64,000 nucleotides of DNA from Gonapodya prolifera JEL478 (lineage: Eukaryota > Monoblepharomycota > Monoblepharidomycetes > Monoblepharidales > Gonapodyaceae): assembly GCA_001574975.1 (NCBI GenBank), contig KQ965797.1, positions 107,125-171,124 of the forward strand, written 5' to 3'. Position 1 is the stretch's first letter. Each line of letters starts with the position of its first letter. The position numbers and the translations under genes were made by a program. Below the pieces are notes generated by a model. That model was given only the letters and a program-made list of their open reading frames with translations, was not told the origin of the DNA and did not search any database. Positions 1 to 64,000 of the stretch are shown piece after piece.

Positions 1-2157
1 CACCATTTTCCAGGTACGTTGGGTCGAAAGATGCAACACGCAACGGGACAACCGCTGAACTTCTTCTGTTAGGTGTGGACGTTGCGCAATCCCTACGGTA
101 CCCTCCTCCAGTCTGGCACCGAGGAGGAGCAAGCGAAGCTGTTTGAGGAGATTGCATACGACGAAATGCGACCCGACACTTTCTACCAAAAGAACTTCCC
201 GGAGGCAGATCTTTTGGCCGACATGCCGGACGAGCTACAGGCGTTGATGCGGCAATGCTGGGCAACCAAGCCGGAAGATAGGCCGCAGAGCTTTGATCAA
301 ATCTGTGACGCGCTCGAAGTGCTGCTCAAAGGGACGGAAACCGAAGAAGACAAGTTCAAGCAGTCTATGCAGCCGATGGTGACAGCAGCCAGAAATGGTG
401 GCGTTGACGTTCAATATGCCTTGGGCTCCATGTTTGCCGGGAAGATCAAAGGTTTCCCAAAGGACCCTGCTTTGGCGATTGAGTTCTATGAGTTGGCTGC
501 TGCCAAAGGCCATTCAGACGCTCAGAATGAGCTGGCGCTTTACTACTACATGGGATACCCAATTGCAGGAATACTGAAGAATACCAAGCGGGCGTTTGAG
601 CTTTGGGGCCAAGCAGCAGATAAGGGTCACGTTGATGCTTGCCACAGTCTCGGACATATTTTGATGGAAGGTGACGAAGTACAAAAAGATGTGCGAAGGG
701 CGCTTCAACTTTGGATGACTGCGGCTTCCGGTGGCGATGCTCATGCCAAGATCGACATTGGAGAGATGTACCTCTACGGAAGAGGTGTGGAACAGAATGA
801 GGAAGAAGCGAGAAAATGGTTCCGTGGTGTCAACTATGACGGAATTGCCTCCATCAATACCCACAGTTTTTCAAAGACTGTTGCGCTCACCTCCTCTGAC
901 GTCAAATTCGTGTCCAAGGTTCCTGCAAGTGTCCTCTGCACCATGTGCAAGCTTGCCGGTGAGAAGAATGCCCGTCCGATATTTGAACGCTTGTTGACCA
1001 AAGTGAGGCCCAATTTATTCCAGCCGTGGATCCAATTCTGGACTCGTGTGAAAAAGCGCATTTGTTTTGTAGAAAATGTGGCACGGACCGTGAGTGTGAT
1101 CCTCTCGTCATATCCAAATTAATCGCTCACGAACACAAACGTTTTAGTGTTGTTCCGAAATGAGCCGTGCCCAGTCTCAAAGACTTTTTGGGAAATCACA
1201 GACTACACCGATGCCGACGATGTCCAAAAGATTCTCAATATTCTTGATGTTTGTCAGATTGAATTTCTCTTTGCTTTTACGGTGCTAATTTGATTGCACG
1301 TTCAGGTATTGTGCGTGAAATCACCGAAATGCCAATGGAAAGGACGGTACAAGCTACTGGTGCCGCACATGCTTGATTGCTCTCACTGCTCAGGCGAAGC
1401 ACGCCTTGATGTGTCTGACTTCTACCCTCAACTGCAGCTTGGCATGTCTGCGTTTGAGGTTTTCATGATGCAGTTTGGTTGGGACGAGGAGCCGGCCAAA
1501 AATTGGCAATCCCGTCTTCCAGTAGCAGATGAGGTCAAGAACTACGAGAGCAGCTACTGGTGGTGTGTGTGAAAATGGCAATTTGAGAGCTCTTTGATGT
1601 GAATGCGCATCCTTATTTTGAAGGACGACGTTGATTGAGGGCCTCATAGATGAACAGCGATTTACGCTGCTGGCTCCTTCGTTTGTGTTCACGTTTTGTG
1701 CAAAAGGCAGTATTTACGATTCTATGAGCAATGTAAGTTGTCACTTCTACCGTTGGTTTCTTTTCTGATCCCTGATCTCAACCTCATGTAAAAGTGGGCG
1801 AACGTCGTCTTCTTTTTCCGAAAGCCATCTGACTACAACAGGAAGAATCCACCATCGCCCAAGTTTGTAGGAACCTCTGTTCGATTCACGGGTTTTGCCG
1901 AGGTCAATGGACGTGCTATGATGGAGAAACTCCTTCGTTTCTTTGGATACACATCTGATAGGCTTCGAAACATAAAAGGAGCATGGGCGACAGACTGGTG
2001 CGTGAAGGACGCAGACTACGGGTTCAGGGAAAATGTGGTGGTGAGCGGGCGAAGGGCGCTCTTGGAAGCAACCATGAAGATTGCAGCAAATCCCGAGGAG
2101 CACTCTCACGAAATTCATGTTAACTTGACTGATGCAGAATTTATCCCAGAATATTAA
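1..2157 (+). CDS. Protein kinase - Sel1 repeat - RING/TRAF-like fusion protein (3' part)
   Basis: The gene enters from the left edge: an exon ends at 13 (donor gtacgt) and the next starts at 73 after ttag. The first residues are the end of a kinase C-lobe, with the CW..KPEDRP motif of tyrosine-kinase-like kinases. Next come three or four Sel1-type repeats (ALGSMFAGKIKG, ELALYYYMGYP, SLGHILMEGDEV, DIGEMYLYGRGVE). Then a CTMC pair, an H-LF-C-RK-C cluster (about 1060-1090) and CVKSPKCQWKG..H...C (about 1320-1390) resemble a RING followed by a TRAF-type zinc finger. The C-terminal about 250 residues are unrecognised. Introns fall near 959-1003, 1090-1150, 1250-1306, 1570-1650 and 1735-1790, and their phases are not all settled. 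Kinase plus Sel1 fusions are common in early-diverging fungi, but adding a ubiquitin-ligase-like end is unusual. A signalling scaffold role is inferred. The kinase active site lies outside the window. Confidence 0.7.
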
Positions 2158-2327
2158 CACCATATATATGTATTTAGAGCGATGTTTTTCGAGCACGGTA
2201 ATATTTGGTACTTGATTGTTGCTTGGAAGCTTCGAGTGTTGCTGCTTGAGTGTGTGTTGCGTTGAGTGTTACTGTGGACAACTGAAACCGGCGAATCTCA
2301 ATCTCCCTCTCGCCCCACCGTACAGCG

Positions 2328-3943
2328 ATGGCAGCGTTGCTCTCCTCGCCCCTCAGCTCGCCTGTGTCGTCGGTCTCCATTCCATCGCTTTCCCTCAATC
2401 CACAGCCACGTCCGCATCACGTTTTCCACGTTTTGGTTGCAGGACCTGTCCGCTCATGGACAGTGAAGCGACGCTATTCGGATTTTTACGCTCTCTTTTC
2501 TCGCTTGACATCGGCCATGCCCGCCGATGCACCTCCCGTCCCGTTTCCACCAAAGACAGCCAACGTTGGACAGGCCGTGTCATCGCTACTGGGCAAATCA
2601 GCGACGGAGGACAGGGAATTCCTGGAGGCTCGGAGGGCGCAGCTGGAGGCGTGGCTTCGCGCTGTCCTGGCCACCTCCCCGGCGTGGCGCGACTCTCAGG
2701 AGTGGGCCGACTTTCTCCAGATTCCAGAGCGTGCCGGGAGAACACCGGTATCCCTCTTCGCTGCCGGACAAAGTCCCTCTACATCCTCTGTCGCATCTAC
2801 TGCGCCGCCGCCTTACCCAGGGCCGCCTTCCGCTGTCTCTGCTCCCACCCTATCGCTCAACACCCCCTCCCCATCGTCGGCACCTCCTCCTGCGACCCAA
2901 TCGCCTCTCGACTCTCGTGCCTGGATAGACGAACATGACAGGCTTCGCTCCCTGGCCCGCGAGATCCGGGGAATCGCCGCGGCGCGACCGAGTTCGGGCA
3001 CAGCTGGTGCGAACCCCTCAGACGCCCGTGCGCACAGGCTGCTCGCGGCATACCAGACGGGACTTGACAGACTTGAAGAGAGTCTCAAGGCGGAGCAAAG
3101 AGGGATGTCGGAGGGGCGATCGGCGACGCCGGGTGCTGATGCGAGGAGTGGCAAGGCTGGATTGAAATCGGCTGAGCCAGTGAAGGTGGGTCAACAAGTG
3201 CAAAGCAGTGGGTGTTTCTGGAGAAAGGAACGCCCAGAGGCAGAGGTCCAGTGTCGGTGATTCAATCGCCGTTAAGAACGTCACAGAGAGCGTCCACATC
3301 GAAGAGCTCAGATCGATTGCACATGCCGCGATGGCATTTCCGTGCATGCTTCATAAAAAGCGCCCGATTTTATTGAGCGATGTGGTTGTGTGCTTTGGGG
3401 ACGCAATCATATTTTGGGCACTTGTCCGTTGCGAACCCTCACGATAATTATTCTCATCTCTGCCAGCCCCCCTCCACCAGTCTCAGTCCTGGCGAAATAT
3501 CCCGTCGCTGGGACCTCCTCGACACACTCCGCTCCGACCTTCCCTCCTTGACTCGCTTGTCCTCGACAGGGCAACAAACTCCCTCAACCCCCCGCCAAGC
3601 TGATTCTACCCGTCGCGCCCAACTCTTGAATAACTCTACACCCTCTCCCTCTGCTTCGTCCAAGCGCCGGTTCGGTTCTGACGCCGCCGCGCTGGAAACG
3701 CCCGAGACGCGAGGTGTTGCTACAGCTGACCTCGTTGGGATGCAGACGCAAGCAATGGCGGCGCAGGACACGAGTTTGGCGGGGCTGGCGGGCGTAGTGA
3801 GGAGACAGAGAGAGCTCGCTGGGGCGATCGGGGAGGAGCTGGAGGTGCACAACAGACTGCTGGGCGAGATGGGTGGCGATGTAGAGAGAACGGGTGGAAG
3901 ATTGAAGAAAGCGGGAAAGAGGCTCGAGAAGATTGTGAAGTGA
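2328..3943 (+). CDS. VAM7: Vam7-like vacuolar Qc-SNARE (PX domain + SNARE motif)
   Basis: Exon 1 is 2328-3185 and exon 2 is 3467-3943, joined in phase 0 (AAG|gtgggt ... tgccag|CCC), giving about 445 residues. Residues 25-140 form a PX domain with RRYSDFYALFSRL (phosphoinositide-binding Arg-Arg-Tyr) and a PFPPK loop. A Pro/Ser-rich linker follows. The last 65 residues (from MQTQAMAAQD to KRLEKIVK) are a Qc-SNARE motif without a membrane anchor. PX plus C-terminal SNARE with no transmembrane helix is the layout of yeast Vam7, which joins Vam3, Vti1 and Nyv1 in vacuole and endosome fusion. The residue at the expected central zero-layer glutamine is histidine (EVHNRLL, codon CAC). The intron is long for this window (281 nt). 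The start is the first ATG before the PX domain. Confidence 0.88.
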
Positions 3944-4226
3944 TGTTTATAGGTGCGGGGTGAGAGGCATGGATGGGTTGGTCAGGTCGGACAGGATAAA
4001 AGGGATTTTGAATGGGAATCGAAATGTTGTATTTTATTTCCGTTACACCCAAGTGAAGCACATTTGTCATCTCTACTCTGCATTGTCCTGCCAAGATTGT
4101 GACCTGCCTGATTGATCGGTCAAAAGTATCCCACACCACTGAAACGCTGCACCTGGATCGATTTGGGATCCATTACACTCTGCACTTCTAGACATCTTCT
4201 GACATTCGAGGCTGGTGTTGTTCTTC

Positions 4227-7200
4227 ATGTGGAATCAATCCCGCCGAACGACGGGTGGAAGCATCCGCTCCCAGTCTCCGCAACCCACCAGCAACGTCTC
4301 GGCCATGCAGAGATTTGGTCTACTGACCGGAGAAACAAGCATTGGTGGAGCAATCGGGCCTCATTTGGCGAATCTCGCGGACTCTGTCCGGGTATCGTGG
4401 GTGAACACTCAGTCTGGGGGCGCCATACCCATGAACGCAGCGTGGCTCCACTATTGGGCTGTTGTGGTACTTGCTGCCCAATGTTTTAACCTCCTAGAGC
4501 TACCCATTGGGGTGAGAAGTACCAAACGACTGTTTCGTTCGCTTGCACTTCTGAACGACACATGTTTCTGTTCATTCAGGTCGCGTGGACGTGCGAAGTA
4601 ACGAACAACGTCCGCGTGCTCCTTATACTTTATTTGTGTACAGACCTTGTCGGTATCGTCGATATTATTATTGACTCGCACAAGGAATTTAAAAAGTGAG
4701 TTCATGTCTTAGAAGTGTTTGATGTTCACACTTACGGTATAGCTCATCGTAGCGAATATGGGTGAGTACTATGGACGCCTCGTTTGAGAGAATGGGGTGA
4801 ACGATGGCTGAACAGCGGTGTTGGCGCATCAATGGCTTGAATCTACCCTCAGGATTCTTATTACTGATGCTTACTCCAGTGAGCCTCTCACGAATCCCGT
4901 GGTGTCTTACCTACTTACCTGTCTCTCACCTAGTTCGGAAACACTATTTCTCCACGTGGGGATGGCTCACCACGTTTTGTGCCACTCCGTGGGACTTAAT
5001 TCCATTGACACTGTGGACGATGCAAGGTTCACAGTGTGTAAATATGGGGTATGGTATCTTGATGACATTGGTCTTCCATGTGCCTGACAAGTGACTTCCA
5101 AGCTCTTTTGACCTGCATCGTTTGTGGGCCTTCTTGCGGCTCCTCCGTGCTGTAAATTTGACGAAGCTTTTTGACACCCTTAACAATATAAAGATTCCGG
5201 GCTTGCATGTTTGTATCAGTCCGTATTTTTCCATCGTTGGCTAACAGAAGGGTTGTCCCATAGTATTCTTTTCTTCGTCTCCTGAAAAATTTGGTTGCTA
5301 TTGTATACTTGGCGCACACATCCTCCGCTATATTCTTCTTCATCTCCGCGATGGAAGGTAATTAAAGTACGGGTCGAGACTTGCAAACAAGTTCCGATGT
5401 AAATTTTTGTTAGGAAATCACGATGCGTGGATCAACAGGATTGGTATCGGTTACGAGTCACAAAAGATGTCAGATCTTAGCTTTCAGACCAGGTATGGCA
5501 TGTTTTTGTTTTTTTTTCACCCTTTGCTCCAAGGTCGGGATCCAACATCCAACGCCTTTCCGGAACAGATATTTAATCTCGTATTGGGCTGCGGAGAAGG
5601 CAATATTCTTTGTCTTTCGCGAAACTGAAACGACGGCTGAACGCGTCTACTGCGTTATTGAAGCACTTTTTGCGTCAGTCATTTACGGGTCCCTATTTGG
5701 AAACATTGCTTCAATCATTAGATTTCTCGACAGCAGCGAAGCTGGTGAGCATTTGGTGCATGTCATGTCCGAGCAATCACCTTGACACTATTGATCTTGC
5801 TGTCAAACAGTCCAAGAAGCTCAGCAGCGACACAAAATGCGTCTTGCACAGATGAAACGATACATGCATAGCAAGGCATTCCCTGTGGAGCTCCAGCAGA
5901 AAATCTGTGATCATGAAAACTTCAAACTTCTCCGGAACCAAGGTAACTCTTAAACTGTCGAGGTGTCTTTGTCCAACGACTTGCGTTGAACAACTTCAAT
6001 CATTAGGAATGGATGATACAAGTCTTTTCAAGGATCTGCCTCGCACCCTGCAAATTGAAATTTACTCACATCTTTATCTCGAGCTCGGTTAGTGTTTAAG
6101 TATCCTTTTGCACAACACAATCTTCACTGGCACATCCGACCCGGCATAGTTCGCTCTCTTCCGCTGTTTCAAGACACCCCACCACAGTTTCAGACATCCG
6201 TCGTACTTGTTCTCCGTCCTATCACCGTTCTTCCTGGGTGGTTTGTATTTCGAGAAGGAGACGAGGGGCGGGAAATGTTTTTCGTACAAAGTGGTAGCGT
6301 TGAGGTTTGGGTTTGCGGTGGAACAAAGGCAAGTTGTGTTGCACGTGTTTATACTCTCCTCAAGGGGGAAGGCTAATCCTGCGTCCTGCAAAAGATGGTT
6401 GCTACTCTGGGCCCAGGCAAATTTTTTGGAGAGATTGCTCTCATAGAGAATTCGAAACGAACGGCATCCATCCGCGCAGCAGGCACTGTTGAACTATGTG
6501 TTTTAAGCAAAGAGGACCTGGAGCAGATTACGGTGCGCCCACTAATTGGACTTAACTCTTGACCAAAATCTGGTCATTTACTTTCAATCGTGATAACTTC
6601 TTGCAGGCTTCGCATCCTTCATTCCAAGAGAAGTTAACCAAAATGGCGGAAGAACGAAAACGAAAACAAGAAGAAACTTTGAGGCAAGATAGGGAACGCC
6701 CGAAGGAGTCTCGTAAGTAGCTATTCGTCTGGCTGTCGTCATGGTTGTTGGAGCAACTGAGAGCCTTGCGGCGGATTCAGAAAAAGAAACACCGAGTATT
6801 GAAATGTCTGGATGGGGCAGCTTAACGTGAGCGACTTCAAAACCGAACATACCTGGTTTATGTACTAACGTCATTCAGGAGGAGCCTCCGAAAACCCGCA
6901 AGCTTGAAAGCGTCCTCAAATAATTCGAAAGAATTTGTGACCTTGGTTCAACCTATCAAGGCTACAGCACTCTTGGGACCCCTCTCAAACAACTTGAATG
7001 AAGAGCTCTTACATGAAGCGAAACCCAATACGGGTGTCAGCGCACTTGTCACGAAGCAAGTTCCCCGTTTACTCGACTCCCTTAACAATCTCGACGAAGA
7101 CTTTGAGCCGCGAGGTGTCCCCCCGCCACAAACTGCCACTCTACAACGCCTCACCGCTCTGGACCTTGCAGTACAAACATCGCCAGGGCATGCGACGCGG

Positions 7201-7434
7201 GAGCTCCCCATGTCACCTGTTGAGGGGATCACGCCGACGGTCGCTCAATCTCCAAGTAATCACAGTACGAGTGGGCCGGCCATTTCAAAAACAGGCCATA
7301 GGGTCAGCTTTTCGTTGACAACTATCGACTCCAATGACGGAAGCAGTGACGAGATCCCGAGACTGCGCCAATTGATGCAATTGGGAAGTGCTAGTGCTCA
7401 GTCTCGTGATTCAGACACATCAACCATGGTTTGA
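4227..7434 (+). CDS. HCN/CNG-family cyclic-nucleotide-gated channel, paralogue A
   Basis: This is a multi-exon gene, with exons at 4227-4511, 4580-4695, 4753-4761 (9 nt), 4853-4878, 4934-5026 and several more to 7434. Read in order it shows S1 (WLHYWAVVVLAAQCFNLL), S2-S3 (IRKHYFSTWGWLTTFCATPW), S4 (DLHRLWAFLRLLRAV), S5 (LKNLVAIVYLAHTSSAIFFF), a pore and S6 ending GNIASIIRFLDSS. A C-linker and a cyclic-nucleotide-binding domain follow (REGDEGREMFFVQSGSVEVW; phosphate cassette GKFFGEIALIENSKRTAS with the conserved Glu and Arg). A Ser/Thr-rich tail closes the protein. The fold predicts a plasma-membrane or ciliary cation channel gated by cAMP/cGMP. The selectivity filter lacks GYG and GET. Start ATG 4227 is the first in frame; an upstream exon is possible. 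Channels of this kind occur in zoosporic fungi and are absent from Dikarya. Confidence 0.88.
4753..4761 (+). other. 9-nt micro-exon in channel A
   Basis: CGAATATGG lies between tcgtag and gtgagt and adds Glu-Tyr-Gly after the split Asn codon. It restores the reading frame across the S2 loop. A matching exon sits at 8220-8228 in paralogue B. Confidence 0.8.
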
Positions 7435-7819
7435 CTCATGCGGGAATGTATTACTCAACTTCTAATTGTTTAAAAATATAATGTTGTCGTGAGTCACTGC
7501 TGACTTCAGTGTGCTCACCTTCAACTGCGTTGTCATCCGCCTTAACCTTGTATACTTGTATTCGATTTGTGTTGATGGATCTCTCATCGCGTTTGAGGTT
7601 TGCTACCTCGATCGTGATCGATCTGCGCGCATGTCCACATAATAAATTTAACTTAAATTCTGGTGAATAACCTCTCCGATACTTCAAGAAGCATCTGTTC
7701 CTCTCAGGCTTTCCTGATCCCGGGAGTGGATTGTGCGCATAATCGTTGCGACGAATCGACGGTATCATTTGACTTTCAGTGTGATTCTTGGATCTGTAAG
7801 ATTTGGTACAGGACCAACA
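7435..7819. other. Intergenic or possible 5' exon region between channel genes
   Basis: There is no convincing independent gene here. An open frame in register with channel B extends upstream of its first ATG from about 7733, and a tttcag acceptor lies near 7780. An upstream coding exon or a 5' UTR intron of channel B may therefore be present. Confidence 0.4.
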
Positions 7820-10683
7820 ATGTATCTGGTACACCTTTTTGCTGCAGTGGCGAGTTCCGTCAGGGATTCGTGGATACGGGTTCGAAACGGGGGTGCGATT
7901 GCGATGGACTCTGCATGGCTCAACGTTTGGCATAGCGTCGTTCTAACGGCCCAATGCTTCAATTTATTGGTGCTGCCTATTGGGGTGAGCGATCTAAACC
8001 ACACTAGCTCTCTCTCTCTTAATTCTGAATGACGAGGGGACCAGGTCGCTTGGACGTGTGAAGTGACAGACAACCTTGGGGTGGTCCTATCGCTTTATTT
8101 GTTCGCGGACTTGGTGGGAATTCTCGATATTTTGAAAGACACCATTTGCGAGTTCAAGAAGTGAGTCCTCGTTTCATGCGAATATACTGAGCAGTAGTGT
8201 TCATAGTGCACCTTCGTAGCGATTACGGGTGAGATGATACGAAGAATGAGTGATTTCTTTCTTCTGTGACACATTGCTTCTAGAATTCTTATCGCAAATC
8301 GGAGAGAAAGTAAGAAGGCTCGCATCTTCGAGTGTCGCACGAGCCAATTGACACAGCAAACCAGTCCGGCGCCACTTCTTTTCCGTTTATGGGTGGTTGA
8401 AAATTTTTTGCGCGCTCCCTTGGGACCTTGTTCCGTTACTTCTCTGGGAAAAAGCGGCGGAAAGGTGCACGCCTTCTGGGTAAATACTCGACGTCTTCAT
8501 ATGTACCGTGCGACAGTCCCCCATGTTTTCCTTTACCGGCCCAGTACCTTTGACCTGCACCGCCTGTGGGCACTCTTGCGCCTGCTGCGTGCATTCAATT
8601 TGTCAAAATTCTTCAAGTTCATTTCGGATATTCATATCCCGGGCTTGCATGTTTGTGTCAAAACACTGTACGATGTTGCTGAATCTGACACCGCCGATTA
8701 CAAGTTCTCCATCCTTCGCCTCCTGAAAAACGTCATTGCGATTGTCTATACCGCCCACCTTTCCTCGGCACTCTTCTTCTTCATTTCCTCCATGGACGAC
8801 AGCCACCAGGCGTGGATTAATCGTGTGGGAATTGGGTACGACACGACCGCAACCACCGCGCTGGGCTTCCAAACGCGGTTCTTGATTTCATTCTGGGGCG
8901 CCGAAAAGGCCATCTTCTTTGTCTTCCGCGAGACGGAAACAACACCCGAGCGCGTGTATTGCGTCATCGAAGCACTGTTTGCGGCGGTCATTTACGGGTC
9001 CTTGTTCGGGAACATCGCGTCCATAATTAGATTTCTTGACAGTAGCGAGGCCGGTGAGTGACTTGACTTCCAAGAACGCCGGCAATCGACACATCCTTTG
9101 AAATGTCTCCGATCGCATCTAGTACAAGAAGCTCAACAACGGCGTACCTTGAAGCTTGCCCAAATGAAGCGATACATGCACAGCAAGGCGTTTCCTGTAG
9201 AGCTCCAGCAGAAGATCAGCGACCACGAGAACTTCAAGCTGTTGAGAAGTCAAGGTACGTACGTGGATGAGTGGTGGTGCACGAGATGATGACTGACTCT
9301 CGCTTTAGGTATGGACGATTCCAACCTCTTCAGCGACTTGCCGCGGAGCATCCAGGTGGAGATCTACTCCCACTTGTACCTCAACCTCGGTGAGAACACG
9401 CAAGTCCCCGTTGCGTCGCAGGCTCAGTGTTCCAAATGTTGACTGCTATCCTCCCCACCCAGTACGCTCCCTGCCTTTGTTCCAGGACACGTCGCTGCAG
9501 TTCCAAACCTCTGTCGTCCTCGTCCTCCGGCCCATCACGGTCCTTGCGGGGTGGTATGTGTTCCGCGAGGGAGACGAAGGGAGGGAGATGTTCTTCATAC
9601 AAAGCGGAAGTGTCGAGGTGTGGGTTGCCTGTGGAACCAAGGTGGGTTTCGACTGCTTCAGGCATTACGTGTTTGTGCAACCGAAAGGCTGGTACCCCTC
9701 AGATGGTCACCGTGCTTGGACCAGGAAAATTCTTTGGTGAGATTGCCCTGTTGGAGAACACAAAGCGCACGGCATCAATCAAGGCAGTGGGGATGGTAGA
9801 ACTATGTGTTTTAGGCAAGGAGGATTTGGAGGAGATCACGGTAAGAGCTCTGTTCACCGTTGATACAAACGATGTCGCAATCGATGATTATATCATGATG
9901 CTGTAGGCGACACACCCGGTTGTCCGGGAGAAGCTCGCCAAGCTGGCAGAGGACAGGAGGCGGGCGCAAGAGCTGGCAGTGGAGAAGGAAAGACAGCAAA
10001 AGAACAAAGATGGTTGGTTAAGCTGTGTGTCTTTCCAATGAGTTCAAGAGAAGCAATGAGATGGTTTTCGCATGCATGTTCCCCCGGTAGGAGACACAAC
10101 CAAGTCCGGAACGCAAGAAAAAGGTGCATTCGGGTGGCGAACCCTGACTCGCACCCTGCGAGCGTCGTCCCGGCAGGAACCCATCTCTCTGAGAGGCGGG
10201 TCGACAAATAAGAGCTCCGCGCGCGGACAAGAACCCACTGGTTCTCTTTCCACGGACCTCCACGTCCACTCTTCGCGCGAGACCAAACCTAACACTGCCG
10301 TCAGTCCCGTGATCACTGCCCTGGCACCCCGCATAATGGACTCGCTCAATAAGCTTGATGACACGGAAGAGTTCCACCCCAGTGATCCGCCCGAGCCTGA
10401 CACCATGGTCGAGACGCTCTATAGCTTGCCCCGCACCGTGGGTCCCACCGACGCTCCGAGGGTCGTCGCGAGCGCGCTGATGGGTGCGAGTGCGACGCGC
10501 AAACCTGGGCTGCCGATGGTCTCTGCGTGGGCGGGCGGCGGCGCAAACTTTCCGCTGGAGACCGTAGATTCCGATGACGGGAGCTCGGACGACGTGAGGA
10601 GCGGCGCTGCGATGGCGGCGCGTGGAGGTAGCGGAGGGCGTGAAGGGTCGCGGTTGAAAGGGGGAGAGAGGGAGGAAGTGTAG
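7820..10683 (+). CDS. HCN/CNG-family cyclic-nucleotide-gated channel, paralogue B
   Basis: Tandem paralogue of the preceding gene, with introns at matching positions. S1 (LNVWHSVVLTAQCFNLLVL) is followed by a 9-nt micro-exon (8220-8228). Then come S2-S3 (IRRHFFSVYGWLKIFCALPW), S4 (DLHRLWALLRLLRAFNL), S5 (LKNVIAIVYTAHLSSALFFF), pore (WGAEKAIFFVFRETETT) and S6 (AAVIYGSLFGNIASIIRFLD). The nucleotide-binding domain has REGDEGREMFFIQSG and GKFFGEIALLENTKRTAS, so cyclic-nucleotide binding should be intact. The tail after about 10100 is Ser/Thr/Pro-rich and ends in a Gly/Arg-rich stretch. A 54-nt intron at about 8651-8704 is a multiple of three without stops. Third-position GC is visibly higher than in paralogue A. 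The first in-frame ATG is 7820, but the true start may lie upstream. As in A, the pore lacks the GYG/GET filter. Confidence 0.88.
8220..8228 (+). other. 9-nt micro-exon in channel B
   Basis: CGATTACGG lies between tcgtag and gtgaga. It has the same phase and length as the micro-exon in channel A and encodes Asp-Tyr-Gly in place of Glu-Tyr-Gly. Confidence 0.8.
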
Positions 10684-10829
10684 GGAGATAGTTTATCTGT
10701 ATTGGCCGTCGGACATGCGTTTGTCTTATGTTCGAGGTGGAAACTGTAATAATGACTAATCGTCAATGAACGCGCTATAGTACCCCCGTGATTCCATAGC
10801 CATGATCCGTCCTTCCACTTCCACGTTCT

Positions 10830-12260
10830 TCACTGAGGCGACTCTACTTGGCAGTGCTTGGCGCCATGGTGGAAGTGCGACGAGCACAGCACGCCTCGTA
10901 AAAGTACCGCGACACTGAAGCCCATCCTACACATGGGGAGGTTCGCGGGGGGGGGCGGGGGGAGGTGACGACATCCACAAACTTGACACAACCTCTTCCG
11001 AAAAGCACTCACCTTTGTTCTCGCCTGGCACTTTCCGACTCAATCTCGTCGCCGTCTAAAATAACGATAGGCTGCACCAATAGCTGCGGGGGATATGGCT
11101 GGCGGTGTGGAGGAAACTCTTGCATTACAGGCACGTCATGCTCCAATTTGACAAGTGGCTGAGTCGACACGTCCATCAAACCCTCGCTGGCGTCTTCTTC
11201 CTGGTCCACGTCAATGACATCCGCATCTCTTTCATGTGGCATGACCTCAACACCCGTTGTCGACCCGTCAGGATTCAACACACATCGATCCTGGTCTGGG
11301 TACTGCGCATGTTCGAGAACGCAAGATCAATCTGGAGTCAGATTGGTTCATGATCTTGTCGCACAACGGACATTTCCAAGGACCAGACGAGGGCATGATG
11401 GAGATGAGGGACTTGATCGGGAAATGGGAGGCGGGAGCACGCGGTGAGAGAGGCGGCATATCGCATTCTTCAGCATGTAAACAGCAAGGGAGACAAGACC
11501 CTCACCGCGGCATCGAATGCTTGTTTGTGCGCATACACTCGAGAGCGCACCGGCGCTTGAATCCTCTTTTTGGAGATCGGACACGAGAATGAAACGGTCT
11601 CAAAGACGTCGATGAGGTCCAACTGAGGTTCTGGGACTTAAGAGGCGATTCCTTAACCGCTGTTTTGTGCTCATGCGTTCCAGAGGGGGGGCTAACCTGA
11701 TTGGATTTCATCTTCCGTCAGCGTGTCGGTTTCCTTGGTGGTCGTGGTACTGGGTGTGTCACCGCCCGCCACACGAGCAACCAGAGCACCCTCCGCCGGT
11801 CCCTTTTTCTTCCGCGAGGCCGAACGCTTGCGCTTTTTGGCGGTGCGTCAACGTCAATACAAGCTTCCTCCTCCCGAGCCGCCACAAGCGTTTGGAACAA
11901 CGGATTAGAGCACCGCCGAGGATTGCTTTCGTGGTTCGAGGATGGATGCACAGACTCATCTAACTCCACAACTTTCGGAGCTGCCTTGTGCACGTCCGAG
12001 GTCACATCAGGTTTGAGGACGGGAGTGATCCGAGCGGATGAACGTGCGCTTTCTGTGCCCTGATCTGTCTGCTCTATGCTGTCTTCCCTACCTTCCCAAC
12101 CTTCTCACAGCGGTTCCGGTACCGGCGCCGCCATCTCGCAAGGCCCGGGGGTGGCAGCGGAAGTGTCCTGAAGTGGAAATCCCGTTGCAGGCAAAGATGG
12201 ACTAATTGAGTAAAGGCTACGTGCTATTTCGATGGTAGACGTGGTTGGTTGATGGCTCAT
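10830..12260 (-). CDS. Compact SP-RING (PIAS/Siz-type) SUMO E3 ligase, frame problems
   Basis: Reading the minus strand, a first exon starts at ATG 12260 (MSHQPTTSTIEIA). A basic nuclear-localisation stretch follows (KRKRSASRKKKG, about 11830). Then comes an SP-RING: VSFSCPISKKRIQAPVRSRV, YAHKQAFDAA (11500-11590), and after an intron WKCPLCDKIMNQSD (about 11350-11380). The following VLEHAQYPDQDRCVLNPDGS matches the segment after the SP-RING in PIAS proteins. Two SUMO-interaction-like motifs follow: DVIDVDQEED and QPIVILDGDE. SP-RING proteins transfer SUMO from Ubc9 to nuclear targets. No PINIT or SAP domain is seen, so the protein is short. The frame changes by one base just before KRKR and again after the second SP-RING half, with no plausible intron at either point. 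The gene is therefore decaying, or the assembly has base errors. The last exon, ending near 10830, is uncertain. Confidence 0.65.
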
Positions 12261-12349
12261 GGCTTCGATTTTTGAGTCAACGCAACGGCCTTAAACGCAC
12301 ACACGAGAAGCCAACACCGGAAGGCAAGATTCGAAGGTGGGCAACCATG

Positions 12350-12964
12350 TCAAGGTCTTAAGGCACACATCGTATTTCGCACCTTCTCGAGATCGTGCGG
12401 CTGCGTGCATTTACTCTGCGTGCCTGTTGCTTTTGCCGGCGTCGCTCTTGACTGTCCGGCATGCCAGAGTGGTGGGAGGTTTTGCTTTCTCGACGATGAC
12501 GTGGTTGCCAGGGCCTCAAGCTCGGCAATCCGAGCGCAGAGTCTGCTCTCCCTCACCCTGCCATTCTCAATATGTTGGCTGAGCCGGGCGACTTGTGACT
12601 GGAGCCTGCCCACTTCAACGGTATGGTCGTGGACCTGTCGCCGAATTGATTCAGGTCCTCTGAAATTTCGGTCGGATTTAGGGCCAGAATACGCGTAACG
12701 AGAGCCATTAACTATTCCTTCGCCCTGGCCGATTATGGGGTCACCTTTCACTGCCAATCTTCCATCAAGAAGAAAAGAGATCGGAGGACCGCACCTGTCA
12801 GCGGTTTTCTTCTCGCGCTCAATTTCTTGGAGAAGTTTCTCTGTCGTTTTAGCCTCGTCCGAGTCCGAATCCGAGTCCGAATATGAATAATGTCCGCGGA
12901 AGTGTGTGATGGACCAGCACCTCCTCGCTGCCCCGAAAAGGTGTGTGTAGGTGCGGACATCCAT
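12350..12964 (-). CDS. Hypothetical coiled-coil protein
   Basis: This is an open frame of 204 codons starting at ATG 12964. It has an acidic Ser-Asp run (SDSDSDSDE) and then helical, charged stretches (EKLLQEIEREKKTADR; EVGRLQSQVARLSQHIENGR; ESRLCARIAELEALA) that look like a coiled coil. It could be a single exon of a longer minus-strand gene reaching to about 13490, where short open frames exist that I could not join. I recognise no family. Confidence 0.35.
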   Translation of the reverse strand: MDVRTYTHLFGAARRCWSITHFRGHYSYSDSDSDSDEAKTTEKLLQEIEREKKTADRCGPPISFLLDGRLAVKGDPIIGQGEGIVNGSRYAYSGPKSDRNFRGPESIRRQVHDHTVEVGRLQSQVARLSQHIENGRVRESRLCARIAELEALATTSSSRKQNLPPLWHAGQSRATPAKATGTQSKCTQPHDLEKVRNTMCALRP

Positions 12965-13518
12965 TGGTTGGTGAGTTGTTCTTTATGCCAGAGCTCCACT
13001 CACTCATGTGGCCTTCCTCGATGGGGAGCTTGCAGTTTGGCGTTGATAAATGTGTCGGACTGTTGCGATCTCCGTGAATGACTGTTGCCAACAAAACTGG
13101 AGTGGAAACCTAACACTCCCCATACAATGCACGGATGAATGCCCCGAGCGAAACTGAGGTCAACGACCCTCACAGCACCAACTCTCCCGTCCCATTTTCG
13201 GTGGTGTACTTCCAAGTACCATCAAACCTCGGTGCAACCACGTACGGCATCGCAAAACGTTTAATAATCCAGGACGCGCTGCTGCCGACGAGGATGACAC
13301 GCGAGGCTGGAGGAAGATGGTACAGAAGAAACGGAGACGGAATTGATGTTGATAAGATTGGGCTCCGTCGGTGTACGCTTGTGAGACTTGTTGACGGTGA
13401 AAGTAGTAATTTGGAGGTCAGAATTGCGGGGACTCCACAGTTCGTATTCAGAGAGATACAGTACAATCAAAATTGCCATCCGAGAGTGTGACGGCACTCA
13501 AACGTCGTCTCTCAACCC

Positions 13519-14162
13519 TCAACGACTGAGAGAGCTTCGTGCCACGGCTTCGTTCATCCACTTTCGATGATTCAGCAGCTTCAAAGCTTCGTCATAGGAA
13601 ACCTTGTTATTCCAATGAAACGCAACAGTTAATCAAAGTCAATTCAAAACAAGATTGTCCGTGTCTGCAGCATAACGAAAGGTCCGTTGAGCAGAACTCA
13701 CCCATTTCCTCTCCCTCTCCTTCTCCTCTGGCCACTTCTTCTCCTCGTCCCGCACCTCCATTTCAAAAACACCGACCTCTTCCTTCTCTTTGCCTGCCTC
13801 ATACTTCCACTTGCCCAACTCTGCCTTAACATCACCCTTGACACCGGCCTCCTCCCACGTTTCTCTCACGGCGCAGGCTTCAAGAGTAGGTTCGAAGTCT
13901 TCCCATCCGCCCTGAGCGCCGAAGTCCCGGTTAATCGTTCACGAAACCCAACTGAAGGTGAAGGTGAAGATACCTTTGGGAGCACCCATTTGTCAGGGTG
14001 CTTACGGCTGGAAATGACCAATATCTGCTTTGTGGAGGGCTTGATGACGACGCATGCGCCGACCTGAATCATGTTGCAGTACAGTTGTTGTACCAGTTTG
14101 AGTTGTGGTGTTGCAATTTTGGTCCAACCTGTCGCACTCCATTGACGTAGATTTGCTGCCAT
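13519..14162 (-). CDS. DDP1: Nudix hydrolase, Ddp1/Aps1-type diphosphoinositol polyphosphate phosphohydrolase
   Basis: The exons read VGACVVIKPSTKQILVISS and HPDKWVLPK, then an intron (about 13910-13973). Next come GGWEDFEP, LEACAV and RETWEEAGVKG, which make the Nudix box. The next stretch is GKWKYEAGKEKEEVGVFEMEV, and after a second intron VSYDEALKLLNHRKWM before the stop at 13519. The WVLPKGG..RETWEEAG signature and the C-terminal strand-helix with RKW match the DIPP/Ddp1/Aps1 branch. That branch cleaves diphosphate groups from inositol pyrophosphates and diadenosine polyphosphates. The Pro that replaces the Nudix-box Glu also occurs, from memory, in yeast Ddp1, with the Glu one residue earlier. 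ATG 14162 is the first start, but the N-terminal about 30 residues are poorly conserved and may include an intron. The product should be cytosolic or nuclear. Confidence 0.85.
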
Positions 14163-15059
14163 CACGTCCAGTCCATCAGATGGCAGGGAGTCGATGGAAA
14201 CGCGATGCGATCACTCACGGACTTGCGACCCATCGCGTTGAGTGGGGGAGATCGTTTCTCGGCAGAACTATTAACCGCATGCCCCGATCTTGTGGACATT
14301 GCAGACTAGTGATCCTTCAGCAATCTTCTCCATGGCAAAACTCTTCATCAATCGAGGCTGTCTTCGCTTGCATCGCGGATGTTTTGCGTGTCGCATCCCG
14401 AAACGATGCGGTTGACTTTGCATTGAGCGAGGCTGCTGCTGTGTGCTTCGCCAACGTCCAAGCGTGCTGCCTGTTGATCGGTACCTGATCCCGACGACAG
14501 AAGGGTGGGGTCGTTACGATCTGGTTGGCCTCCTGCAAGGAACGGGGTCGATGGGTCCCGCTCAAGGTTCGCGGACCTGATGATAGAATCGCTGGGTTGT
14601 TTGATCACCTCCCAGTCTTGTTGCGATCAAGATGAAGACAAAGGCCCCGCCAAAATTTCTGTGTCCATAACCTTTGTCTACAATACTCATATTCATGGTG
14701 TTCATCAAGTGAGCGAAGATTTCCACGACTTGAGCACCAGGCATTCAATTGATCCCTCATCCCTCAAAGTATCACCTTTGTGGCAGCAATTCAGTCACAC
14801 TTGGATCCCTCGCAACTACGCAGGTGACATCTGATTCCATATCGCAAGGTGAGCTAATGTTTTGCAGATCTGCCGAATGAAAATCATCGAGATCGCCAAA
14901 CTTAATAATAAAATAGCTTTCAACAAGTATCGCTAAGCTTGCAATCGACCTTCAAAGGGCGTCTGGTGACCAAATTGCCGTCAAAATAGGTGTGTGAATA
15001 GTGCTCGTAGCTTGGTTCCTGAAGCATCTTGTGCAACTTGACACCGACATCGCACCACT
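14163..15059. other. Region without a convincing gene
   Basis: Short open frames exist on both strands, for example about 14232-14488 (+) and 14345-14608 (-), but none shows a recognisable motif or supported splice pattern. The region may hold the first exons of the receptor-like gene that follows, because an N-terminal membrane anchor is expected there. Confidence 0.4.
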
Positions 15060-17073
15060 TGTGACCCCATCAGAAACGTATATTAACAAGTACTACGTTT
15101 ACTAAAAGACAGTTACCGATGCTATTGAGAAGAGAGCTTTTGGCATCAATGACTGGGACCGAATCGTCCCTTTTATCAAGAAGACAGTGAACTATATCGG
15201 TCCTGGCAGTACGTTTTTCTGTTCCAGTACTTTCTGAACGATTCTCACAGCACCTCTTCTCTGACTCACATTTGCTCCATGAACACAAAAGCTCGAATGC
15301 ACTCCACTGCTCTGAACTCCTTCTTTCCCCTCATCAACTTGTTTGCGCTCATTCCAGCCACAGACATGGCCGATCACCAATCAAACGGAACAGTGAGAAC
15401 GTTTTTCTACTCGTACTGAGCACAGAATGCCGCGTGTCAGAGATTTTGTACCACGGCGAACACGAGTAAAGTCCTCATCCGGTACTCCATGGATGACGTG
15501 ACTGACAGCTTGGGACCTGCTGTTTGGAATGTGAGAGCTCTCTGCTTTGCAGTGCCTTGCCCTGGATACTTGCTTCATCCTTCACCTTTGTAACGACCCT
15601 TTATTTCATTTGCGTCTCCCTGTTGTAAACTCTAACATGATGGCAGCTCACCGGTCTTGACTTCAACGCGTATGTGTGCCCTTTCCACGCGCTCTGCCCC
15701 GTCACGAAAGACGTCGTCATCCCCCGCAAAGACCCGTACGAGAGCATCGGGGACCTCGCCCAGTCAATGACGCTTCCCGTGTTCGACCCCTCGGGCGCCA
15801 CCTACGTCGGCGCGTTCACCATCGAGTTCGACATATTCAACCTCTGCGAGGTGCTGAATGACGCCAGGAATGCGAGCACGGAGAATGTCCTGTTCTACAT
15901 TCTCACGGCGGGAGGGAACAAATTGGCGATATCGGGACTGGAAAACAAGAGCGCGATGTACTCGGCAGGTTGTTTTTTCTCCAGGTCCACCTGCGGTGCT
16001 TTCCATGTGAGTACTAATCTGCCGGCTTGATAGGTCCTCACGATCCCGCTGTCCAGAACTGCCAGCATGGGAACATACAGGGTGAAAACGCTCTTCGAAA
16101 TCTCCCGCTCCGAAAACCCGCTGTTCAATATTTCCGCACGGACTGTCTAAGAACACGCCGGGGGAGACTTGGGCAAGCCGTTTGCGGAAAAGCAATGGAG
16201 ACTAGATGGGTACATGTTCGGGGTGAAGTGAATGGAACATTTGGGATTTCAGCACATAATTGTCTCGGGCGCGTGAGTTTTTGCGATGCACGTTGACGGC
16301 GAAATCGACACTTGAGAACTGGCGTGAATGCTTAACAGGCCCGAGACAGACTACCTCGGCGAAACAGCGCGCCTCGAGCAGCGACTTATCTCTCTTTCGG
16401 CCACCTCTATACGCACGTCTGCCCTTGCAGGTGCGATTTATTCTTGAGCACCCATTCTATTTCCAAGCTTTAGTTTCGAGTGTTTCCTGGACATGTTCTA
16501 GCGGCGGCAGTTGTCGTTCTCATGAGCGGCCTATCCGTTCTCTTCTCCACTCACTTCATAACCTCCCCCCCTGCGACACATTCTTCGTGTCATGGACAAA
16601 GTAAGGTGCTCCTAAGCATACTACTCCCATTCAGTGCCATTAACACCTTGCTCCTCGTCCTGCGACTTCCACACATCCAACCCAAATGTCCATTTGCAAC
16701 CAGGCTGAAAAGCTCTACTGTTCCGGCCTTGCTAATGGAACTTTCTTCTCCCGGCGATCCATCGTGGCCGAAATTGGAGATACTCAGCAAGATTTGTGGG
16801 TCTACTCACGTCAGTCGCGGAAGCGCTCAAAGGTGAGATCAAGTTGGATTTTTGGAATGGAGTGAGGTCATCCCCCTACTTTCTACCTGACCCTACCTTT
16901 GACGACTTCAACAGCGAACAGCCAGCTTTTCGTCCTCGCCACTGGCGTGACCTCGTCAAACGGGATATCACAAGGGGTTAGCGCGACCATTGGAACGGGC
17001 CTGCTGGATAAAAGACCGTTTGGTGGCAGTAAAGGGAGGGATAGTCTGCGAGTGAAGGAGGTTGCTGATATCT
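15060..17073 (+). CDS. Receptor-like membrane protein with Cache-like extracellular region
   Basis: Several short exons encode what looks like a ligand-sensing ectodomain: VTDAIEKRAFGINDWDRIV, LIRYSMDDVTDSLGPAVW, and 15655-15966 with SGATYVGAFTIEFDIFNLCE and NVLFYILTAGGNKLAISGL. After 16033 comes VLTIPLSRTASMGTYRVKTL. A later exon (about 16350-16430) has ETDYLGETARLEQRLISLSA. A clear transmembrane helix with a HAMP-like start follows (AAVVVLMSGLSVLFSTHFIT, then LRHILRVMDK, about 16500-16600). The last frame ends at 17073 (RVKEVADI). The pattern of YVGAFTIEFD-type strands before a membrane helix is that of double-Cache sensors in histidine kinases and nucleotide cyclases. No kinase or cyclase domain follows before the stop. 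Exon joins are uncertain, and the first exon is not identified. Confidence 0.45.
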
Positions 17074-17320
17074 GAATGTTATTGGAAGTTGCGAGGTCCG
17101 CTGGTTGACCGAGAGAGTTGCTGCGTGAAGGCACATTCACTCCATAACATTACCTCAGTTACTCTAGGCGTTATCATTGAGCTGTGAACTACAACACGTT
17201 TAAGAATAATCGGAGGTGGTAATCCCGGACGCAATTCCTTTGCAAATATTGATTACATTATACAATCCGACATTTCCGGTGACACCAAACACGTGTTTTG
17301 TGAATGCCGCTGTGGGGAGC

Positions 17321-19466
17321 CTACGACACGTAGAAGTTGATCTGAGGGTATACCCTTTGGATTTCTTGGAACAGCGCTGGCTTTGTCCTCGCAAGTGCAT
17401 ACGGGTCCTCCGCTGCATATGAACCACTGGAGTAAGTACGAGCCGGCTGAAACAAGGGACGCGTCCGTCCAACCCACCCATGCACACAAATGTCGTCGCC
17501 ACACCCGCGTTAATGATGGAGGCAACGCATCCAAAGATTGCAAAGCCGATCATCAGGCAGACAACCGCTCCGAGGACAATCACACCCGCGGGGTTCGTGG
17601 TGCCAGCCCAACGGAACCTGTGTGACCCAAAATCGTTTGTCATCTTGTCTTAGGGAAACGCATGAGCCAGAAGTTGGAGAGTGGGACGCACCAATTGGCT
17701 TTCACGCTATCGGAGAAGGCAACATACACGCCACCGACAGCAGCTGACAACACTCCCACGAGGAGAGTGCCCATACCAAGAACCTAGGGGCTCAATTCAC
17801 GTCATAGGATCAACGACAATAAGGCGCTTTGATACTCACGTTGCCCACAATCGAATCATTGATAATGGCGTCCACACCTTTCCTCTTCACCAAATTCCAA
17901 GTATCCTTCGCCGCGCTGCAGTAGTCTTTCCCGTAAATGGCCACTTCCGCAAAGGCGTAGACGTTGAAGTACTCGACAAGATCTCCTAGCATCTGTAACA
18001 AGCATGCGAGACACGCCCCGATGAACACGCCGATCAGGTTTCCATTATCGGCCGACCTGTTGCGAGAGTTCTCTGCAATAGCTCTGAGGGTCTGAATAAT
18101 CGCGATGAGGAGGGATCCGAAGCAGATGGAGCCGAACGACGTGGTTGACGCGCGTTTGAACGACGCCAGGACGGGGGAGCTGACATTGATGTCTACTGTA
18201 CCGGAGGCAGGGTTTTGGATGCCCTATTTGGTTCAGCAAGTTGGTTTGCGGAAATGGTGGCAAGACTACGCAGCAAACGGCTCACCAAGAAATAGTAGGT
18301 GGCATAGAGACCAGCAGTGGTGACGTGCCCCACATTCGCAATGACCTGTGCGACCCAATACATGGAGAAGATCGAGTAAACCCAGAGGATAATCTGTGGC
18401 GCGCTGGCACTGTTCGAACCAGTCGAACTGTTGGGAGCTGCGAACTTGACGGTAAGACCAACCACGGTGATGGACCATAGGATGACCCAGCCAATTGTAA
18501 AGACAAGCTGGACAAAGGCCACCACGAAGAGGGACGGGTCTGAAGGCGTGCACGGCAAAAGCTTTGACTAGAGCACAACCGAAGATGCAGTGAAGGAGGC
18601 TTACATCGTGACGCTACGTCCAACACGTTCTCCAACATGAGGATCGCAAACGGGATCCTACTCCGCCAGCTCCAGTAAACCCAAGCAAAGATGATGGCCA
18701 AAACGACCCAGATGATGCCCGCACCCCACTGCCTCTGGACGAAGAAGAATGCGGCGAGAAGGAAGTTGGAGATGATGGCGAAGACGAAGGTGGCGCGGAC
18801 GAGAAAGCCGGGGAACCTGGGGATGAAAAAAGTGTGAAGTGTGCAGGGAAGCCGAGGGCAGGTCCGGTGATTCCTTGCGTTCCGGGCAGCAAGGCGCAAA
18901 TACAGACCCCTACTATCGTCCATGCACGCGCACTCACTTCATCATGAGCCAATAGTAAAATGCGCTCATCAAACTCGCCGTTCCTACTCCAAGCCCAATC
19001 ACGATGGCGGCGTCCTTGACGGGGAGAGGCCCGGACGAGCCGGACGACGACGCATTGATTGCGGGGATAGCAATGGCGGCAAGAACTGTCGGACACGGGT
19101 GAGGACATGCGCGCATGGGTCAAGGAACATCCCCCATCTCACCTGCAAAAGATGCCAGAAGAAGGCCGAACAGCACAGATGCCCACAAGTCCTGGAACTT
19201 TGGCGACTGGTTTATGTGCACACCACTCTGTTGACCCGCAGTAGGGGGCGGCGGACCAGCGGGAGGAGGGTACGCTACGTGTTGCTGATATCCGTGTTGT
19301 TGATACGACCCGGAGATGGCTTCCTGGGAGCCCAGTCCTCCATATCCGTCTGTAATGGCGAGGGACATTAAATCGTAATCCGTTTCCGGTCTTCGGGGTC
19401 GCGAGCTTCGATTGCAACACGTCACTCACATTGCGGAGGTGGCTGCTGTGGGTACTTTTCACTCAT
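17321..19466 (-). CDS. PNS1: Choline-transporter-like protein (CTL/SLC44, Pns1 family)
   Basis: The start is MSEKYPQQPPQ at 19466. A cytosolic Gly/Tyr/Pro-rich N-terminus follows, then about ten membrane segments spread over seven or so exons: DLWASVLFGLLLASFAG, AAIVIGLGVGTASLMSAFYY, ATFVFAIISNFLLAAFFFV, GAGIIWVVLAIIFAWVYW, VAFVQLVFTIGWVILW, GNLIGVFIGACLACLLQML, GMGTLLVGVLSAAVGGVYVA and VIVLGAVVCLMIGFAIFGCV. Before the last helices lies the family's EYFNVYAFAEVAIYGKDYC region with GVDAIINDS. The C-terminus (AEDPYALARTKPALFQEI, ending at 17321) matches the conserved tail with a Pro-rich contact. The family sits in plasma or organelle membranes. Choline transport is established for some animal members and is not shown for yeast Pns1, so the substrate is open. 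Confidence 0.88.
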
Positions 19467-20095
19467 GTTGTGAGAATCAACGGAAAGATAGGCTGTGATT
19501 AGGGCAGGTCAGAACAGGGTAACAATGACAGAGGAAGACCCTCGTCGCGGGAAACGACGCATCCACAAGAAGCACGATGATAAGATTGACGGCAATGACT
19601 CGGTGCAGCATCGCTGCCCGTGATGCGCGAACGTGCAGCCCACAGCCTAGTACACGACGCGCCCTTACCGTTTCCAGTAGCGTCTAGCGCCAGCTACGAT
19701 GTGCGCCTGGGCACTGACCTTTCTCTTGCGTCGGGAATGAAGTATTCACCCGGACTATGAATGAGTTTGGTCCCTTGAAGTTTGCTTAGGTCATGACCTG
19801 CCACAACTGGTACAACCAACTAACTAAAGACAAACGCGCTTGGGTGGCGGCAAGCAAATACACGCGTAACCATTTTGATGTAAAATATGAATTTGCGTAA
19901 TAAAGTTTCGTCTCAAATGTTATGTCGCCTGAAGAGACACATTTATTTATGGAAATCAAATGGAACAGCTCTCGTTTTGAATCCTTTGCGAGTGAGGATA
20001 AGAAAGGATGACGCTGCAATACGTAATTTTCACCGCATCGTATGCCTCCAGGGCCAGCAAGCACAAGCCCACCTGCCCGACACAACTGGCAAGAG
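19467..20095. other. Divergent promoter region
   Basis: This about 630-bp gap lies between the CTL gene (leaving left) and the debranching enzyme gene (leaving right). I see no coding signal. It should carry both promoters. Confidence 0.5.
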
Positions 20096-23000
20096 ATGGG
20101 CGAGCCTCTTCCCAACGTGATCTACAATCTGAGACTCGCTGAAGATGGGAGTCCGCCTGGAAGAACAAAGGTGCGGCGATACTACGATTGCAGCTGATGT
20201 TGTGGGGGAAGGAACGGACGCAGCGCGGACGCGGCTAAGAATCGTCGCCAACAGCAGAAATCTGCGGATTGAAATTGAGAGAAAGGCCTTATCGTGCGGG
20301 TGTATTTCATTTGCTGTTCAGAGAGCTTCCTGTTGTCAGTTGTGCAATCTCATCATCACCAAATCACCATTTTCAGTTCATTCGCCTTCCAGCCCCGAAT
20401 CCCGACCACCCTTACTTGCTTCGCTTTGTAATAACGGCGGGATCCTCGGCATTTGTCTCGGCAGAGTTGAAAACAAACTATCCCATCAACCGGTAAGCGG
20501 CGTCGCGTTGTCGCCGTGGAGAGGTGACCGGTTCTTTACATCGTCTGACACATCGCCCTTCTTAATACTTTTGGTTGGCTCTCTAATTTTCAGGAAAGAA
20601 TACCACCGCGACGTTTTCAACACTGTTCCGTGAGTCATGAGTAGCGGAAACTTCTGGAATCCGGACTTCTACCGTGACAGGGACTCTCCGTCAAAAATAT
20701 GCTCCAAATTTAATCGAGTCGCTCTGTATTTACCGGCGGAGCGTGGCATGGGCGGAAGCGGCAATAATCAGGAGACTGTTCCCTTTCAACACGCACTGAC
20801 CCCACCTCTTCTCGCCCCCCCCCAAATAGTTTCTCCTCCACTCCCCTCTCCGATGCGTCATGCACGTTCCCCATCACACAACCCGGCATCTTCCAGTACT
20901 TCGTGGTCCACACCCCACCACCGCCCGATCCCAATGCCCCGAGTTCTCTCGACTCACCTCCGCAGGCGGACCCGGATCCGTTCCACCATCCAATGCTCAA
21001 CTTTAAGCCGCCAAAAAAGGAAATAGCCGAGGGCAAGGTCGCGGCTGCCTGTATGGGATATGTTCTCGTTGATCCGCGTCTCAAGTAAGCTCAACTCGCG
21101 TTCATGATATTGAATCAGGATGGCTCGGACCTCCTCCATGGTGCCATTCCAAGCGACCCGTCGACGCTCTTTAACCCGAAAACCTCATCTTCTGCAGATT
21201 CTTCACTCCCGACTTGTCGGCAAACTACTCCGCCAATCCCTCTGCGACCCTTGTCACCGGACTCGACGGTATCTGCATCCAGACATACGTTCCGAAGTGG
21301 CTTCCCACTCTCCCCAACTGGCCGCCGCACTTCAAATCCTGTGCGGACGCCGGTTACAACATGGTCCACTTTGCGCCTCTGATGCAGCGCGGAGAGTCTA
21401 ACTCCCCGTACTCACTGTACGACCAGCTAGCAATTTCGGATGACCTCTACGATGGGAAGCCCCCGTCTGAAAAGGAAAAGGCGCGATTGTTGAAAGCGAC
21501 CCTGGACCAGATGACGAGGGAGTTGGGCATATTGAGCGTCACGGATGTGGTATGGAACCACACGGCTCACAACAGCGGATGGCTTAAAGAGCACCCGGAA
21601 GCAGGTGATTGAAGCTTGTAACTTTTATACTGGCGTTGTAACTCACAAAGTAGCGCAGGTTACAACCTCATCAACAGCCCTCATCTTCGTCCAGCATACG
21701 ACCTGGACCGCTCTCTCATCGAGTTCTCGAGTGCTTTCCCGCAACATGGGTTGTCTAGCATCATCGATTCCGAAGCAGCGCTCGAACGCGTGGTGTCGGT
21801 GTACTTCACAGACGTTTTCCCAAAGCTCGAACTGTGGAAGTACTTTGTTGTGGATGTAAAATCTACGGTCGAGGCCGTCGTATCAATTGTTGGGCGGGCA
21901 GGAGTAGACTGGTGTGACTTTGGGCCATGGGCGAGCGAGGGAAATTTATCTGCACTAGCACTGAAGGACCGCGCTCAATCACTTGCGAATCACGCTCTCG
22001 CAGTAAAACCCGGGGTGAAGTTTGGCAAAACTGTTGATCCTGCCGCCGCGGCTCGGTTTGTGGCCAAGGTGCTTTCGGACTTGAGAGTTGCCCAGAAGCC
22101 TGGGACACCCGAGTACTTGAGCGTTTTGAAACAGGAATTGATTAAAACACTGGACGAATTCAACTTGCCTTGGTACCAGCGGTACGACGAGGACGTGAAG
22201 GTGATAAGGGGAAATGTGGAAGGGCGAGCGAGGTGGCTCCGGCTTGCGGGGCATGGGCCAAAGCAGGGTCCAGTCTCGAAAAGGTGTGTCACTGCATCAA
22301 AGAGAAATCCTGGGCTTTCGGGTGATGTCGTTTTGCGAGGACAGCGAACCCCTCTGCGATGTGAACTTCACCATCATCGCACGAGACACCGTCAACGCGC
22401 ATTATCCGTCTGATGCGCTCGTCGTCGCCAATAACGGATGGATATGGAATGCAGACCCGCTTAACGTGAGAAATTCTAGTTCTTCGGTTTGCGGACCTTT
22501 GGATCTAAACCCCGTCGTCGAAAAGGATTTTGCCGCACCGGGCCCGTCTTGTGCATATTTCAGGCGAGAAGTCATACCATGGGGCGACTGTGTAGGTACT
22601 TTGCGGTGACTAGTTGCCATGTGACAATAACATCATCTCCATTGGACCCCTATCAGGTCAAGATGCGATACGGCTCCAAAAAGGAGGACAATCCGTACCT
22701 TTGGGTTGGTTTGAACATTATGTATGCAGACTCTCCGCAGCTGACAGCTCTCAACTCCCGCATTTCCCTAGGACCACATGGAGCGGTACACCGTTCTGAT
22801 GGCATCTCTCTTCGATGGATTTCGAATTGACAACTGCCACTCCACGCCAATTCATCTGGCAGAATACCTCCTAGATGCAGCCAGAAAAGTTAACCCTGAT
22901 CTTTTCGTCATGGCGGAGCTTTTTACCGGATCGGAGGAAAAAGACATTATGTTCGTGAGCAAGCTGGGAATCAACGCTCTCATCAGGGAGGCAATGAATG

Positions 23001-26000
23001 CATGGGATCCATTCGAGCTAAGTAGAAATGTCCATCGATATGGAGGGCAAGCGTTGGGTGAGTTCATTCACAATTCCGAGCGTATTCCTCGTCGGCTTCT
23101 TAGACCAGAATGTCAAAGGTTCCTTCACGCTCAACTCGGAGTACGTTCCGCTTCACATTTTGGGACACAATTCAAGTGATGCCGCTCCTCGTGGTACTAA
23201 AGCGGCCCCTCGCACTTTGGTCGTTGACGTGCGAGGCAACTCGCCGAACGCTGTTCTTATGGAGTGGGTTGATGCCCGCATTCAATGGTGTTTGTCTTTT
23301 GTGTAATGCCGAAATTCGGAAGTTGCACGCATGACAACGAGACCCCTGCTCAGAGACGCACACCAGAAGACACCCTTCCAAATGCTGCCGTTGTCGCAAT
23401 GGCAAGCTGTGCCATCGGATCTGTAAAAGGTTATGACGAAATCATTCCCGAGCTGCTGAATGTCGTGCACGAATCCCGAAAGTACAAAGTCGCCAAGCTG
23501 GATGATGGTATAATCCGAGGTGAGTAAGCATTCGACATAGCAAGTAACCCGTACAAACTAGAGGACCCCTTCGTAGCCAAGTCCATTCTACAGAGGCTTC
23601 ACCTGAAGATGGCCCAAGAGGGTTACTCGGAAATCCATGTGCACCAAGAGACTGAGGTGTGAACGCTTTTCTTGCGCGTTCCCCTTCTGGTCGTCTAACA
23701 ATAAATTGCCACCTTATAGTTCATCTCGATTCACAGGAAGAACCCAGTGACGCATGACGGCTATCTCATGATCGCGCGAACCGCTTTCAGCAAATCGAAA
23801 GGATCAGGTATATAATATTGCCTTTTTGTGCACCTGGCGCGGAACAAACTTTTGGTTCACTTCAGGAGTTGGCCATCAACCAATCTATCTCCGTCAACAA
23901 CAAAGCAGGTTAATGTTTGCTGCATCGATTGTTATGGAACAGAAGAATCCCAGCGCTCAAACAAAAGAGCACATCAACGAATCATTCAAGTCCAAAGTAA
24001 CAGGACTCATTGAAGGTCTCCCGTCGCATCTCATTTTCTCCACAGATAAAAGCTCCATGGTAGAACTCGACTATAAGCCCGACGATCAAGGTGATGCCTT
24101 GACCGTGATCAAGATTATCACCGAGAATTTTGTCCCAGGCAGTGTTGTACTTTTCCGGACCAGTGTCGTTGGATCAGGTATCGACACTCAGTCTGTTAGC
24201 CGAAGTCGTGTTGCTTCCAACCGCGAAAGGTCTGGTACGACAGAGGGAAAGTTAGCGCGACTGTGGAGCCTTCTCGGTTTTGAAAACGAGCAGGCCATAT
24301 TCCAAATGATGGTCAACATTGGTTCGGACCCGTTCACTGCGGTTGGAAAAGGCTGGTTTGGAGATGAAAAGGCTCATTGGCCGCCTGGTTTGTTTGAGGC
24401 TGTCAAAGAGCTTCAGATCACGGATCTCAATATTGTGTTGTATCGCAGTGCAGCGGAAGAAGGGGATGGCATAGGTAAGCTCGTTTTTGCACGAAAGTTC
24501 GGACTCCTGTTCTGACTGGGTGATTCAAGGGTTCGGTACATACGACATTCCAGGGCTGGGAAATCTTGCTTACGCAGGGCTTCAAGGGTTCGTGTCGGCA
24601 CTGAGTCCAGTAGCAAGAAACAATGATCTCGGTGCCGCTATTTGTGGCAACTTGCGAGCTGGTCCGTGGATGATGGACTACATTGTTGGCAGACTTGAAA
24701 AGTAAGACTAGATGAATTGTGCAAACATGGTATGTTTTACTAACCTTTTCTTTCAGTTACGCCAAACGTTTCCCGCGGATTGAAGGCATCCGAAACTGGC
24801 TGAATGAACGATTTCAGCTCATTTGCTCCCTTTCCGCTGACTTAATTCCGAAGTACTTCGGGCTCGTTTTGTTTTGCGCCTATCAGGGCTGCCGAATCAG
24901 GGCTGTCGCAGTCCACTCTCTTCCAGCATTTACAAAATCCTCCTCATTCACCGATTCTCTTGAACTCTTTACACATGCCTTAGCAATGGGAGCACCTCAA
25001 ATGTACGGACACGTCAACTCAACCGGGTTGATTCCTGATGCACAGACGTTTCCTGGAAAGCTCCCACCGTCAGTTCTTCATCCAGACAAGTCGGTGAAGA
25101 TAGCGTCACTTGCAGCGGGACTCCCACACTTTGCGACAAATCATATGCGCCTGTGGGGTCGTGATGTTTTCATAGCACTTAGAGGCTCCCTTCTGCTGAC
25201 AAGAGCATTCGATGCTGCTAAGACCCATATAATAGCTTTTGGCAGCACTTTGAGACATGGACTAATCCCAAATCTCCTCGATAGTGGGAAGTATCCGAGA
25301 TACAACGCAAGAGATGCTGCTTGGTTTTGGCTACTCGGAGTTCAAGATTACGTGAACAATGCACCGGAAGGTGTAGCCTTCTTAGCTACAGAAGTTCCGC
25401 GAAGGTTTGCCCCACCACGGAGATACAGGAGAAGCGTAGACGGCAAAGTGCAGCCAGTTGACACAGACCATGAAGATGAATTGACTGATAAGTTTGTGGA
25501 GTGGGATTCTCCCGACAGCTACAGATTCACATCTACTGTGGCGGATTTAATTTTCGAAGTTCTGGATCGTCACGCTCGGGGAATCAAATTCAGAGAATGG
25601 TAAGCATCGAGTGTAATTTTTGCGGATTAAGTTAATTGCAATATTTTTACAGGAATGCCGGCAACCGCCTTGACGAGCACATGAAAAACGAAGGGTTCAA
25701 TATTGAAGCCCGAGTAAGATTTGAGGATGGAACGGGCTTTGTGACTGGGGGAAACAGATTCAATTGTGGAACTTGGATGGTGAGTTTGACTTGACCGCAA
25801 CGGAGCCCCCAACAAAATCGTGATTCAAACCGCATTATCTTGAAAGGATAAAATGGGGTCAAGTGAAAAGGCTGGCAACCGTGGATTCCCCACAACACCC
25901 CGTGATGGTGCTGATATCGAGATCGTAGGACTTTGCAAGTTCGCTGTGGGGTGGTGTGCTCGTTTGGCGAAGCTCGAAGGTGGAAAGTGGTTCCCCTACA

Positions 26001-26965
26001 AAGGTGTCACTTGGAATGGGACGTTAATTTTTTGGGATCAGTGGAACGAAATGCTTGTAACTTCGTTTGAGAAGCATTTCTACATTCCGGAAGGTATGTT
26101 AAAGACTTTCTTTGTGTCTGTTTGAATTCGTTCCCAATACCTTCCCGAAAGACGAATCCCAGTTCAACAACTATGTTCTCATTCCTGAGCTTGTGAAGCG
26201 CAAGGGTATTTACAAGGACACATGTGGTGCAACCTTGAAGAATATGGACTATCAACTGCGCCCGAACCTGTGCATCGCAATGACTGTGGTTGGTGTCCAT
26301 AGCAAGTTATGAGGTAGATGAAAGCACCGCTCACATTCTTGTCCTTTAGGCGCCCGAATTGTTTAATCCTCTTCATGCGAAGGTGGCCCTTGAGAACGTC
26401 AAAAAGATCCTCCTTGGACCACTAGGTTCGTCGAATGCTTTGAGTACAGAGGAATCACAGCTCTCACACTCATATGCAGGCATGAAGACACTAGACCCTG
26501 AGGACTGGGCTTATCGAGGCTTCTATGATAATTCCAATGACTCCACGGATCCCAGCGTAGCACATGGGGCTAATTATCACCAGGGCCCGGTGAGTTATGC
26601 TTTTGGGTTGGCTTGGGGTACGTAATTGACTTCCCCTCCTCCAGGAATGGTTTTGGCCAATGGGATATTTCCTCCGCTCTTACCTTCACTTCAACCGCCA
26701 AAAAGAAGCAGCTGACGAAAGTTTGAGCTACTTTGTTCAGCGAGTTCTTCTAAAGCCGAAGCGGCATTTGTTGGATGTAACCAAAAGTCCCTTCGCTGGT
26801 CTTCCGGAACTTACCAATGCCAATGGAGAATATTGTGCTGGTTCATGTCCGACGCAAGTAAGTCACGGAATAGAATGGTTGCGGTGAAATGCTCATTTTC
26901 CCTCGGTGCAGGCATGGTCCATGGGGTGCCTTTTGGAGGCCGTGCAGGATCTCATCACCGCATAG
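20096..26965 (+). CDS. GDB1: Glycogen debranching enzyme (4-alpha-glucanotransferase / amylo-1,6-glucosidase)
   Basis: The start [20 protein letters not shown] is at 20096, with more than a dozen exons. The N-terminal sandwich domain includes [16 protein letters not shown]. The transferase domain follows: [36 protein letters not shown] and [19 protein letters not shown] with the catalytic Asp and a downstream [12 protein letters not shown]. The C-terminal glucosidase domain has [61 protein letters not shown] and YHQGP. The last exon, [14 protein letters not shown], ends at 26965. The cytosolic enzyme removes phosphorylase-limit branches from glycogen by moving a maltotriosyl unit and then hydrolysing the alpha-1,6 glucose. 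Both active sites look complete. Glycogen is the main zoospore reserve, which fits the organism. All exons read in frame across short introns. Confidence 0.95.
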
Positions 26966-27377
26966 CATTCCTTTCATACTCTGTCACGTCGTTACATTAA
27001 CACGGAAAAATACACATCTCGTCATGCACATGCAATACGTATTATCTACATGAATGTTCCCGGATCAACTGTCTGACTCGACATGAGGGCCTCGTACAGC
27101 GCTCAGACCGAGAAAGACACTCAACTCAGGCCCCAACAATTCAGACGAAAGCAGTGTGGGCGTTTTTGATTGGTGACGTAGCGAGCGACCTTGAAAGGTT
27201 GGCTGATCAGAGGCTATTCGTAGCACCTCACTGAACAACGAGGAATCGGATTTAATCCTGGGTGGCTCAACTGCAGCGTTGTGAACTCACAATGGTACAA
27301 ATCCCATTTCCTCACTACGTATATTGAGCCCATATCCCCACCCGTCCTTGTAGACCATCTTTAGCTTTAAATGACAT
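26966..27377. other. Convergent intergenic region
   Basis: This is a 3'-flank between the debranching enzyme gene (+) and the LRR protein gene (-). No open frame of note is present. Confidence 0.5.
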
Positions 27378-29310
27378 TCATTTCATCCGAATAAGCCGCC
27401 TCAAACTATATGGAAAGGAGTAAAGACGTAAAGGTAAGTTTGTTGACCCCAGTGCTGACGAGCACCAAATCGAAAATACATCGTGTTCAACAAGGATCGG
27501 CTTCACGTTCGCAAGACGCTTTACAAGCTTGTTGCTGTCAAACAATGGGCCAACCAGCGCGCTGTATGCCCAATGTGCATTCTGTGATGCAATGCAAGTT
27601 ATACGGTTGTATGAGCACAACGACGATGATTACATCCACTCACATTGCCAAAGACGGTCCCGTCAGGCAGCAGGGGTTTGGCCTCGCTCTCTGGGAACGA
27701 ATAGCTGGCTGACGCCAAGGTGCTCGTTGTGAGTTGCTCGACGTACGATGACGACTTCTCGGGTTTCAGGTGGGTCTTTTCGGGAGAGTGGGAAGGAGTC
27801 GCCAGGAAAGGTGGGTTGTTGTACGTGTTGGCAGAGGTGAGATACCCCGATGAGTCATCGCCAGAGTGCAAGGTCGCTGATCGGTTTTAGAGGGTCGAGA
27901 GCTGACCTATGGAGCGATTGTTGGCACTGACAATTGCGCAGGTGATGGAGGAGCGAGAAGGGGTTGTTGCACCACAGGGGGTGACGGCTTCTGTGCTGGC
28001 GGCGAGGGAGGGGGTGGAAGGGCTGGTGGGGGGCAGTGGGGGTGCGGAGTCGTTGGCTGCTTCCTTTTCCCCTCCTTCTTTCCCCCCTTCTTCTCTTCTC
28101 CACCGTTTTCGTTTGAGCCACAGAATTGTGATCGCTGTCACTGCCGCAGTTCACACGACTCCACCAACAACTCCCGCTGCAATTGCCACTCCGTTCGATC
28201 CAGAGTTAGGGGCTGACACGCCCATAGCCGCCGGATTCGTTTCCATGACGATCCGTGATAATGATAAGGTAGAGGTAGAAGGAGTGGTGGAAATGGACGC
28301 TGTGGCAGTGTTTGTCAGCGTTGTCGACGATGGAGCACAGAGGGATGGTATTCTTTCAATCTGCAAGAGATGTTGTTGTAGCTGGCTGGGAGAGTTATTG
28401 CAGGTGATGGCAAAGAGGAGAAACCGTCGCCGACACGACAGGTGGTTAAGGATGCCGGGAGGAGACCGTCGATATTGCCCCACGTGAAGTTATTTCCATA
28501 TAAGAGGAGTTCCGCGAGGTTTGTACAAGATGTCAGAGGAGGAACGGGGCCGGTGAGCCGATTGTTAGACAGGTCGAGTGTAGTTAGGTTTCTGATGCCA
28601 TCCAATCCGGGGAAGTTTCCGGTAAAGAATTGAGTGCAAAGGAAATGTTTCTAAAAGTTTTAAGGGGGAAAGATCGGGGAGAGGTCCTCTGAAGTTGTTC
28701 GATTGAAAATAGCAATTCTGCAACAAGGGAGTTTGGGGGAAGTCCGGAAGGCCTGTGAGCAAGTTCCCACGAACATCCAATGTGTCCAGGATTGAGAGGT
28801 TTTGCATTGACGGGATGCTTCCAGTAAGCTGCTTGTTTCCCAGATTGATACTGCGCAACAGCGGAAATGTCCCCAAGTTTGGTATCGTTCCAGTCAGGCT
28901 TTGGTTCGCAAGCAAGACCGCGGCCACATTCGCCCGTTACATACGAAGTAAGGAGTGGCGGATGAGCAGCAGAGCGTCGCGAAGGGAGCGATCAGGGATG
29001 ATTGGCTGAAGAGCTGTACAAACGGAGTGCAATCATCGAAGGAGATCTGTGACAACGTCGGGGTCGGACCAAGGAGAAGAAGAGAGGCGACGATGGCGGT
29101 GACATGAGAGCGGATGGGTCGGGGGTTTGATCGAGAGGTGTGCAGGAGCGTGGGGATGTGCGGGGAAGGTTGGATGGTGTAGTCCGGACTGATGGTGGGG
29201 TGACAAGAACCGTCCGCATCGTCCGATCGAGTGCGAGATTCGACGAAATCCGTTCCGCAAGTGGCCGTCGAAGTGAGCCAGAGTCGATTTCGTCTGCCTG
29301 CTTGGCCCAT
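27378..29310 (-). pseudogene. Leucine-rich-repeat surface protein, broken
   Basis: From ATG 29310 the minus strand gives a hydrophobic signal/anchor (AIVASLLLLGPTPTLSQ) and a Cys-rich N-cap (DDCTPF...LCCSSATPYFVCNG). LRRs of the plant type follow: LANQSLTGTIPNLGTFP, NKQLTGSIPSMQNLS, GNFPGLDGIRNLTTLDLSNN and RLTGPVPPLTSCTNLAELLL. A Ser/Thr-rich stalk, a membrane helix (GVAIAAGVVGGVV then TAAVTAITILW), a KRKRWRR stop-transfer and a Pro-rich cytosolic tail come next. The tail splices at about 27660 to a last exon ending at 27378. The reading frame shifts by one base near 28930 and again near 28625. A TGA sits in frame inside the membrane helix at 28151-28153. Ligand-binding LRR receptors of this shape are known in early-diverging fungi. 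The gene is either a recent pseudogene or contains assembly errors. Confidence 0.6.
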
Positions 29311-30369
29311 CAGGACCGCCCAGAGATGTTTGAGAACTGGGACGATGTTGGGATCGCAAAGCAGCCAGACAGGGTCGGATCAGGGATTTTGAGCACCAAA
29401 CCCTCCAAAGTTTTCAAATTCTAAATCCCACAAACTATGACACGGCCTCATGGCCTTTACACGAACAGGGGTATTTAAGACCAGAACTCGCAGAAATGGA
29501 AGCGCCACGAGGGAACTTGAGTGACAAACTTCGAGCCAAATCGCGGAATATAAGAAGCTGGGCGAACTCAAGAGAGAGTTGGGTTCGGTAGGGGTGAAGG
29601 GCTGAGCGTTTCTTCCTGGGACTCGACATCCATTGATTGTGCGTGGTCCCTTCTACCAGGGGAAGATCATACATACCTGAGTGGTCGGCGCGCTTCAGCC
29701 GCTTGAGGCGAAGTGGGAGGAACGCCTCACGGTGTTGGAGAAACAGTGGGAGGAAAAGTTCCGGGCGTTGGAGAATGCTGTGAGTTGGCGCACTCAGCGA
29801 GTGGAGTCCAACCTAGAGTTGACTTTCACTCCTCGTACTGGAAGGGCACTAAGAGAGTCCAAGAAGAGGGAGAAGGGGCGACAAGTGTGGCAGCCTAAAC
29901 ATGTTGCTTATGTATCATAGAAGTAATTGGACTTCCTACAAATGAGTTGCGAGACAATCGTTTTCTGAGGCATTCCTCACAACGCCACGATATTCCGCCT
30001 TACGATTGGGGAGTGTTCTCTTCTAGAATTGCAGAGGTAAAGTCACAATCTCAAATTACTGTTTATCCGCTCGAAAGCTGAGGTCATCCGTTGGCTTGGT
30101 GCAATGTCCACGTTGTCTTCGCATTTCGACTACCCCAATCTTGTTGTCGTAAAAGCACCCAAGCATACGTCAGCGAGCGGAGCCGTGGAATCATCAACCA
30201 GGAGTCGGCTCCAGACGTGGACGATTTGGTCCAATTCGGTTCACGGACGAAGCTCACTTTCAGCCCAAACTCCGCGACATGAACTCCGTTACGAATTCGC
30301 AAGGATCCGACCTAGAAAATCGTCGAGGGGAAAGAATTGAGGCTGAGGACTGCGGGGAGAGCCGGTCAT
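29311..30369. other. Region without a firm gene
   Basis: Small open frames occur on both strands. One on the plus strand (29681-29920) is rich in Trp, Glu and Arg and could form a short coiled coil (EAKWEERLTVLEKQWEEKF). No family is recognised. The right part may include the first exon or exons of the phosphatase gene that follows. Confidence 0.35.
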
Positions 30370-33300
30370 TTCAGGAACCCAAATTCGCCAGTGAGAGTGT
30401 TGCTGGACGAAAACATGTGATGCGGGATGGTTTGATTGTTGTGAATGAGGACTTCTGTGGGGTACGTGTTGGGAAAAGAGCTAACACGGTGGTAGGATCG
30501 TGTGCCTTGGCTGTCAGAGGCCGAGATCTTTTGGTTGATGCGACATCATCCACATTTCTGATTTCAATCATTACCCCATCAATTCCACCATAATTCTCCC
30601 ATGCACACAATGCTTACTCGACGCAGAACTTTTCTTTCACCATTCCGCACTCTCCACTCCGACCTTCGTTTCCTGTACACGCCCATTTCCTTGCAGACGG
30701 CCACGGGGAAGCCGTCCTCGTCCCCCTCAACCCTTCAAGGTGGAAGGGATCAAGAGCCGAGCAGTGGGTCCAAAGAATGGGGAAGGAGGTTCCTGAGGTA
30801 GTCGAGGAGTGAGTTTGGCAATAGGGTGACGGTGCCATAAGACAACCTCGATGGAGAGAAGGAAACAGTGTTTCCGCAGGACGGCGACATGTGGGACTTG
30901 CGCGTTCACAATGTTCGATGTTTGCGCATCACCATTCACACTTCATTGACGTAAATGTTTGCTATTGTGCTCTATCTTTGTGCCAAAATTAGGCTGTTCT
31001 TTGACGCCGTGCGCAAGGCGGACGCGTTTTTAGCGGGAATTGTGAGCATAGCTCAGTGGAGGTCCCCAAAGCAGCACAGACTCACATCTCAATTCGATTA
31101 CTTTAGGTCTCCCGTCAACAACCTCCAAACCCACCCACCACACCACCCCTTCCCACCGGCGCCAGTGACGTCGACCCTTTCGCCTTTCCTTCCTCTCCTC
31201 CTGAGCGCAAACTCTCTCCATATCAGACCCCTCCGAGTGCGATGAATGATGCCTCTGCGACAGTTCACACCTCGATGGAAGAGTACATGCCGCTCCTTCT
31301 CAAGCACCTTCTCCCGCCGCTGAGGTCCTTGCACTTGCGGTTGAATCGGCGGTGAATATACCTGACCCCGGATGTGCCGAGACCCCGCTCAGATAGTGCT
31401 TTTGATCTCCCAATCATGCAGTCTCACCAACCACCTCCCGCAACTATCCTCGGACAACGGTTCCACACTTGTTCTCTCCCTTCTCCTTCCCTCTCACCTC
31501 GTGCTTTCCACCGTCGGAGACTCCTCTGCGCTCCTCCTCTATCGCGGTCTCCCGCTCACCGTCTGGTCCCGCACGGGGCACTCCGAGCCGCCCGGGATCT
31601 GCTCGTACGAAGACTCCCTGGGGGGATTTCCGGTGAATCTGAGAGAGGGTCAGAGCGAGGGAGAAGTAAAGAAGGACTACGAGAAGGTCAAGAAGAGGGT
31701 AAGGAAAGTGGAGGGAGGTGGTGGTAAGGGATGGACCGTCTGGAGCCCGAGGAGTGCATATGGGCTGGGGATGACTGCTACATTGGGTGAGTGTAGCGAA
31801 AGTAGAGTTGGGAAATGTACTCTTGGGGGAATGCCAGCAAGCAAGGGCCTTGATGGAATTTGAACACCAACGATTGCGCACCTGCACTCACCTTCCCCCT
31901 GGCTTTTGTTCCAGGCAATCTCAACCACGCCGGATGTACTATATCTCGGACCAATGTATATGTCTTCGACAAGAATGAGCTCGCGGTAGCGGCGGCGGTT
32001 GTGGAGGGACAAGGGAAATTCGGTCAGTCGGATCAAGGAAGGGATAGACTCACTTTAGTGATGTTATCGGACGGTGTGAAGGTGAGAATATCTCGTTCAT
32101 ACTCTGCAGCCCTTCTTACCAAGTGAACTCTCCAGGATGTCCTAACGGCATCTCAAATCGCCCTCCTGTCACGTTCGCTCCTTCACGGCCTCCGCCTCTG
32201 CTCAGGCACAATACCAGCACCTTCCCCAACCTCACCCCCGGACTTGACGGACGATCCTTCCCTCCCTGTTGAGAACATCGTGGCTCGCGCTCTGCTCCTA
32301 AATGATGCAGCTGGAAGAAAAAGCGCAGAGGAAGTGATGGAGTGTGTTCAAGAGGCGGCCACTGGGGAGGAAGGGGAGGAAATGATTGGTGGCAGCAGTG
32401 ATGGGGATGAAGTGGTTGCACGGCCGAGTTTGAAGGTACTGTGCCGCGCACTTGTTCATGTGGCGAGGATGAGGGGTAGTGGAGACGATGTCACTGGTAC
32501 GTTGATGGGACGTTGTGTGAGGTTGTAGCGTATCTAACAGATGTCAACAAACAGCTTTGGCGGTTGATGTTCCCTTACCTCCATCCCATACTCTTCCGAC
32601 CTCGGCTACTGCGTCCGAGCATAGCTTGCCGTCTCCAAGCACATCACCTGCACCAGTATCTGCTCAGCGTCGCTCCCCATCGGCGACTCCGTCACCGCTC
32701 CGTGCAGATGCTAACGAGCTCCGACGACTGATTGCACCTCCGTACGATGCACAAAATGAAAAGAGGTGCGGTTCGGAATTGGATAAGATGGCTGAGAGGA
32801 TTCTAGTCGAGCCCGGAAGCTTGATAGGCATGGAAGTGGCGTTGGGAGGTGCAAGGGAAATCCAAGATCCTGTAGAAGGCAAGCTCGAATTTCCTCCTGC
32901 GCTTATAGAAGGGAATGAGTTGGAGGAGACGGAGTCGTCGTTTGACGACGCATTGACTGCTGAGGAGGAGTCGGGCCGAAAACCTGAAGGATGTGATGGA
33001 CCGCCCGAACACTCAGAAGTGGCGACGGACCATCCCGCCGACAGTCTTGGAGACAAACCGAATCAAGAAATCGCAGTTGATATTCCCGAAGTGACAATCG
33101 TCGAAGCGGACTTAGCCAAAAGTGACGATAAGGACCGAGAGAACCCCGTTGTGAGACTTCTGCATGTCGGCGATTCTGGCCCTCACCTCTCAGGGCCCGA
33201 TGACCTTCGAGAAAGGACAACTGCAACGAGTGGAAGGATTGGAGTCTTTCAGAGCACCGATAATCCCGATAGAAATACCTATGCAGCTGAAGATTCCATT

Positions 33301-34698
33301 CAACGACGGATCGAACGTGTTGATGACCCAATCCCCTCAGGACAAGGGCCGGATGTTGATTCAGGGACAATCTCCATACCGATCAGTGCACAGTTGGAAA
33401 CTGGGTCGTTGCTGATTGATGACGAAGAGGTTCCCCTTGACAGCTCTTCCATTATTATTGGGAGAGGCACAAACGATAGCCCCATGATGGGTGAAGACGA
33501 AAAAGAAATTATTGGCGGAGAATGGCCTCTCAGTGGATCGCAGCAGCTCGTAGACGAGGATGAAGAACCTGCAGCGCCAAGCCAAGGTTCCATTGAGAGC
33601 CCGCATTCCGAGTACGGCAAAATTGGTTACAAAGAGATGAATGAGGAACCCTTGTCTCAGGAAAGCGTCGTTTTCTTGGGCTCTGAGTTGATGAGGATGC
33701 GAAAAGATTCTGGGGAATCTGTGGATTTGATGGATGGAGGAGTTACTCCAAAGCCTCTTAAAGGAGGTCAAATCGGTGACTCCGATCTTTCGGTGGCAGC
33801 GAAGAGAGTAGTGTGGGATATGGTCGACGAGGCGATGTCCGGGGTTGCTTCACCAGCTGAAGGCCCTCCCGACGAATTTAAATCTAACTCCCAGACTGCG
33901 GAGTCGCCAGAAGAAGCTGATGTCTTTGAGGCACAGTCGACTGCGAACAATTCTGCCCTTGTCGTGCTGACGCAGGACCCCATTGCACCTATACGTGATG
34001 TTCTTGATATGGGGGGAGGAAGGTTGTCACCAGAAGAACGCTCGAATTCTGGAAAGCGACCTCTGCTGGAGTCCGACACCAACTCTGAAATTGACAATGT
34101 GCCGTCTTCAAGACGTGACCTTGTCACTCAATCAGAGCAAACGGATTCTGCATCCCAGATGTCGACCAGTAGTGAACAAATTTTAAAGCGCCGCAAGTTG
34201 AGTAATCCGACGGAAAGCAATGGAGTGAGGGAGCTTTGTGCTTCTGCAGCATTGTTCATCCCCGATATTTCCGAGCACAAGGACGTGTCAGATAATCACC
34301 TCGTTGAAATTTTGAATCAGGCGGAAGGACTGGAACGCGATGAGCCATTATCAGAGGAAATCCCAGATGCCACCCCAGTTGAACTCGATGACTACGCACA
34401 ACCCCGTGAGTCTCTCCAAGCACCCGACTCAGAGGACGTTCCTCTCCGGCCCAGCGAAGTGCCATTTATGGTGTCGGAAGACCAGAAAGAAGAGGAGCAA
34501 AAGCAGATCAATGACGACACGCACCAATTCAAGCACACAGTATCCTCTCAGAATTCATCTCAGACTGAAATTTCCCCTTCCTTCAGCTCTTCGAATGAGG
34601 ACGCCTCAAGTAGTGCCTCTGGAAAGCGTCCCCATTCGGAGGTCAGTACGGACGATGGAAGCACGACGTCACCAACGAAACAGAGAAAGCTGACGTGA
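30370..34698 (+). CDS. PP2C-type (PPM) protein phosphatase-like protein with long acidic tail
   Basis: A spliced catalytic region of PP2C type is visible. An exon near 30410-30465 reads RKHVMRDGLIVVNEDFCG. An exon from 30697 begins the DGHGE metal-binding motif, with the Asp codon split by the intron. An exon near 31160-31350 reads SMEEYMPLLLKHLLPPL. From about 31470 comes GSTLVLSLLLPSHLVLSTVG followed by DSSALLLYRG. The next motifs are VMLSDGVKDVLT (about 32065-32145) and GSGDDVTALAVDV (32470-32565), where Asp-Asp replaces the usual Asp-Asn of the last motif. From 32557 the frame runs open for about 700 codons of acidic, Ser/Glu/Pro-rich sequence, ending KRPHSEVSTDDGSTTSPTKQ at 34698. PP2C enzymes are Mg/Mn-dependent Ser/Thr phosphatases. 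The 5' end is uncertain. Confidence 0.65.
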
Positions 34699-34859
34699 TC
34701 TTAGTGCTGAGTAATCGATGTGTACATAGAGTCAAGTACGATGCTTTCATGTTGCATTTACAATTTACGAATGAAGAATCCTTAATAATCAGAGCCCACG
34801 ACAGGGAAAATGGCCTTTTGGTGCCCACTCTACGCAGTCTCTTGTTCCCTCTTTCCTTC

Positions 34860-37800
34860 CTATCTCCTTTTTGTTGGTACAACCTTTCCCCCAATCGCCA
34901 CAGCATGTGTGGAAACACCGAAGCCTTTCGTCGGGAGAACACGGAGCTGCCGGGAGCCCGTATCGTACTTCATGAAAGCCGCAACGTCCCCCTCGTCGAT
35001 TGCGGAAGGGCCAGTACCACAAAGCTTGCGAGTTCTTAAGCCCGAACCACTTGGACTCGCTGCATTACTCTGATCCAAGCCTCGATGATCGTAGACCAGC
35101 TCGTAAAGTGCACGAAATTTGTGATCACGCTCTTCCTTTACTGCGATGATGAAGCTATCCGCCGTGCTGACTTCGATAGCGGCCAAGGCCTCACGCTTTG
35201 TGTTTTCATTGAGGGCACCTGCAAGTAGTGCGTGTAGTGCGTTCTTTATAAGAGTTCGCGTGGACGAGGGTCGAGTGATGCGGGCTGTCGTAATTTGCGG
35301 GTGCTTCGCAACTCTTGAATGATCTCGTCAGAAAGTAGAAAATTAGGTTTTAATTTTTGTCAGTGATCTCATGCTCAACATACCGTCCTTTTGATCACAC
35401 TTTATTTGTTTACCATGAACCGTTTTCTCCTTGACTGCATCCGGATGTGGCGGTCCACGCTTCATTGTTTTCTTATGTCCATATAGGACGTCTTCCTGGT
35501 CTTCGGAACAGCCATCAAGTGTGGCATCTGAGTCGTGCCTCAGAGTGTTTTGCTGTTGCACTCCACCGGATTGCGTGCGCTTCGGGCGAGCGACTGATGA
35601 CTTTAAAGAGGAAACAGGCGAGGTTGCAGCGACCTCCTCATCACCAATGTTGCCTGAATGACTCGGGTGTGTGATGTGACTTGGTGGTTTGGTCCTTTTA
35701 CTTTTCCCTCGATGCGCACTTCCTGGGGCAACAGTAGCCTTCTGCGTTGCTGATTCCCAAGCTGCTTCTGATGAAGGACCCTTCATTTTTGTGGAAGAGT
35801 CGATCTCTGCCATGCTGGTGTCCATGCTCGACCCACCATTCCCGTCGTCCATAGAAACAAAATAGGCCAAACCCCCTCGAGATGACTTGAGAGCCCCATG
35901 ATCGGGACGAAAATTGGCGAGCACACTTTCAGCAGGTGGCTCGGTATCGAAGGTTGCAGAGGAATTGCTGACTTTGAATGTGTCCCTTTCTTCACCACGA
36001 GTAAATTGTGTCGGGACCGCCCTTTCTCCCGGAGCATCATTGTAAATTACTGGAAAAGGCTCTGAGCTAGATGCTTGTTCTCGCGGGGCTGGTGGCAGAC
36101 ACTCAGGGATCACCAAATCCTCTGGAATGACAGAAGGCACATCCTCCGTTGTGACGAGGGCAGAGTCAGGCCCGTTCACTTGAATTTCCTCCCATCGCCA
36201 CTTTTCATTGTTCTCATCGTTGGGTTGGTGTAGTTCGCTCCACTGTTCTTCTTCTACTTCTTCTTGGTCTTTAAAGCTGGCTTCCAGACCTTCTACCACT
36301 TTTTGATCATCACCGTCCCAAGCAACTTCTTCCTCGATTTCATCAGGCTCACATAGGTCGTCCGCAGGTTCCTTTGATCCAATGAATACTTCAGCTTTCT
36401 GTGGTTCAGTACTGTCTACTCCCAGTTCATTTCTTACTTGGTCCTTCGGTATAGTGTCATCCAAGACATCAAGACTTGTTGACGGGAGTTCTGGCATTGG
36501 CAAAACGGTTGGTGGTGGTATCCCGAGACGCCACTCGAGTTCCAACTGGGGATTCATTTGCTTCGACTCTTCCCCCCTTTCTAATGACTGCAACTGCGAG
36601 CGTGAGGGAGAGTGTAACGATTGCGGAGGTACGACTGGAAGATGTACCGGACGTCGCACCCGAAAACGTCGTGGGGAAAGCGCCGTGCTTTTGATATCAT
36701 AGACGCTTGATTCTGGGATGTTCGAAGGAACCTCTTGCCAATTTGTATGTACATCTCGCGTGACCTTCAAGTCGTCGTTGTCAGGTTTGACATCGTTACG
36801 TTCTTGAATCGTGGACCACCTTTCCTCGCTAACGACAGTTCGAGCACCATGTCCGGCCACTGCTTCGTCATCAGAGTGGAGAGTTTCGTTCGAAACAGCG
36901 GTAGAATCATTTATCTCCTGTTCATTCGGAGGACCTGATTCTTCGTTGGCGATGGAATGGCCGTCCTTCGCTTCTACAGCATCAGCGTTCGCTGTCTCGC
37001 TGGGTGTTCCGTCAGTGGTTTGACAAAAGCCACCCAGCATGTCGCGCTGTTCTGGTATCGCTGATTCTGCGCTCTTCACTGCCTGTTGAGGAAAATCCAT
37101 GTGAGAGGAAGACAGTACCTTTGCACCATCGTCAACCGTGCTTTGGTGAGCGTCCAAACAATACGAGTGACCATCAAGTGGAGCTGAATCGTCGCTTCCC
37201 GCTTCAGAAGAAATCTCATCAGACTTGGTGGCAACAAGACACGAAGAGTTATTCAGTTCTTTACCCGACGTCTCAATGGTAGAAAACGGTTTCGAAGTTT
37301 CCAGACTCAGAGAGAACACGGTGGAGTTCACTTGTTCAATTGGCGCTTTCATTTCGGGAGCTTCGGAAGATTCCAAATAGGGAGATTCATATGTTTGCCC
37401 AAGCTGAAGATTGGGTGTGATGGTTGGAGAACCAGCTCGTTCCGGTTCATGACATTCGACTATTTCTCTGTCCGGAGATGGTAATGGCATCAAGGTTTCT
37501 GATGATGTGAAACTTTCCGCGGGCTGCGTTTGCGATTCCAGTGAAGAGGGTGACTGGGATGATGGATAATTAGATGAGGGCGCAAGGACACTCTCCGTAT
37601 CCACGTTGCACTCTCTAAGCTCGCGCAGCTTCCTTTTCGACATGCGTGTCCGCAAAGGAGCCACAAGAAGAGGAGTTGTGGCACGGGGAGACACAAGGTT
37701 TGAACCAGTTTTGTTGGACACGGTGGGTACAGGGTCAAAGGCAGTGGTAGATTTGGTCGATACCGGATGAACCAAAGTTTCCCGCACGTCACTGCTTCGA

Positions 37801-39587
37801 GAAAGAGTCCGGACGTCGCTCCCGTGACGTTCTACGGTAGGGAGTTCCACTTCTGATCGCACCATCCTCCCTGCATTGACGCAATCCCGAAATACCACTC
37901 CTGTCACCATTCTCGCCACTGCTTCCATCCTTGCCAAGGCAGCTTCGTCAAACGAAGCAGCGTCGCACTCGCTGGGTAGGAAGGGTGAAGTGAACGGTGG
38001 TGATCCGGGATAAGCCAGAGCGACAGCTCGTGGCAAACACGGACGGCACAGAAGAGAGACAAGCGACGGTGGTGCTGTCTTGTCGGCGTTCGCCCTGTAC
38101 GGGGCAGCGCCGGAGAATGTGCCCACGAGGGCGAGGAGCCAGGTTCGCAACACTTCGCTGACATTTGAGATCGCATCCAAGACCGAGCTCTCAGATTGGA
38201 GGTACCTGGAATGGTCAACGTGGCATTTGGACCGACGAAAATACTCAAAATCCACAAGGCACCAACGTTGATTCGGCAAGGACACTTTGCGTATCTGCGG
38301 CGCCAAGTTCACCCAGGAGTTTCTCCATCAACGCGACGTGAGCATCTTCCCTCAGCGGATCCCCTTCTGCGAGTGCATCGCGCATCTCCCACATAAGGTG
38401 CGGAAAGGAATCAGTGGAAGTTTCACTCGGAGAGCCCGTCCCAGGAGGGCACAGTAGGGACGCTGCTAGATTGTAGAGTCTACCCGAGGAGAGAAGGTCT
38501 AAGAGTGACGGAGAGCGGATCGCAGGGCACTATTCAACAAAGGGAGGATGAGTTGTGGAACAATAGTCCAGTCCCTGCAGTGAGCAAAAACCCTTTCCAA
38601 GACACCCAAAGGAGTAATGTCCCGGGGATACCAGAGGCTTGCACACCCTGAAATCTGAGAATCGTTGCTTCACAGACACCAAAACACCCCCACATCATTT
38701 CCCGCAGCTATTCTGTCAAGCCAACTCACATCGTCCTCAACCAACTTGCGAAAGTGGTACTCGAGCTCTTCAATGCATCCCGGCCATGCTGTGTCCTCGA
38801 GGCCGGCATGAGTCGTTCCCGTACTCCCTGCACTTGCCAACACCTCCCGTCCTCGGGCGCACACCTTTCCAAGAAGCACTCGCAGAAGCGGTTTAAACGC
38901 GACGTCCCGTACTTTATGCTCAAAGGGGAACGAAATCGCCATCGCCATCGCTGGGGCGTTCTGAGTTGGAGAAAGTGGCGAGTGCTGGTGCTGGTGATCG
39001 AGTCCGTTGCTGACCAGCGCGGACTGCGAATCCGCAAAGCCTGCAAACGCAGACGAGCGAGTCTTGGCCGAGTTCGGTAAGGACCTTCTACCCAACCCAA
39101 TATGCTCCATCCGTCGCGCGTAGTTTGCGTGCAGAAGCGTCAAAAGATGGACCGCTTCCGAAACATCCCCCGCGCGAATCCTCGCCAGCCTTTCCAAGTC
39201 ATACGCGCATGCGTCCTGCGCCGCCGATGCCGACGCAGGCGCAAGCACACGCCCCACCGCGGCTCCGAGCTTCGAAAACGTCTCCCTTGTCACATCCTCT
39301 TTACTGCTCCCCCTGAGAAACTCGTCCGACGTGAACCACGACAAGTCGATCGACCTTGGATCCACCAGCGCCACGACTTGCGCGAGGGTGAAGCCGTCGG
39401 TGAATTCGGTACGAGGGTCGATGGGGCGGGAGAGGAGGGATTGGAGCCATGCGAGCGCTGCAGAAGCACCAGAGGCAGACGGGGCTTGTCCGTCATCGGA
39501 GTGGGTGGGAGCGGGGTCCGAGCCCGCCGATTTCGCGTGGTTTGTCCGCGAAGAGGGGAGTGCGGAGGCCGGACGCGATTTTTGCAT
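34860..39587 (-). CDS. CAMSAP/Patronin-like microtubule minus-end-binding protein (CH-like + CKK domain)
   Basis: Start ATG at 39587 (MQKSRPASALPSSR). Residues about 40-200 look like a calponin-homology-type domain (ALAWLQSLLSRPIDP, EFTDGFTLAQVVALVDP, DLERLARIRAGDVSEAVHLL). The centre, one open frame from about 38210 to 35384, is Ser/Glu/Pro-rich and predicted disordered, with many acidic blocks. After an intron at about 35327-35383 the last exon encodes a CKK domain: TLIKNALHALLAGALNENTK, AADSF-type strand STADSFIIAV, HKFRALYELV, KLCGTGPSAIDE, FMKYDTGSRQLRVLPTK and GFGVSTHAVAIGG, ending at 34860. These match the CAMSAP signature (IMNALCHVVLAG, FRALY, LYGTGPKSI, KYNSSRKQF, IPAKTMSV). CKK domains bind and protect non-centrosomal microtubule minus ends. 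The coiled-coil part of animal CAMSAPs is not evident. The CH assignment is less sure than the CKK. Confidence 0.82.
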
Positions 39588-39858
39588 GAAATGGGGAATG
39601 CGATGGTGTTGGAAACCCGTCTCCACAGCTTAGCATTCAGTTCTTTTTGGAAAATGAAGGCACTGCAAATATGTAACACCTCTCCACTGACACCAAAGAG
39701 TAGTAGTAATAATAATAATACGGTCGTGCAAAACGTGACGTGGTATGCTTGCTCTCGCTCTCTTGCGACTCGAGTCTCGACTCGACGACTCTCCTCTCCT
39801 CTCCTCTCCTCCACCCAATCCCCCCCCCCACACCCACCCACCCACCGAATCGGCGCCA

Positions 39859-41439
39859 TTACCCCATCTGCGTATACGACCCCAAATCCTCATGCGGCAC
39901 TCTTCGGCGCTTATACGCCACGACGGCTCCGCCCACCAAGAGCACGGTCGCGAGGACCGCGACGCCGATACCGACTTTGACTGGGGCCGTGAGCCCACCG
40001 CCCGTGCCCCCGCCGGAGCCGGAGCCTGTGTCGATTTTTGTGGGTGTGGTTTGGGCGTTTCCACCCACTGTGGCAGCAGGAGCAGGAGCCGCGACGGACG
40101 GTGTGGGTGAGATGGAGGAAGGGGAGGACGGAGGGGTCATTTGGACGTTTGGCGTGAGCGTGGAGGTGGGTGAGGGAGAGGCGGAACTTGACAGCGCGAC
40201 GGGGCTGGCACTCGCGGTCGTTGTGGCTTCAGCGGCAGCCGAGGAAGTGAGGCCCGGGATCGGCGGGATCACGACGATCTGGGCTGGGTTGCCCGTGCAC
40301 TGGGGACTTGGGAGAGTGGCGGCGGCTTCGGTTGTGAATGCTAAGGCGGCGTACGGCGGTGCGAATTGTAGTTTCGAGGTTGGTGCGTGTTTGGAATGTG
40401 GAAGACTTACGGACGGAACCACCCCCGGGACAGTTGCTGATTCCGCTTGTGCTCGCTGGGGCACACAGAGAGGTATTGAACGCCATTCAATCACGGGGAA
40501 AACAAAAAAAAATATCACTCACTGGCCAGCTGGAGGATTCCATCTCCAGTGGGAGGGGGTACGGCAGCGCAAAAGTCCATGAACTTGCCCCACTAATAAT
40601 TCAAACCAACCCGTTAGACATGTCCGTTGAATCTCGTCACGACCCGCGACCGGACAGCCTCGGTCGGCGCTAACGCGCCTAGCCGCGACGTTCATCGGTC
40701 AGCGCCTCGCGGCGCTTCGGCCTCGGGTTCGCTCCGTGTAGTGTCATTCCGCTCCGCGGTTCATTCGCCTCCGGTGGAGGAATACGCTCCGCGTGGGACA
40801 TTCGCGCTCCGCGCAGATCACTCGCCTCCGGCGGACGCCTCGGTCAGCGCTTCGCGCTTAGGCCTCGGGGACCTCCGCTCGCGTTGCTCGCTGCGGTCGG
40901 ACCACTCACCGGATTGGTAATCTTGACAAAAAGCGTCTCTCCGACACAGGTCTCGGTAGCCGGAATGAGAATGTTGTAAGACCCATCGTTGCATACGAGC
41001 GTGTTTGAGACCAGCCGACCCGAGTAGTTGTTGCACAGGTCCGGGTAGGGACCGGCGACCAGTTCCAGGGTGACCACCTTTCCCGATGGAATGAATAAAG
41101 AGAGCAGAGTGCAGCGAGAAAAAAATGAGACGATGCTACGGTGGGATCGCTTCGCAGAGCAAAGGTGGATGCACGGGTGGCTTGACCACGCCCACTCACG
41201 GGAGTGACATTGAAGTTGAGCGGATCCCACACGATGTTGAACGATCCGCCCGGCGTGACGGTCTGGTATCCTGGAGGCGTCCGGGCGGTGTGTCCCGCGG
41301 TCAAGCGAGTGTCGGGTGTCGCGAGTCAGAGGGTCAGGGGGGAGTCGGACGGGTTCCGGTACGTGGAGTCACGCCACTCACCTGCCACACGGGCAGCCAG
41401 CGCGCCCAGCTGAAGTGCGACTGCCGCTGCGATCCACAT
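39859..41439 (-). CDS. Cell-surface Ser/Thr-rich single-pass membrane glycoprotein (Kre9/KNH-like ectodomain)
   Basis: The start at 41439 gives a signal peptide (MWIAAAVALQLGALAARVAG) and an intron. Then PGYQTVTPGGSFNIVWDPL, another intron, VTLELVAGPYPDLCNNYSG and NDGSYNILIPATETCVGETL follow. This beta-sandwich pattern recalls the Kre9/KNH-like domain of fungal wall proteins. After a long intron (40593-40909) comes WGKFMDFCAAVPPPTGDGI, and after a further one CAPASTSGISNCPG. A long Ser/Thr/Pro/Ala stalk follows, then one membrane helix (VGIGVAVLATVLLVGGAVVA) with a YKRRR stop-transfer, and the protein ends at 39859. It should sit in the plasma membrane with an O-glycosylated stalk. The Kre9 link rests on pattern only. 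The 317-nt intron carries a repeat array listed separately. Confidence 0.65.
40593..40909 (-). repeat. Intronic GC-rich repeat array (core CGCGGAGCG in gene sense)
   Basis: This intron is several times longer than its neighbours and is filled with degenerate units of about 20 bp. On the plus strand the core CGCTCCGCG occurs exactly three times (about 40750, 40792 and 40808) with variants such as CGCTCCGTG and CGCCTCCGG, spaced by CATTC-like tracts. Read along the gene, the core is CGCGGAGCG. Many small inverted repeats such as GCGCTTCGCGC suggest hairpins. Confidence 0.6.
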
Positions 41440-41884
41440 CCGGTGTCCCTGTGTTGCCTGAGTCCGGTTTCAGCCTCGCGCGGTGACCGCAGTACGCCCC
41501 TTCTTCTCTTTTTTTCCAAATCAAGTCAACTCACATACACCGCATCTTCCCTTCTGCGATCCGCTTTCCCTGCGACGATTTCACCGCTTCAACCTATCTT
41601 GACGCTCACGTCAAAGTCAGACAAAACGCGGACGCGGAGCGACGACATGAACTTCGCATACCGTGAGGACACCCTACGTGTGCAACTCCCCCCTCGAACT
41701 GGGGTGCATGAATCGAACGCACGAACAAAAAAGTGTCCCTTCGGCAAACGTACTTCTTTCCCTTTCTCATACTCCTGCAAAGACACGCTACACGCGCCTG
41801 TATTCATGCGCGCTCCTCGCTGACCTCACCCATCACATCACACCACCACTCGTATCCCCTTATTGTAATGGTGCGAAAAATAAC

Positions 41885-43227
41885 TCAAATTGCCTGGACG
41901 GTATCAAGGTACCAACTGTGGTTTATCCCAAACTTCCTTTCTTCCGTCCGTGAAACTTTCAGGCCGGTGGGCTTGAGCTCGTTGAACATCTCGTAACCAG
42001 AACCAATCCCCGAGTCTTTTCGTAGGCAGTTTGAGTAGCGCATAACATCCAGCTCATTAACCATCATATATCGACTAAAAACAGTATTTAACCTCCTAAA
42101 CCACACCAGCTGGCTCTTATGCTTCAACATAGCTTTCCGAGAAAGCGTCGGTGTCGCAACGATCAAGTATCGCCGGCTTTTATCTTTCCCCAAATCGTTG
42201 CCGCCGGGATTGGGATCGCGAGGCAGCGAGCGTCCCACCCATGTGAACAGCAAGTCGAGAGAGCCCAGGTACTTTCGGTACAGGGGCACGGAGGCGAGCG
42301 TGAATGTGGTCAGGCGTGACGGTGCTTCGGCGCGCCGGTGCGTCATGAGGTGCCTGCCATCGGGGTAAAACATCGAACATAGCCACAACTGGATACTGAT
42401 CAATCGGCTTACTTGATACCCCTGTAAGTCGCGATGTGATTCGGGTGCCCGCTCACACCGTACTCGTCGAACGTTACAATCTGGCCGTTTGGTGTAAACT
42501 CCACCCGTTCGTGGTACCAAGCACTGGTCAGCAGCACTCACGGTTTCGATATTCCATTTCCTAATGCTATCGAGAACCTTGTCCGCCACGCGGTCAACGT
42601 CCCAAACGTTCTTGAAGCCATCCTGGAGTCCCCTGCAAACACGCACACGATGACTTTTTCGGGCAACCATGAACGAAAAGCAAGAAGACGCACTGGTCGT
42701 CTATGACCGCAACGTTTTCGCGAGGTATGTGGAACTGCCTGCAACTGGCGTACAGCTCTTTCGGACGAACATCTCCCAGATCCCCTGGAGCGAATTGAAT
42801 CCCGCGATTTTTGCACCCCGAGAGAAGTAAAAAAACGTGAACGAGCTCGCCAAATTCCAACGAAACTCGAATCTCGTTCCAATCGCCCCATCATACCTTT
42901 CGAAAGGCACAAAACAAATACCGAGCTCGCCCCGCCCCCGCCATTGCTCTTCGCACCGGCTCTCACAAGCGATGTCAAAGTAACGCCGAAGAAGAGACAC
43001 TCGTCGTCAGGGTGCGCCGTGACGATCATGATCCGTCGCGGGTGCCGCATCGCTCGTGGGAGCGATTCGTCCAGTCGAATCGTGACGATCGCGAGGAGGA
43101 TGTGGGATGCCAGCATTATGGCGATTGAAAGGATCAGAATGCCGTAGACAACGTATTGGAGTGCCGGTCCATGGGCAAGAATGGTCATGCCAGGGGGGTG
43201 GTGTTCCAGCGTCAAACTTGTTGGCAT
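41885..43227 (-). CDS. GPI12: N-acetylglucosaminyl-phosphatidylinositol de-N-acetylase (PIG-L)
   Basis: The start at 43227 (MPTSLTLEHH) is followed by an N-terminal membrane anchor (YVVYGILILSIAIMLASHIL). Then come the metal-binding motif TAHPDDECLFFG and FVLCLSKG. An exon with KELYASCRQFHIPRENVAVI and one with LQDGFKNVWDVDRVADKVLD follow. The second active-site block is TFDEYGVSGHPNHIATYRG (about 42420-42480). The C-terminal exon has KAMLKHKSQLVWFRRLNTVF and FSRYMMVNELDVM, ending at 41885. PIG-L/Gpi12 removes the acetyl group from GlcNAc-PI on the cytosolic face of the ER, the second step of GPI-anchor synthesis. The His-Pro-Asp-Asp and His-Pro-Asn-His metal ligands are all present. The frame continues about 40 residues past the usual end, so the exact C-terminus is uncertain. 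Confidence 0.88.
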
Positions 43228-43408
43228 GTCCACCACCAATGACTGAATGTTCCCAGAAGTGTAGCTATCACATTTTTGTTGTCTTGTCGTGACGAAACTT
43301 GCGACTCATGATATGGTAACGATCCTCACTTAATATTTGGGACAATTTTTGGATTGAAAAAGACAGTCAACGGAATTCCAATATCAACAACTGGAGAAGA
43401 CGCCGGGT

Positions 43409-43870
43409 TTAGACTCTATCTACATGAAGCATTGAGGCTGCTTCAGTTCCGCTCGAAGACGGCTTACTCGGCGTAAGCAGCGGGACTTCATCAAGGGACG
43501 GTCACAAGACATGTTCAAAAAAGGTTTGGACATGAGTTGAGATGCATGAAGAAATGACTCACCCTCGAAACTTTGCACCGATTGCCGCTGAGTCGGATTC
43601 GACATGCTCGTGAATCAGATCTTCGTCGGACAGACGGTAGTCCGTGAAGGTGTGGCGCTTCCACTCGTTTTCAAACTCTTGCTCCGTTGCAAACTCCTTG
43701 GCAGTGTCGGCGGGGAGTTCAGTCGTTTTGGGTGGCTCCGTCGTCCAGAAGGCTGGAACCTTGGCGGGAATACCGCCCATGTATCGCGTGGTAGGGCTGG
43801 CAGACGGCGAGAGCACGGCACGCGAGAGGGAGGAGAATTGGCGGCGGGCGAAAATCGAGAAAGCCGACAT
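43409..43870 (-). CDS. Small predicted mitochondrial protein, unknown
   Basis: From ATG 43870 the frame begins MSAFSIFARRQFSSLSRAVL, a basic, Ser/Arg-rich amphipathic start typical of a mitochondrial presequence. GGIPAKVPAFWTTEPPKTTE and an acidic helical stretch (FENEWKRHTFTDYRLSDEDL) follow. A donor near 43562 splices to about 43476, adding VPLLTPSKPSSSGTEAASML and ending at 43409, for roughly 125 residues. I do not recognise the family. The WKRHTFTDY segment with a short proline-rich start hints at a respiratory-complex accessory subunit, but this is a guess. Confidence 0.5.
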
Positions 43871-44547
43871 GACTCTGTGATCTGTTAGGATAGCGGCGTG
43901 GATGACTCGCACGTGCGACACAGTTTTTTCTCCAGCGTCTCGCTCAGAACTCACTGCAGAGCGCTAGAAATGCTCAGAACGTCGCAGGAAATCTGTTATC
44001 GGACCAATCGATGGAAGTGAGCCGAGGGTGCAGCCGCTTGACGGTTGATTTGAAGGAACCCCGTCCCCCATGAGTCCTCCGAACTGTGCCACAAATCCTG
44101 CGTAATCAATCGCTGCGCCAATTTGCTAGGGAACGCACACGGAGATACATGTAGTTTACCTTTTAGTTAGTTTCAGTCCTCGTGGTCTGCTCCCGGCCGA
44201 CTGGAGCTGCTCCTTCTCGATCGACAAGCACGTGACTACCGGTTAAATCATGGTAGTCATTCAAGCGGATTGCCGCCCACGTTCTCTGCCAGTCCTGTTA
44301 CTTCCTCATTGCCTTGTTATCCAAAACACAAGGTTTCCCATCAAGTGGTTGGACTTCAGTTATTTGCGAACCCCACATAGTTCTCACATGTACTCATGAT
44401 AGCAGAAAATTCAGGATGAGGGGTTGGTCTGGCGAGCCGTGAAGTCGGCAAAGGTTTTTCTGACCGGTGAGTGTAGTTGGATGAAGAAGTCTTCACAATC
44501 TTCACGGTTTACTAGGAGACACACTTTCAACACGATCCGTTTCTTCG
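43871..44547. other. Intergenic region
   Basis: This divergent gap lies between the small mitochondrial-type gene (-) and the tRNA-binding protein gene (+). I see no open frame or RNA signature. Confidence 0.5.
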
Positions 44548-45429
44548 ATGCACCGTTCATCATCACTATATAAATCCAAGCGCTTGCTCTTGGTCCCGAA
44601 CCGTTATCTGCCTTCAAGAACGTTTCTGGTCGAATCTGAACACCGAAGAATCACCTCCCATCACCCTCCTCCATCAGGTCGGAGTCGATTTCAAGCCACT
44701 CCCATCCATGCATCTGTAATCACCTCACGCCACCTATCAACGGTGCCCAAAATCTCCAAATCAACCACTTCTTCCCCTCCACCAACTCCAACACCTGCAG
44801 ATCTGGATATTCGAGTGGGAAAAATACTGAGCGTAGATAAGCACCCAAATGCTGACATGATTTATGTTCTATCACTTTACGTCGGAGACAACAATGGACC
44901 GCGGTGAGTGTACGATTAGGTTTCTGATTTTCCAAATGCTAATCCACCAATCAACCGACTGCAAAGGACCGTTTGCTCTGGTCTGGTACCTTTTATGACA
45001 GCAGAAGACCTGCTGAAACTCGACACAGTCGTCGCCGTGTGCAATCTGAAGCCGGCAAAGATTCGCGGGGTGGAGTCGCAAGCGATGCTCCTTGCCGCGA
45101 GCCCTCCTCCTTCAGATTCATCTTTGACGCCTGACCGACCGACAGCGATATCAGTGCTCCGACCACCACCAGATTGTGCTCCTGGCGATCCTGTGTTTTT
45201 CGCCTCCCATCGTCCTGCGTTTTTCGAATCCCATCGTGCGTCTACCGGCAATCAGTTCAAAAAAGTAGGAAGGACAAATTGGGACTTGATACGCAAGGGC
45301 TTGCGAGTTGCTGGAGACAGAAATATTTGCTGGGAGAGTGAGGGTTCTGACATTCCCGCGGATATTATGATAACAAATAAGGGGAATGTGAAATGCCAGG
45401 AGGACTGGACCGGGGGGGAAGTGTCATAA
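44548..45429 (+). CDS. tRNA-binding (EMAP-II/Arc1p-like OB-fold) protein
   Basis: Two exons (44548-44901 and 44967-45429) join to give about 270 residues. The N-terminal 85 residues are basic and Ser/Pro-rich (MHRSSSLYKSKRLLLVPNR). They could be a targeting peptide, but they may also be linker. Residues 86-250 are a tRNA-binding OB-fold: LDIRVGKILSVDKHPNADMI, YVLSLYVGD, RTVCSGLVPFMTAEDLL, NLKPAKIRGVESQAMLLAAS and PGDPVFF. This is the C-terminal module shared by yeast Arc1p, animal AIMP1/EMAP-II and some aminoacyl-tRNA synthetases, which delivers tRNA to synthetases. Here it stands alone, without a synthetase or GST-like domain. The stop lies only 156 bp before the NPHP4 start on the same strand. 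Confidence 0.85.
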
Positions 45430-45585
45430 TAATACATTCGTTGTTCCTACAGTTTTGCTTTGGTGACTGAAGTGGATCTGCAATTGTCAGTTGATTTGCA
45501 TTCTTTGGATCCTTCATTTCCATCAATCCAAACGAAATCTCCCCGGCATATATCCCACCCTCCTCTGCTCTTCTTGTTTTCGACG

Positions 45586-48500
45586 ATGTGGGGTGTCCCA
45601 TGGTCCGCATACCACGCACGTCTCTCCGGTTGCACTCTACCGGTTCCTCCGCACCTCTCCTCGGCATCTCAGTCAGCAGATTCGACAACTATTGCCGCTC
45701 TGCATCTGCGCGCGCTCGTGGCACTGCCCGTGCCACCGCAGATTCCAGATTCGGCGCTGAATCCAGCGGCGACTTCTGAGAATTCAGGCCAGGCTACGCA
45801 AGTTTCCGTGCATTTTGCACTTTCTTGGTTCGACTCCCAATCTGGCGAGTTCTTCGGTCGCACAACGAAAGTGGTCGGGTGTTCAGACGTGGAAGAAGCT
45901 GGTCGGCGTGCTCGCGCCACCGCGGACGCTGTTCCAATCTCATCCCAGACGAAGCAAACCTCCTTTCGACGCGTGGATAACGAAGGCAACACGACAGGGT
46001 TCGATGGCTCACCATCGTCTTCGGCTTCGTCCTCTACTGAGCTTCTGCCACATTTGGGAGACGCGGGGCGGGTAGTGTCCCCCCTCACGGCCGGAATAAC
46101 AGGAAGAAAGATAACCGTTGACACGGACTGTGTGAGCTCTCCTCGAATTGATCCGGAGTGAACCTCGGATAACACATGGTTGCAGACCCTGTTCTTTCAC
46201 ACACCTCAACGCCCTCCATCGCTCCTTCTCGTTATCGAAGCCATTGTGTCAGGTATTTCTATTCTTTTGTCTGTTCTCCCTTGACCTGGACTCACTCGTC
46301 TGGCTCCGAAAGTTGCGAACTCGGAAGCTCAAACAAAAACTCTTGGTGCTGGTTGGGCGCTTCTCCCTGTGTTTGATACGCCCAGGGGAGGTTTTGACGA
46401 GGGTGCCATAGTGGGAGGAAGGTTTGTTAGGGTGAATGGCGATTATTCATTTTCGTTTCTTGCAACTCATCCCTGACATTCCCCAAGCCTCTCATTCCAC
46501 CCTGGTACACCTCGACTTCTATTGTTTCTCCCATCTCCGCTCCCAAATCCCCCTACCTCGACCATTCCAAATGCTGCTCTTGCTTACCAGATCGTTCCCC
46601 GGGCGGACCTCTCAAGTGTTCTCGCTTGTTGGCCTGATTGGGACCTAGTAGATGCGCGAGTGGCCCCAGGAGGTGTGACAAGCATAACAGAGTCGGGAAG
46701 TGGAGTGATTTGGGAAAAGTGCCAGTGGATTGAGGGACGTGTGCAAAAGGTTTGTTTTTCGTGCCATCATGGAAATCACTCCATCCCTCATGCTCCGGTC
46801 TTTTATTTGCGCCTTCAGCTCCGTCTTGCGCTTCATTCAACCAATGCAGTCTTTGAATCGCTTCTTCTAGCATCTGTATCTTCAGCAGCACTCACATCTC
46901 TGAACCTCCCTCTACCGCCATCTCCACTTTCTCCTGCAACGAGGTCACGCGTCACTTCCCGCACACTGTGCATAGGAACTCACAATGGTCTCGCTTGGCT
47001 TTCTCCACCCACACGCGTGTCGCTTGCGGAGGGGGAAGGAGGATGGCTTGGGTTTGGGGGAAGCTTGGAGATACCGCTGGTGCTTGGAGATTCGAGATGT
47101 GTGGTGGTGGTGGGGCTGGAGTACGGAGTTGAGGTCGAGGTGGAAGTGGAAAAGGGGGACAGTGGAGCAAAGGACGGGACGAAGGACGGGGCAAGTGGTT
47201 CCGAGAAATTGATTTGCGAGAGAATTTTGGACTTGGGATGGGGATGGTGGTGTCCAGAGCCGGATGGAGGTGCTGGTTGTGAGTGTTGTCGTTGTGTTGT
47301 CCCGTACGATTTTGCTTTTATTCGTAGTCCCGTAATCAGCGCGTCTCCTTGCACTCACCCATCCTCCTGCTCCAACGGTTTCCCCATTTAAACCTAAGCT
47401 TGTGTTTCGACCCCTACCCGAGGACCTTATAGATGAATCGGGACGAGGGGACGGTGCGACAACGGTAACTGCGCCTGACAGGCCGGTGGTGGTCTCATTT
47501 GAAGTGGAAGGTGAAGGCCTCACCCCGGTACAGGCACCTCAATCGGTGGTGCGACCCATTGCCCTGCCAGAGCCCATTGCACCTCCAAAAGAGATTTTCG
47601 AGCCGCCACCTGAACCTCCCCGGGAGGATCCGCCTACCCCTCGTCCTGCTCGCCCTCCTCGCCCTCATGTACGCTCCTCATCTTCCGCGTCGCCTTCTCA
47701 TCCCCGACGACATCCTGCTCCTACATTTCCACTTCCGGTACCTCATCGCTCAACATGGCGAACAGAAAGGGCGAGACTACATCTGGCACGGTTTCCAGCA
47801 CCCCGAATTGATGGACCGGCTGTAGTTGTTAGTAACGAAGATTTAGGGAGAAGGGCAGACCTACGAAGAGAGGTAGTCCAGGTCCAAGAGGTGTGGATTA
47901 CAATAGGGGCTATTACTTGGGAGACTGGGGATGGACCTCGATGTGTTAAGGTGACTTACCGGTTTTGGGAGGGAAGCTGGATTAGTGGTGAGAGGGCGAT
48001 AGTCTGGACTGGGGATCTAGAGCGAGGTAGACATAATGGAGATCGCCAGAAGAGCGGGAAACAGACAATGAGACCTGGCATCGAGCGCGAAGAGGAGGAA
48101 TGGCCTGGAGTGCTCTGGAAAGTGGGCAAGGAAAGCAACTCCGAAGAACCTGACTGTGAGTGATCCATGGACCCGTACATTGACAGGGCCTGAGCTTAGC
48201 CATTCGTGGTATTCGTAGTTTCCACATCCCCCGGCGTCACATCAACTCACATCGTCGACCCAATTCACTCTGCTTATTCTGATCCCGTGTACGCCCCTCC
48301 TGGATTGCCTTTCTTCCGTTATCTCGCTCATTCAAAGTTGCCGGTCGATATATTCGATGGGGAGTCAGGGGCGTACGTAGGACAGGCCCGGGTACCGCTC
48401 AGAGGACTATTACTCGACGGAAGGCATGCGGTGACAGGAACGTGGGACATCGATGTTGTAGCGGAGGAGGTGTGTGCCTGTTCACTTCCAAATTTATTCC

Positions 48501-51101
48501 ACCTAATCTCCTTTCGGTGTAACTAGCCCGTCGGCCCAGTCACTCGTCCAGCGACTCCGTTTGCATCTCCCCCAGAGCGTGTTGTGGGAAAGCTGCATGT
48601 TGTCTTGACCAATGTTGCGAGGCCCGACTTGGGATCGAAGGGAATGGAAGCGGTTGAGGCAATCAAAAAGAGAGAAGTGGTGGTAAGAGATTTCAGAGAA
48701 GGGGTAAAAGCGAGAAGGGGTCAAGAGGGTTCAAAGATCACGGCGATTAAGGTGTGATTTGCCAAATTACACCGATTTTCTTTTTCGTACTTGAGTTTCT
48801 TCGTTCTCCACAAAGCTCATTGACACCAACCCAGAGCTTCAGGCGCTTTTTCGTCGTTCGTTCGAAGAGCGAGCTCTGGCAAGACAGAACGCATCTTCGC
48901 ATCATGACGGGACGAAAGGAGATCCGGAAGCTTCGAGTGATGTGGAGCTATCGGCAGCCAAAAAGAAAGCCATAAAAGCAAAAGAATGGTTCCTCAAGGA
49001 GGGCTTGGTGATGGACGTAGCAGGGCAGTACGGTGTGAGATCGTGTGATTGTTGAATTTACCCTGACACTGTTTGAAATACTTCCTTTTTCTTTCCTTCT
49101 AAACCCCCCCGCATTCCCCTCTACATACATCTTCATAGCTTGAATTTTCCTATAATGCGACGAGGCAAGAAAGGCAACGAGACTTACAAACGATCACCGT
49201 CTTTAGAGAGAGGTAAAGGTTCCATGAGTGTTGCTAAAAGCTTGATTCTTAATGTGTGGAAGTTTTCAGAGCAAAGCCATCCGTTATTGTCTCAGCTCTC
49301 GAGAAAAGCATAACTTCCCATCATACGATCTACCCCTCATTTGCACGTGCCTGTTTCTTCGAATTCTCCTTCACGAACCCTTATGCGGTCGAACATACCT
49401 TCACTATATCGTTTGACGATGAAGAGCTCCGAGTCGTAACGGACGTTTCTGAGTGGCGCTACTTGAGACGGGTACATAGGATCCCCCCTCCGGTTGAAAC
49501 GAATCTGCTTCGATTGAGACCAAAGGATGGTTCTGGTCAGGTTTTCCTACTCCCCAACGAAACTGTCTCTGTCCCTTTTATCTTCCAAAGCTTTTTGGCG
49601 GGTCGAGTCGGCGATGGTGCCGGGCATCGGTTGCCAGAGGTCGGAAACGAAGACTACAAGACTGGCGTTGGTGGAATGGTGCGAGGAACTTCTTGGTCAG
49701 ATGATTCGTCGCTGTTGGGCGACGACGGGGCACCGATAAGGTCAAGAACGATCAAGGTCCATTGACGCAATCGCCGTTTTCGATGGTTTGACCACATTTC
49801 AATGAAGCTTCCCTCCATCTATAGGTATCCATCATCAACTACCAAAGAAAACCCATCGCAATCCTGGACCTTCGAATTGCCCCCCGAAACTACGCAATTG
49901 ATCGATCGTATCGGCTGTATAAGGCCGAAAACGAAATTGCTCGAAAGACAGTCGCGTTCGTTCCTGCATGGACCGAATCTGGTGCGGAGAATGCGTCGAA
50001 TGAGATTGCAACGGCACACGATGCAGCCGCCCCAGCAAAGAAGTACTTTGTGGCGAGCTCGGAGGATGTAACGTGCACCATCAGTGAACCCGTCGTGAGT
50101 GGCTCTGTCACAAGTCTCACATCAATCTGCCCTTTTCGAAACCGTTCTCCTCTCTTTTAGAAGACGACAAGCATACAAGAGGTTACATTCAAGTGCCGGT
50201 CCCCCAAGTTCCCCGCGGCACGAATTTTCCATCTCCTTTGCTTCGAAGATCCACATCACACGACGTTGCTCGGGCGGTGGCGAGTCGAGCTTCACTCCAT
50301 GATGAGGATGGACGTGAACTGTATCTTGGGACAAACGAACACGGCGTTGATGGTGGTTCGGGGAACGGCCACGTCCAGGACCGTGCAGTGCTTTTCGTCT
50401 CTGCCAGAGGAGCTGACGGTGAGGGGTTGGATTCGTCGTTGAGGGAACTGCGATTGGTGCTGAATTACCGTGGTAATCGTGATTCGCAGACCCAGCCTCT
50501 GGGTGCCTTCATTCTCACCGCCAACGCGCTCAATGAAGTCACCTTGTTTGTTCGACCAAAAAGCGTTGGCAACAAGGAGATTTTGGTCAACATAATGGGT
50601 ACGTGTTTGGCGAAAACAATGCATTGGCGATAGACAGAAATATGTGAATTGCCTCGATTCATGTTGCGCAGACGTCAATGAGGGACAGCTCATAGCTTCC
50701 TGGACGATTGTGTGTCATTGCCTCGCTCCAACGGTGACAAAGTCGTTTGACGTGCGATTGCAAACATGCAGGGGCTCAAGCAAGGTGAGAAATCAGAGAT
50801 TCCGCGCCAAGAGGTTCATGGAACGCGATTGCATTAACTCATCACGCATGAAATCGTTCAGCGGGTGAGCTACACGAACCCATACCCCGCCCCCAAGAAA
50901 TTCACACTGCGGACAGATCGGCCGGACCTGCTTTCGTTTAAAGAAGTGGAGATTGAGATGGAGGCCGGGGGGACGCGGTACATCCACATCCGGTTCATGC
51001 CGCGAACGACCAAAGGAAATGTTGAGGCGTTTGTGTTCATCAATGACGAGCAGGATAGGTTGGAGGAGTGCCTTAAGGTGAAGTGCGAGTTTGTGGAGTG
51101 A
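45586..51101 (+). CDS. NPHP4: Nephrocystin-4 (ciliary transition-zone protein)
   Basis: The first in-frame ATG is 45586 (MWGVPWSAYHAR), and the gene has many exons. The N-terminal part has VSVHFALSWFDSQSGEFFGR, as in human NPHP4 (FFDVTYRHFFGRT). Then come NALLAYQIVPRADL-type strands (46560-46680), IGTHNGLAWLSPPT (about 46970) and a C2-like region (48230-48470: YVGQARVPLRGLLLDGRHAV). The C-terminal Ig-like modules match best: ACFFEFSFTNPYAVEHTF, VSEWRYLRRVH, VPFIFQSFLAG, ILGQTNTALMVVRG, EGQLIASWTIVC, RVSYTNPYPAPKKFTL and EAFVFINDEQD, ending at 51101. Human NPHP4 has RITYTNPYPSRRTFHL and INDHEDKNEEAF at the same place. NPHP4 works with NPHP1 and RPGRIP1L at the ciliary transition zone. It marks a lineage that builds a flagellum, here the zoospore. 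Confidence 0.92.
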
Positions 51102-51323
51102 AGCGACGTGTCGGTGGACTTCTGTAGAATTGTATGATTTTATTTTTTTTTTTTGTAAAAGGGAGGAGGGATCGTAAACGTGAAAGACAATTGAATGATG
51201 TGTTTATTATCTTTCCCTCCACGGTTGCCAGCAACACAAGTCACAATTCTAAAAGCAGATAGTACATGCACACTTCCGCCTTTCCATCAACTATAAATAC
51301 GTACGTACTTTCAACAAACGAAC
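51102..51323. other. Convergent intergenic region
   Basis: This is AT-richer than its flanks and has a run of thirteen T near 51145. It probably holds the 3' processing signals of NPHP4 and of the minus-strand gene that follows. Confidence 0.5.
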
Positions 51324-52097
51324 TTAAGGAGATGGGAGCAGCGTGACTCCCGCTCTCTTGAGTGTCATCTCCATGTCCGGCGACAAAATGGCGCCAATAA
51401 GAGCATCAAAGTCCTTCATGTTTTCCATCAAGACGGCGACATCGGTGACTCTCCCATCCTCGTCGAATTTAATCCTGTTCATGAGGTCCCCCTCCCACTG
51501 CAGCCCATTGAGCGTGACAAACTTGCTGTGAAAACTGGCGAAGCAGAGACCGTTGGGCCATGTCACGACGTCAACTGTTTTGGAGCACACCATTTCCTGC
51601 CGCAACGGGAAGAAGGGGCGGATGTGTTAGAGAACCGTGGAGGAGTGTACTCAGAGTTGAACTGTACCTTGAGACCACCTTCCAAAAGAATAGAAAAGGC
51701 CAGCCAGAATTCCAGAGATTCGTGGGGAAATCGACTGCGCTCGGTTTCGTGATTAGTCATTGCGGATCCCTCAGAGGCACCGCCAACGTGGCTCCTCGCC
51801 TTACCCGAGGCTTCATGTGCGGAGAAGTGGAAGAAGCATAAGCACGGATGTCGTCGGCTATGCATCAGTCGGTCACACTCACTGCTTCCATTGTCCGAGG
51901 AACGCGGATTGCGACGACGGGTGGTGACTATCGGGAGTCACGGACGAGTCCGCCGTGAATACTCCCGACGTGAGACGCGCGAACTGCGATTTGGCAAACT
52001 GCGTGATTCGTGCACACGCCTGCGGGCTGCGCGCCACTCCGGATTCGCTGAAGGCGGGTGGTTGCTCGTGGAACGACGCGCGGAATTGCTGCAGCAT
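51324..52097 (-). CDS. Hypothetical small protein, possibly NTF2/SnoaL-like fold
   Basis: Three minus-strand exons can be joined: MLQQFRASFHEQPPAFSESG to SAFLGQWK (52097-51885), RSRFPHESLEFWLAFSILLE (about 51730-51665), and TVDVVTWPNGLCFASFHSKF with GLQWEGDLMNRIKFDEDGRV and MENMKDFDALIGAIL (51600-51324). The last exon's pattern of a hydrophobic strand, then a strand with polar loop ending in DEDGRVTDV, then a helix is what SnoaL/NTF2-like domains show at their C-terminus. Fold and function are guesses. The frame is also open upstream of 52097 (KPPKRSSPPHATEPTPPP), so the start could lie further left on this strand, near 52218. Confidence 0.45.
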
Positions 52098-52554
52098 CGC
52101 AGAGTCTTTGGCGGGGGGCGGGTGGTGTGTCGGCGGAGGTGTCGGCTCCGTGGCGTGCGGGGGAGAAGATCTTTTCGGAGGTTTTCGGGTTTTGGGAAAA
52201 AAGTGGCCCCTGAGGCTTCCATTACGGACACAAGGACGCCGGAGTTGAACCTGATTGAAGGCGGGCCTCCTTGTACTTTAGTCGCCAACCAGCAACATCG
52301 ACACAAAATGGAACTGTTCTTTGCGCATGCGCTGTCTCGTAGGCGAATTCCCGGTCCTCCCCTTTCCCGTCCAAGCGTAGACGACACCTTTGATACAGAG
52401 TCCCCCACATCTCACCCGCATCCACTCAACCAGCGCTCTTCCCAGGCATCGGCAGCCCGTGCCTTCTCTTTGGCGCTTCTACTTCGCATCGATCATTGTT
52501 TACCGCTAAATTTACGGACACGGAGACAGTCAAGGCCAAGGCCATATGTAAACA

Positions 52555-54060
52555 TTATTGGGCAATGGCATTCGGAATAACACTAAATACAGAGCGCCCC
52601 CACATGTCGCCCACCCGCACGTCACGCCTTCCTTTCAGTCTCCAAAACGGTGTGCCGTTGAGCGACTCAGCCGACGCCTCTGCCGAATCCCGCTCGTAGA
52701 TCACTCCAATGTTCAGGTAGCTCAACAAAAAGAAGGGTCGACCCACGTGCCGCAGATTCGGCAACGCGCGCCAGCTCTCACGAAGCCACTGCTCAAAGGG
52801 CTCTTGTGTGAGATTGACCCCGCCAACGTACACATACTCCAGCCTTCGTCCGAGACGGGCCACTGTGTCCAACGCAACCGCGACGGGAAACGGCGCAGGG
52901 CACTTGAACATGAAGAGTTTTCGCAGCCCCTTATTGGCAGCCAGCACGCGCTCGAACGCGCTGGCAAGTTTGACACCTGGCTGGGAAGGAGTGCCGACCG
53001 TCTGGAACGGGTACGACTCCAACCCGCCCCCCGCGCCGTCAATCACGAGCTCGTGCAGCGTTCCCAGTCGCACAATGCTGTCGACGATGGCGTCCGACGA
53101 CAGCACGGTCACGGCGCCTTCGTTGAACTGCAATGTCGTCAGACGGTGCATCGTGTGGAGCGTGTGCAGACGCACGGGCGAGCGGTGCAGCGTCGCGCCA
53201 CCAAGCTCGGCAAGGACTTGAAGGTGCTCCTCGCTCACCGTGGCGGTGTGGAGAAGATCGACGGCTTCAAGTCGTGGCGCCGTTTCCATCAACAGTCTCA
53301 AGTGTTCAGGCGACATGGCGGCCCCCGTTCGAAAGTGCTTCAGCGACTGAACTCGTCCAATCAACTCCTCCAACAGCGCAAGGTACCTCCCACGAAGCCC
53401 GTCTCTAGGCGTCCCGATGGACACCGTTTCCAACACCGCCAAATTATCCGGCGGGTCGCACTCGAGAAGCGGCGAGATATCCATCCCGCCGCCGTCCACG
53501 TCGGGGCACATGTATATCCCCCTCAGCCTTCCAATCAGGCGCGGCTGGCCTCGCCACATGTGGGCCGGCATGGCGAGGTCTTGCAGTGCGGGGCATTCGG
53601 CGACGAAGTAGAGAAGGACGGGGTGGTCAAGTTGTGGGACGTAGAGCCGCTGGATTCTGCTCGGGGGTAGGACCCTCAGAAGCTGCAAAATGCCGTCAAG
53701 GGTGGGCTGGGCGAAGCTGAATACGAGCTGCAGATCGACCTCGTCCACCGGACCTTCGAGCCAGCGTCGTGCCCCTCGCGAAAGATCCCCGGCTGCTTCG
53801 GCTTCGTTATCGGTTTCGCTTTTCGTTGCTCCTTCCCCTGCGCCTGCACCTGCCCGAGCTCGCTTCCACGCGTCAAACACCTTGGTCAATCCCTGAACGG
53901 CCGCGAGCGATCGGGGCCTGACAATACGGTGGATTTTCCGCGCCGCAATGTCGTCGCACGATCGTGACACCAGGCGGAGCGCGCAAAGAGTCCGCGGGTC
54001 TGGATCGAAGGCGAGCTGGAGCACGATCAGGTGGATGATGTCGTGGGGCAAGCGCGGCAT
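52555..54060 (-). CDS. F-box protein with leucine-rich-repeat-like region
   Basis: A single open frame of 501 codons starts at ATG 54060. Residues 1-50 form an F-box (MPRLPHDIIHLIVLQLAFDP, DPRTLCALRLVSRSCDDIAA), which binds Skp1 in SCF ubiquitin ligases. The rest has irregular leucine-rich segments (LQDLAMPAHMWRG, LAVLETVSIGTPRDGLRG, SLKHFRTGAAMSPEHLRLLM, TLHELVIDGAGGG, GLRKLFMFKCPAPFP, RRLEYVYVGGVNL), consistent with a substrate-binding LRR solenoid. It ends at 52555. The target is unknown. Intronless F-box genes of this kind form expanded families in early-diverging fungi. A related but broken gene lies at 56043-56760 on the other strand. Confidence 0.8.
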   Translation of the reverse strand: MPRLPHDIIHLIVLQLAFDPDPRTLCALRLVSRSCDDIAARKIHRIVRPRSLAAVQGLTKVFDAWKRARAGAGAGEGATKSETDNEAEAAGDLSRGARRWLEGPVDEVDLQLVFSFAQPTLDGILQLLRVLPPSRIQRLYVPQLDHPVLLYFVAECPALQDLAMPAHMWRGQPRLIGRLRGIYMCPDVDGGGMDISPLLECDPPDNLAVLETVSIGTPRDGLRGRYLALLEELIGRVQSLKHFRTGAAMSPEHLRLLMETAPRLEAVDLLHTATVSEEHLQVLAELGGATLHRSPVRLHTLHTMHRLTTLQFNEGAVTVLSSDAIVDSIVRLGTLHELVIDGAGGGLESYPFQTVGTPSQPGVKLASAFERVLAANKGLRKLFMFKCPAPFPVAVALDTVARLGRRLEYVYVGGVNLTQEPFEQWLRESWRALPNLRHVGRPFFLLSYLNIGVIYERDSAEASAESLNGTPFWRLKGRRDVRVGDMWGRSVFSVIPNAIAQ

Positions 54061-54651
54061 CGCGATCGCGGCGGACCTTCAACAACACAAGGTGAAATTC
54101 GTGCGGCCGAGAACGCGCGGTTGGGACGAGGACGCACTGCTGCATGTGTCTTCCTTTCGAGATATTTGAAGGAAGCTCGTCGGCCCAAGCGGCTCTTCCG
54201 ACCACAGAGAGAGAGCCCGAGTGCCAACGGGGACAAAGGTGAGTGATGCTGCTAAAACTGCAGCGTTTGGACGCAGTGCTGCATGTGTCTCGTCTCCCTT
54301 AAAAATTTCAATGAAGGCGTGTAGCAATTAACTTATTAGCTCGCATGGGAGAGCTCCAGGCAGTGAGTTACAGGGTTCACATAGGACTAACTTCAAAACT
54401 CCACCAAACGTACATAGTTTGAACTTCCTTTGGGAAAAGGCCGGTTTGTTCCACCTCTCCCTTGGTCAAGTGCACGGTACATGACCGGGCTATCGTAGCC
54501 CGATACCAATACGGCAATGCGAAGCGCAACGGACGCGTCTGGCAGATTCCGGACTATTTGGGTATCTCAGTTGAGTGGTACGTGTGCACGGTGCTCCTGC
54601 TTTGGTTGCCGCTCTGACTCAGCACCGACCCAATTTGACCAAAAGCGTGAC
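54061..54651. other. Intergenic region with a short imperfect repeat
   Basis: No gene is seen. Two related stretches with GCTGCATGTGTCT followed by AT-rich tract and GAAGG lie about 135 bp apart (near 54137 and 54274), suggesting a local duplication. Confidence 0.45.
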
Positions 54652-55068
54652 ATGTCGAATCCGCTCACTCTTGCAATCCCAACGAGCAAAACCCCGCCGA
54701 CCGGACCCGCCACGAGCGCAGTCGCAGTCGCCGACAACCCCCGCGGTGAGGTGAGTCAATCGGACGACACAAGGACTCCCGATGCGCTGGAATCTTGCAT
54801 CACTCACGGACATCTGTTTCTGGCCGGTTGCAATAAGGTCGGCGACGTGGCGTCTGCGTTCAGTGACATCCCGAAGATATGGGGTTTCTTGTTCAAGATA
54901 GCGAAGAAGAATGAGTCTCTCGAAGAAGAGAACAAGGAACTCAATCATAGATTCGAAAACTACAAGGATTCGACGGATGAAAAATTGCGTGGTTTGCAGC
55001 GGAAAGTGTTCGCGCTTGAAGGAGGGGTGAGTTGTCCTTCTCAATTTCTGGTTGTGAGTGGAAAATGA
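54652..55068 (+). CDS. Hypothetical coiled-coil protein
   Basis: The frame starts at ATG 54652 (MSNPLTLAIPTSKTPPTGPA). It has a Pro/Ser-rich start, then a helix (AFSDIPKIWGFLFKIAKKNE) and a short coiled coil (SLEEENKELNHRFENYKDST, DEKLRGLQRKVFALEGG). A good donor (gtgagt at about 55026) suggests splicing, perhaps to a lysine-rich exon near 55160-55220 (CKRKGSSGQRKAV). The family is not recognised. Upstream of 54652 the same frame is open to 54517 but looks non-coding. Confidence 0.45.
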   Translation: MSNPLTLAIPTSKTPPTGPATSAVAVADNPRGEVSQSDDTRTPDALESCITHGHLFLAGCNKVGDVASAFSDIPKIWGFLFKIAKKNESLEEENKELNHRFENYKDSTDEKLRGLQRKVFALEGGVSCPSQFLVVSGK

Positions 55069-56042
55069 CAAGTCCTTGTTTGAAGGGAGGTGGGATTGGG
55101 AGCGGCGGCGTGGGGACGGCAGGGGCCAGGGGCGCGGGAGGGGATTTGGTTCTGAGGTCACCTCGTGCAAGAGGAAAGGAAGCTCGGGACAGCGCAAAGC
55201 CGTACCCGACACGGAGGTGAATCCAGTCGTTGCATCATCGTGCTTGGGTCTTCAAATAATGCTCCGCTCTCGTTGACACTACTTGAAGGCGCTCCTCTTA
55301 GGGGGAAAATTACATGGAAAGAAATTGTAAATCCAATTTTACCCTTACTCTCAAATTTTCACGATGCCCAGCCCGTGTCATCATCAAAGCAACATCGTGG
55401 TAAAATTGGACGCTCTTGCCTGAACGCGCGATTGCGATGTATCGTCAATGGGAGCCCAACCGAAGAATGCAACCGCCGACCTCACTGCCTCCACGCCGAT
55501 GCTACATCTCTTGACGATGCTTTACCTCCTCTTACTTGGGGACATCCGCATAAGCACAAAATCGTGACTTATGTGGTGGGCGGAAAAATACGGCACAAAC
55601 TGGTAATGTGGTAGAATGGTACGAACTTGCTGAACACTGAAATAATGCACGCATTCTGTTTCCTTCCCACCCGCAGCAGGAGTGGGGTAGTATTTGGTTT
55701 TTGGGGTTATTCTTTGTAGGGAAAGTGAGCTACTCCAGTGGAAACTATTCAATCTACATATTCGCCATTGGTGAGTGGTGTTGAGAAAGCACTGAGGCGT
55801 GTATAATTATTTCCACTCTGCACAACGACTCTGCACAACGACGTCCTCAGTTGAGACTCAATTATTCAATGCAGTGTAGTTTTTTGGTGCAGCAAGTTAC
55901 GCGATGTTATCCTTGGGATCCATGCAGAACTTGTTTTGCACTTCAAGCTTCGTAGCTGAGCTCACTCCACACATTTCTATTTCACACTATTCCCCGGCCT
56001 TCCGCGGAAACGAACCGGCGCATCTCGTCCAGATCTCCATGC
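55069..56042. other. Region without a convincing gene
   Basis: Apart from possible downstream exons of the coiled-coil gene (about 55160-55220), only short open frames are present. None has a recognisable motif. Confidence 0.4.
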
Positions 56043-56760
56043 ATGCCACCATCTCTAGATTCCCTCTCTGACGAGATTATCCTGTTCGTTTTGCAAGATT
56101 ACGAACCCAAGCTCCCGTTCTCCTCCACCATTCGCGTCTCCCGACGATACAGATCGCTCGTAGCACAACTCTTCCACCCTCCACCCTGTCAGAACATCAG
56201 GAGTTCAATGTCACACATCAAAGTAATCTCCAAAAAGGACCAATCGAAGTGCGGAAACCCACAAGTTTGGTTCCACGGTTTCCCCGCACAAGTGCGCCTT
56301 CTTCCACGGTACATTTTCACCCCAGAGAGACATAAGGTCGCCCCCAGAGTACCCATCGACGTGGATAGTCGGGACCTTGGCCGGCTTCGCATAGGCCTCT
56401 TCGCAGACCACGTCGAGCACGCTGAGCCGCGTGTCTTTTGTGGGAATCGAGGTGGTGGACGTGCGTGCCGCCACGGACCTGCTCCATCCCGAACGGCTCG
56501 CGTTTGAGCTCACCGGCCCCGGTCCCAAGCCGAGAAGGCTCATCCTCGATAAGGACCACGTCCGCGCGTTGCATGCTCTTCCTGACGACGTGGCGTGCTT
56601 TCCAGGCGTGGTGCATGTGGGCACGGCGCATAATTCGGCCGCGCCCTTGCCTGACCCTGGACCAGGACGCCGTCTGTTCCCCGACGTTCGGTCCATCTAT
56701 TTCTCCTTGTCGACCAATATGGCGAGGTTAGGAGTTGAGGACCATGTGCAGAGGACGTAA
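56043..56760 (+). pseudogene. F-box-like gene, probably broken
   Basis: ATG 56043 opens MPPSLDSLSDEIILFVLQDY, then SSTIRVSRRYRSLVAQLF, an F-box. After about 400 bp the sensible frame changes. A second stretch (56431-56760) reads VGIEVVDVRAATDLLHPERL, then RRLILDKDHVRALHALPDDV and VRSIYFSLSTNMARLGVEDH, in the style of F-box/LRR proteins. I found no convincing intron joining the two. Further related fragments (TLRELHLHVRVPH, about 56960) lie downstream in frame with stops between. It is either a decaying F-box gene or one with introns I could not place. Confidence 0.4.
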
Positions 56761-57415
56761 CGTGTCGTCGCTTGCGGGAAACCCACGGACAATGCGGGCG
56801 ATTACGAGCCCTCGAAGACATCTGTTTGATGACACAATTTCTCGCGGTTCCGCATATTTTAAATTCCGATGCTGCAGATATATGAGTTCACAAAGCCCAT
56901 CGATTGGTCGTTGTTGACCAAACCCGATGTGGCAAGAGGGACGGCAGTGCCCAACACGTTGCGGGAACTGCATTTACACGTGCGAGTCCCCCACACCAAA
57001 TCGTACTCGCGACGTATTTTAGCTCTTTTGCTAGCACCCTTGTTGCCATGTTCCGCCATCTCCAAGCGTTGCACCCTTCCCTGTCCAGGATACAACGCCA
57101 CGACCTTGAGAGCGATATCTTCTCCACTGCCCTCGCAGACTTTGTAGTGGAGCAGGCGGCGCGTAGGGTCATGATCGCTTTTGCGATTAGGGAAACCAAG
57201 TCGTGAGAAGATGTCGGTGATGAAGGTCGGAGGGCGATGACGAAGCGGGTAGAAAGAGCGACGCAACGCTTTGTTGGTGTCACGAGGAGTGGACAAGGAG
57301 GTCGTGTACGAGTACTTGTCGTCCCCTGGGTGATGCGGGGCTTGATGTGTGTTATCGGTTTGGGTTGAGATGGGAACGTTGGAGGGATAGTTTTGAAGGT
57401 ATACCGATTCTAAGC

Positions 57416-57913
57416 TTATCTAAGGGCGTCTGAGAGAAAGCCAAAAGCAGGGCGTGAAGAATGCTCTTTTGAGCACCAAAGTACCTTCTTCGGCGCTGAC
57501 ACGATGCACCCTGGCCAAATCGTGCATGCGTGTCTGGAACAGGGGTGGTTGCTTGGACGGCAGGCTCCTTGTGGTGTTGCTAGCATTGTCGTGGAAATGT
57601 GCGGGTTCCGCGTGGGAGACCAGGGTGCAGCTTCCGTCCTCGCCCCATCCTCGGCGTGGTGATGAGATCCGCTTTGACGGCGGAAGTTCACAAGATTGAA
57701 GTGCTCTAATTCTTCGTGTCTGTAGCTATCATTGGAGGTTTCAGGAAGCAGAGTAGCCGAAGCACAAGCCACTGCCGCAAACGCAAAACCACAAATACGG
57801 CCCCCCAAGTTGCTGAGACTCAATGTGGGCATGACTGACAAGGAGGGTGGTCGGTTGTCGGAGTTGCTCGTGGATCTCCTCAGATCTGCCCGTGAGAGTT
57901 TATGAGAGCGCAT
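57416..57913 (-). CDS. Hypothetical protein with one membrane segment
   Basis: This open frame from ATG 57913 begins MRSHKLSRADLRRSTSNSDN. It has a hydrophobic stretch (LGGRICGFAFAAVACASATL) about 35 residues in, which could be a signal anchor. The remainder is His/Pro/Cys-containing sequence without a recognised motif, and a splice change is possible after HEELEHFNL. I do not recognise a family, and the frame could be non-coding. Confidence 0.3.
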   Translation of the reverse strand: MRSHKLSRADLRRSTSNSDNRPPSLSVMPTLSLSNLGGRICGFAFAAVACASATLLPETSNDSYRHEELEHFNLVNFRRQSGSHHHAEDGARTEAAPWSPTRNPHISTTMLATPQGACRPSNHPCSRHACTIWPGCIVSAPKKVLWCSKEHSSRPAFGFLSDALR

Positions 57914-59427
57914 CTGAAAGAGAGCCAAACAGTTTGAACCAAAGCTAGGCTAACGTCACTCTCGAGAACGTCATCGCAAGCCAAACGCCAAGAAAATGGT
58001 CACGCTAAGCGCAGCACTTTATGCCCAGTGAAAAAAAGTACTGCGTGCATGTGAGTGGTCTCTATTTGTTCAAGAATGACGTGGCCGCCAAGCAATCACA
58101 TGTCACAATCTTGACAAAAGTCACCCCGCCACTAGACAAGAAGCAATAAGCGACCTCTGCAGTCACGATGCTCACAATGAGGTCATCAAGAGCGTAGGCG
58201 CGAATGCCAAAAAAGCATGAAGTGTTGCCAAGGTTCAAGGCTGACGTCACTCTTGAGAGCAAAACGACGAGGAAAGGCGGTCACACAAGCTTAACTACTC
58301 CAGCGATTCAGTTCTCGTGAGAGAATATCTTTTGTGATGTCTTGACTGCAAGCAATTCGAACGCGATGTCTGAAAAAGTCGGGGCTTTCTGGGGTCTTTT
58401 ATACCTCCCATTTGGTGCCAAGGCCATGAGGCTGTGTCGGGCTTTATGGTATGGCTTCCGCAAAAGTTATCTGTAGCACTTAGGGCGGCCTTTGCCCATT
58501 CATGCGACGGAGCCCAGAGATCGGAGAGAAAGATGGAAGCACAAACCAACAATTTTATTTTAGTTGATTAAACGTGAGAGTGAACCGAGAGGCCACGGTT
58601 TTGCGCCCGGACGGAAGGGGAAGGTGGGTCCGTGTCGACCTCTCTCATAACGAAACACGTACCGACGCACACAGAATTCACACGCGTACAACGCAGTTCA
58701 ACCGCTCAAGGAGGTCGCGCACGATGTCAAAGAAGGAGGCATCCGCAGAGGATTGGCAGTGGGAATGAGCCAAGCGGAGATGGCATGATCCGACAGCGAG
58801 TCCAGAAGTCGACAGGACGCGCCCTCCTTTCCGGCCCCAAAATGTCGCAGATGTTGCAAGGCAATTCTTGATGACTCTCTTCTTCGTCAGGGGTATGTAC
58901 ATATTGGTTAAGCGACTTTCCGATGTGGAAACTGTGCAACTGCGGCGTGGATCCCCGTTTCAAACAAAGCGGGACAAAAAGTTGAATCTCGTTGAGTGTC
59001 ATTTTATTCCGTGCAGCCCTCCCGTCCGTCTTTCGTGAAGAAACCAACGACACCGTGACGGCCCCGCGTCGTGGGGGTTTTGCGACCCCATCTCTAAACC
59101 ATGCAGCCTGTAGTGCAATTAATGGCATCTTTATTTGACCGACGATCATCGTGTCGCCATGATCTGCAACAATTGCGTCCTCAAGCTCTGAGGCAGCCCC
59201 GGATAAACGTCGGCCGGAGTTGTAACCAGCAGCCGCATTGCATTGCCACTCTGCCAGATAAGATAAGCTCGCCACCCTGTTTCGTCGCGTCGCGGCGAAT
59301 ACGAATTGCGCGTCACCCAACGCCCTGAGCGCGGCCCGCCCTCTTCCCGGGGTAAACGGTCTTAGCCGCGCGGCCACCCGTGACTCACACCCGGAGTCCG
59401 CGCCCACATCCCACACACTCGGCGACA
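57914..59427. other. Upstream region of pyruvate carboxylase
   Basis: A related pair of segments lies at about 57945-58000 and 58220-58275, sharing GGCT(A/G)ACGTCACTCT(C/T)GAGA. The second contains the palindrome TGACGTCA, a CRE/ATF-type site. A 258-codon minus-strand frame (58727-59503) overlaps the carboxylase start and is probably not a gene. Confidence 0.4.
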
Positions 59428-62400
59428 ATGGCGTCTTCCTCGGGCGGAAAACACGACGCAGCAGCAGCAGCCGTGTCTGGCCGCCGGCCCAGCGCACATC
59501 CACTCGGATTCTCCTCGTACGGGTGAGACGCGCCCCGCTCTTCTTCCACCCCGCGCACTCTCACACCTTCCCACCCGAAAATTCCCGCGTTTTCCTGGCG
59601 GATCAAATGACAGCTACGAGGCTGGCACGCCGCCGCGGCCCGGAACGCCACACGTCGACGCGGGCGGTGATGCGGTGCGCGACGTCGACTCGGCAGACCC
59701 ATACACCGGCATCGACCCCTACGCTTACGTCGACAGACTCGCGTCGGATGTGACCGCAGCGCAGAAGAGTGAGGTGAAAGTGCTCGTCGCGAATAGAGGC
59801 GAGATCGCTGTGAGGATCATGTGAGTTGCCGAGGGACCGAGAGAGGTCACCGAGGTCTGAGCGCGGAGCCATCCCGAAGCTACTATCCCACGCGGAGCGT
59901 TATCTTCCGCCCGAGGCAAGTTATGCTCACGCGAAGCGTGTTAATCCTACGCGGAGCGTCATTCTTTGCTGGAAGTCCCCGCGGAGCGCGTATGATCGAT
60001 TCACGGAGCGAGAAAAGCTACCAAGGCGAAATGTTCATCGCGGTGCGGATGTATTGTGGGAATTCCTGGTGATTCTTTACGCGGAGCGGATATCGAACGA
60101 CATAGCGGATGTGTTGAGCGAACTCCTCACCACTCCCTTTCTTCATTTTCTTCGCCCTTTTCGCGCCCAAAAACACACAAACAACAGCCGATCGACACAC
60201 GAACTCGGGTACCGCTCCGTCGCCGTCTTCTCACACGAAGACCGCCTGTCCCAACACCGGTACAAGGCCGACGAGGCCTTCCAGATCGGCGGGGACGATC
60301 ACTCAAAGTACTCTCCCGTACGTTTACAGTTCAGGGGAGCGGGGGGGCGGAAGAGCTTTGCGGTGTTTTCATTCCAAGATTGCCTGTCCCAACGTGCTCG
60401 TCCGTGTTCACCATTCCAGGTCGGCGCATACCTCGCCATCGACGAGATCATCGCCATCGCCAAATCGCGCGGCGTGCACATCATCCACCCGGGGTACGGC
60501 TTCCTGTCCGAGAACGCGGAGTTTGCCCGAAAATGCGAGGCGGCAGGGATCGCGTTTGCGGGGCCCAAGTCGGAGACGATCGAGGCATGTGGGGATAAGA
60601 CAAAGGCGAGAGAGCTTGGTGGGTTGTTTGACGGTCATGGCTTACCGGTGATGGACCGTGCTGACAAAACTCACACGTCTCACTTTTCCCACCCATATGC
60701 GGTACCGTGCTGACACAATTCACATGCCCGCCTCTAGCCAGTCGAAACGACGTGCCCGTTATCCCCGGGTCCGGCCCGCTCGCCACCGCCGATGAAGCTG
60801 TCAAGTTTGCCCAGTCCGTCGGGCTTCCTGTCATTCTCAAAGCCGCGATGGGTGGTGGGGGGCGGGGTATGAGAGTGAGCACGCAGAACTGAATTGAGCC
60901 GGTCCACCTCACAGTAAAAGTGAATCCCACTCCACCTTTATCCCTCTTTGTTTACCCCCCTCTCCTAGGTCGTGCGTGAACTCAAAGACCTCCCCCAGCT
61001 CTTCGACAACGCCCGCTCCGAGGCGCTGACGGCGTTTGGCGACGGTACCATTTTTTTGGAGAAGTTTGTGGAACGACCGCGCCACATCGAGGTGCAACTG
61101 CTCGGCGACGGGCAGGGAAACGTCGTGCACCTGTTCGACCGCGATTGTTCCGTGCAGGTAAGTTACGTGTTGTTTGGGCAGGTCTTCCCACGCGCCAGTT
61201 TGACACCGGCACCGGCACCACGCACTCCAGCGCCGCCACCAAAAAGTCATCGAAATGGGCCCCGCGCTCGGCATCGCTCCCGAGACGCGCAAGCAGATGC
61301 TCGCGGACGCCGTGCGGATGGCCAAGGACGTCAACTACCGCAACGCCGGTACAGCCGAATTCCTTCTCGACCGTGAAGGGAGGTACTACTTCATTGAGAT
61401 CAACCCGCGGATCCAGGTCGAGCATACCGTGACCGAGGAGATCACGGGGGTCGATCTCATCGCGTTGCAGCTCCGTATCGCGCAGGGGAATAGTCTACCA
61501 ACGCTCGGTGTCACCCAGGAGGCGGTCCAGGTCAGGGGGCATGCGATTCAGTGCCGGATGACTACGGAGGACCCGGCAAAGAATTTCCAGCCGGATACGG
61601 TGGGTGGTGTGGCAAACGGCGATGTTCTTGCATCACTTTAATGGATTTGTTTAGGGCCGAATCGAAGCCTATAGGTCGCCGGGAGGACCGGGTGTTCGTT
61701 TGGATGGAGGAAACGCGTTTGCAGGAGCCGTCATCTCCCCGCATTACGACTCGCTCTTAACCAAAGTCACATGCCGCGGCCAAAATTTCGAAGGTGAGTT
61801 GACGATCGAAAGTCTGTACTCGCACCCAAGGGGACAAGTGTTGACCGCCCTCGCCCTTTGCTGTTGTAGATGCTCGCCGCAGAATGATCCGCGCTCTCGT
61901 GGAGTTCCGAATTCGAGGCGTCAAAACAAACGTTTGGTTCCTCGTGCGCTTGTTGAGCCACCAGACTTTTGTCGCCGGCACGCAAATGTGGACGACATTT
62001 ATTGACGACACGCCCGAATTGCTCCAGGGAGTGCGATTCCGGAACAGGGCGTCGAAGCTTTTGTTTTATCTGGTGAGGGTCTCCTGAGGTTAGAGGTATC
62101 TCGACAGTGTCCTTTTATTCACTTTGCGACATGTTTAGGCAGACATTGCCGTGAATGGCAGCCGAGTCAAGGGCCAAAAGGGTGTTCCGACGTGTAAGTG
62201 CTGCTGACTAAAACCTTTAGAAACCCCAACTCATTCATACCGCGAGAAGTGCGGTCCCCTATCTCGGTCCCCAATGTTCCTGGGATAAGCCCAGAGATCT
62301 CCTCAACCACGCCGTGCAAAGAAGGATGGAGAAACATCCTCTTGAAAGAAGGACCAGCTGGCTTTGCAAAGGCAGTTCGCGCACATAAGGGCTGTCTCAT

Positions 62401-64000
62401 CATGGACACGACATGGCGTGATGGTACGATGGTGTTGATGTTCAGTGTTCATCTCACGTCTGACACGTCCGTTTGGTCCATCAGCCCATCAGAGTCTCCT
62501 TGCGACGCGCGTGCGAACGATCGATATGGCACGAGTCGCAACAACGACCAGCTACGCGCTCAAGAACGCCTTTGCTTTGGAAATGTGGGGAGGCGCAACT
62601 TTTGGTGAGTGCAGGTTAGTTTCAATATTACAACGTACTCTCAATTTGGCGCATGTATTTAAAAGATGTTGCTCTTCGGTTTTTGTGGGAGGATCCGTGG
62701 GAAAGACTGGAAAAGCTCCGAGCGCTATGCCCCAACGTTCCCTTCCAAATGCTTCTCCGCGGGGCGAATGCGGTTGGGTACACCAGCTACCCGGACAACG
62801 TTGTCTACGAGTTTTGCAAGGTAGCCAAGGAGAAGGGCATAGATATCTTCCGAGTGGTAAGCAACCCGCGGTGGCAACTTCCGGAGGTTTGAATTGACAA
62901 TGCTTACTTGAAATCCAAAGTTTGACTCGCTGAACTACCTGCCAAACCTTGAGCTGGGGATCGACGCAGTCAAGCAGGCTGGAGGTGTTGTGGAGGCGAC
63001 AATTTCGTACACCGGAGACGTCTCTGATCCCAAACGAACAAAATACTCTCTGGATTATTACTTGGACCTTACAGACAAATTGGTGTCGAAGGGTATTCAC
63101 ATTCTGGGAATCAAGGACATGGCCGGTCTTCTGAAGGTTAGTGTCCGAAATGCCAACCGTCTATTATTTTCTCACGCTCTGCTCATACAAAATAGCCCAA
63201 AGCGGCAACAATGCTCGTCGGGGCGATCCGGGCCAAGTATCCCGACTTGGTTATCCACGTTCACACGCACGATACCCCGGGCACGGGTGTCGCGTCTATG
63301 ATTGCGTGTGCTCAGGTAAGTCTTTGATCACCCTATCTTAGCGAACGAGCGCGACTAACTTCGTGCTCGGTAGGCGGGAGCAGATGTTGTGGACACTGCC
63401 GTGGACTCCATGTCCGGAATGACTTCTCAGCCGTCTATGGGGGCTTTAGTTGGTTCTTTAAAAGGGACGGAATATGACACCGGTATTCCGTTTGAGAATG
63501 TTGCAGCACTCAACGGTTATTGGGAGCAAGTACGCATGCTGTATTCCGTTTTTGACCCAGGGCTCAAGAGCGGAGACTCTGGTGTTTACCTCCATGAGGT
63601 GAGAACCTCTAGAATTGGGTGTTGTAACCACTGGACGCATGCTAACGCCAACATCAGATGCCGGGTGGTCAGTACACCAACCTTCTATTCCAAGCGCAGT
63701 CATTGGGACTGGGCGCCGTTTGGAATGAGGTAAAGCGGGCTTACATCGAGGCCAACGTGCTTTGTGGCGACATTGTCAAAGTGACGCCGTCTTCCAAGGT
63801 AAGAAATTACTTTGAGTCGTGAAACGTTTCAAGTGCTGACGTGAGCTATCAGGTCGTTGGAGACTTCGCTCAGTTTATGGTTTCGAACAAATTAACCAAG
63901 AAGGACGTTGAAGATAAGGCCGACACATTGAGCTTTCCGACTTCCGTTGTCGAATACTTCCAAGGTTTTCTTGGCCAACCTCCAGGTGGTTTTCCTGAAC
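59428..64000 (+). CDS. PYC1: Pyruvate carboxylase (5' part; continues past the right edge)
   Basis: ATG 59428 starts [21 protein letters not shown] second exon ends [14 protein letters not shown]. The biotin carboxylase domain follows: [69 protein letters not shown] and [20 protein letters not shown]. The carboxyltransferase domain begins about 62390 ([20 protein letters not shown]) with [50 protein letters not shown] and [15 protein letters not shown]. The PYC tetramerisation region ([20 protein letters not shown]) is cut by the edge at 64000, so the biotinyl lysine is not seen. The enzyme makes oxaloacetate from pyruvate, bicarbonate and ATP. The Ala/Ser-rich start lacks a clear mitochondrial presequence, which fits the cytosolic fungal form. 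The second intron (59821-60187) is 367 nt and carries a repeat array. Confidence 0.95.
59821..60187 (+). repeat. Intronic GC-rich repeat array (core CGCGGAGCG)
   Basis: This second intron of pyruvate carboxylase has four exact copies of CGCGGAGCG (about 59892, 59950, 59980 and 60080). Degenerate copies include CGCGAAGCG and CACGGAGCG. The copies are embedded in units of roughly 20 bp with the pattern TACGCGGAGCGTCATTCTT. The orientation relative to transcription is the same as in the array at 40593-40909. Confidence 0.65.

What the first reader, a model, noticed from the sequence alone, without database searches (positions are those of the whole stretch)
34860..39587. A CAMSAP/Patronin homologue with a CKK domain in a fungus
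The last exon encodes a CKK domain matching, block by block, the animal signature (IKNALHALLAG, HKFRALYELV, KLCGTGPSAIDE, FMKYDTGSRQL, VLPTKGFGVST). The CKK domain was defined as the hallmark of an animal protein family that caps free microtubule minus ends, with a few reports outside animals. A fungal copy with a CH-like N-terminus and a disordered centre would mean the family predates the animal-fungal split and was lost with the flagellum. The seen part is the CKK motif; loss with the flagellum is inference.
Basis: partly seen in the sequence, partly recalled or inferred. Interest (0 to 1): 0.78.

Follow-up and report, generated by a model that had tools for sequence, protein, structure and literature searches.

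The report
CKK microtubule-binding protein in flagellated fungus
A fungus that still carries genes for a swimming tail has a gene whose end encodes a microtubule-gripping domain known mainly from animals; it is real, but the domain was already known outside animals and proposed for the common ancestor of eukaryotes, so it is a useful new member rather than a surprise.

Summary
The CKK domain is real: PF08683, 72 bits, E 5.6e-20, window 34863-35327 (-); one match in the 47.6 Mb genome. The assembly is fungal (72 Fungal_trans matches) with flagellar genes (radial spoke). A provisional four-exon model gives 1,455-1,489 aa: folded N-terminus, a long disordered stretch, C-terminal CKK. The CH part is weak: CH_2 E 7.6e-4 and HOOK_N 0.012, both below cut-off; CAMSAP_CH does not match this gene. 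CH plus CKK defines the CAMSAP family (PMC4016758), so I file it as a CKK-domain protein, not a proven CAMSAP. That CKK predates the animal-fungal split is not new: CKKs are known from Naegleria and Phytophthora and proposed for the last eukaryotic common ancestor (PMC6868217). Minus-end capping should not be assumed: best PDB score is NgCKK, which lacks it, and two loop features resemble it, though identities to NgCKK and animal CKKs are nearly equal. Loss with the flagellum is untested: no other eukaryotic genome could be searched. Capped paper listings showed no fungal CKK report. New member of a known kind; modest interest.

The parts
38730..39587 (-). Exon 1: start codon at 39587; residues about 43-89 weakly CH-like (CH_2/HOOK_N)
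   Evidence: Frame open 38670-39629; CH_2 E 7.6e-4, HOOK_N E 0.012, both below cut-off; donor GTGAGT at 38729
38530..38729 (-). Intron 1 (200 nt), or two introns around a small extra exon beginning at 38654; unresolved
   Evidence: Both splicings keep the frame; no transcript
38267..38529 (-). Exon 2; faint resemblance to the CAMSAP2 N-terminal CH model
   Evidence: CH_CAMSAP2_N E 0.021 on the ORF, 0.2 and 0.15 on two of the spliced pieces and not listed for the long one; below cut-off
35384..38205 (-). Exon 3: end of the folded-looking N-terminal part, then a long, mostly acidic, probably disordered stretch
   Evidence: ORF 35343-38327 of 994 aa; no Pfam match at E 1; TOP-IDP profile
35285..35383 (-). 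Intron 3: donor GTATGT; acceptor at 35285, 35312 or 35324, all in phase
34860..35284 (-). Exon 4: CKK domain, short tail ending KRR, stop codon
   Evidence: PF08683 72 bits, E 5.6e-20; PDB CKK chains; no Met before the CKK core in this ORF

Best explanation
The gene encodes a CKK-domain microtubule-associated protein of a zoosporic (flagellated) fungus. Its CKK would dock on the outside of microtubules as a wedge between two protofilaments at the intradimer level, as the human and Naegleria CKKs do; the long disordered linker tethers it to a folded, CH-like N-terminal part that probably binds a partner or a second filament site. Shown: CKK homology; fungal and flagellar gene content of the assembly; the order of the pieces on one strand in compatible frames. 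Inferred: vertical inheritance, microtubule binding, that all exons are one transcript, and use in flagellar (central pair or basal body) and perhaps cytoplasmic arrays. I lean to lattice or broad microtubule binding of the Naegleria type over strict minus-end capping.
For: CKK. Like NgCKK and unlike human (alignment read with PMC6868217): the two loop-3 basic positions are 8 residues apart (human 7), and loop 4 is about 15 residues longer than human (NgCKK has a 34-residue insert); the tail after the domain is short, as is NgCKK's. The best PDB score is NgCKK, 52.7 bits against 31.9-37.5 for animal chains. Flagellar gene content: radial spoke, katanin p80 con80, two CH_2 genes over cut-off. 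CAMSAP3 is needed for the central pair in mouse cilia (PMC9247359 abstract), and Camsaps with Wdr47 and katanin for central microtubules (PMC8490363, start of abstract and passages).
Against: Identity is almost the same to all: NgCKK 47 of 130 (36.2%), mouse CAMSAP3 41 of 117 (35.0%), human CAMSAP1 38 of 113 (33.6%), and human to Naegleria 40 of 114, so nearness to NgCKK is slight. Other differences set it apart from both: Lys where human R1528 and NgCKK R678 are Arg, and one residue fewer in helix 1 between the N1492-like Asn and LAG; the Asn and the R1535 Arg are kept. This residue mapping is mine, checked only by spacing. No transcript; a strict splice-pattern scan that gave 10 candidates in a 6.5 kb yardstick stretch gave none on this strand. 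WDR47_COR gave no match, uninformative since no control rang. Structure prediction without relatives was unusable (mean pLDDT 41 and 49), and Foldseek had no match at E 0.001 for either model; the CKK, a known fold, failed too, so this is no test.
Confidence: 0.68

Rival explanations
1. A true CAMSAP/Patronin: CH plus CKK, recognising and protecting free microtubule minus ends as in animals.
For: Domain order fits (weak CH at the start, CKK at the end); the best local alignment to a recalled human CAMSAP1 N-terminus falls on two collinear patches; CH_CAMSAP2_N E 0.021 on one ORF; Asn (N1492-like) and Arg (R1535-like) are kept; CKK identity to animal domains is nearly as high as to NgCKK.
Against: CAMSAP_CH gives no match on this gene; N-terminal alignment 0.4-1.6 standard deviations above shuffles, reached by 46 to 163 of 500; CKK loop lengths follow NgCKK, which lacks minus-end preference (PMC6868217); helix 1 is one residue short near the residue that affects end selectivity.
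Confidence: 0.3
2. The CKK exon belongs to a gene separate from the CH-like exon 1 (two genes in a row).
For: Exon 1's frame ends in a stop at 38670 if the GTGAGT donor is not used; the middle frame has its own Met codons; splice sites are weak.
Against: The CKK ORF has no Met before the CKK core, so it must be spliced to something upstream; an in-phase route from exon 1 to the CKK exists in all 9 splicings tried.
Confidence: 0.12
3. Flagellum-dedicated role only (central pair assembly), with loss wherever the flagellum was lost.
For: The genome keeps flagellar genes; CAMSAPs are needed for central pairs in mouse (PMC9247359 abstract, PMC8490363 passages).
Against: Animal CAMSAPs also organise non-centrosomal microtubules outside cilia (PMC6678760 passage); no other eukaryotic genome could be searched; a fungal flagellum atlas (PMC13358043: no CAMSAP, CKK or Patronin in the main text) and a chytrid microtubule paper (PMC12659703: no CAMSAP or Patronin; CKK was not searched) do not name it.
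Confidence: 0.4
4. Contamination of the assembly, or horizontal transfer from an animal or protist.
For: None of the 72 Fungal_trans matches lies on the window's contig C67, and I did not test whether the neighbouring genes are fungal.
Against: It lies on a 267 kb contig of the assembly. The glycogen debranching gene of the same window scores 75.7 bits against seven PDB sequences, which I recall as yeast enzymes, and 62.2 against the eighth; the table gives no organisms. The CKK is no nearer to animal than to Naegleria domains.
Confidence: 0.05

Closest known systems
Naegleria gruberi CKK protein (PDB 6quy, 6qve; PMC6868217)
   Same: Best PDB match (E 5.1e-13); loop-3 spacing 8, longer loop 4, short C-terminus
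   Different: 36% identity; loop-4 insert about half as long; Lys at the R678/R1528 position; one residue fewer in helix 1
Animal CAMSAP1-3/Patronin
   Same: C-terminal CKK (34-35% identity) after a long disordered region, possible CH near the N-terminus
   Different: No CAMSAP_CH match here; loop 3 one residue and loop 4 about 15 residues longer here; no long coiled coil seen by eye in the linker (not computed)
CH_2 (SPEF1/CLAMP by recall) and HOOK N-terminal domains
   Same: Weak match over the first half of the CH fold in exon 1
   Different: Below cut-off; clear CH_2 and HOOK_N genes lie elsewhere in the genome

Membership tests
CKK-domain (PF08683) proteins | CKK domain over the curated cut-off | tested here: met
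   72 bits against a cut-off of 27; 7 of 7 PDB sequences listed are CKK
CAMSAP/Patronin family | C-terminal CKK | tested here: met
   Last exon; the protein ends 10 residues after the profile match
CAMSAP/Patronin family | CAMSAP-type calponin homology domain in the same protein (CH plus CKK defines the family, PMC4016758) | tested here: not met
   CAMSAP_CH (PF11971) not listed for exon 1 or three spliced N-terminal models at E 10, nor for the four ORFs at E 1, nor at this locus in six frames at E 1
CAMSAP/Patronin family | Any CH-type domain near the N-terminus | tested here: inconclusive
   CH_2 E 7.6e-4, HOOK_N E 0.012, CH_CAMSAP2_N E 0.021, all below cut-off; fold prediction unusable
CAMSAP/Patronin family | Minus-end recognition | not testable with these tools
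   Needs TIRF; loop lengths lean to NgCKK, which lacks it (PMC6868217)
CAMSAP/Patronin family | Conserved central regions CC1-CC3 (CC1 binds spectrin and calmodulin) | not tested
   No model for them at hand
HOOK dynein adaptors | HOOK_N over cut-off | tested here: not met
   15.9 bits against 23.5

The most novel reading that the evidence does not exclude
Zoosporic fungi keep an ancestral, flagellum-linked CKK protein of the Naegleria type that binds the microtubule lattice without end preference, joined to a SPEF1/HOOK-like rather than CAMSAP-like CH domain. Minus-end capping would then be a refinement of the animal line, and the ancestral job of CKK would be building the flagellar central pair.
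Probability: 0.18. Interest if true: 0.6.

Novelty: new member of a known kind. Interest (0 to 1): 0.32.

Why it matters
Two texts in the held library say that CAMSAPs arose with, or are found only in, animals (PMC4016758, PMC6678760; passages). A CKK in a flagellated fungus would be a concrete counter-example on the animals' sister side, and culturable zoosporic fungi would let one ask whether CKK's first task was the flagellum. It does not overturn the present view, because CKK was already proposed for the last eukaryotic common ancestor (PMC6868217).

Tried and rejected
CAMSAP N-terminal homology by local alignment against 500 shuffles: z 1.0 (whole N-terminus), 0.4 (exon 1) and 1.6 (residues 215-502), not significant. 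PDB search with exon 1: two Hook3 chains at E 0.75-0.76; with the region after exon 1: best E 0.28, unrelated enzymes. AlphaFold2 on exon 1 and on the CKK exon without relatives: unusable; Foldseek: no match at E 0.001; of 170 and 136 matches at E up to 10, the 50 rows shown for each name no CH or CKK structure. Relatives in viral contigs (54 pattern stretches, 0 confirmed) and in bacterial and archaeal genomes (33 stretches, 0 confirmed): none; a single protein finds close relatives only. NCBIfam: nothing for 3 proteins. Rfam on the window: 0 matches. WDR47_COR: no match, uninformative.

Prior reports of a fungal CKK or CAMSAP: ten searches of the open PMC library. I saw titles and starts of abstracts, and some lists were capped (20 of 25, 20 of 87, 20 of 83, 40 of 58); none of those listed was about a fungal CKK protein, and the passages I opened name none. 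The key paper (Atherton 2017, 10.1038/nsmb.3483) is not held; from recall its abstract calls CKK widely present among eukaryotes, so it may list fungi.

Full report
What is there. On the minus strand of the window, between 39587 and 34860, lies a gene whose last exon encodes a CKK domain. The frame 34860-35327 scores 72 bits against PF08683 (cut-off 27; E 5.6e-20), profile positions 9-119 of 119. A six-frame search of the 47.6 Mb, 207-contig assembly scored 3 candidates and kept one, this one; 0 of 14 control genomes ring. A phmmer search of PDB chains returns seven distinct sequences at E up to 1, all CKK domains: Naegleria gruberi first (E 5.1e-13, in two stretches), then six animal chains (E 2.7e-8 to 1.3e-6).

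The rest of the gene. Frames and in-phase GT-AG pairs give a provisional model of four exons: 39587-38730, 38529-38267, 38205-35384 and 35284-34860, with three possible in-phase acceptors before the CKK exon and an optional small exon beginning at 38654. The nine splicings tried all stay open and give 1,455-1,489 residues. The splice sites are not strong: a strict pattern scan that gave 10 candidates in a 6.5 kb yardstick stretch of the same window gave none on this strand; the yardstick candidates were not checked as real introns. In favour of a joined transcript, the CKK frame has no methionine before the CKK core, so it must be spliced to something upstream. By composition (recalled TOP-IDP scale, no control) residues from about 40 to about 500 look folded, about 500-1300 more disordered and mostly acidic, and the CKK folded.

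The N-terminus. Exon 1 residues about 43-89 match CH_2 (E 7.6e-4) and HOOK_N (E 0.012), both below cut-off; the second exon's frame matches CH_CAMSAP2_N at E 0.021, also below. On the spliced models these become 0.0018, 0.023 and 0.15-0.2. Genome-wide, exon 1 gets E 0.0058 with CH_2 and is not listed with HOOK_N at E 0.1. CAMSAP_CH itself matches neither exon 1 nor the spliced N-terminal models nor this locus in six frames; its one weak match in the genome is at C6:236030 (E 9.2e-4, below cut-off), a place that also matches CH_2. A local alignment with a recalled human CAMSAP1 N-terminus is 0.4-1.6 standard deviations above shuffles. A CH-like start is plausible; a CAMSAP-type CH is not shown.

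The organism. 72 matches to Fungal_trans at E up to 0.001, counted piece by piece, make the assembly fungal; none of them lies on the window's contig. A radial-spoke protein with six exon matches over cut-off on C3, katanin p80 con80 (two pieces on C34) and two CH_2 genes over cut-off point to a flagellated fungus. Of 15 tubulin pieces, one fragment (L004) carries a motif that I recall as typical of epsilon-tubulin; in PDB its best matches are Asgard and beta tubulins and none of the 60 rows shown (of 170) is labelled epsilon. The organism could not be named: 18S searches failed or were empty.

How it probably works. From PMC6868217 (passages, part 1 of section 5, section 7, part 1 of section 12) the CKK domains of human CAMSAP1 and Naegleria share the fold and sit as a wedge between protofilaments at the intradimer site; the human one prefers minus ends and remodels the lattice, the Naegleria one binds the whole lattice. 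In one search the fungal domain is 36.2% identical to Naegleria (47 of 130), 35.0% to mouse CAMSAP3 (41 of 117) and 33.6% to human CAMSAP1 (38 of 113); human and Naegleria share 40 of 114. Identity alone therefore does not place it. Two loops do lean to Naegleria: the basic loop-3 positions are 8 apart, as R678 and R686 in Naegleria, against 7 for R1528 and R1535 in human; and loop 4 is about 15 residues longer than human, where Naegleria has a 34-residue insert. The tail is short. Two features are like neither: Lys at the first loop-3 position, and one residue fewer in helix 1 between the Asn that corresponds to N1492 (whose change to Ala raises affinity and lowers end selectivity in the human domain) and the LAG motif. 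The residue mapping is mine, checked only by these spacings. I expect microtubule binding (likely), with lattice binding somewhat more likely than strict minus-end capping. Where in the cell is inference: CAMSAPs are required for central-pair microtubules in mouse cilia (PMC9247359 abstract; PMC8490363 start of abstract and passages), and this genome keeps flagellar genes.

Compared with what is known. PMC4016758 (passages) defines the CAMSAP family by CH plus CKK and says that it arose with animals; PMC6678760 (passage) repeats that it is found only in animals. PMC6868217 already reports CKKs from Naegleria and from Phytophthora infestans (which it calls a fungus; [quoted passage not shown] PMC9715676 (passage) names a CAMSAP in the proteome of the oomycete Plasmopara. 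A fungal CKK thus supports, and does not create, the view that CKK predates the animal-fungal split. Ten searches of the open library (some lists capped) listed no paper about a CKK or CAMSAP protein in a true fungus. The main text of PMC13358043 (an atlas of fungal flagellar proteins) has no CAMSAP, CKK or Patronin, and that of PMC12659703 (chytrid microtubules) no CAMSAP or Patronin; supplements could not be read. The 2017 paper most likely to list fungal CKKs is not held.

Verdict. A real CKK-domain protein in what is very probably a flagellated fungus, by inference vertically inherited; a new member of a known kind. Not filed as a CAMSAP, since the CAMSAP-type CH was tested and not met. 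The flagellar-loss idea stays open because no other eukaryotic genome could be searched here.

Noticed in passing
window 32521-34698 (+): A 725-residue open frame without Pfam match at E 1, rich in acidic and Ser residues, ends about 160 bases from the stop of the CKK gene (tail to tail).
   Followed up: partly
window 21622-25603 (+): Exons of a eukaryotic glycogen debranching enzyme (hDGE_amylase, hGDE_central, GDE_C).
   Followed up: partly
window 40657-40869 (+): A GC-rich stretch of short degenerate direct repeats (five two-copy families of 15-24 nt; a CGCCTCCGGCGGA-like unit occurs twice in the window against 0.06 expected); origin unknown.
   Followed up: partly
window 73-1122, 2286-3260, 9394-9906, 59814-60713 (+) and 42538-43305 (-): Other recognisable pieces: Sel1 repeats with a below-cut-off kinase fragment, PX domain, cyclic-nucleotide-binding domain, biotin carboxylase N-domain, and a PIG-L-like frame just below cut-off.
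   Followed up: no
L004 1504-1833 (-), genome contig C15: A divergent tubulin exon with a motif that I recall as typical of epsilon-tubulin, which would fit triplet-microtubule basal bodies.
   Followed up: partly
L015 and L016, genome contig C6:236027-236343: A gene matching CH_2 over cut-off and CAMSAP_CH weakly (E 9.2e-4), perhaps a SPEF1-type protein.
   Followed up: no
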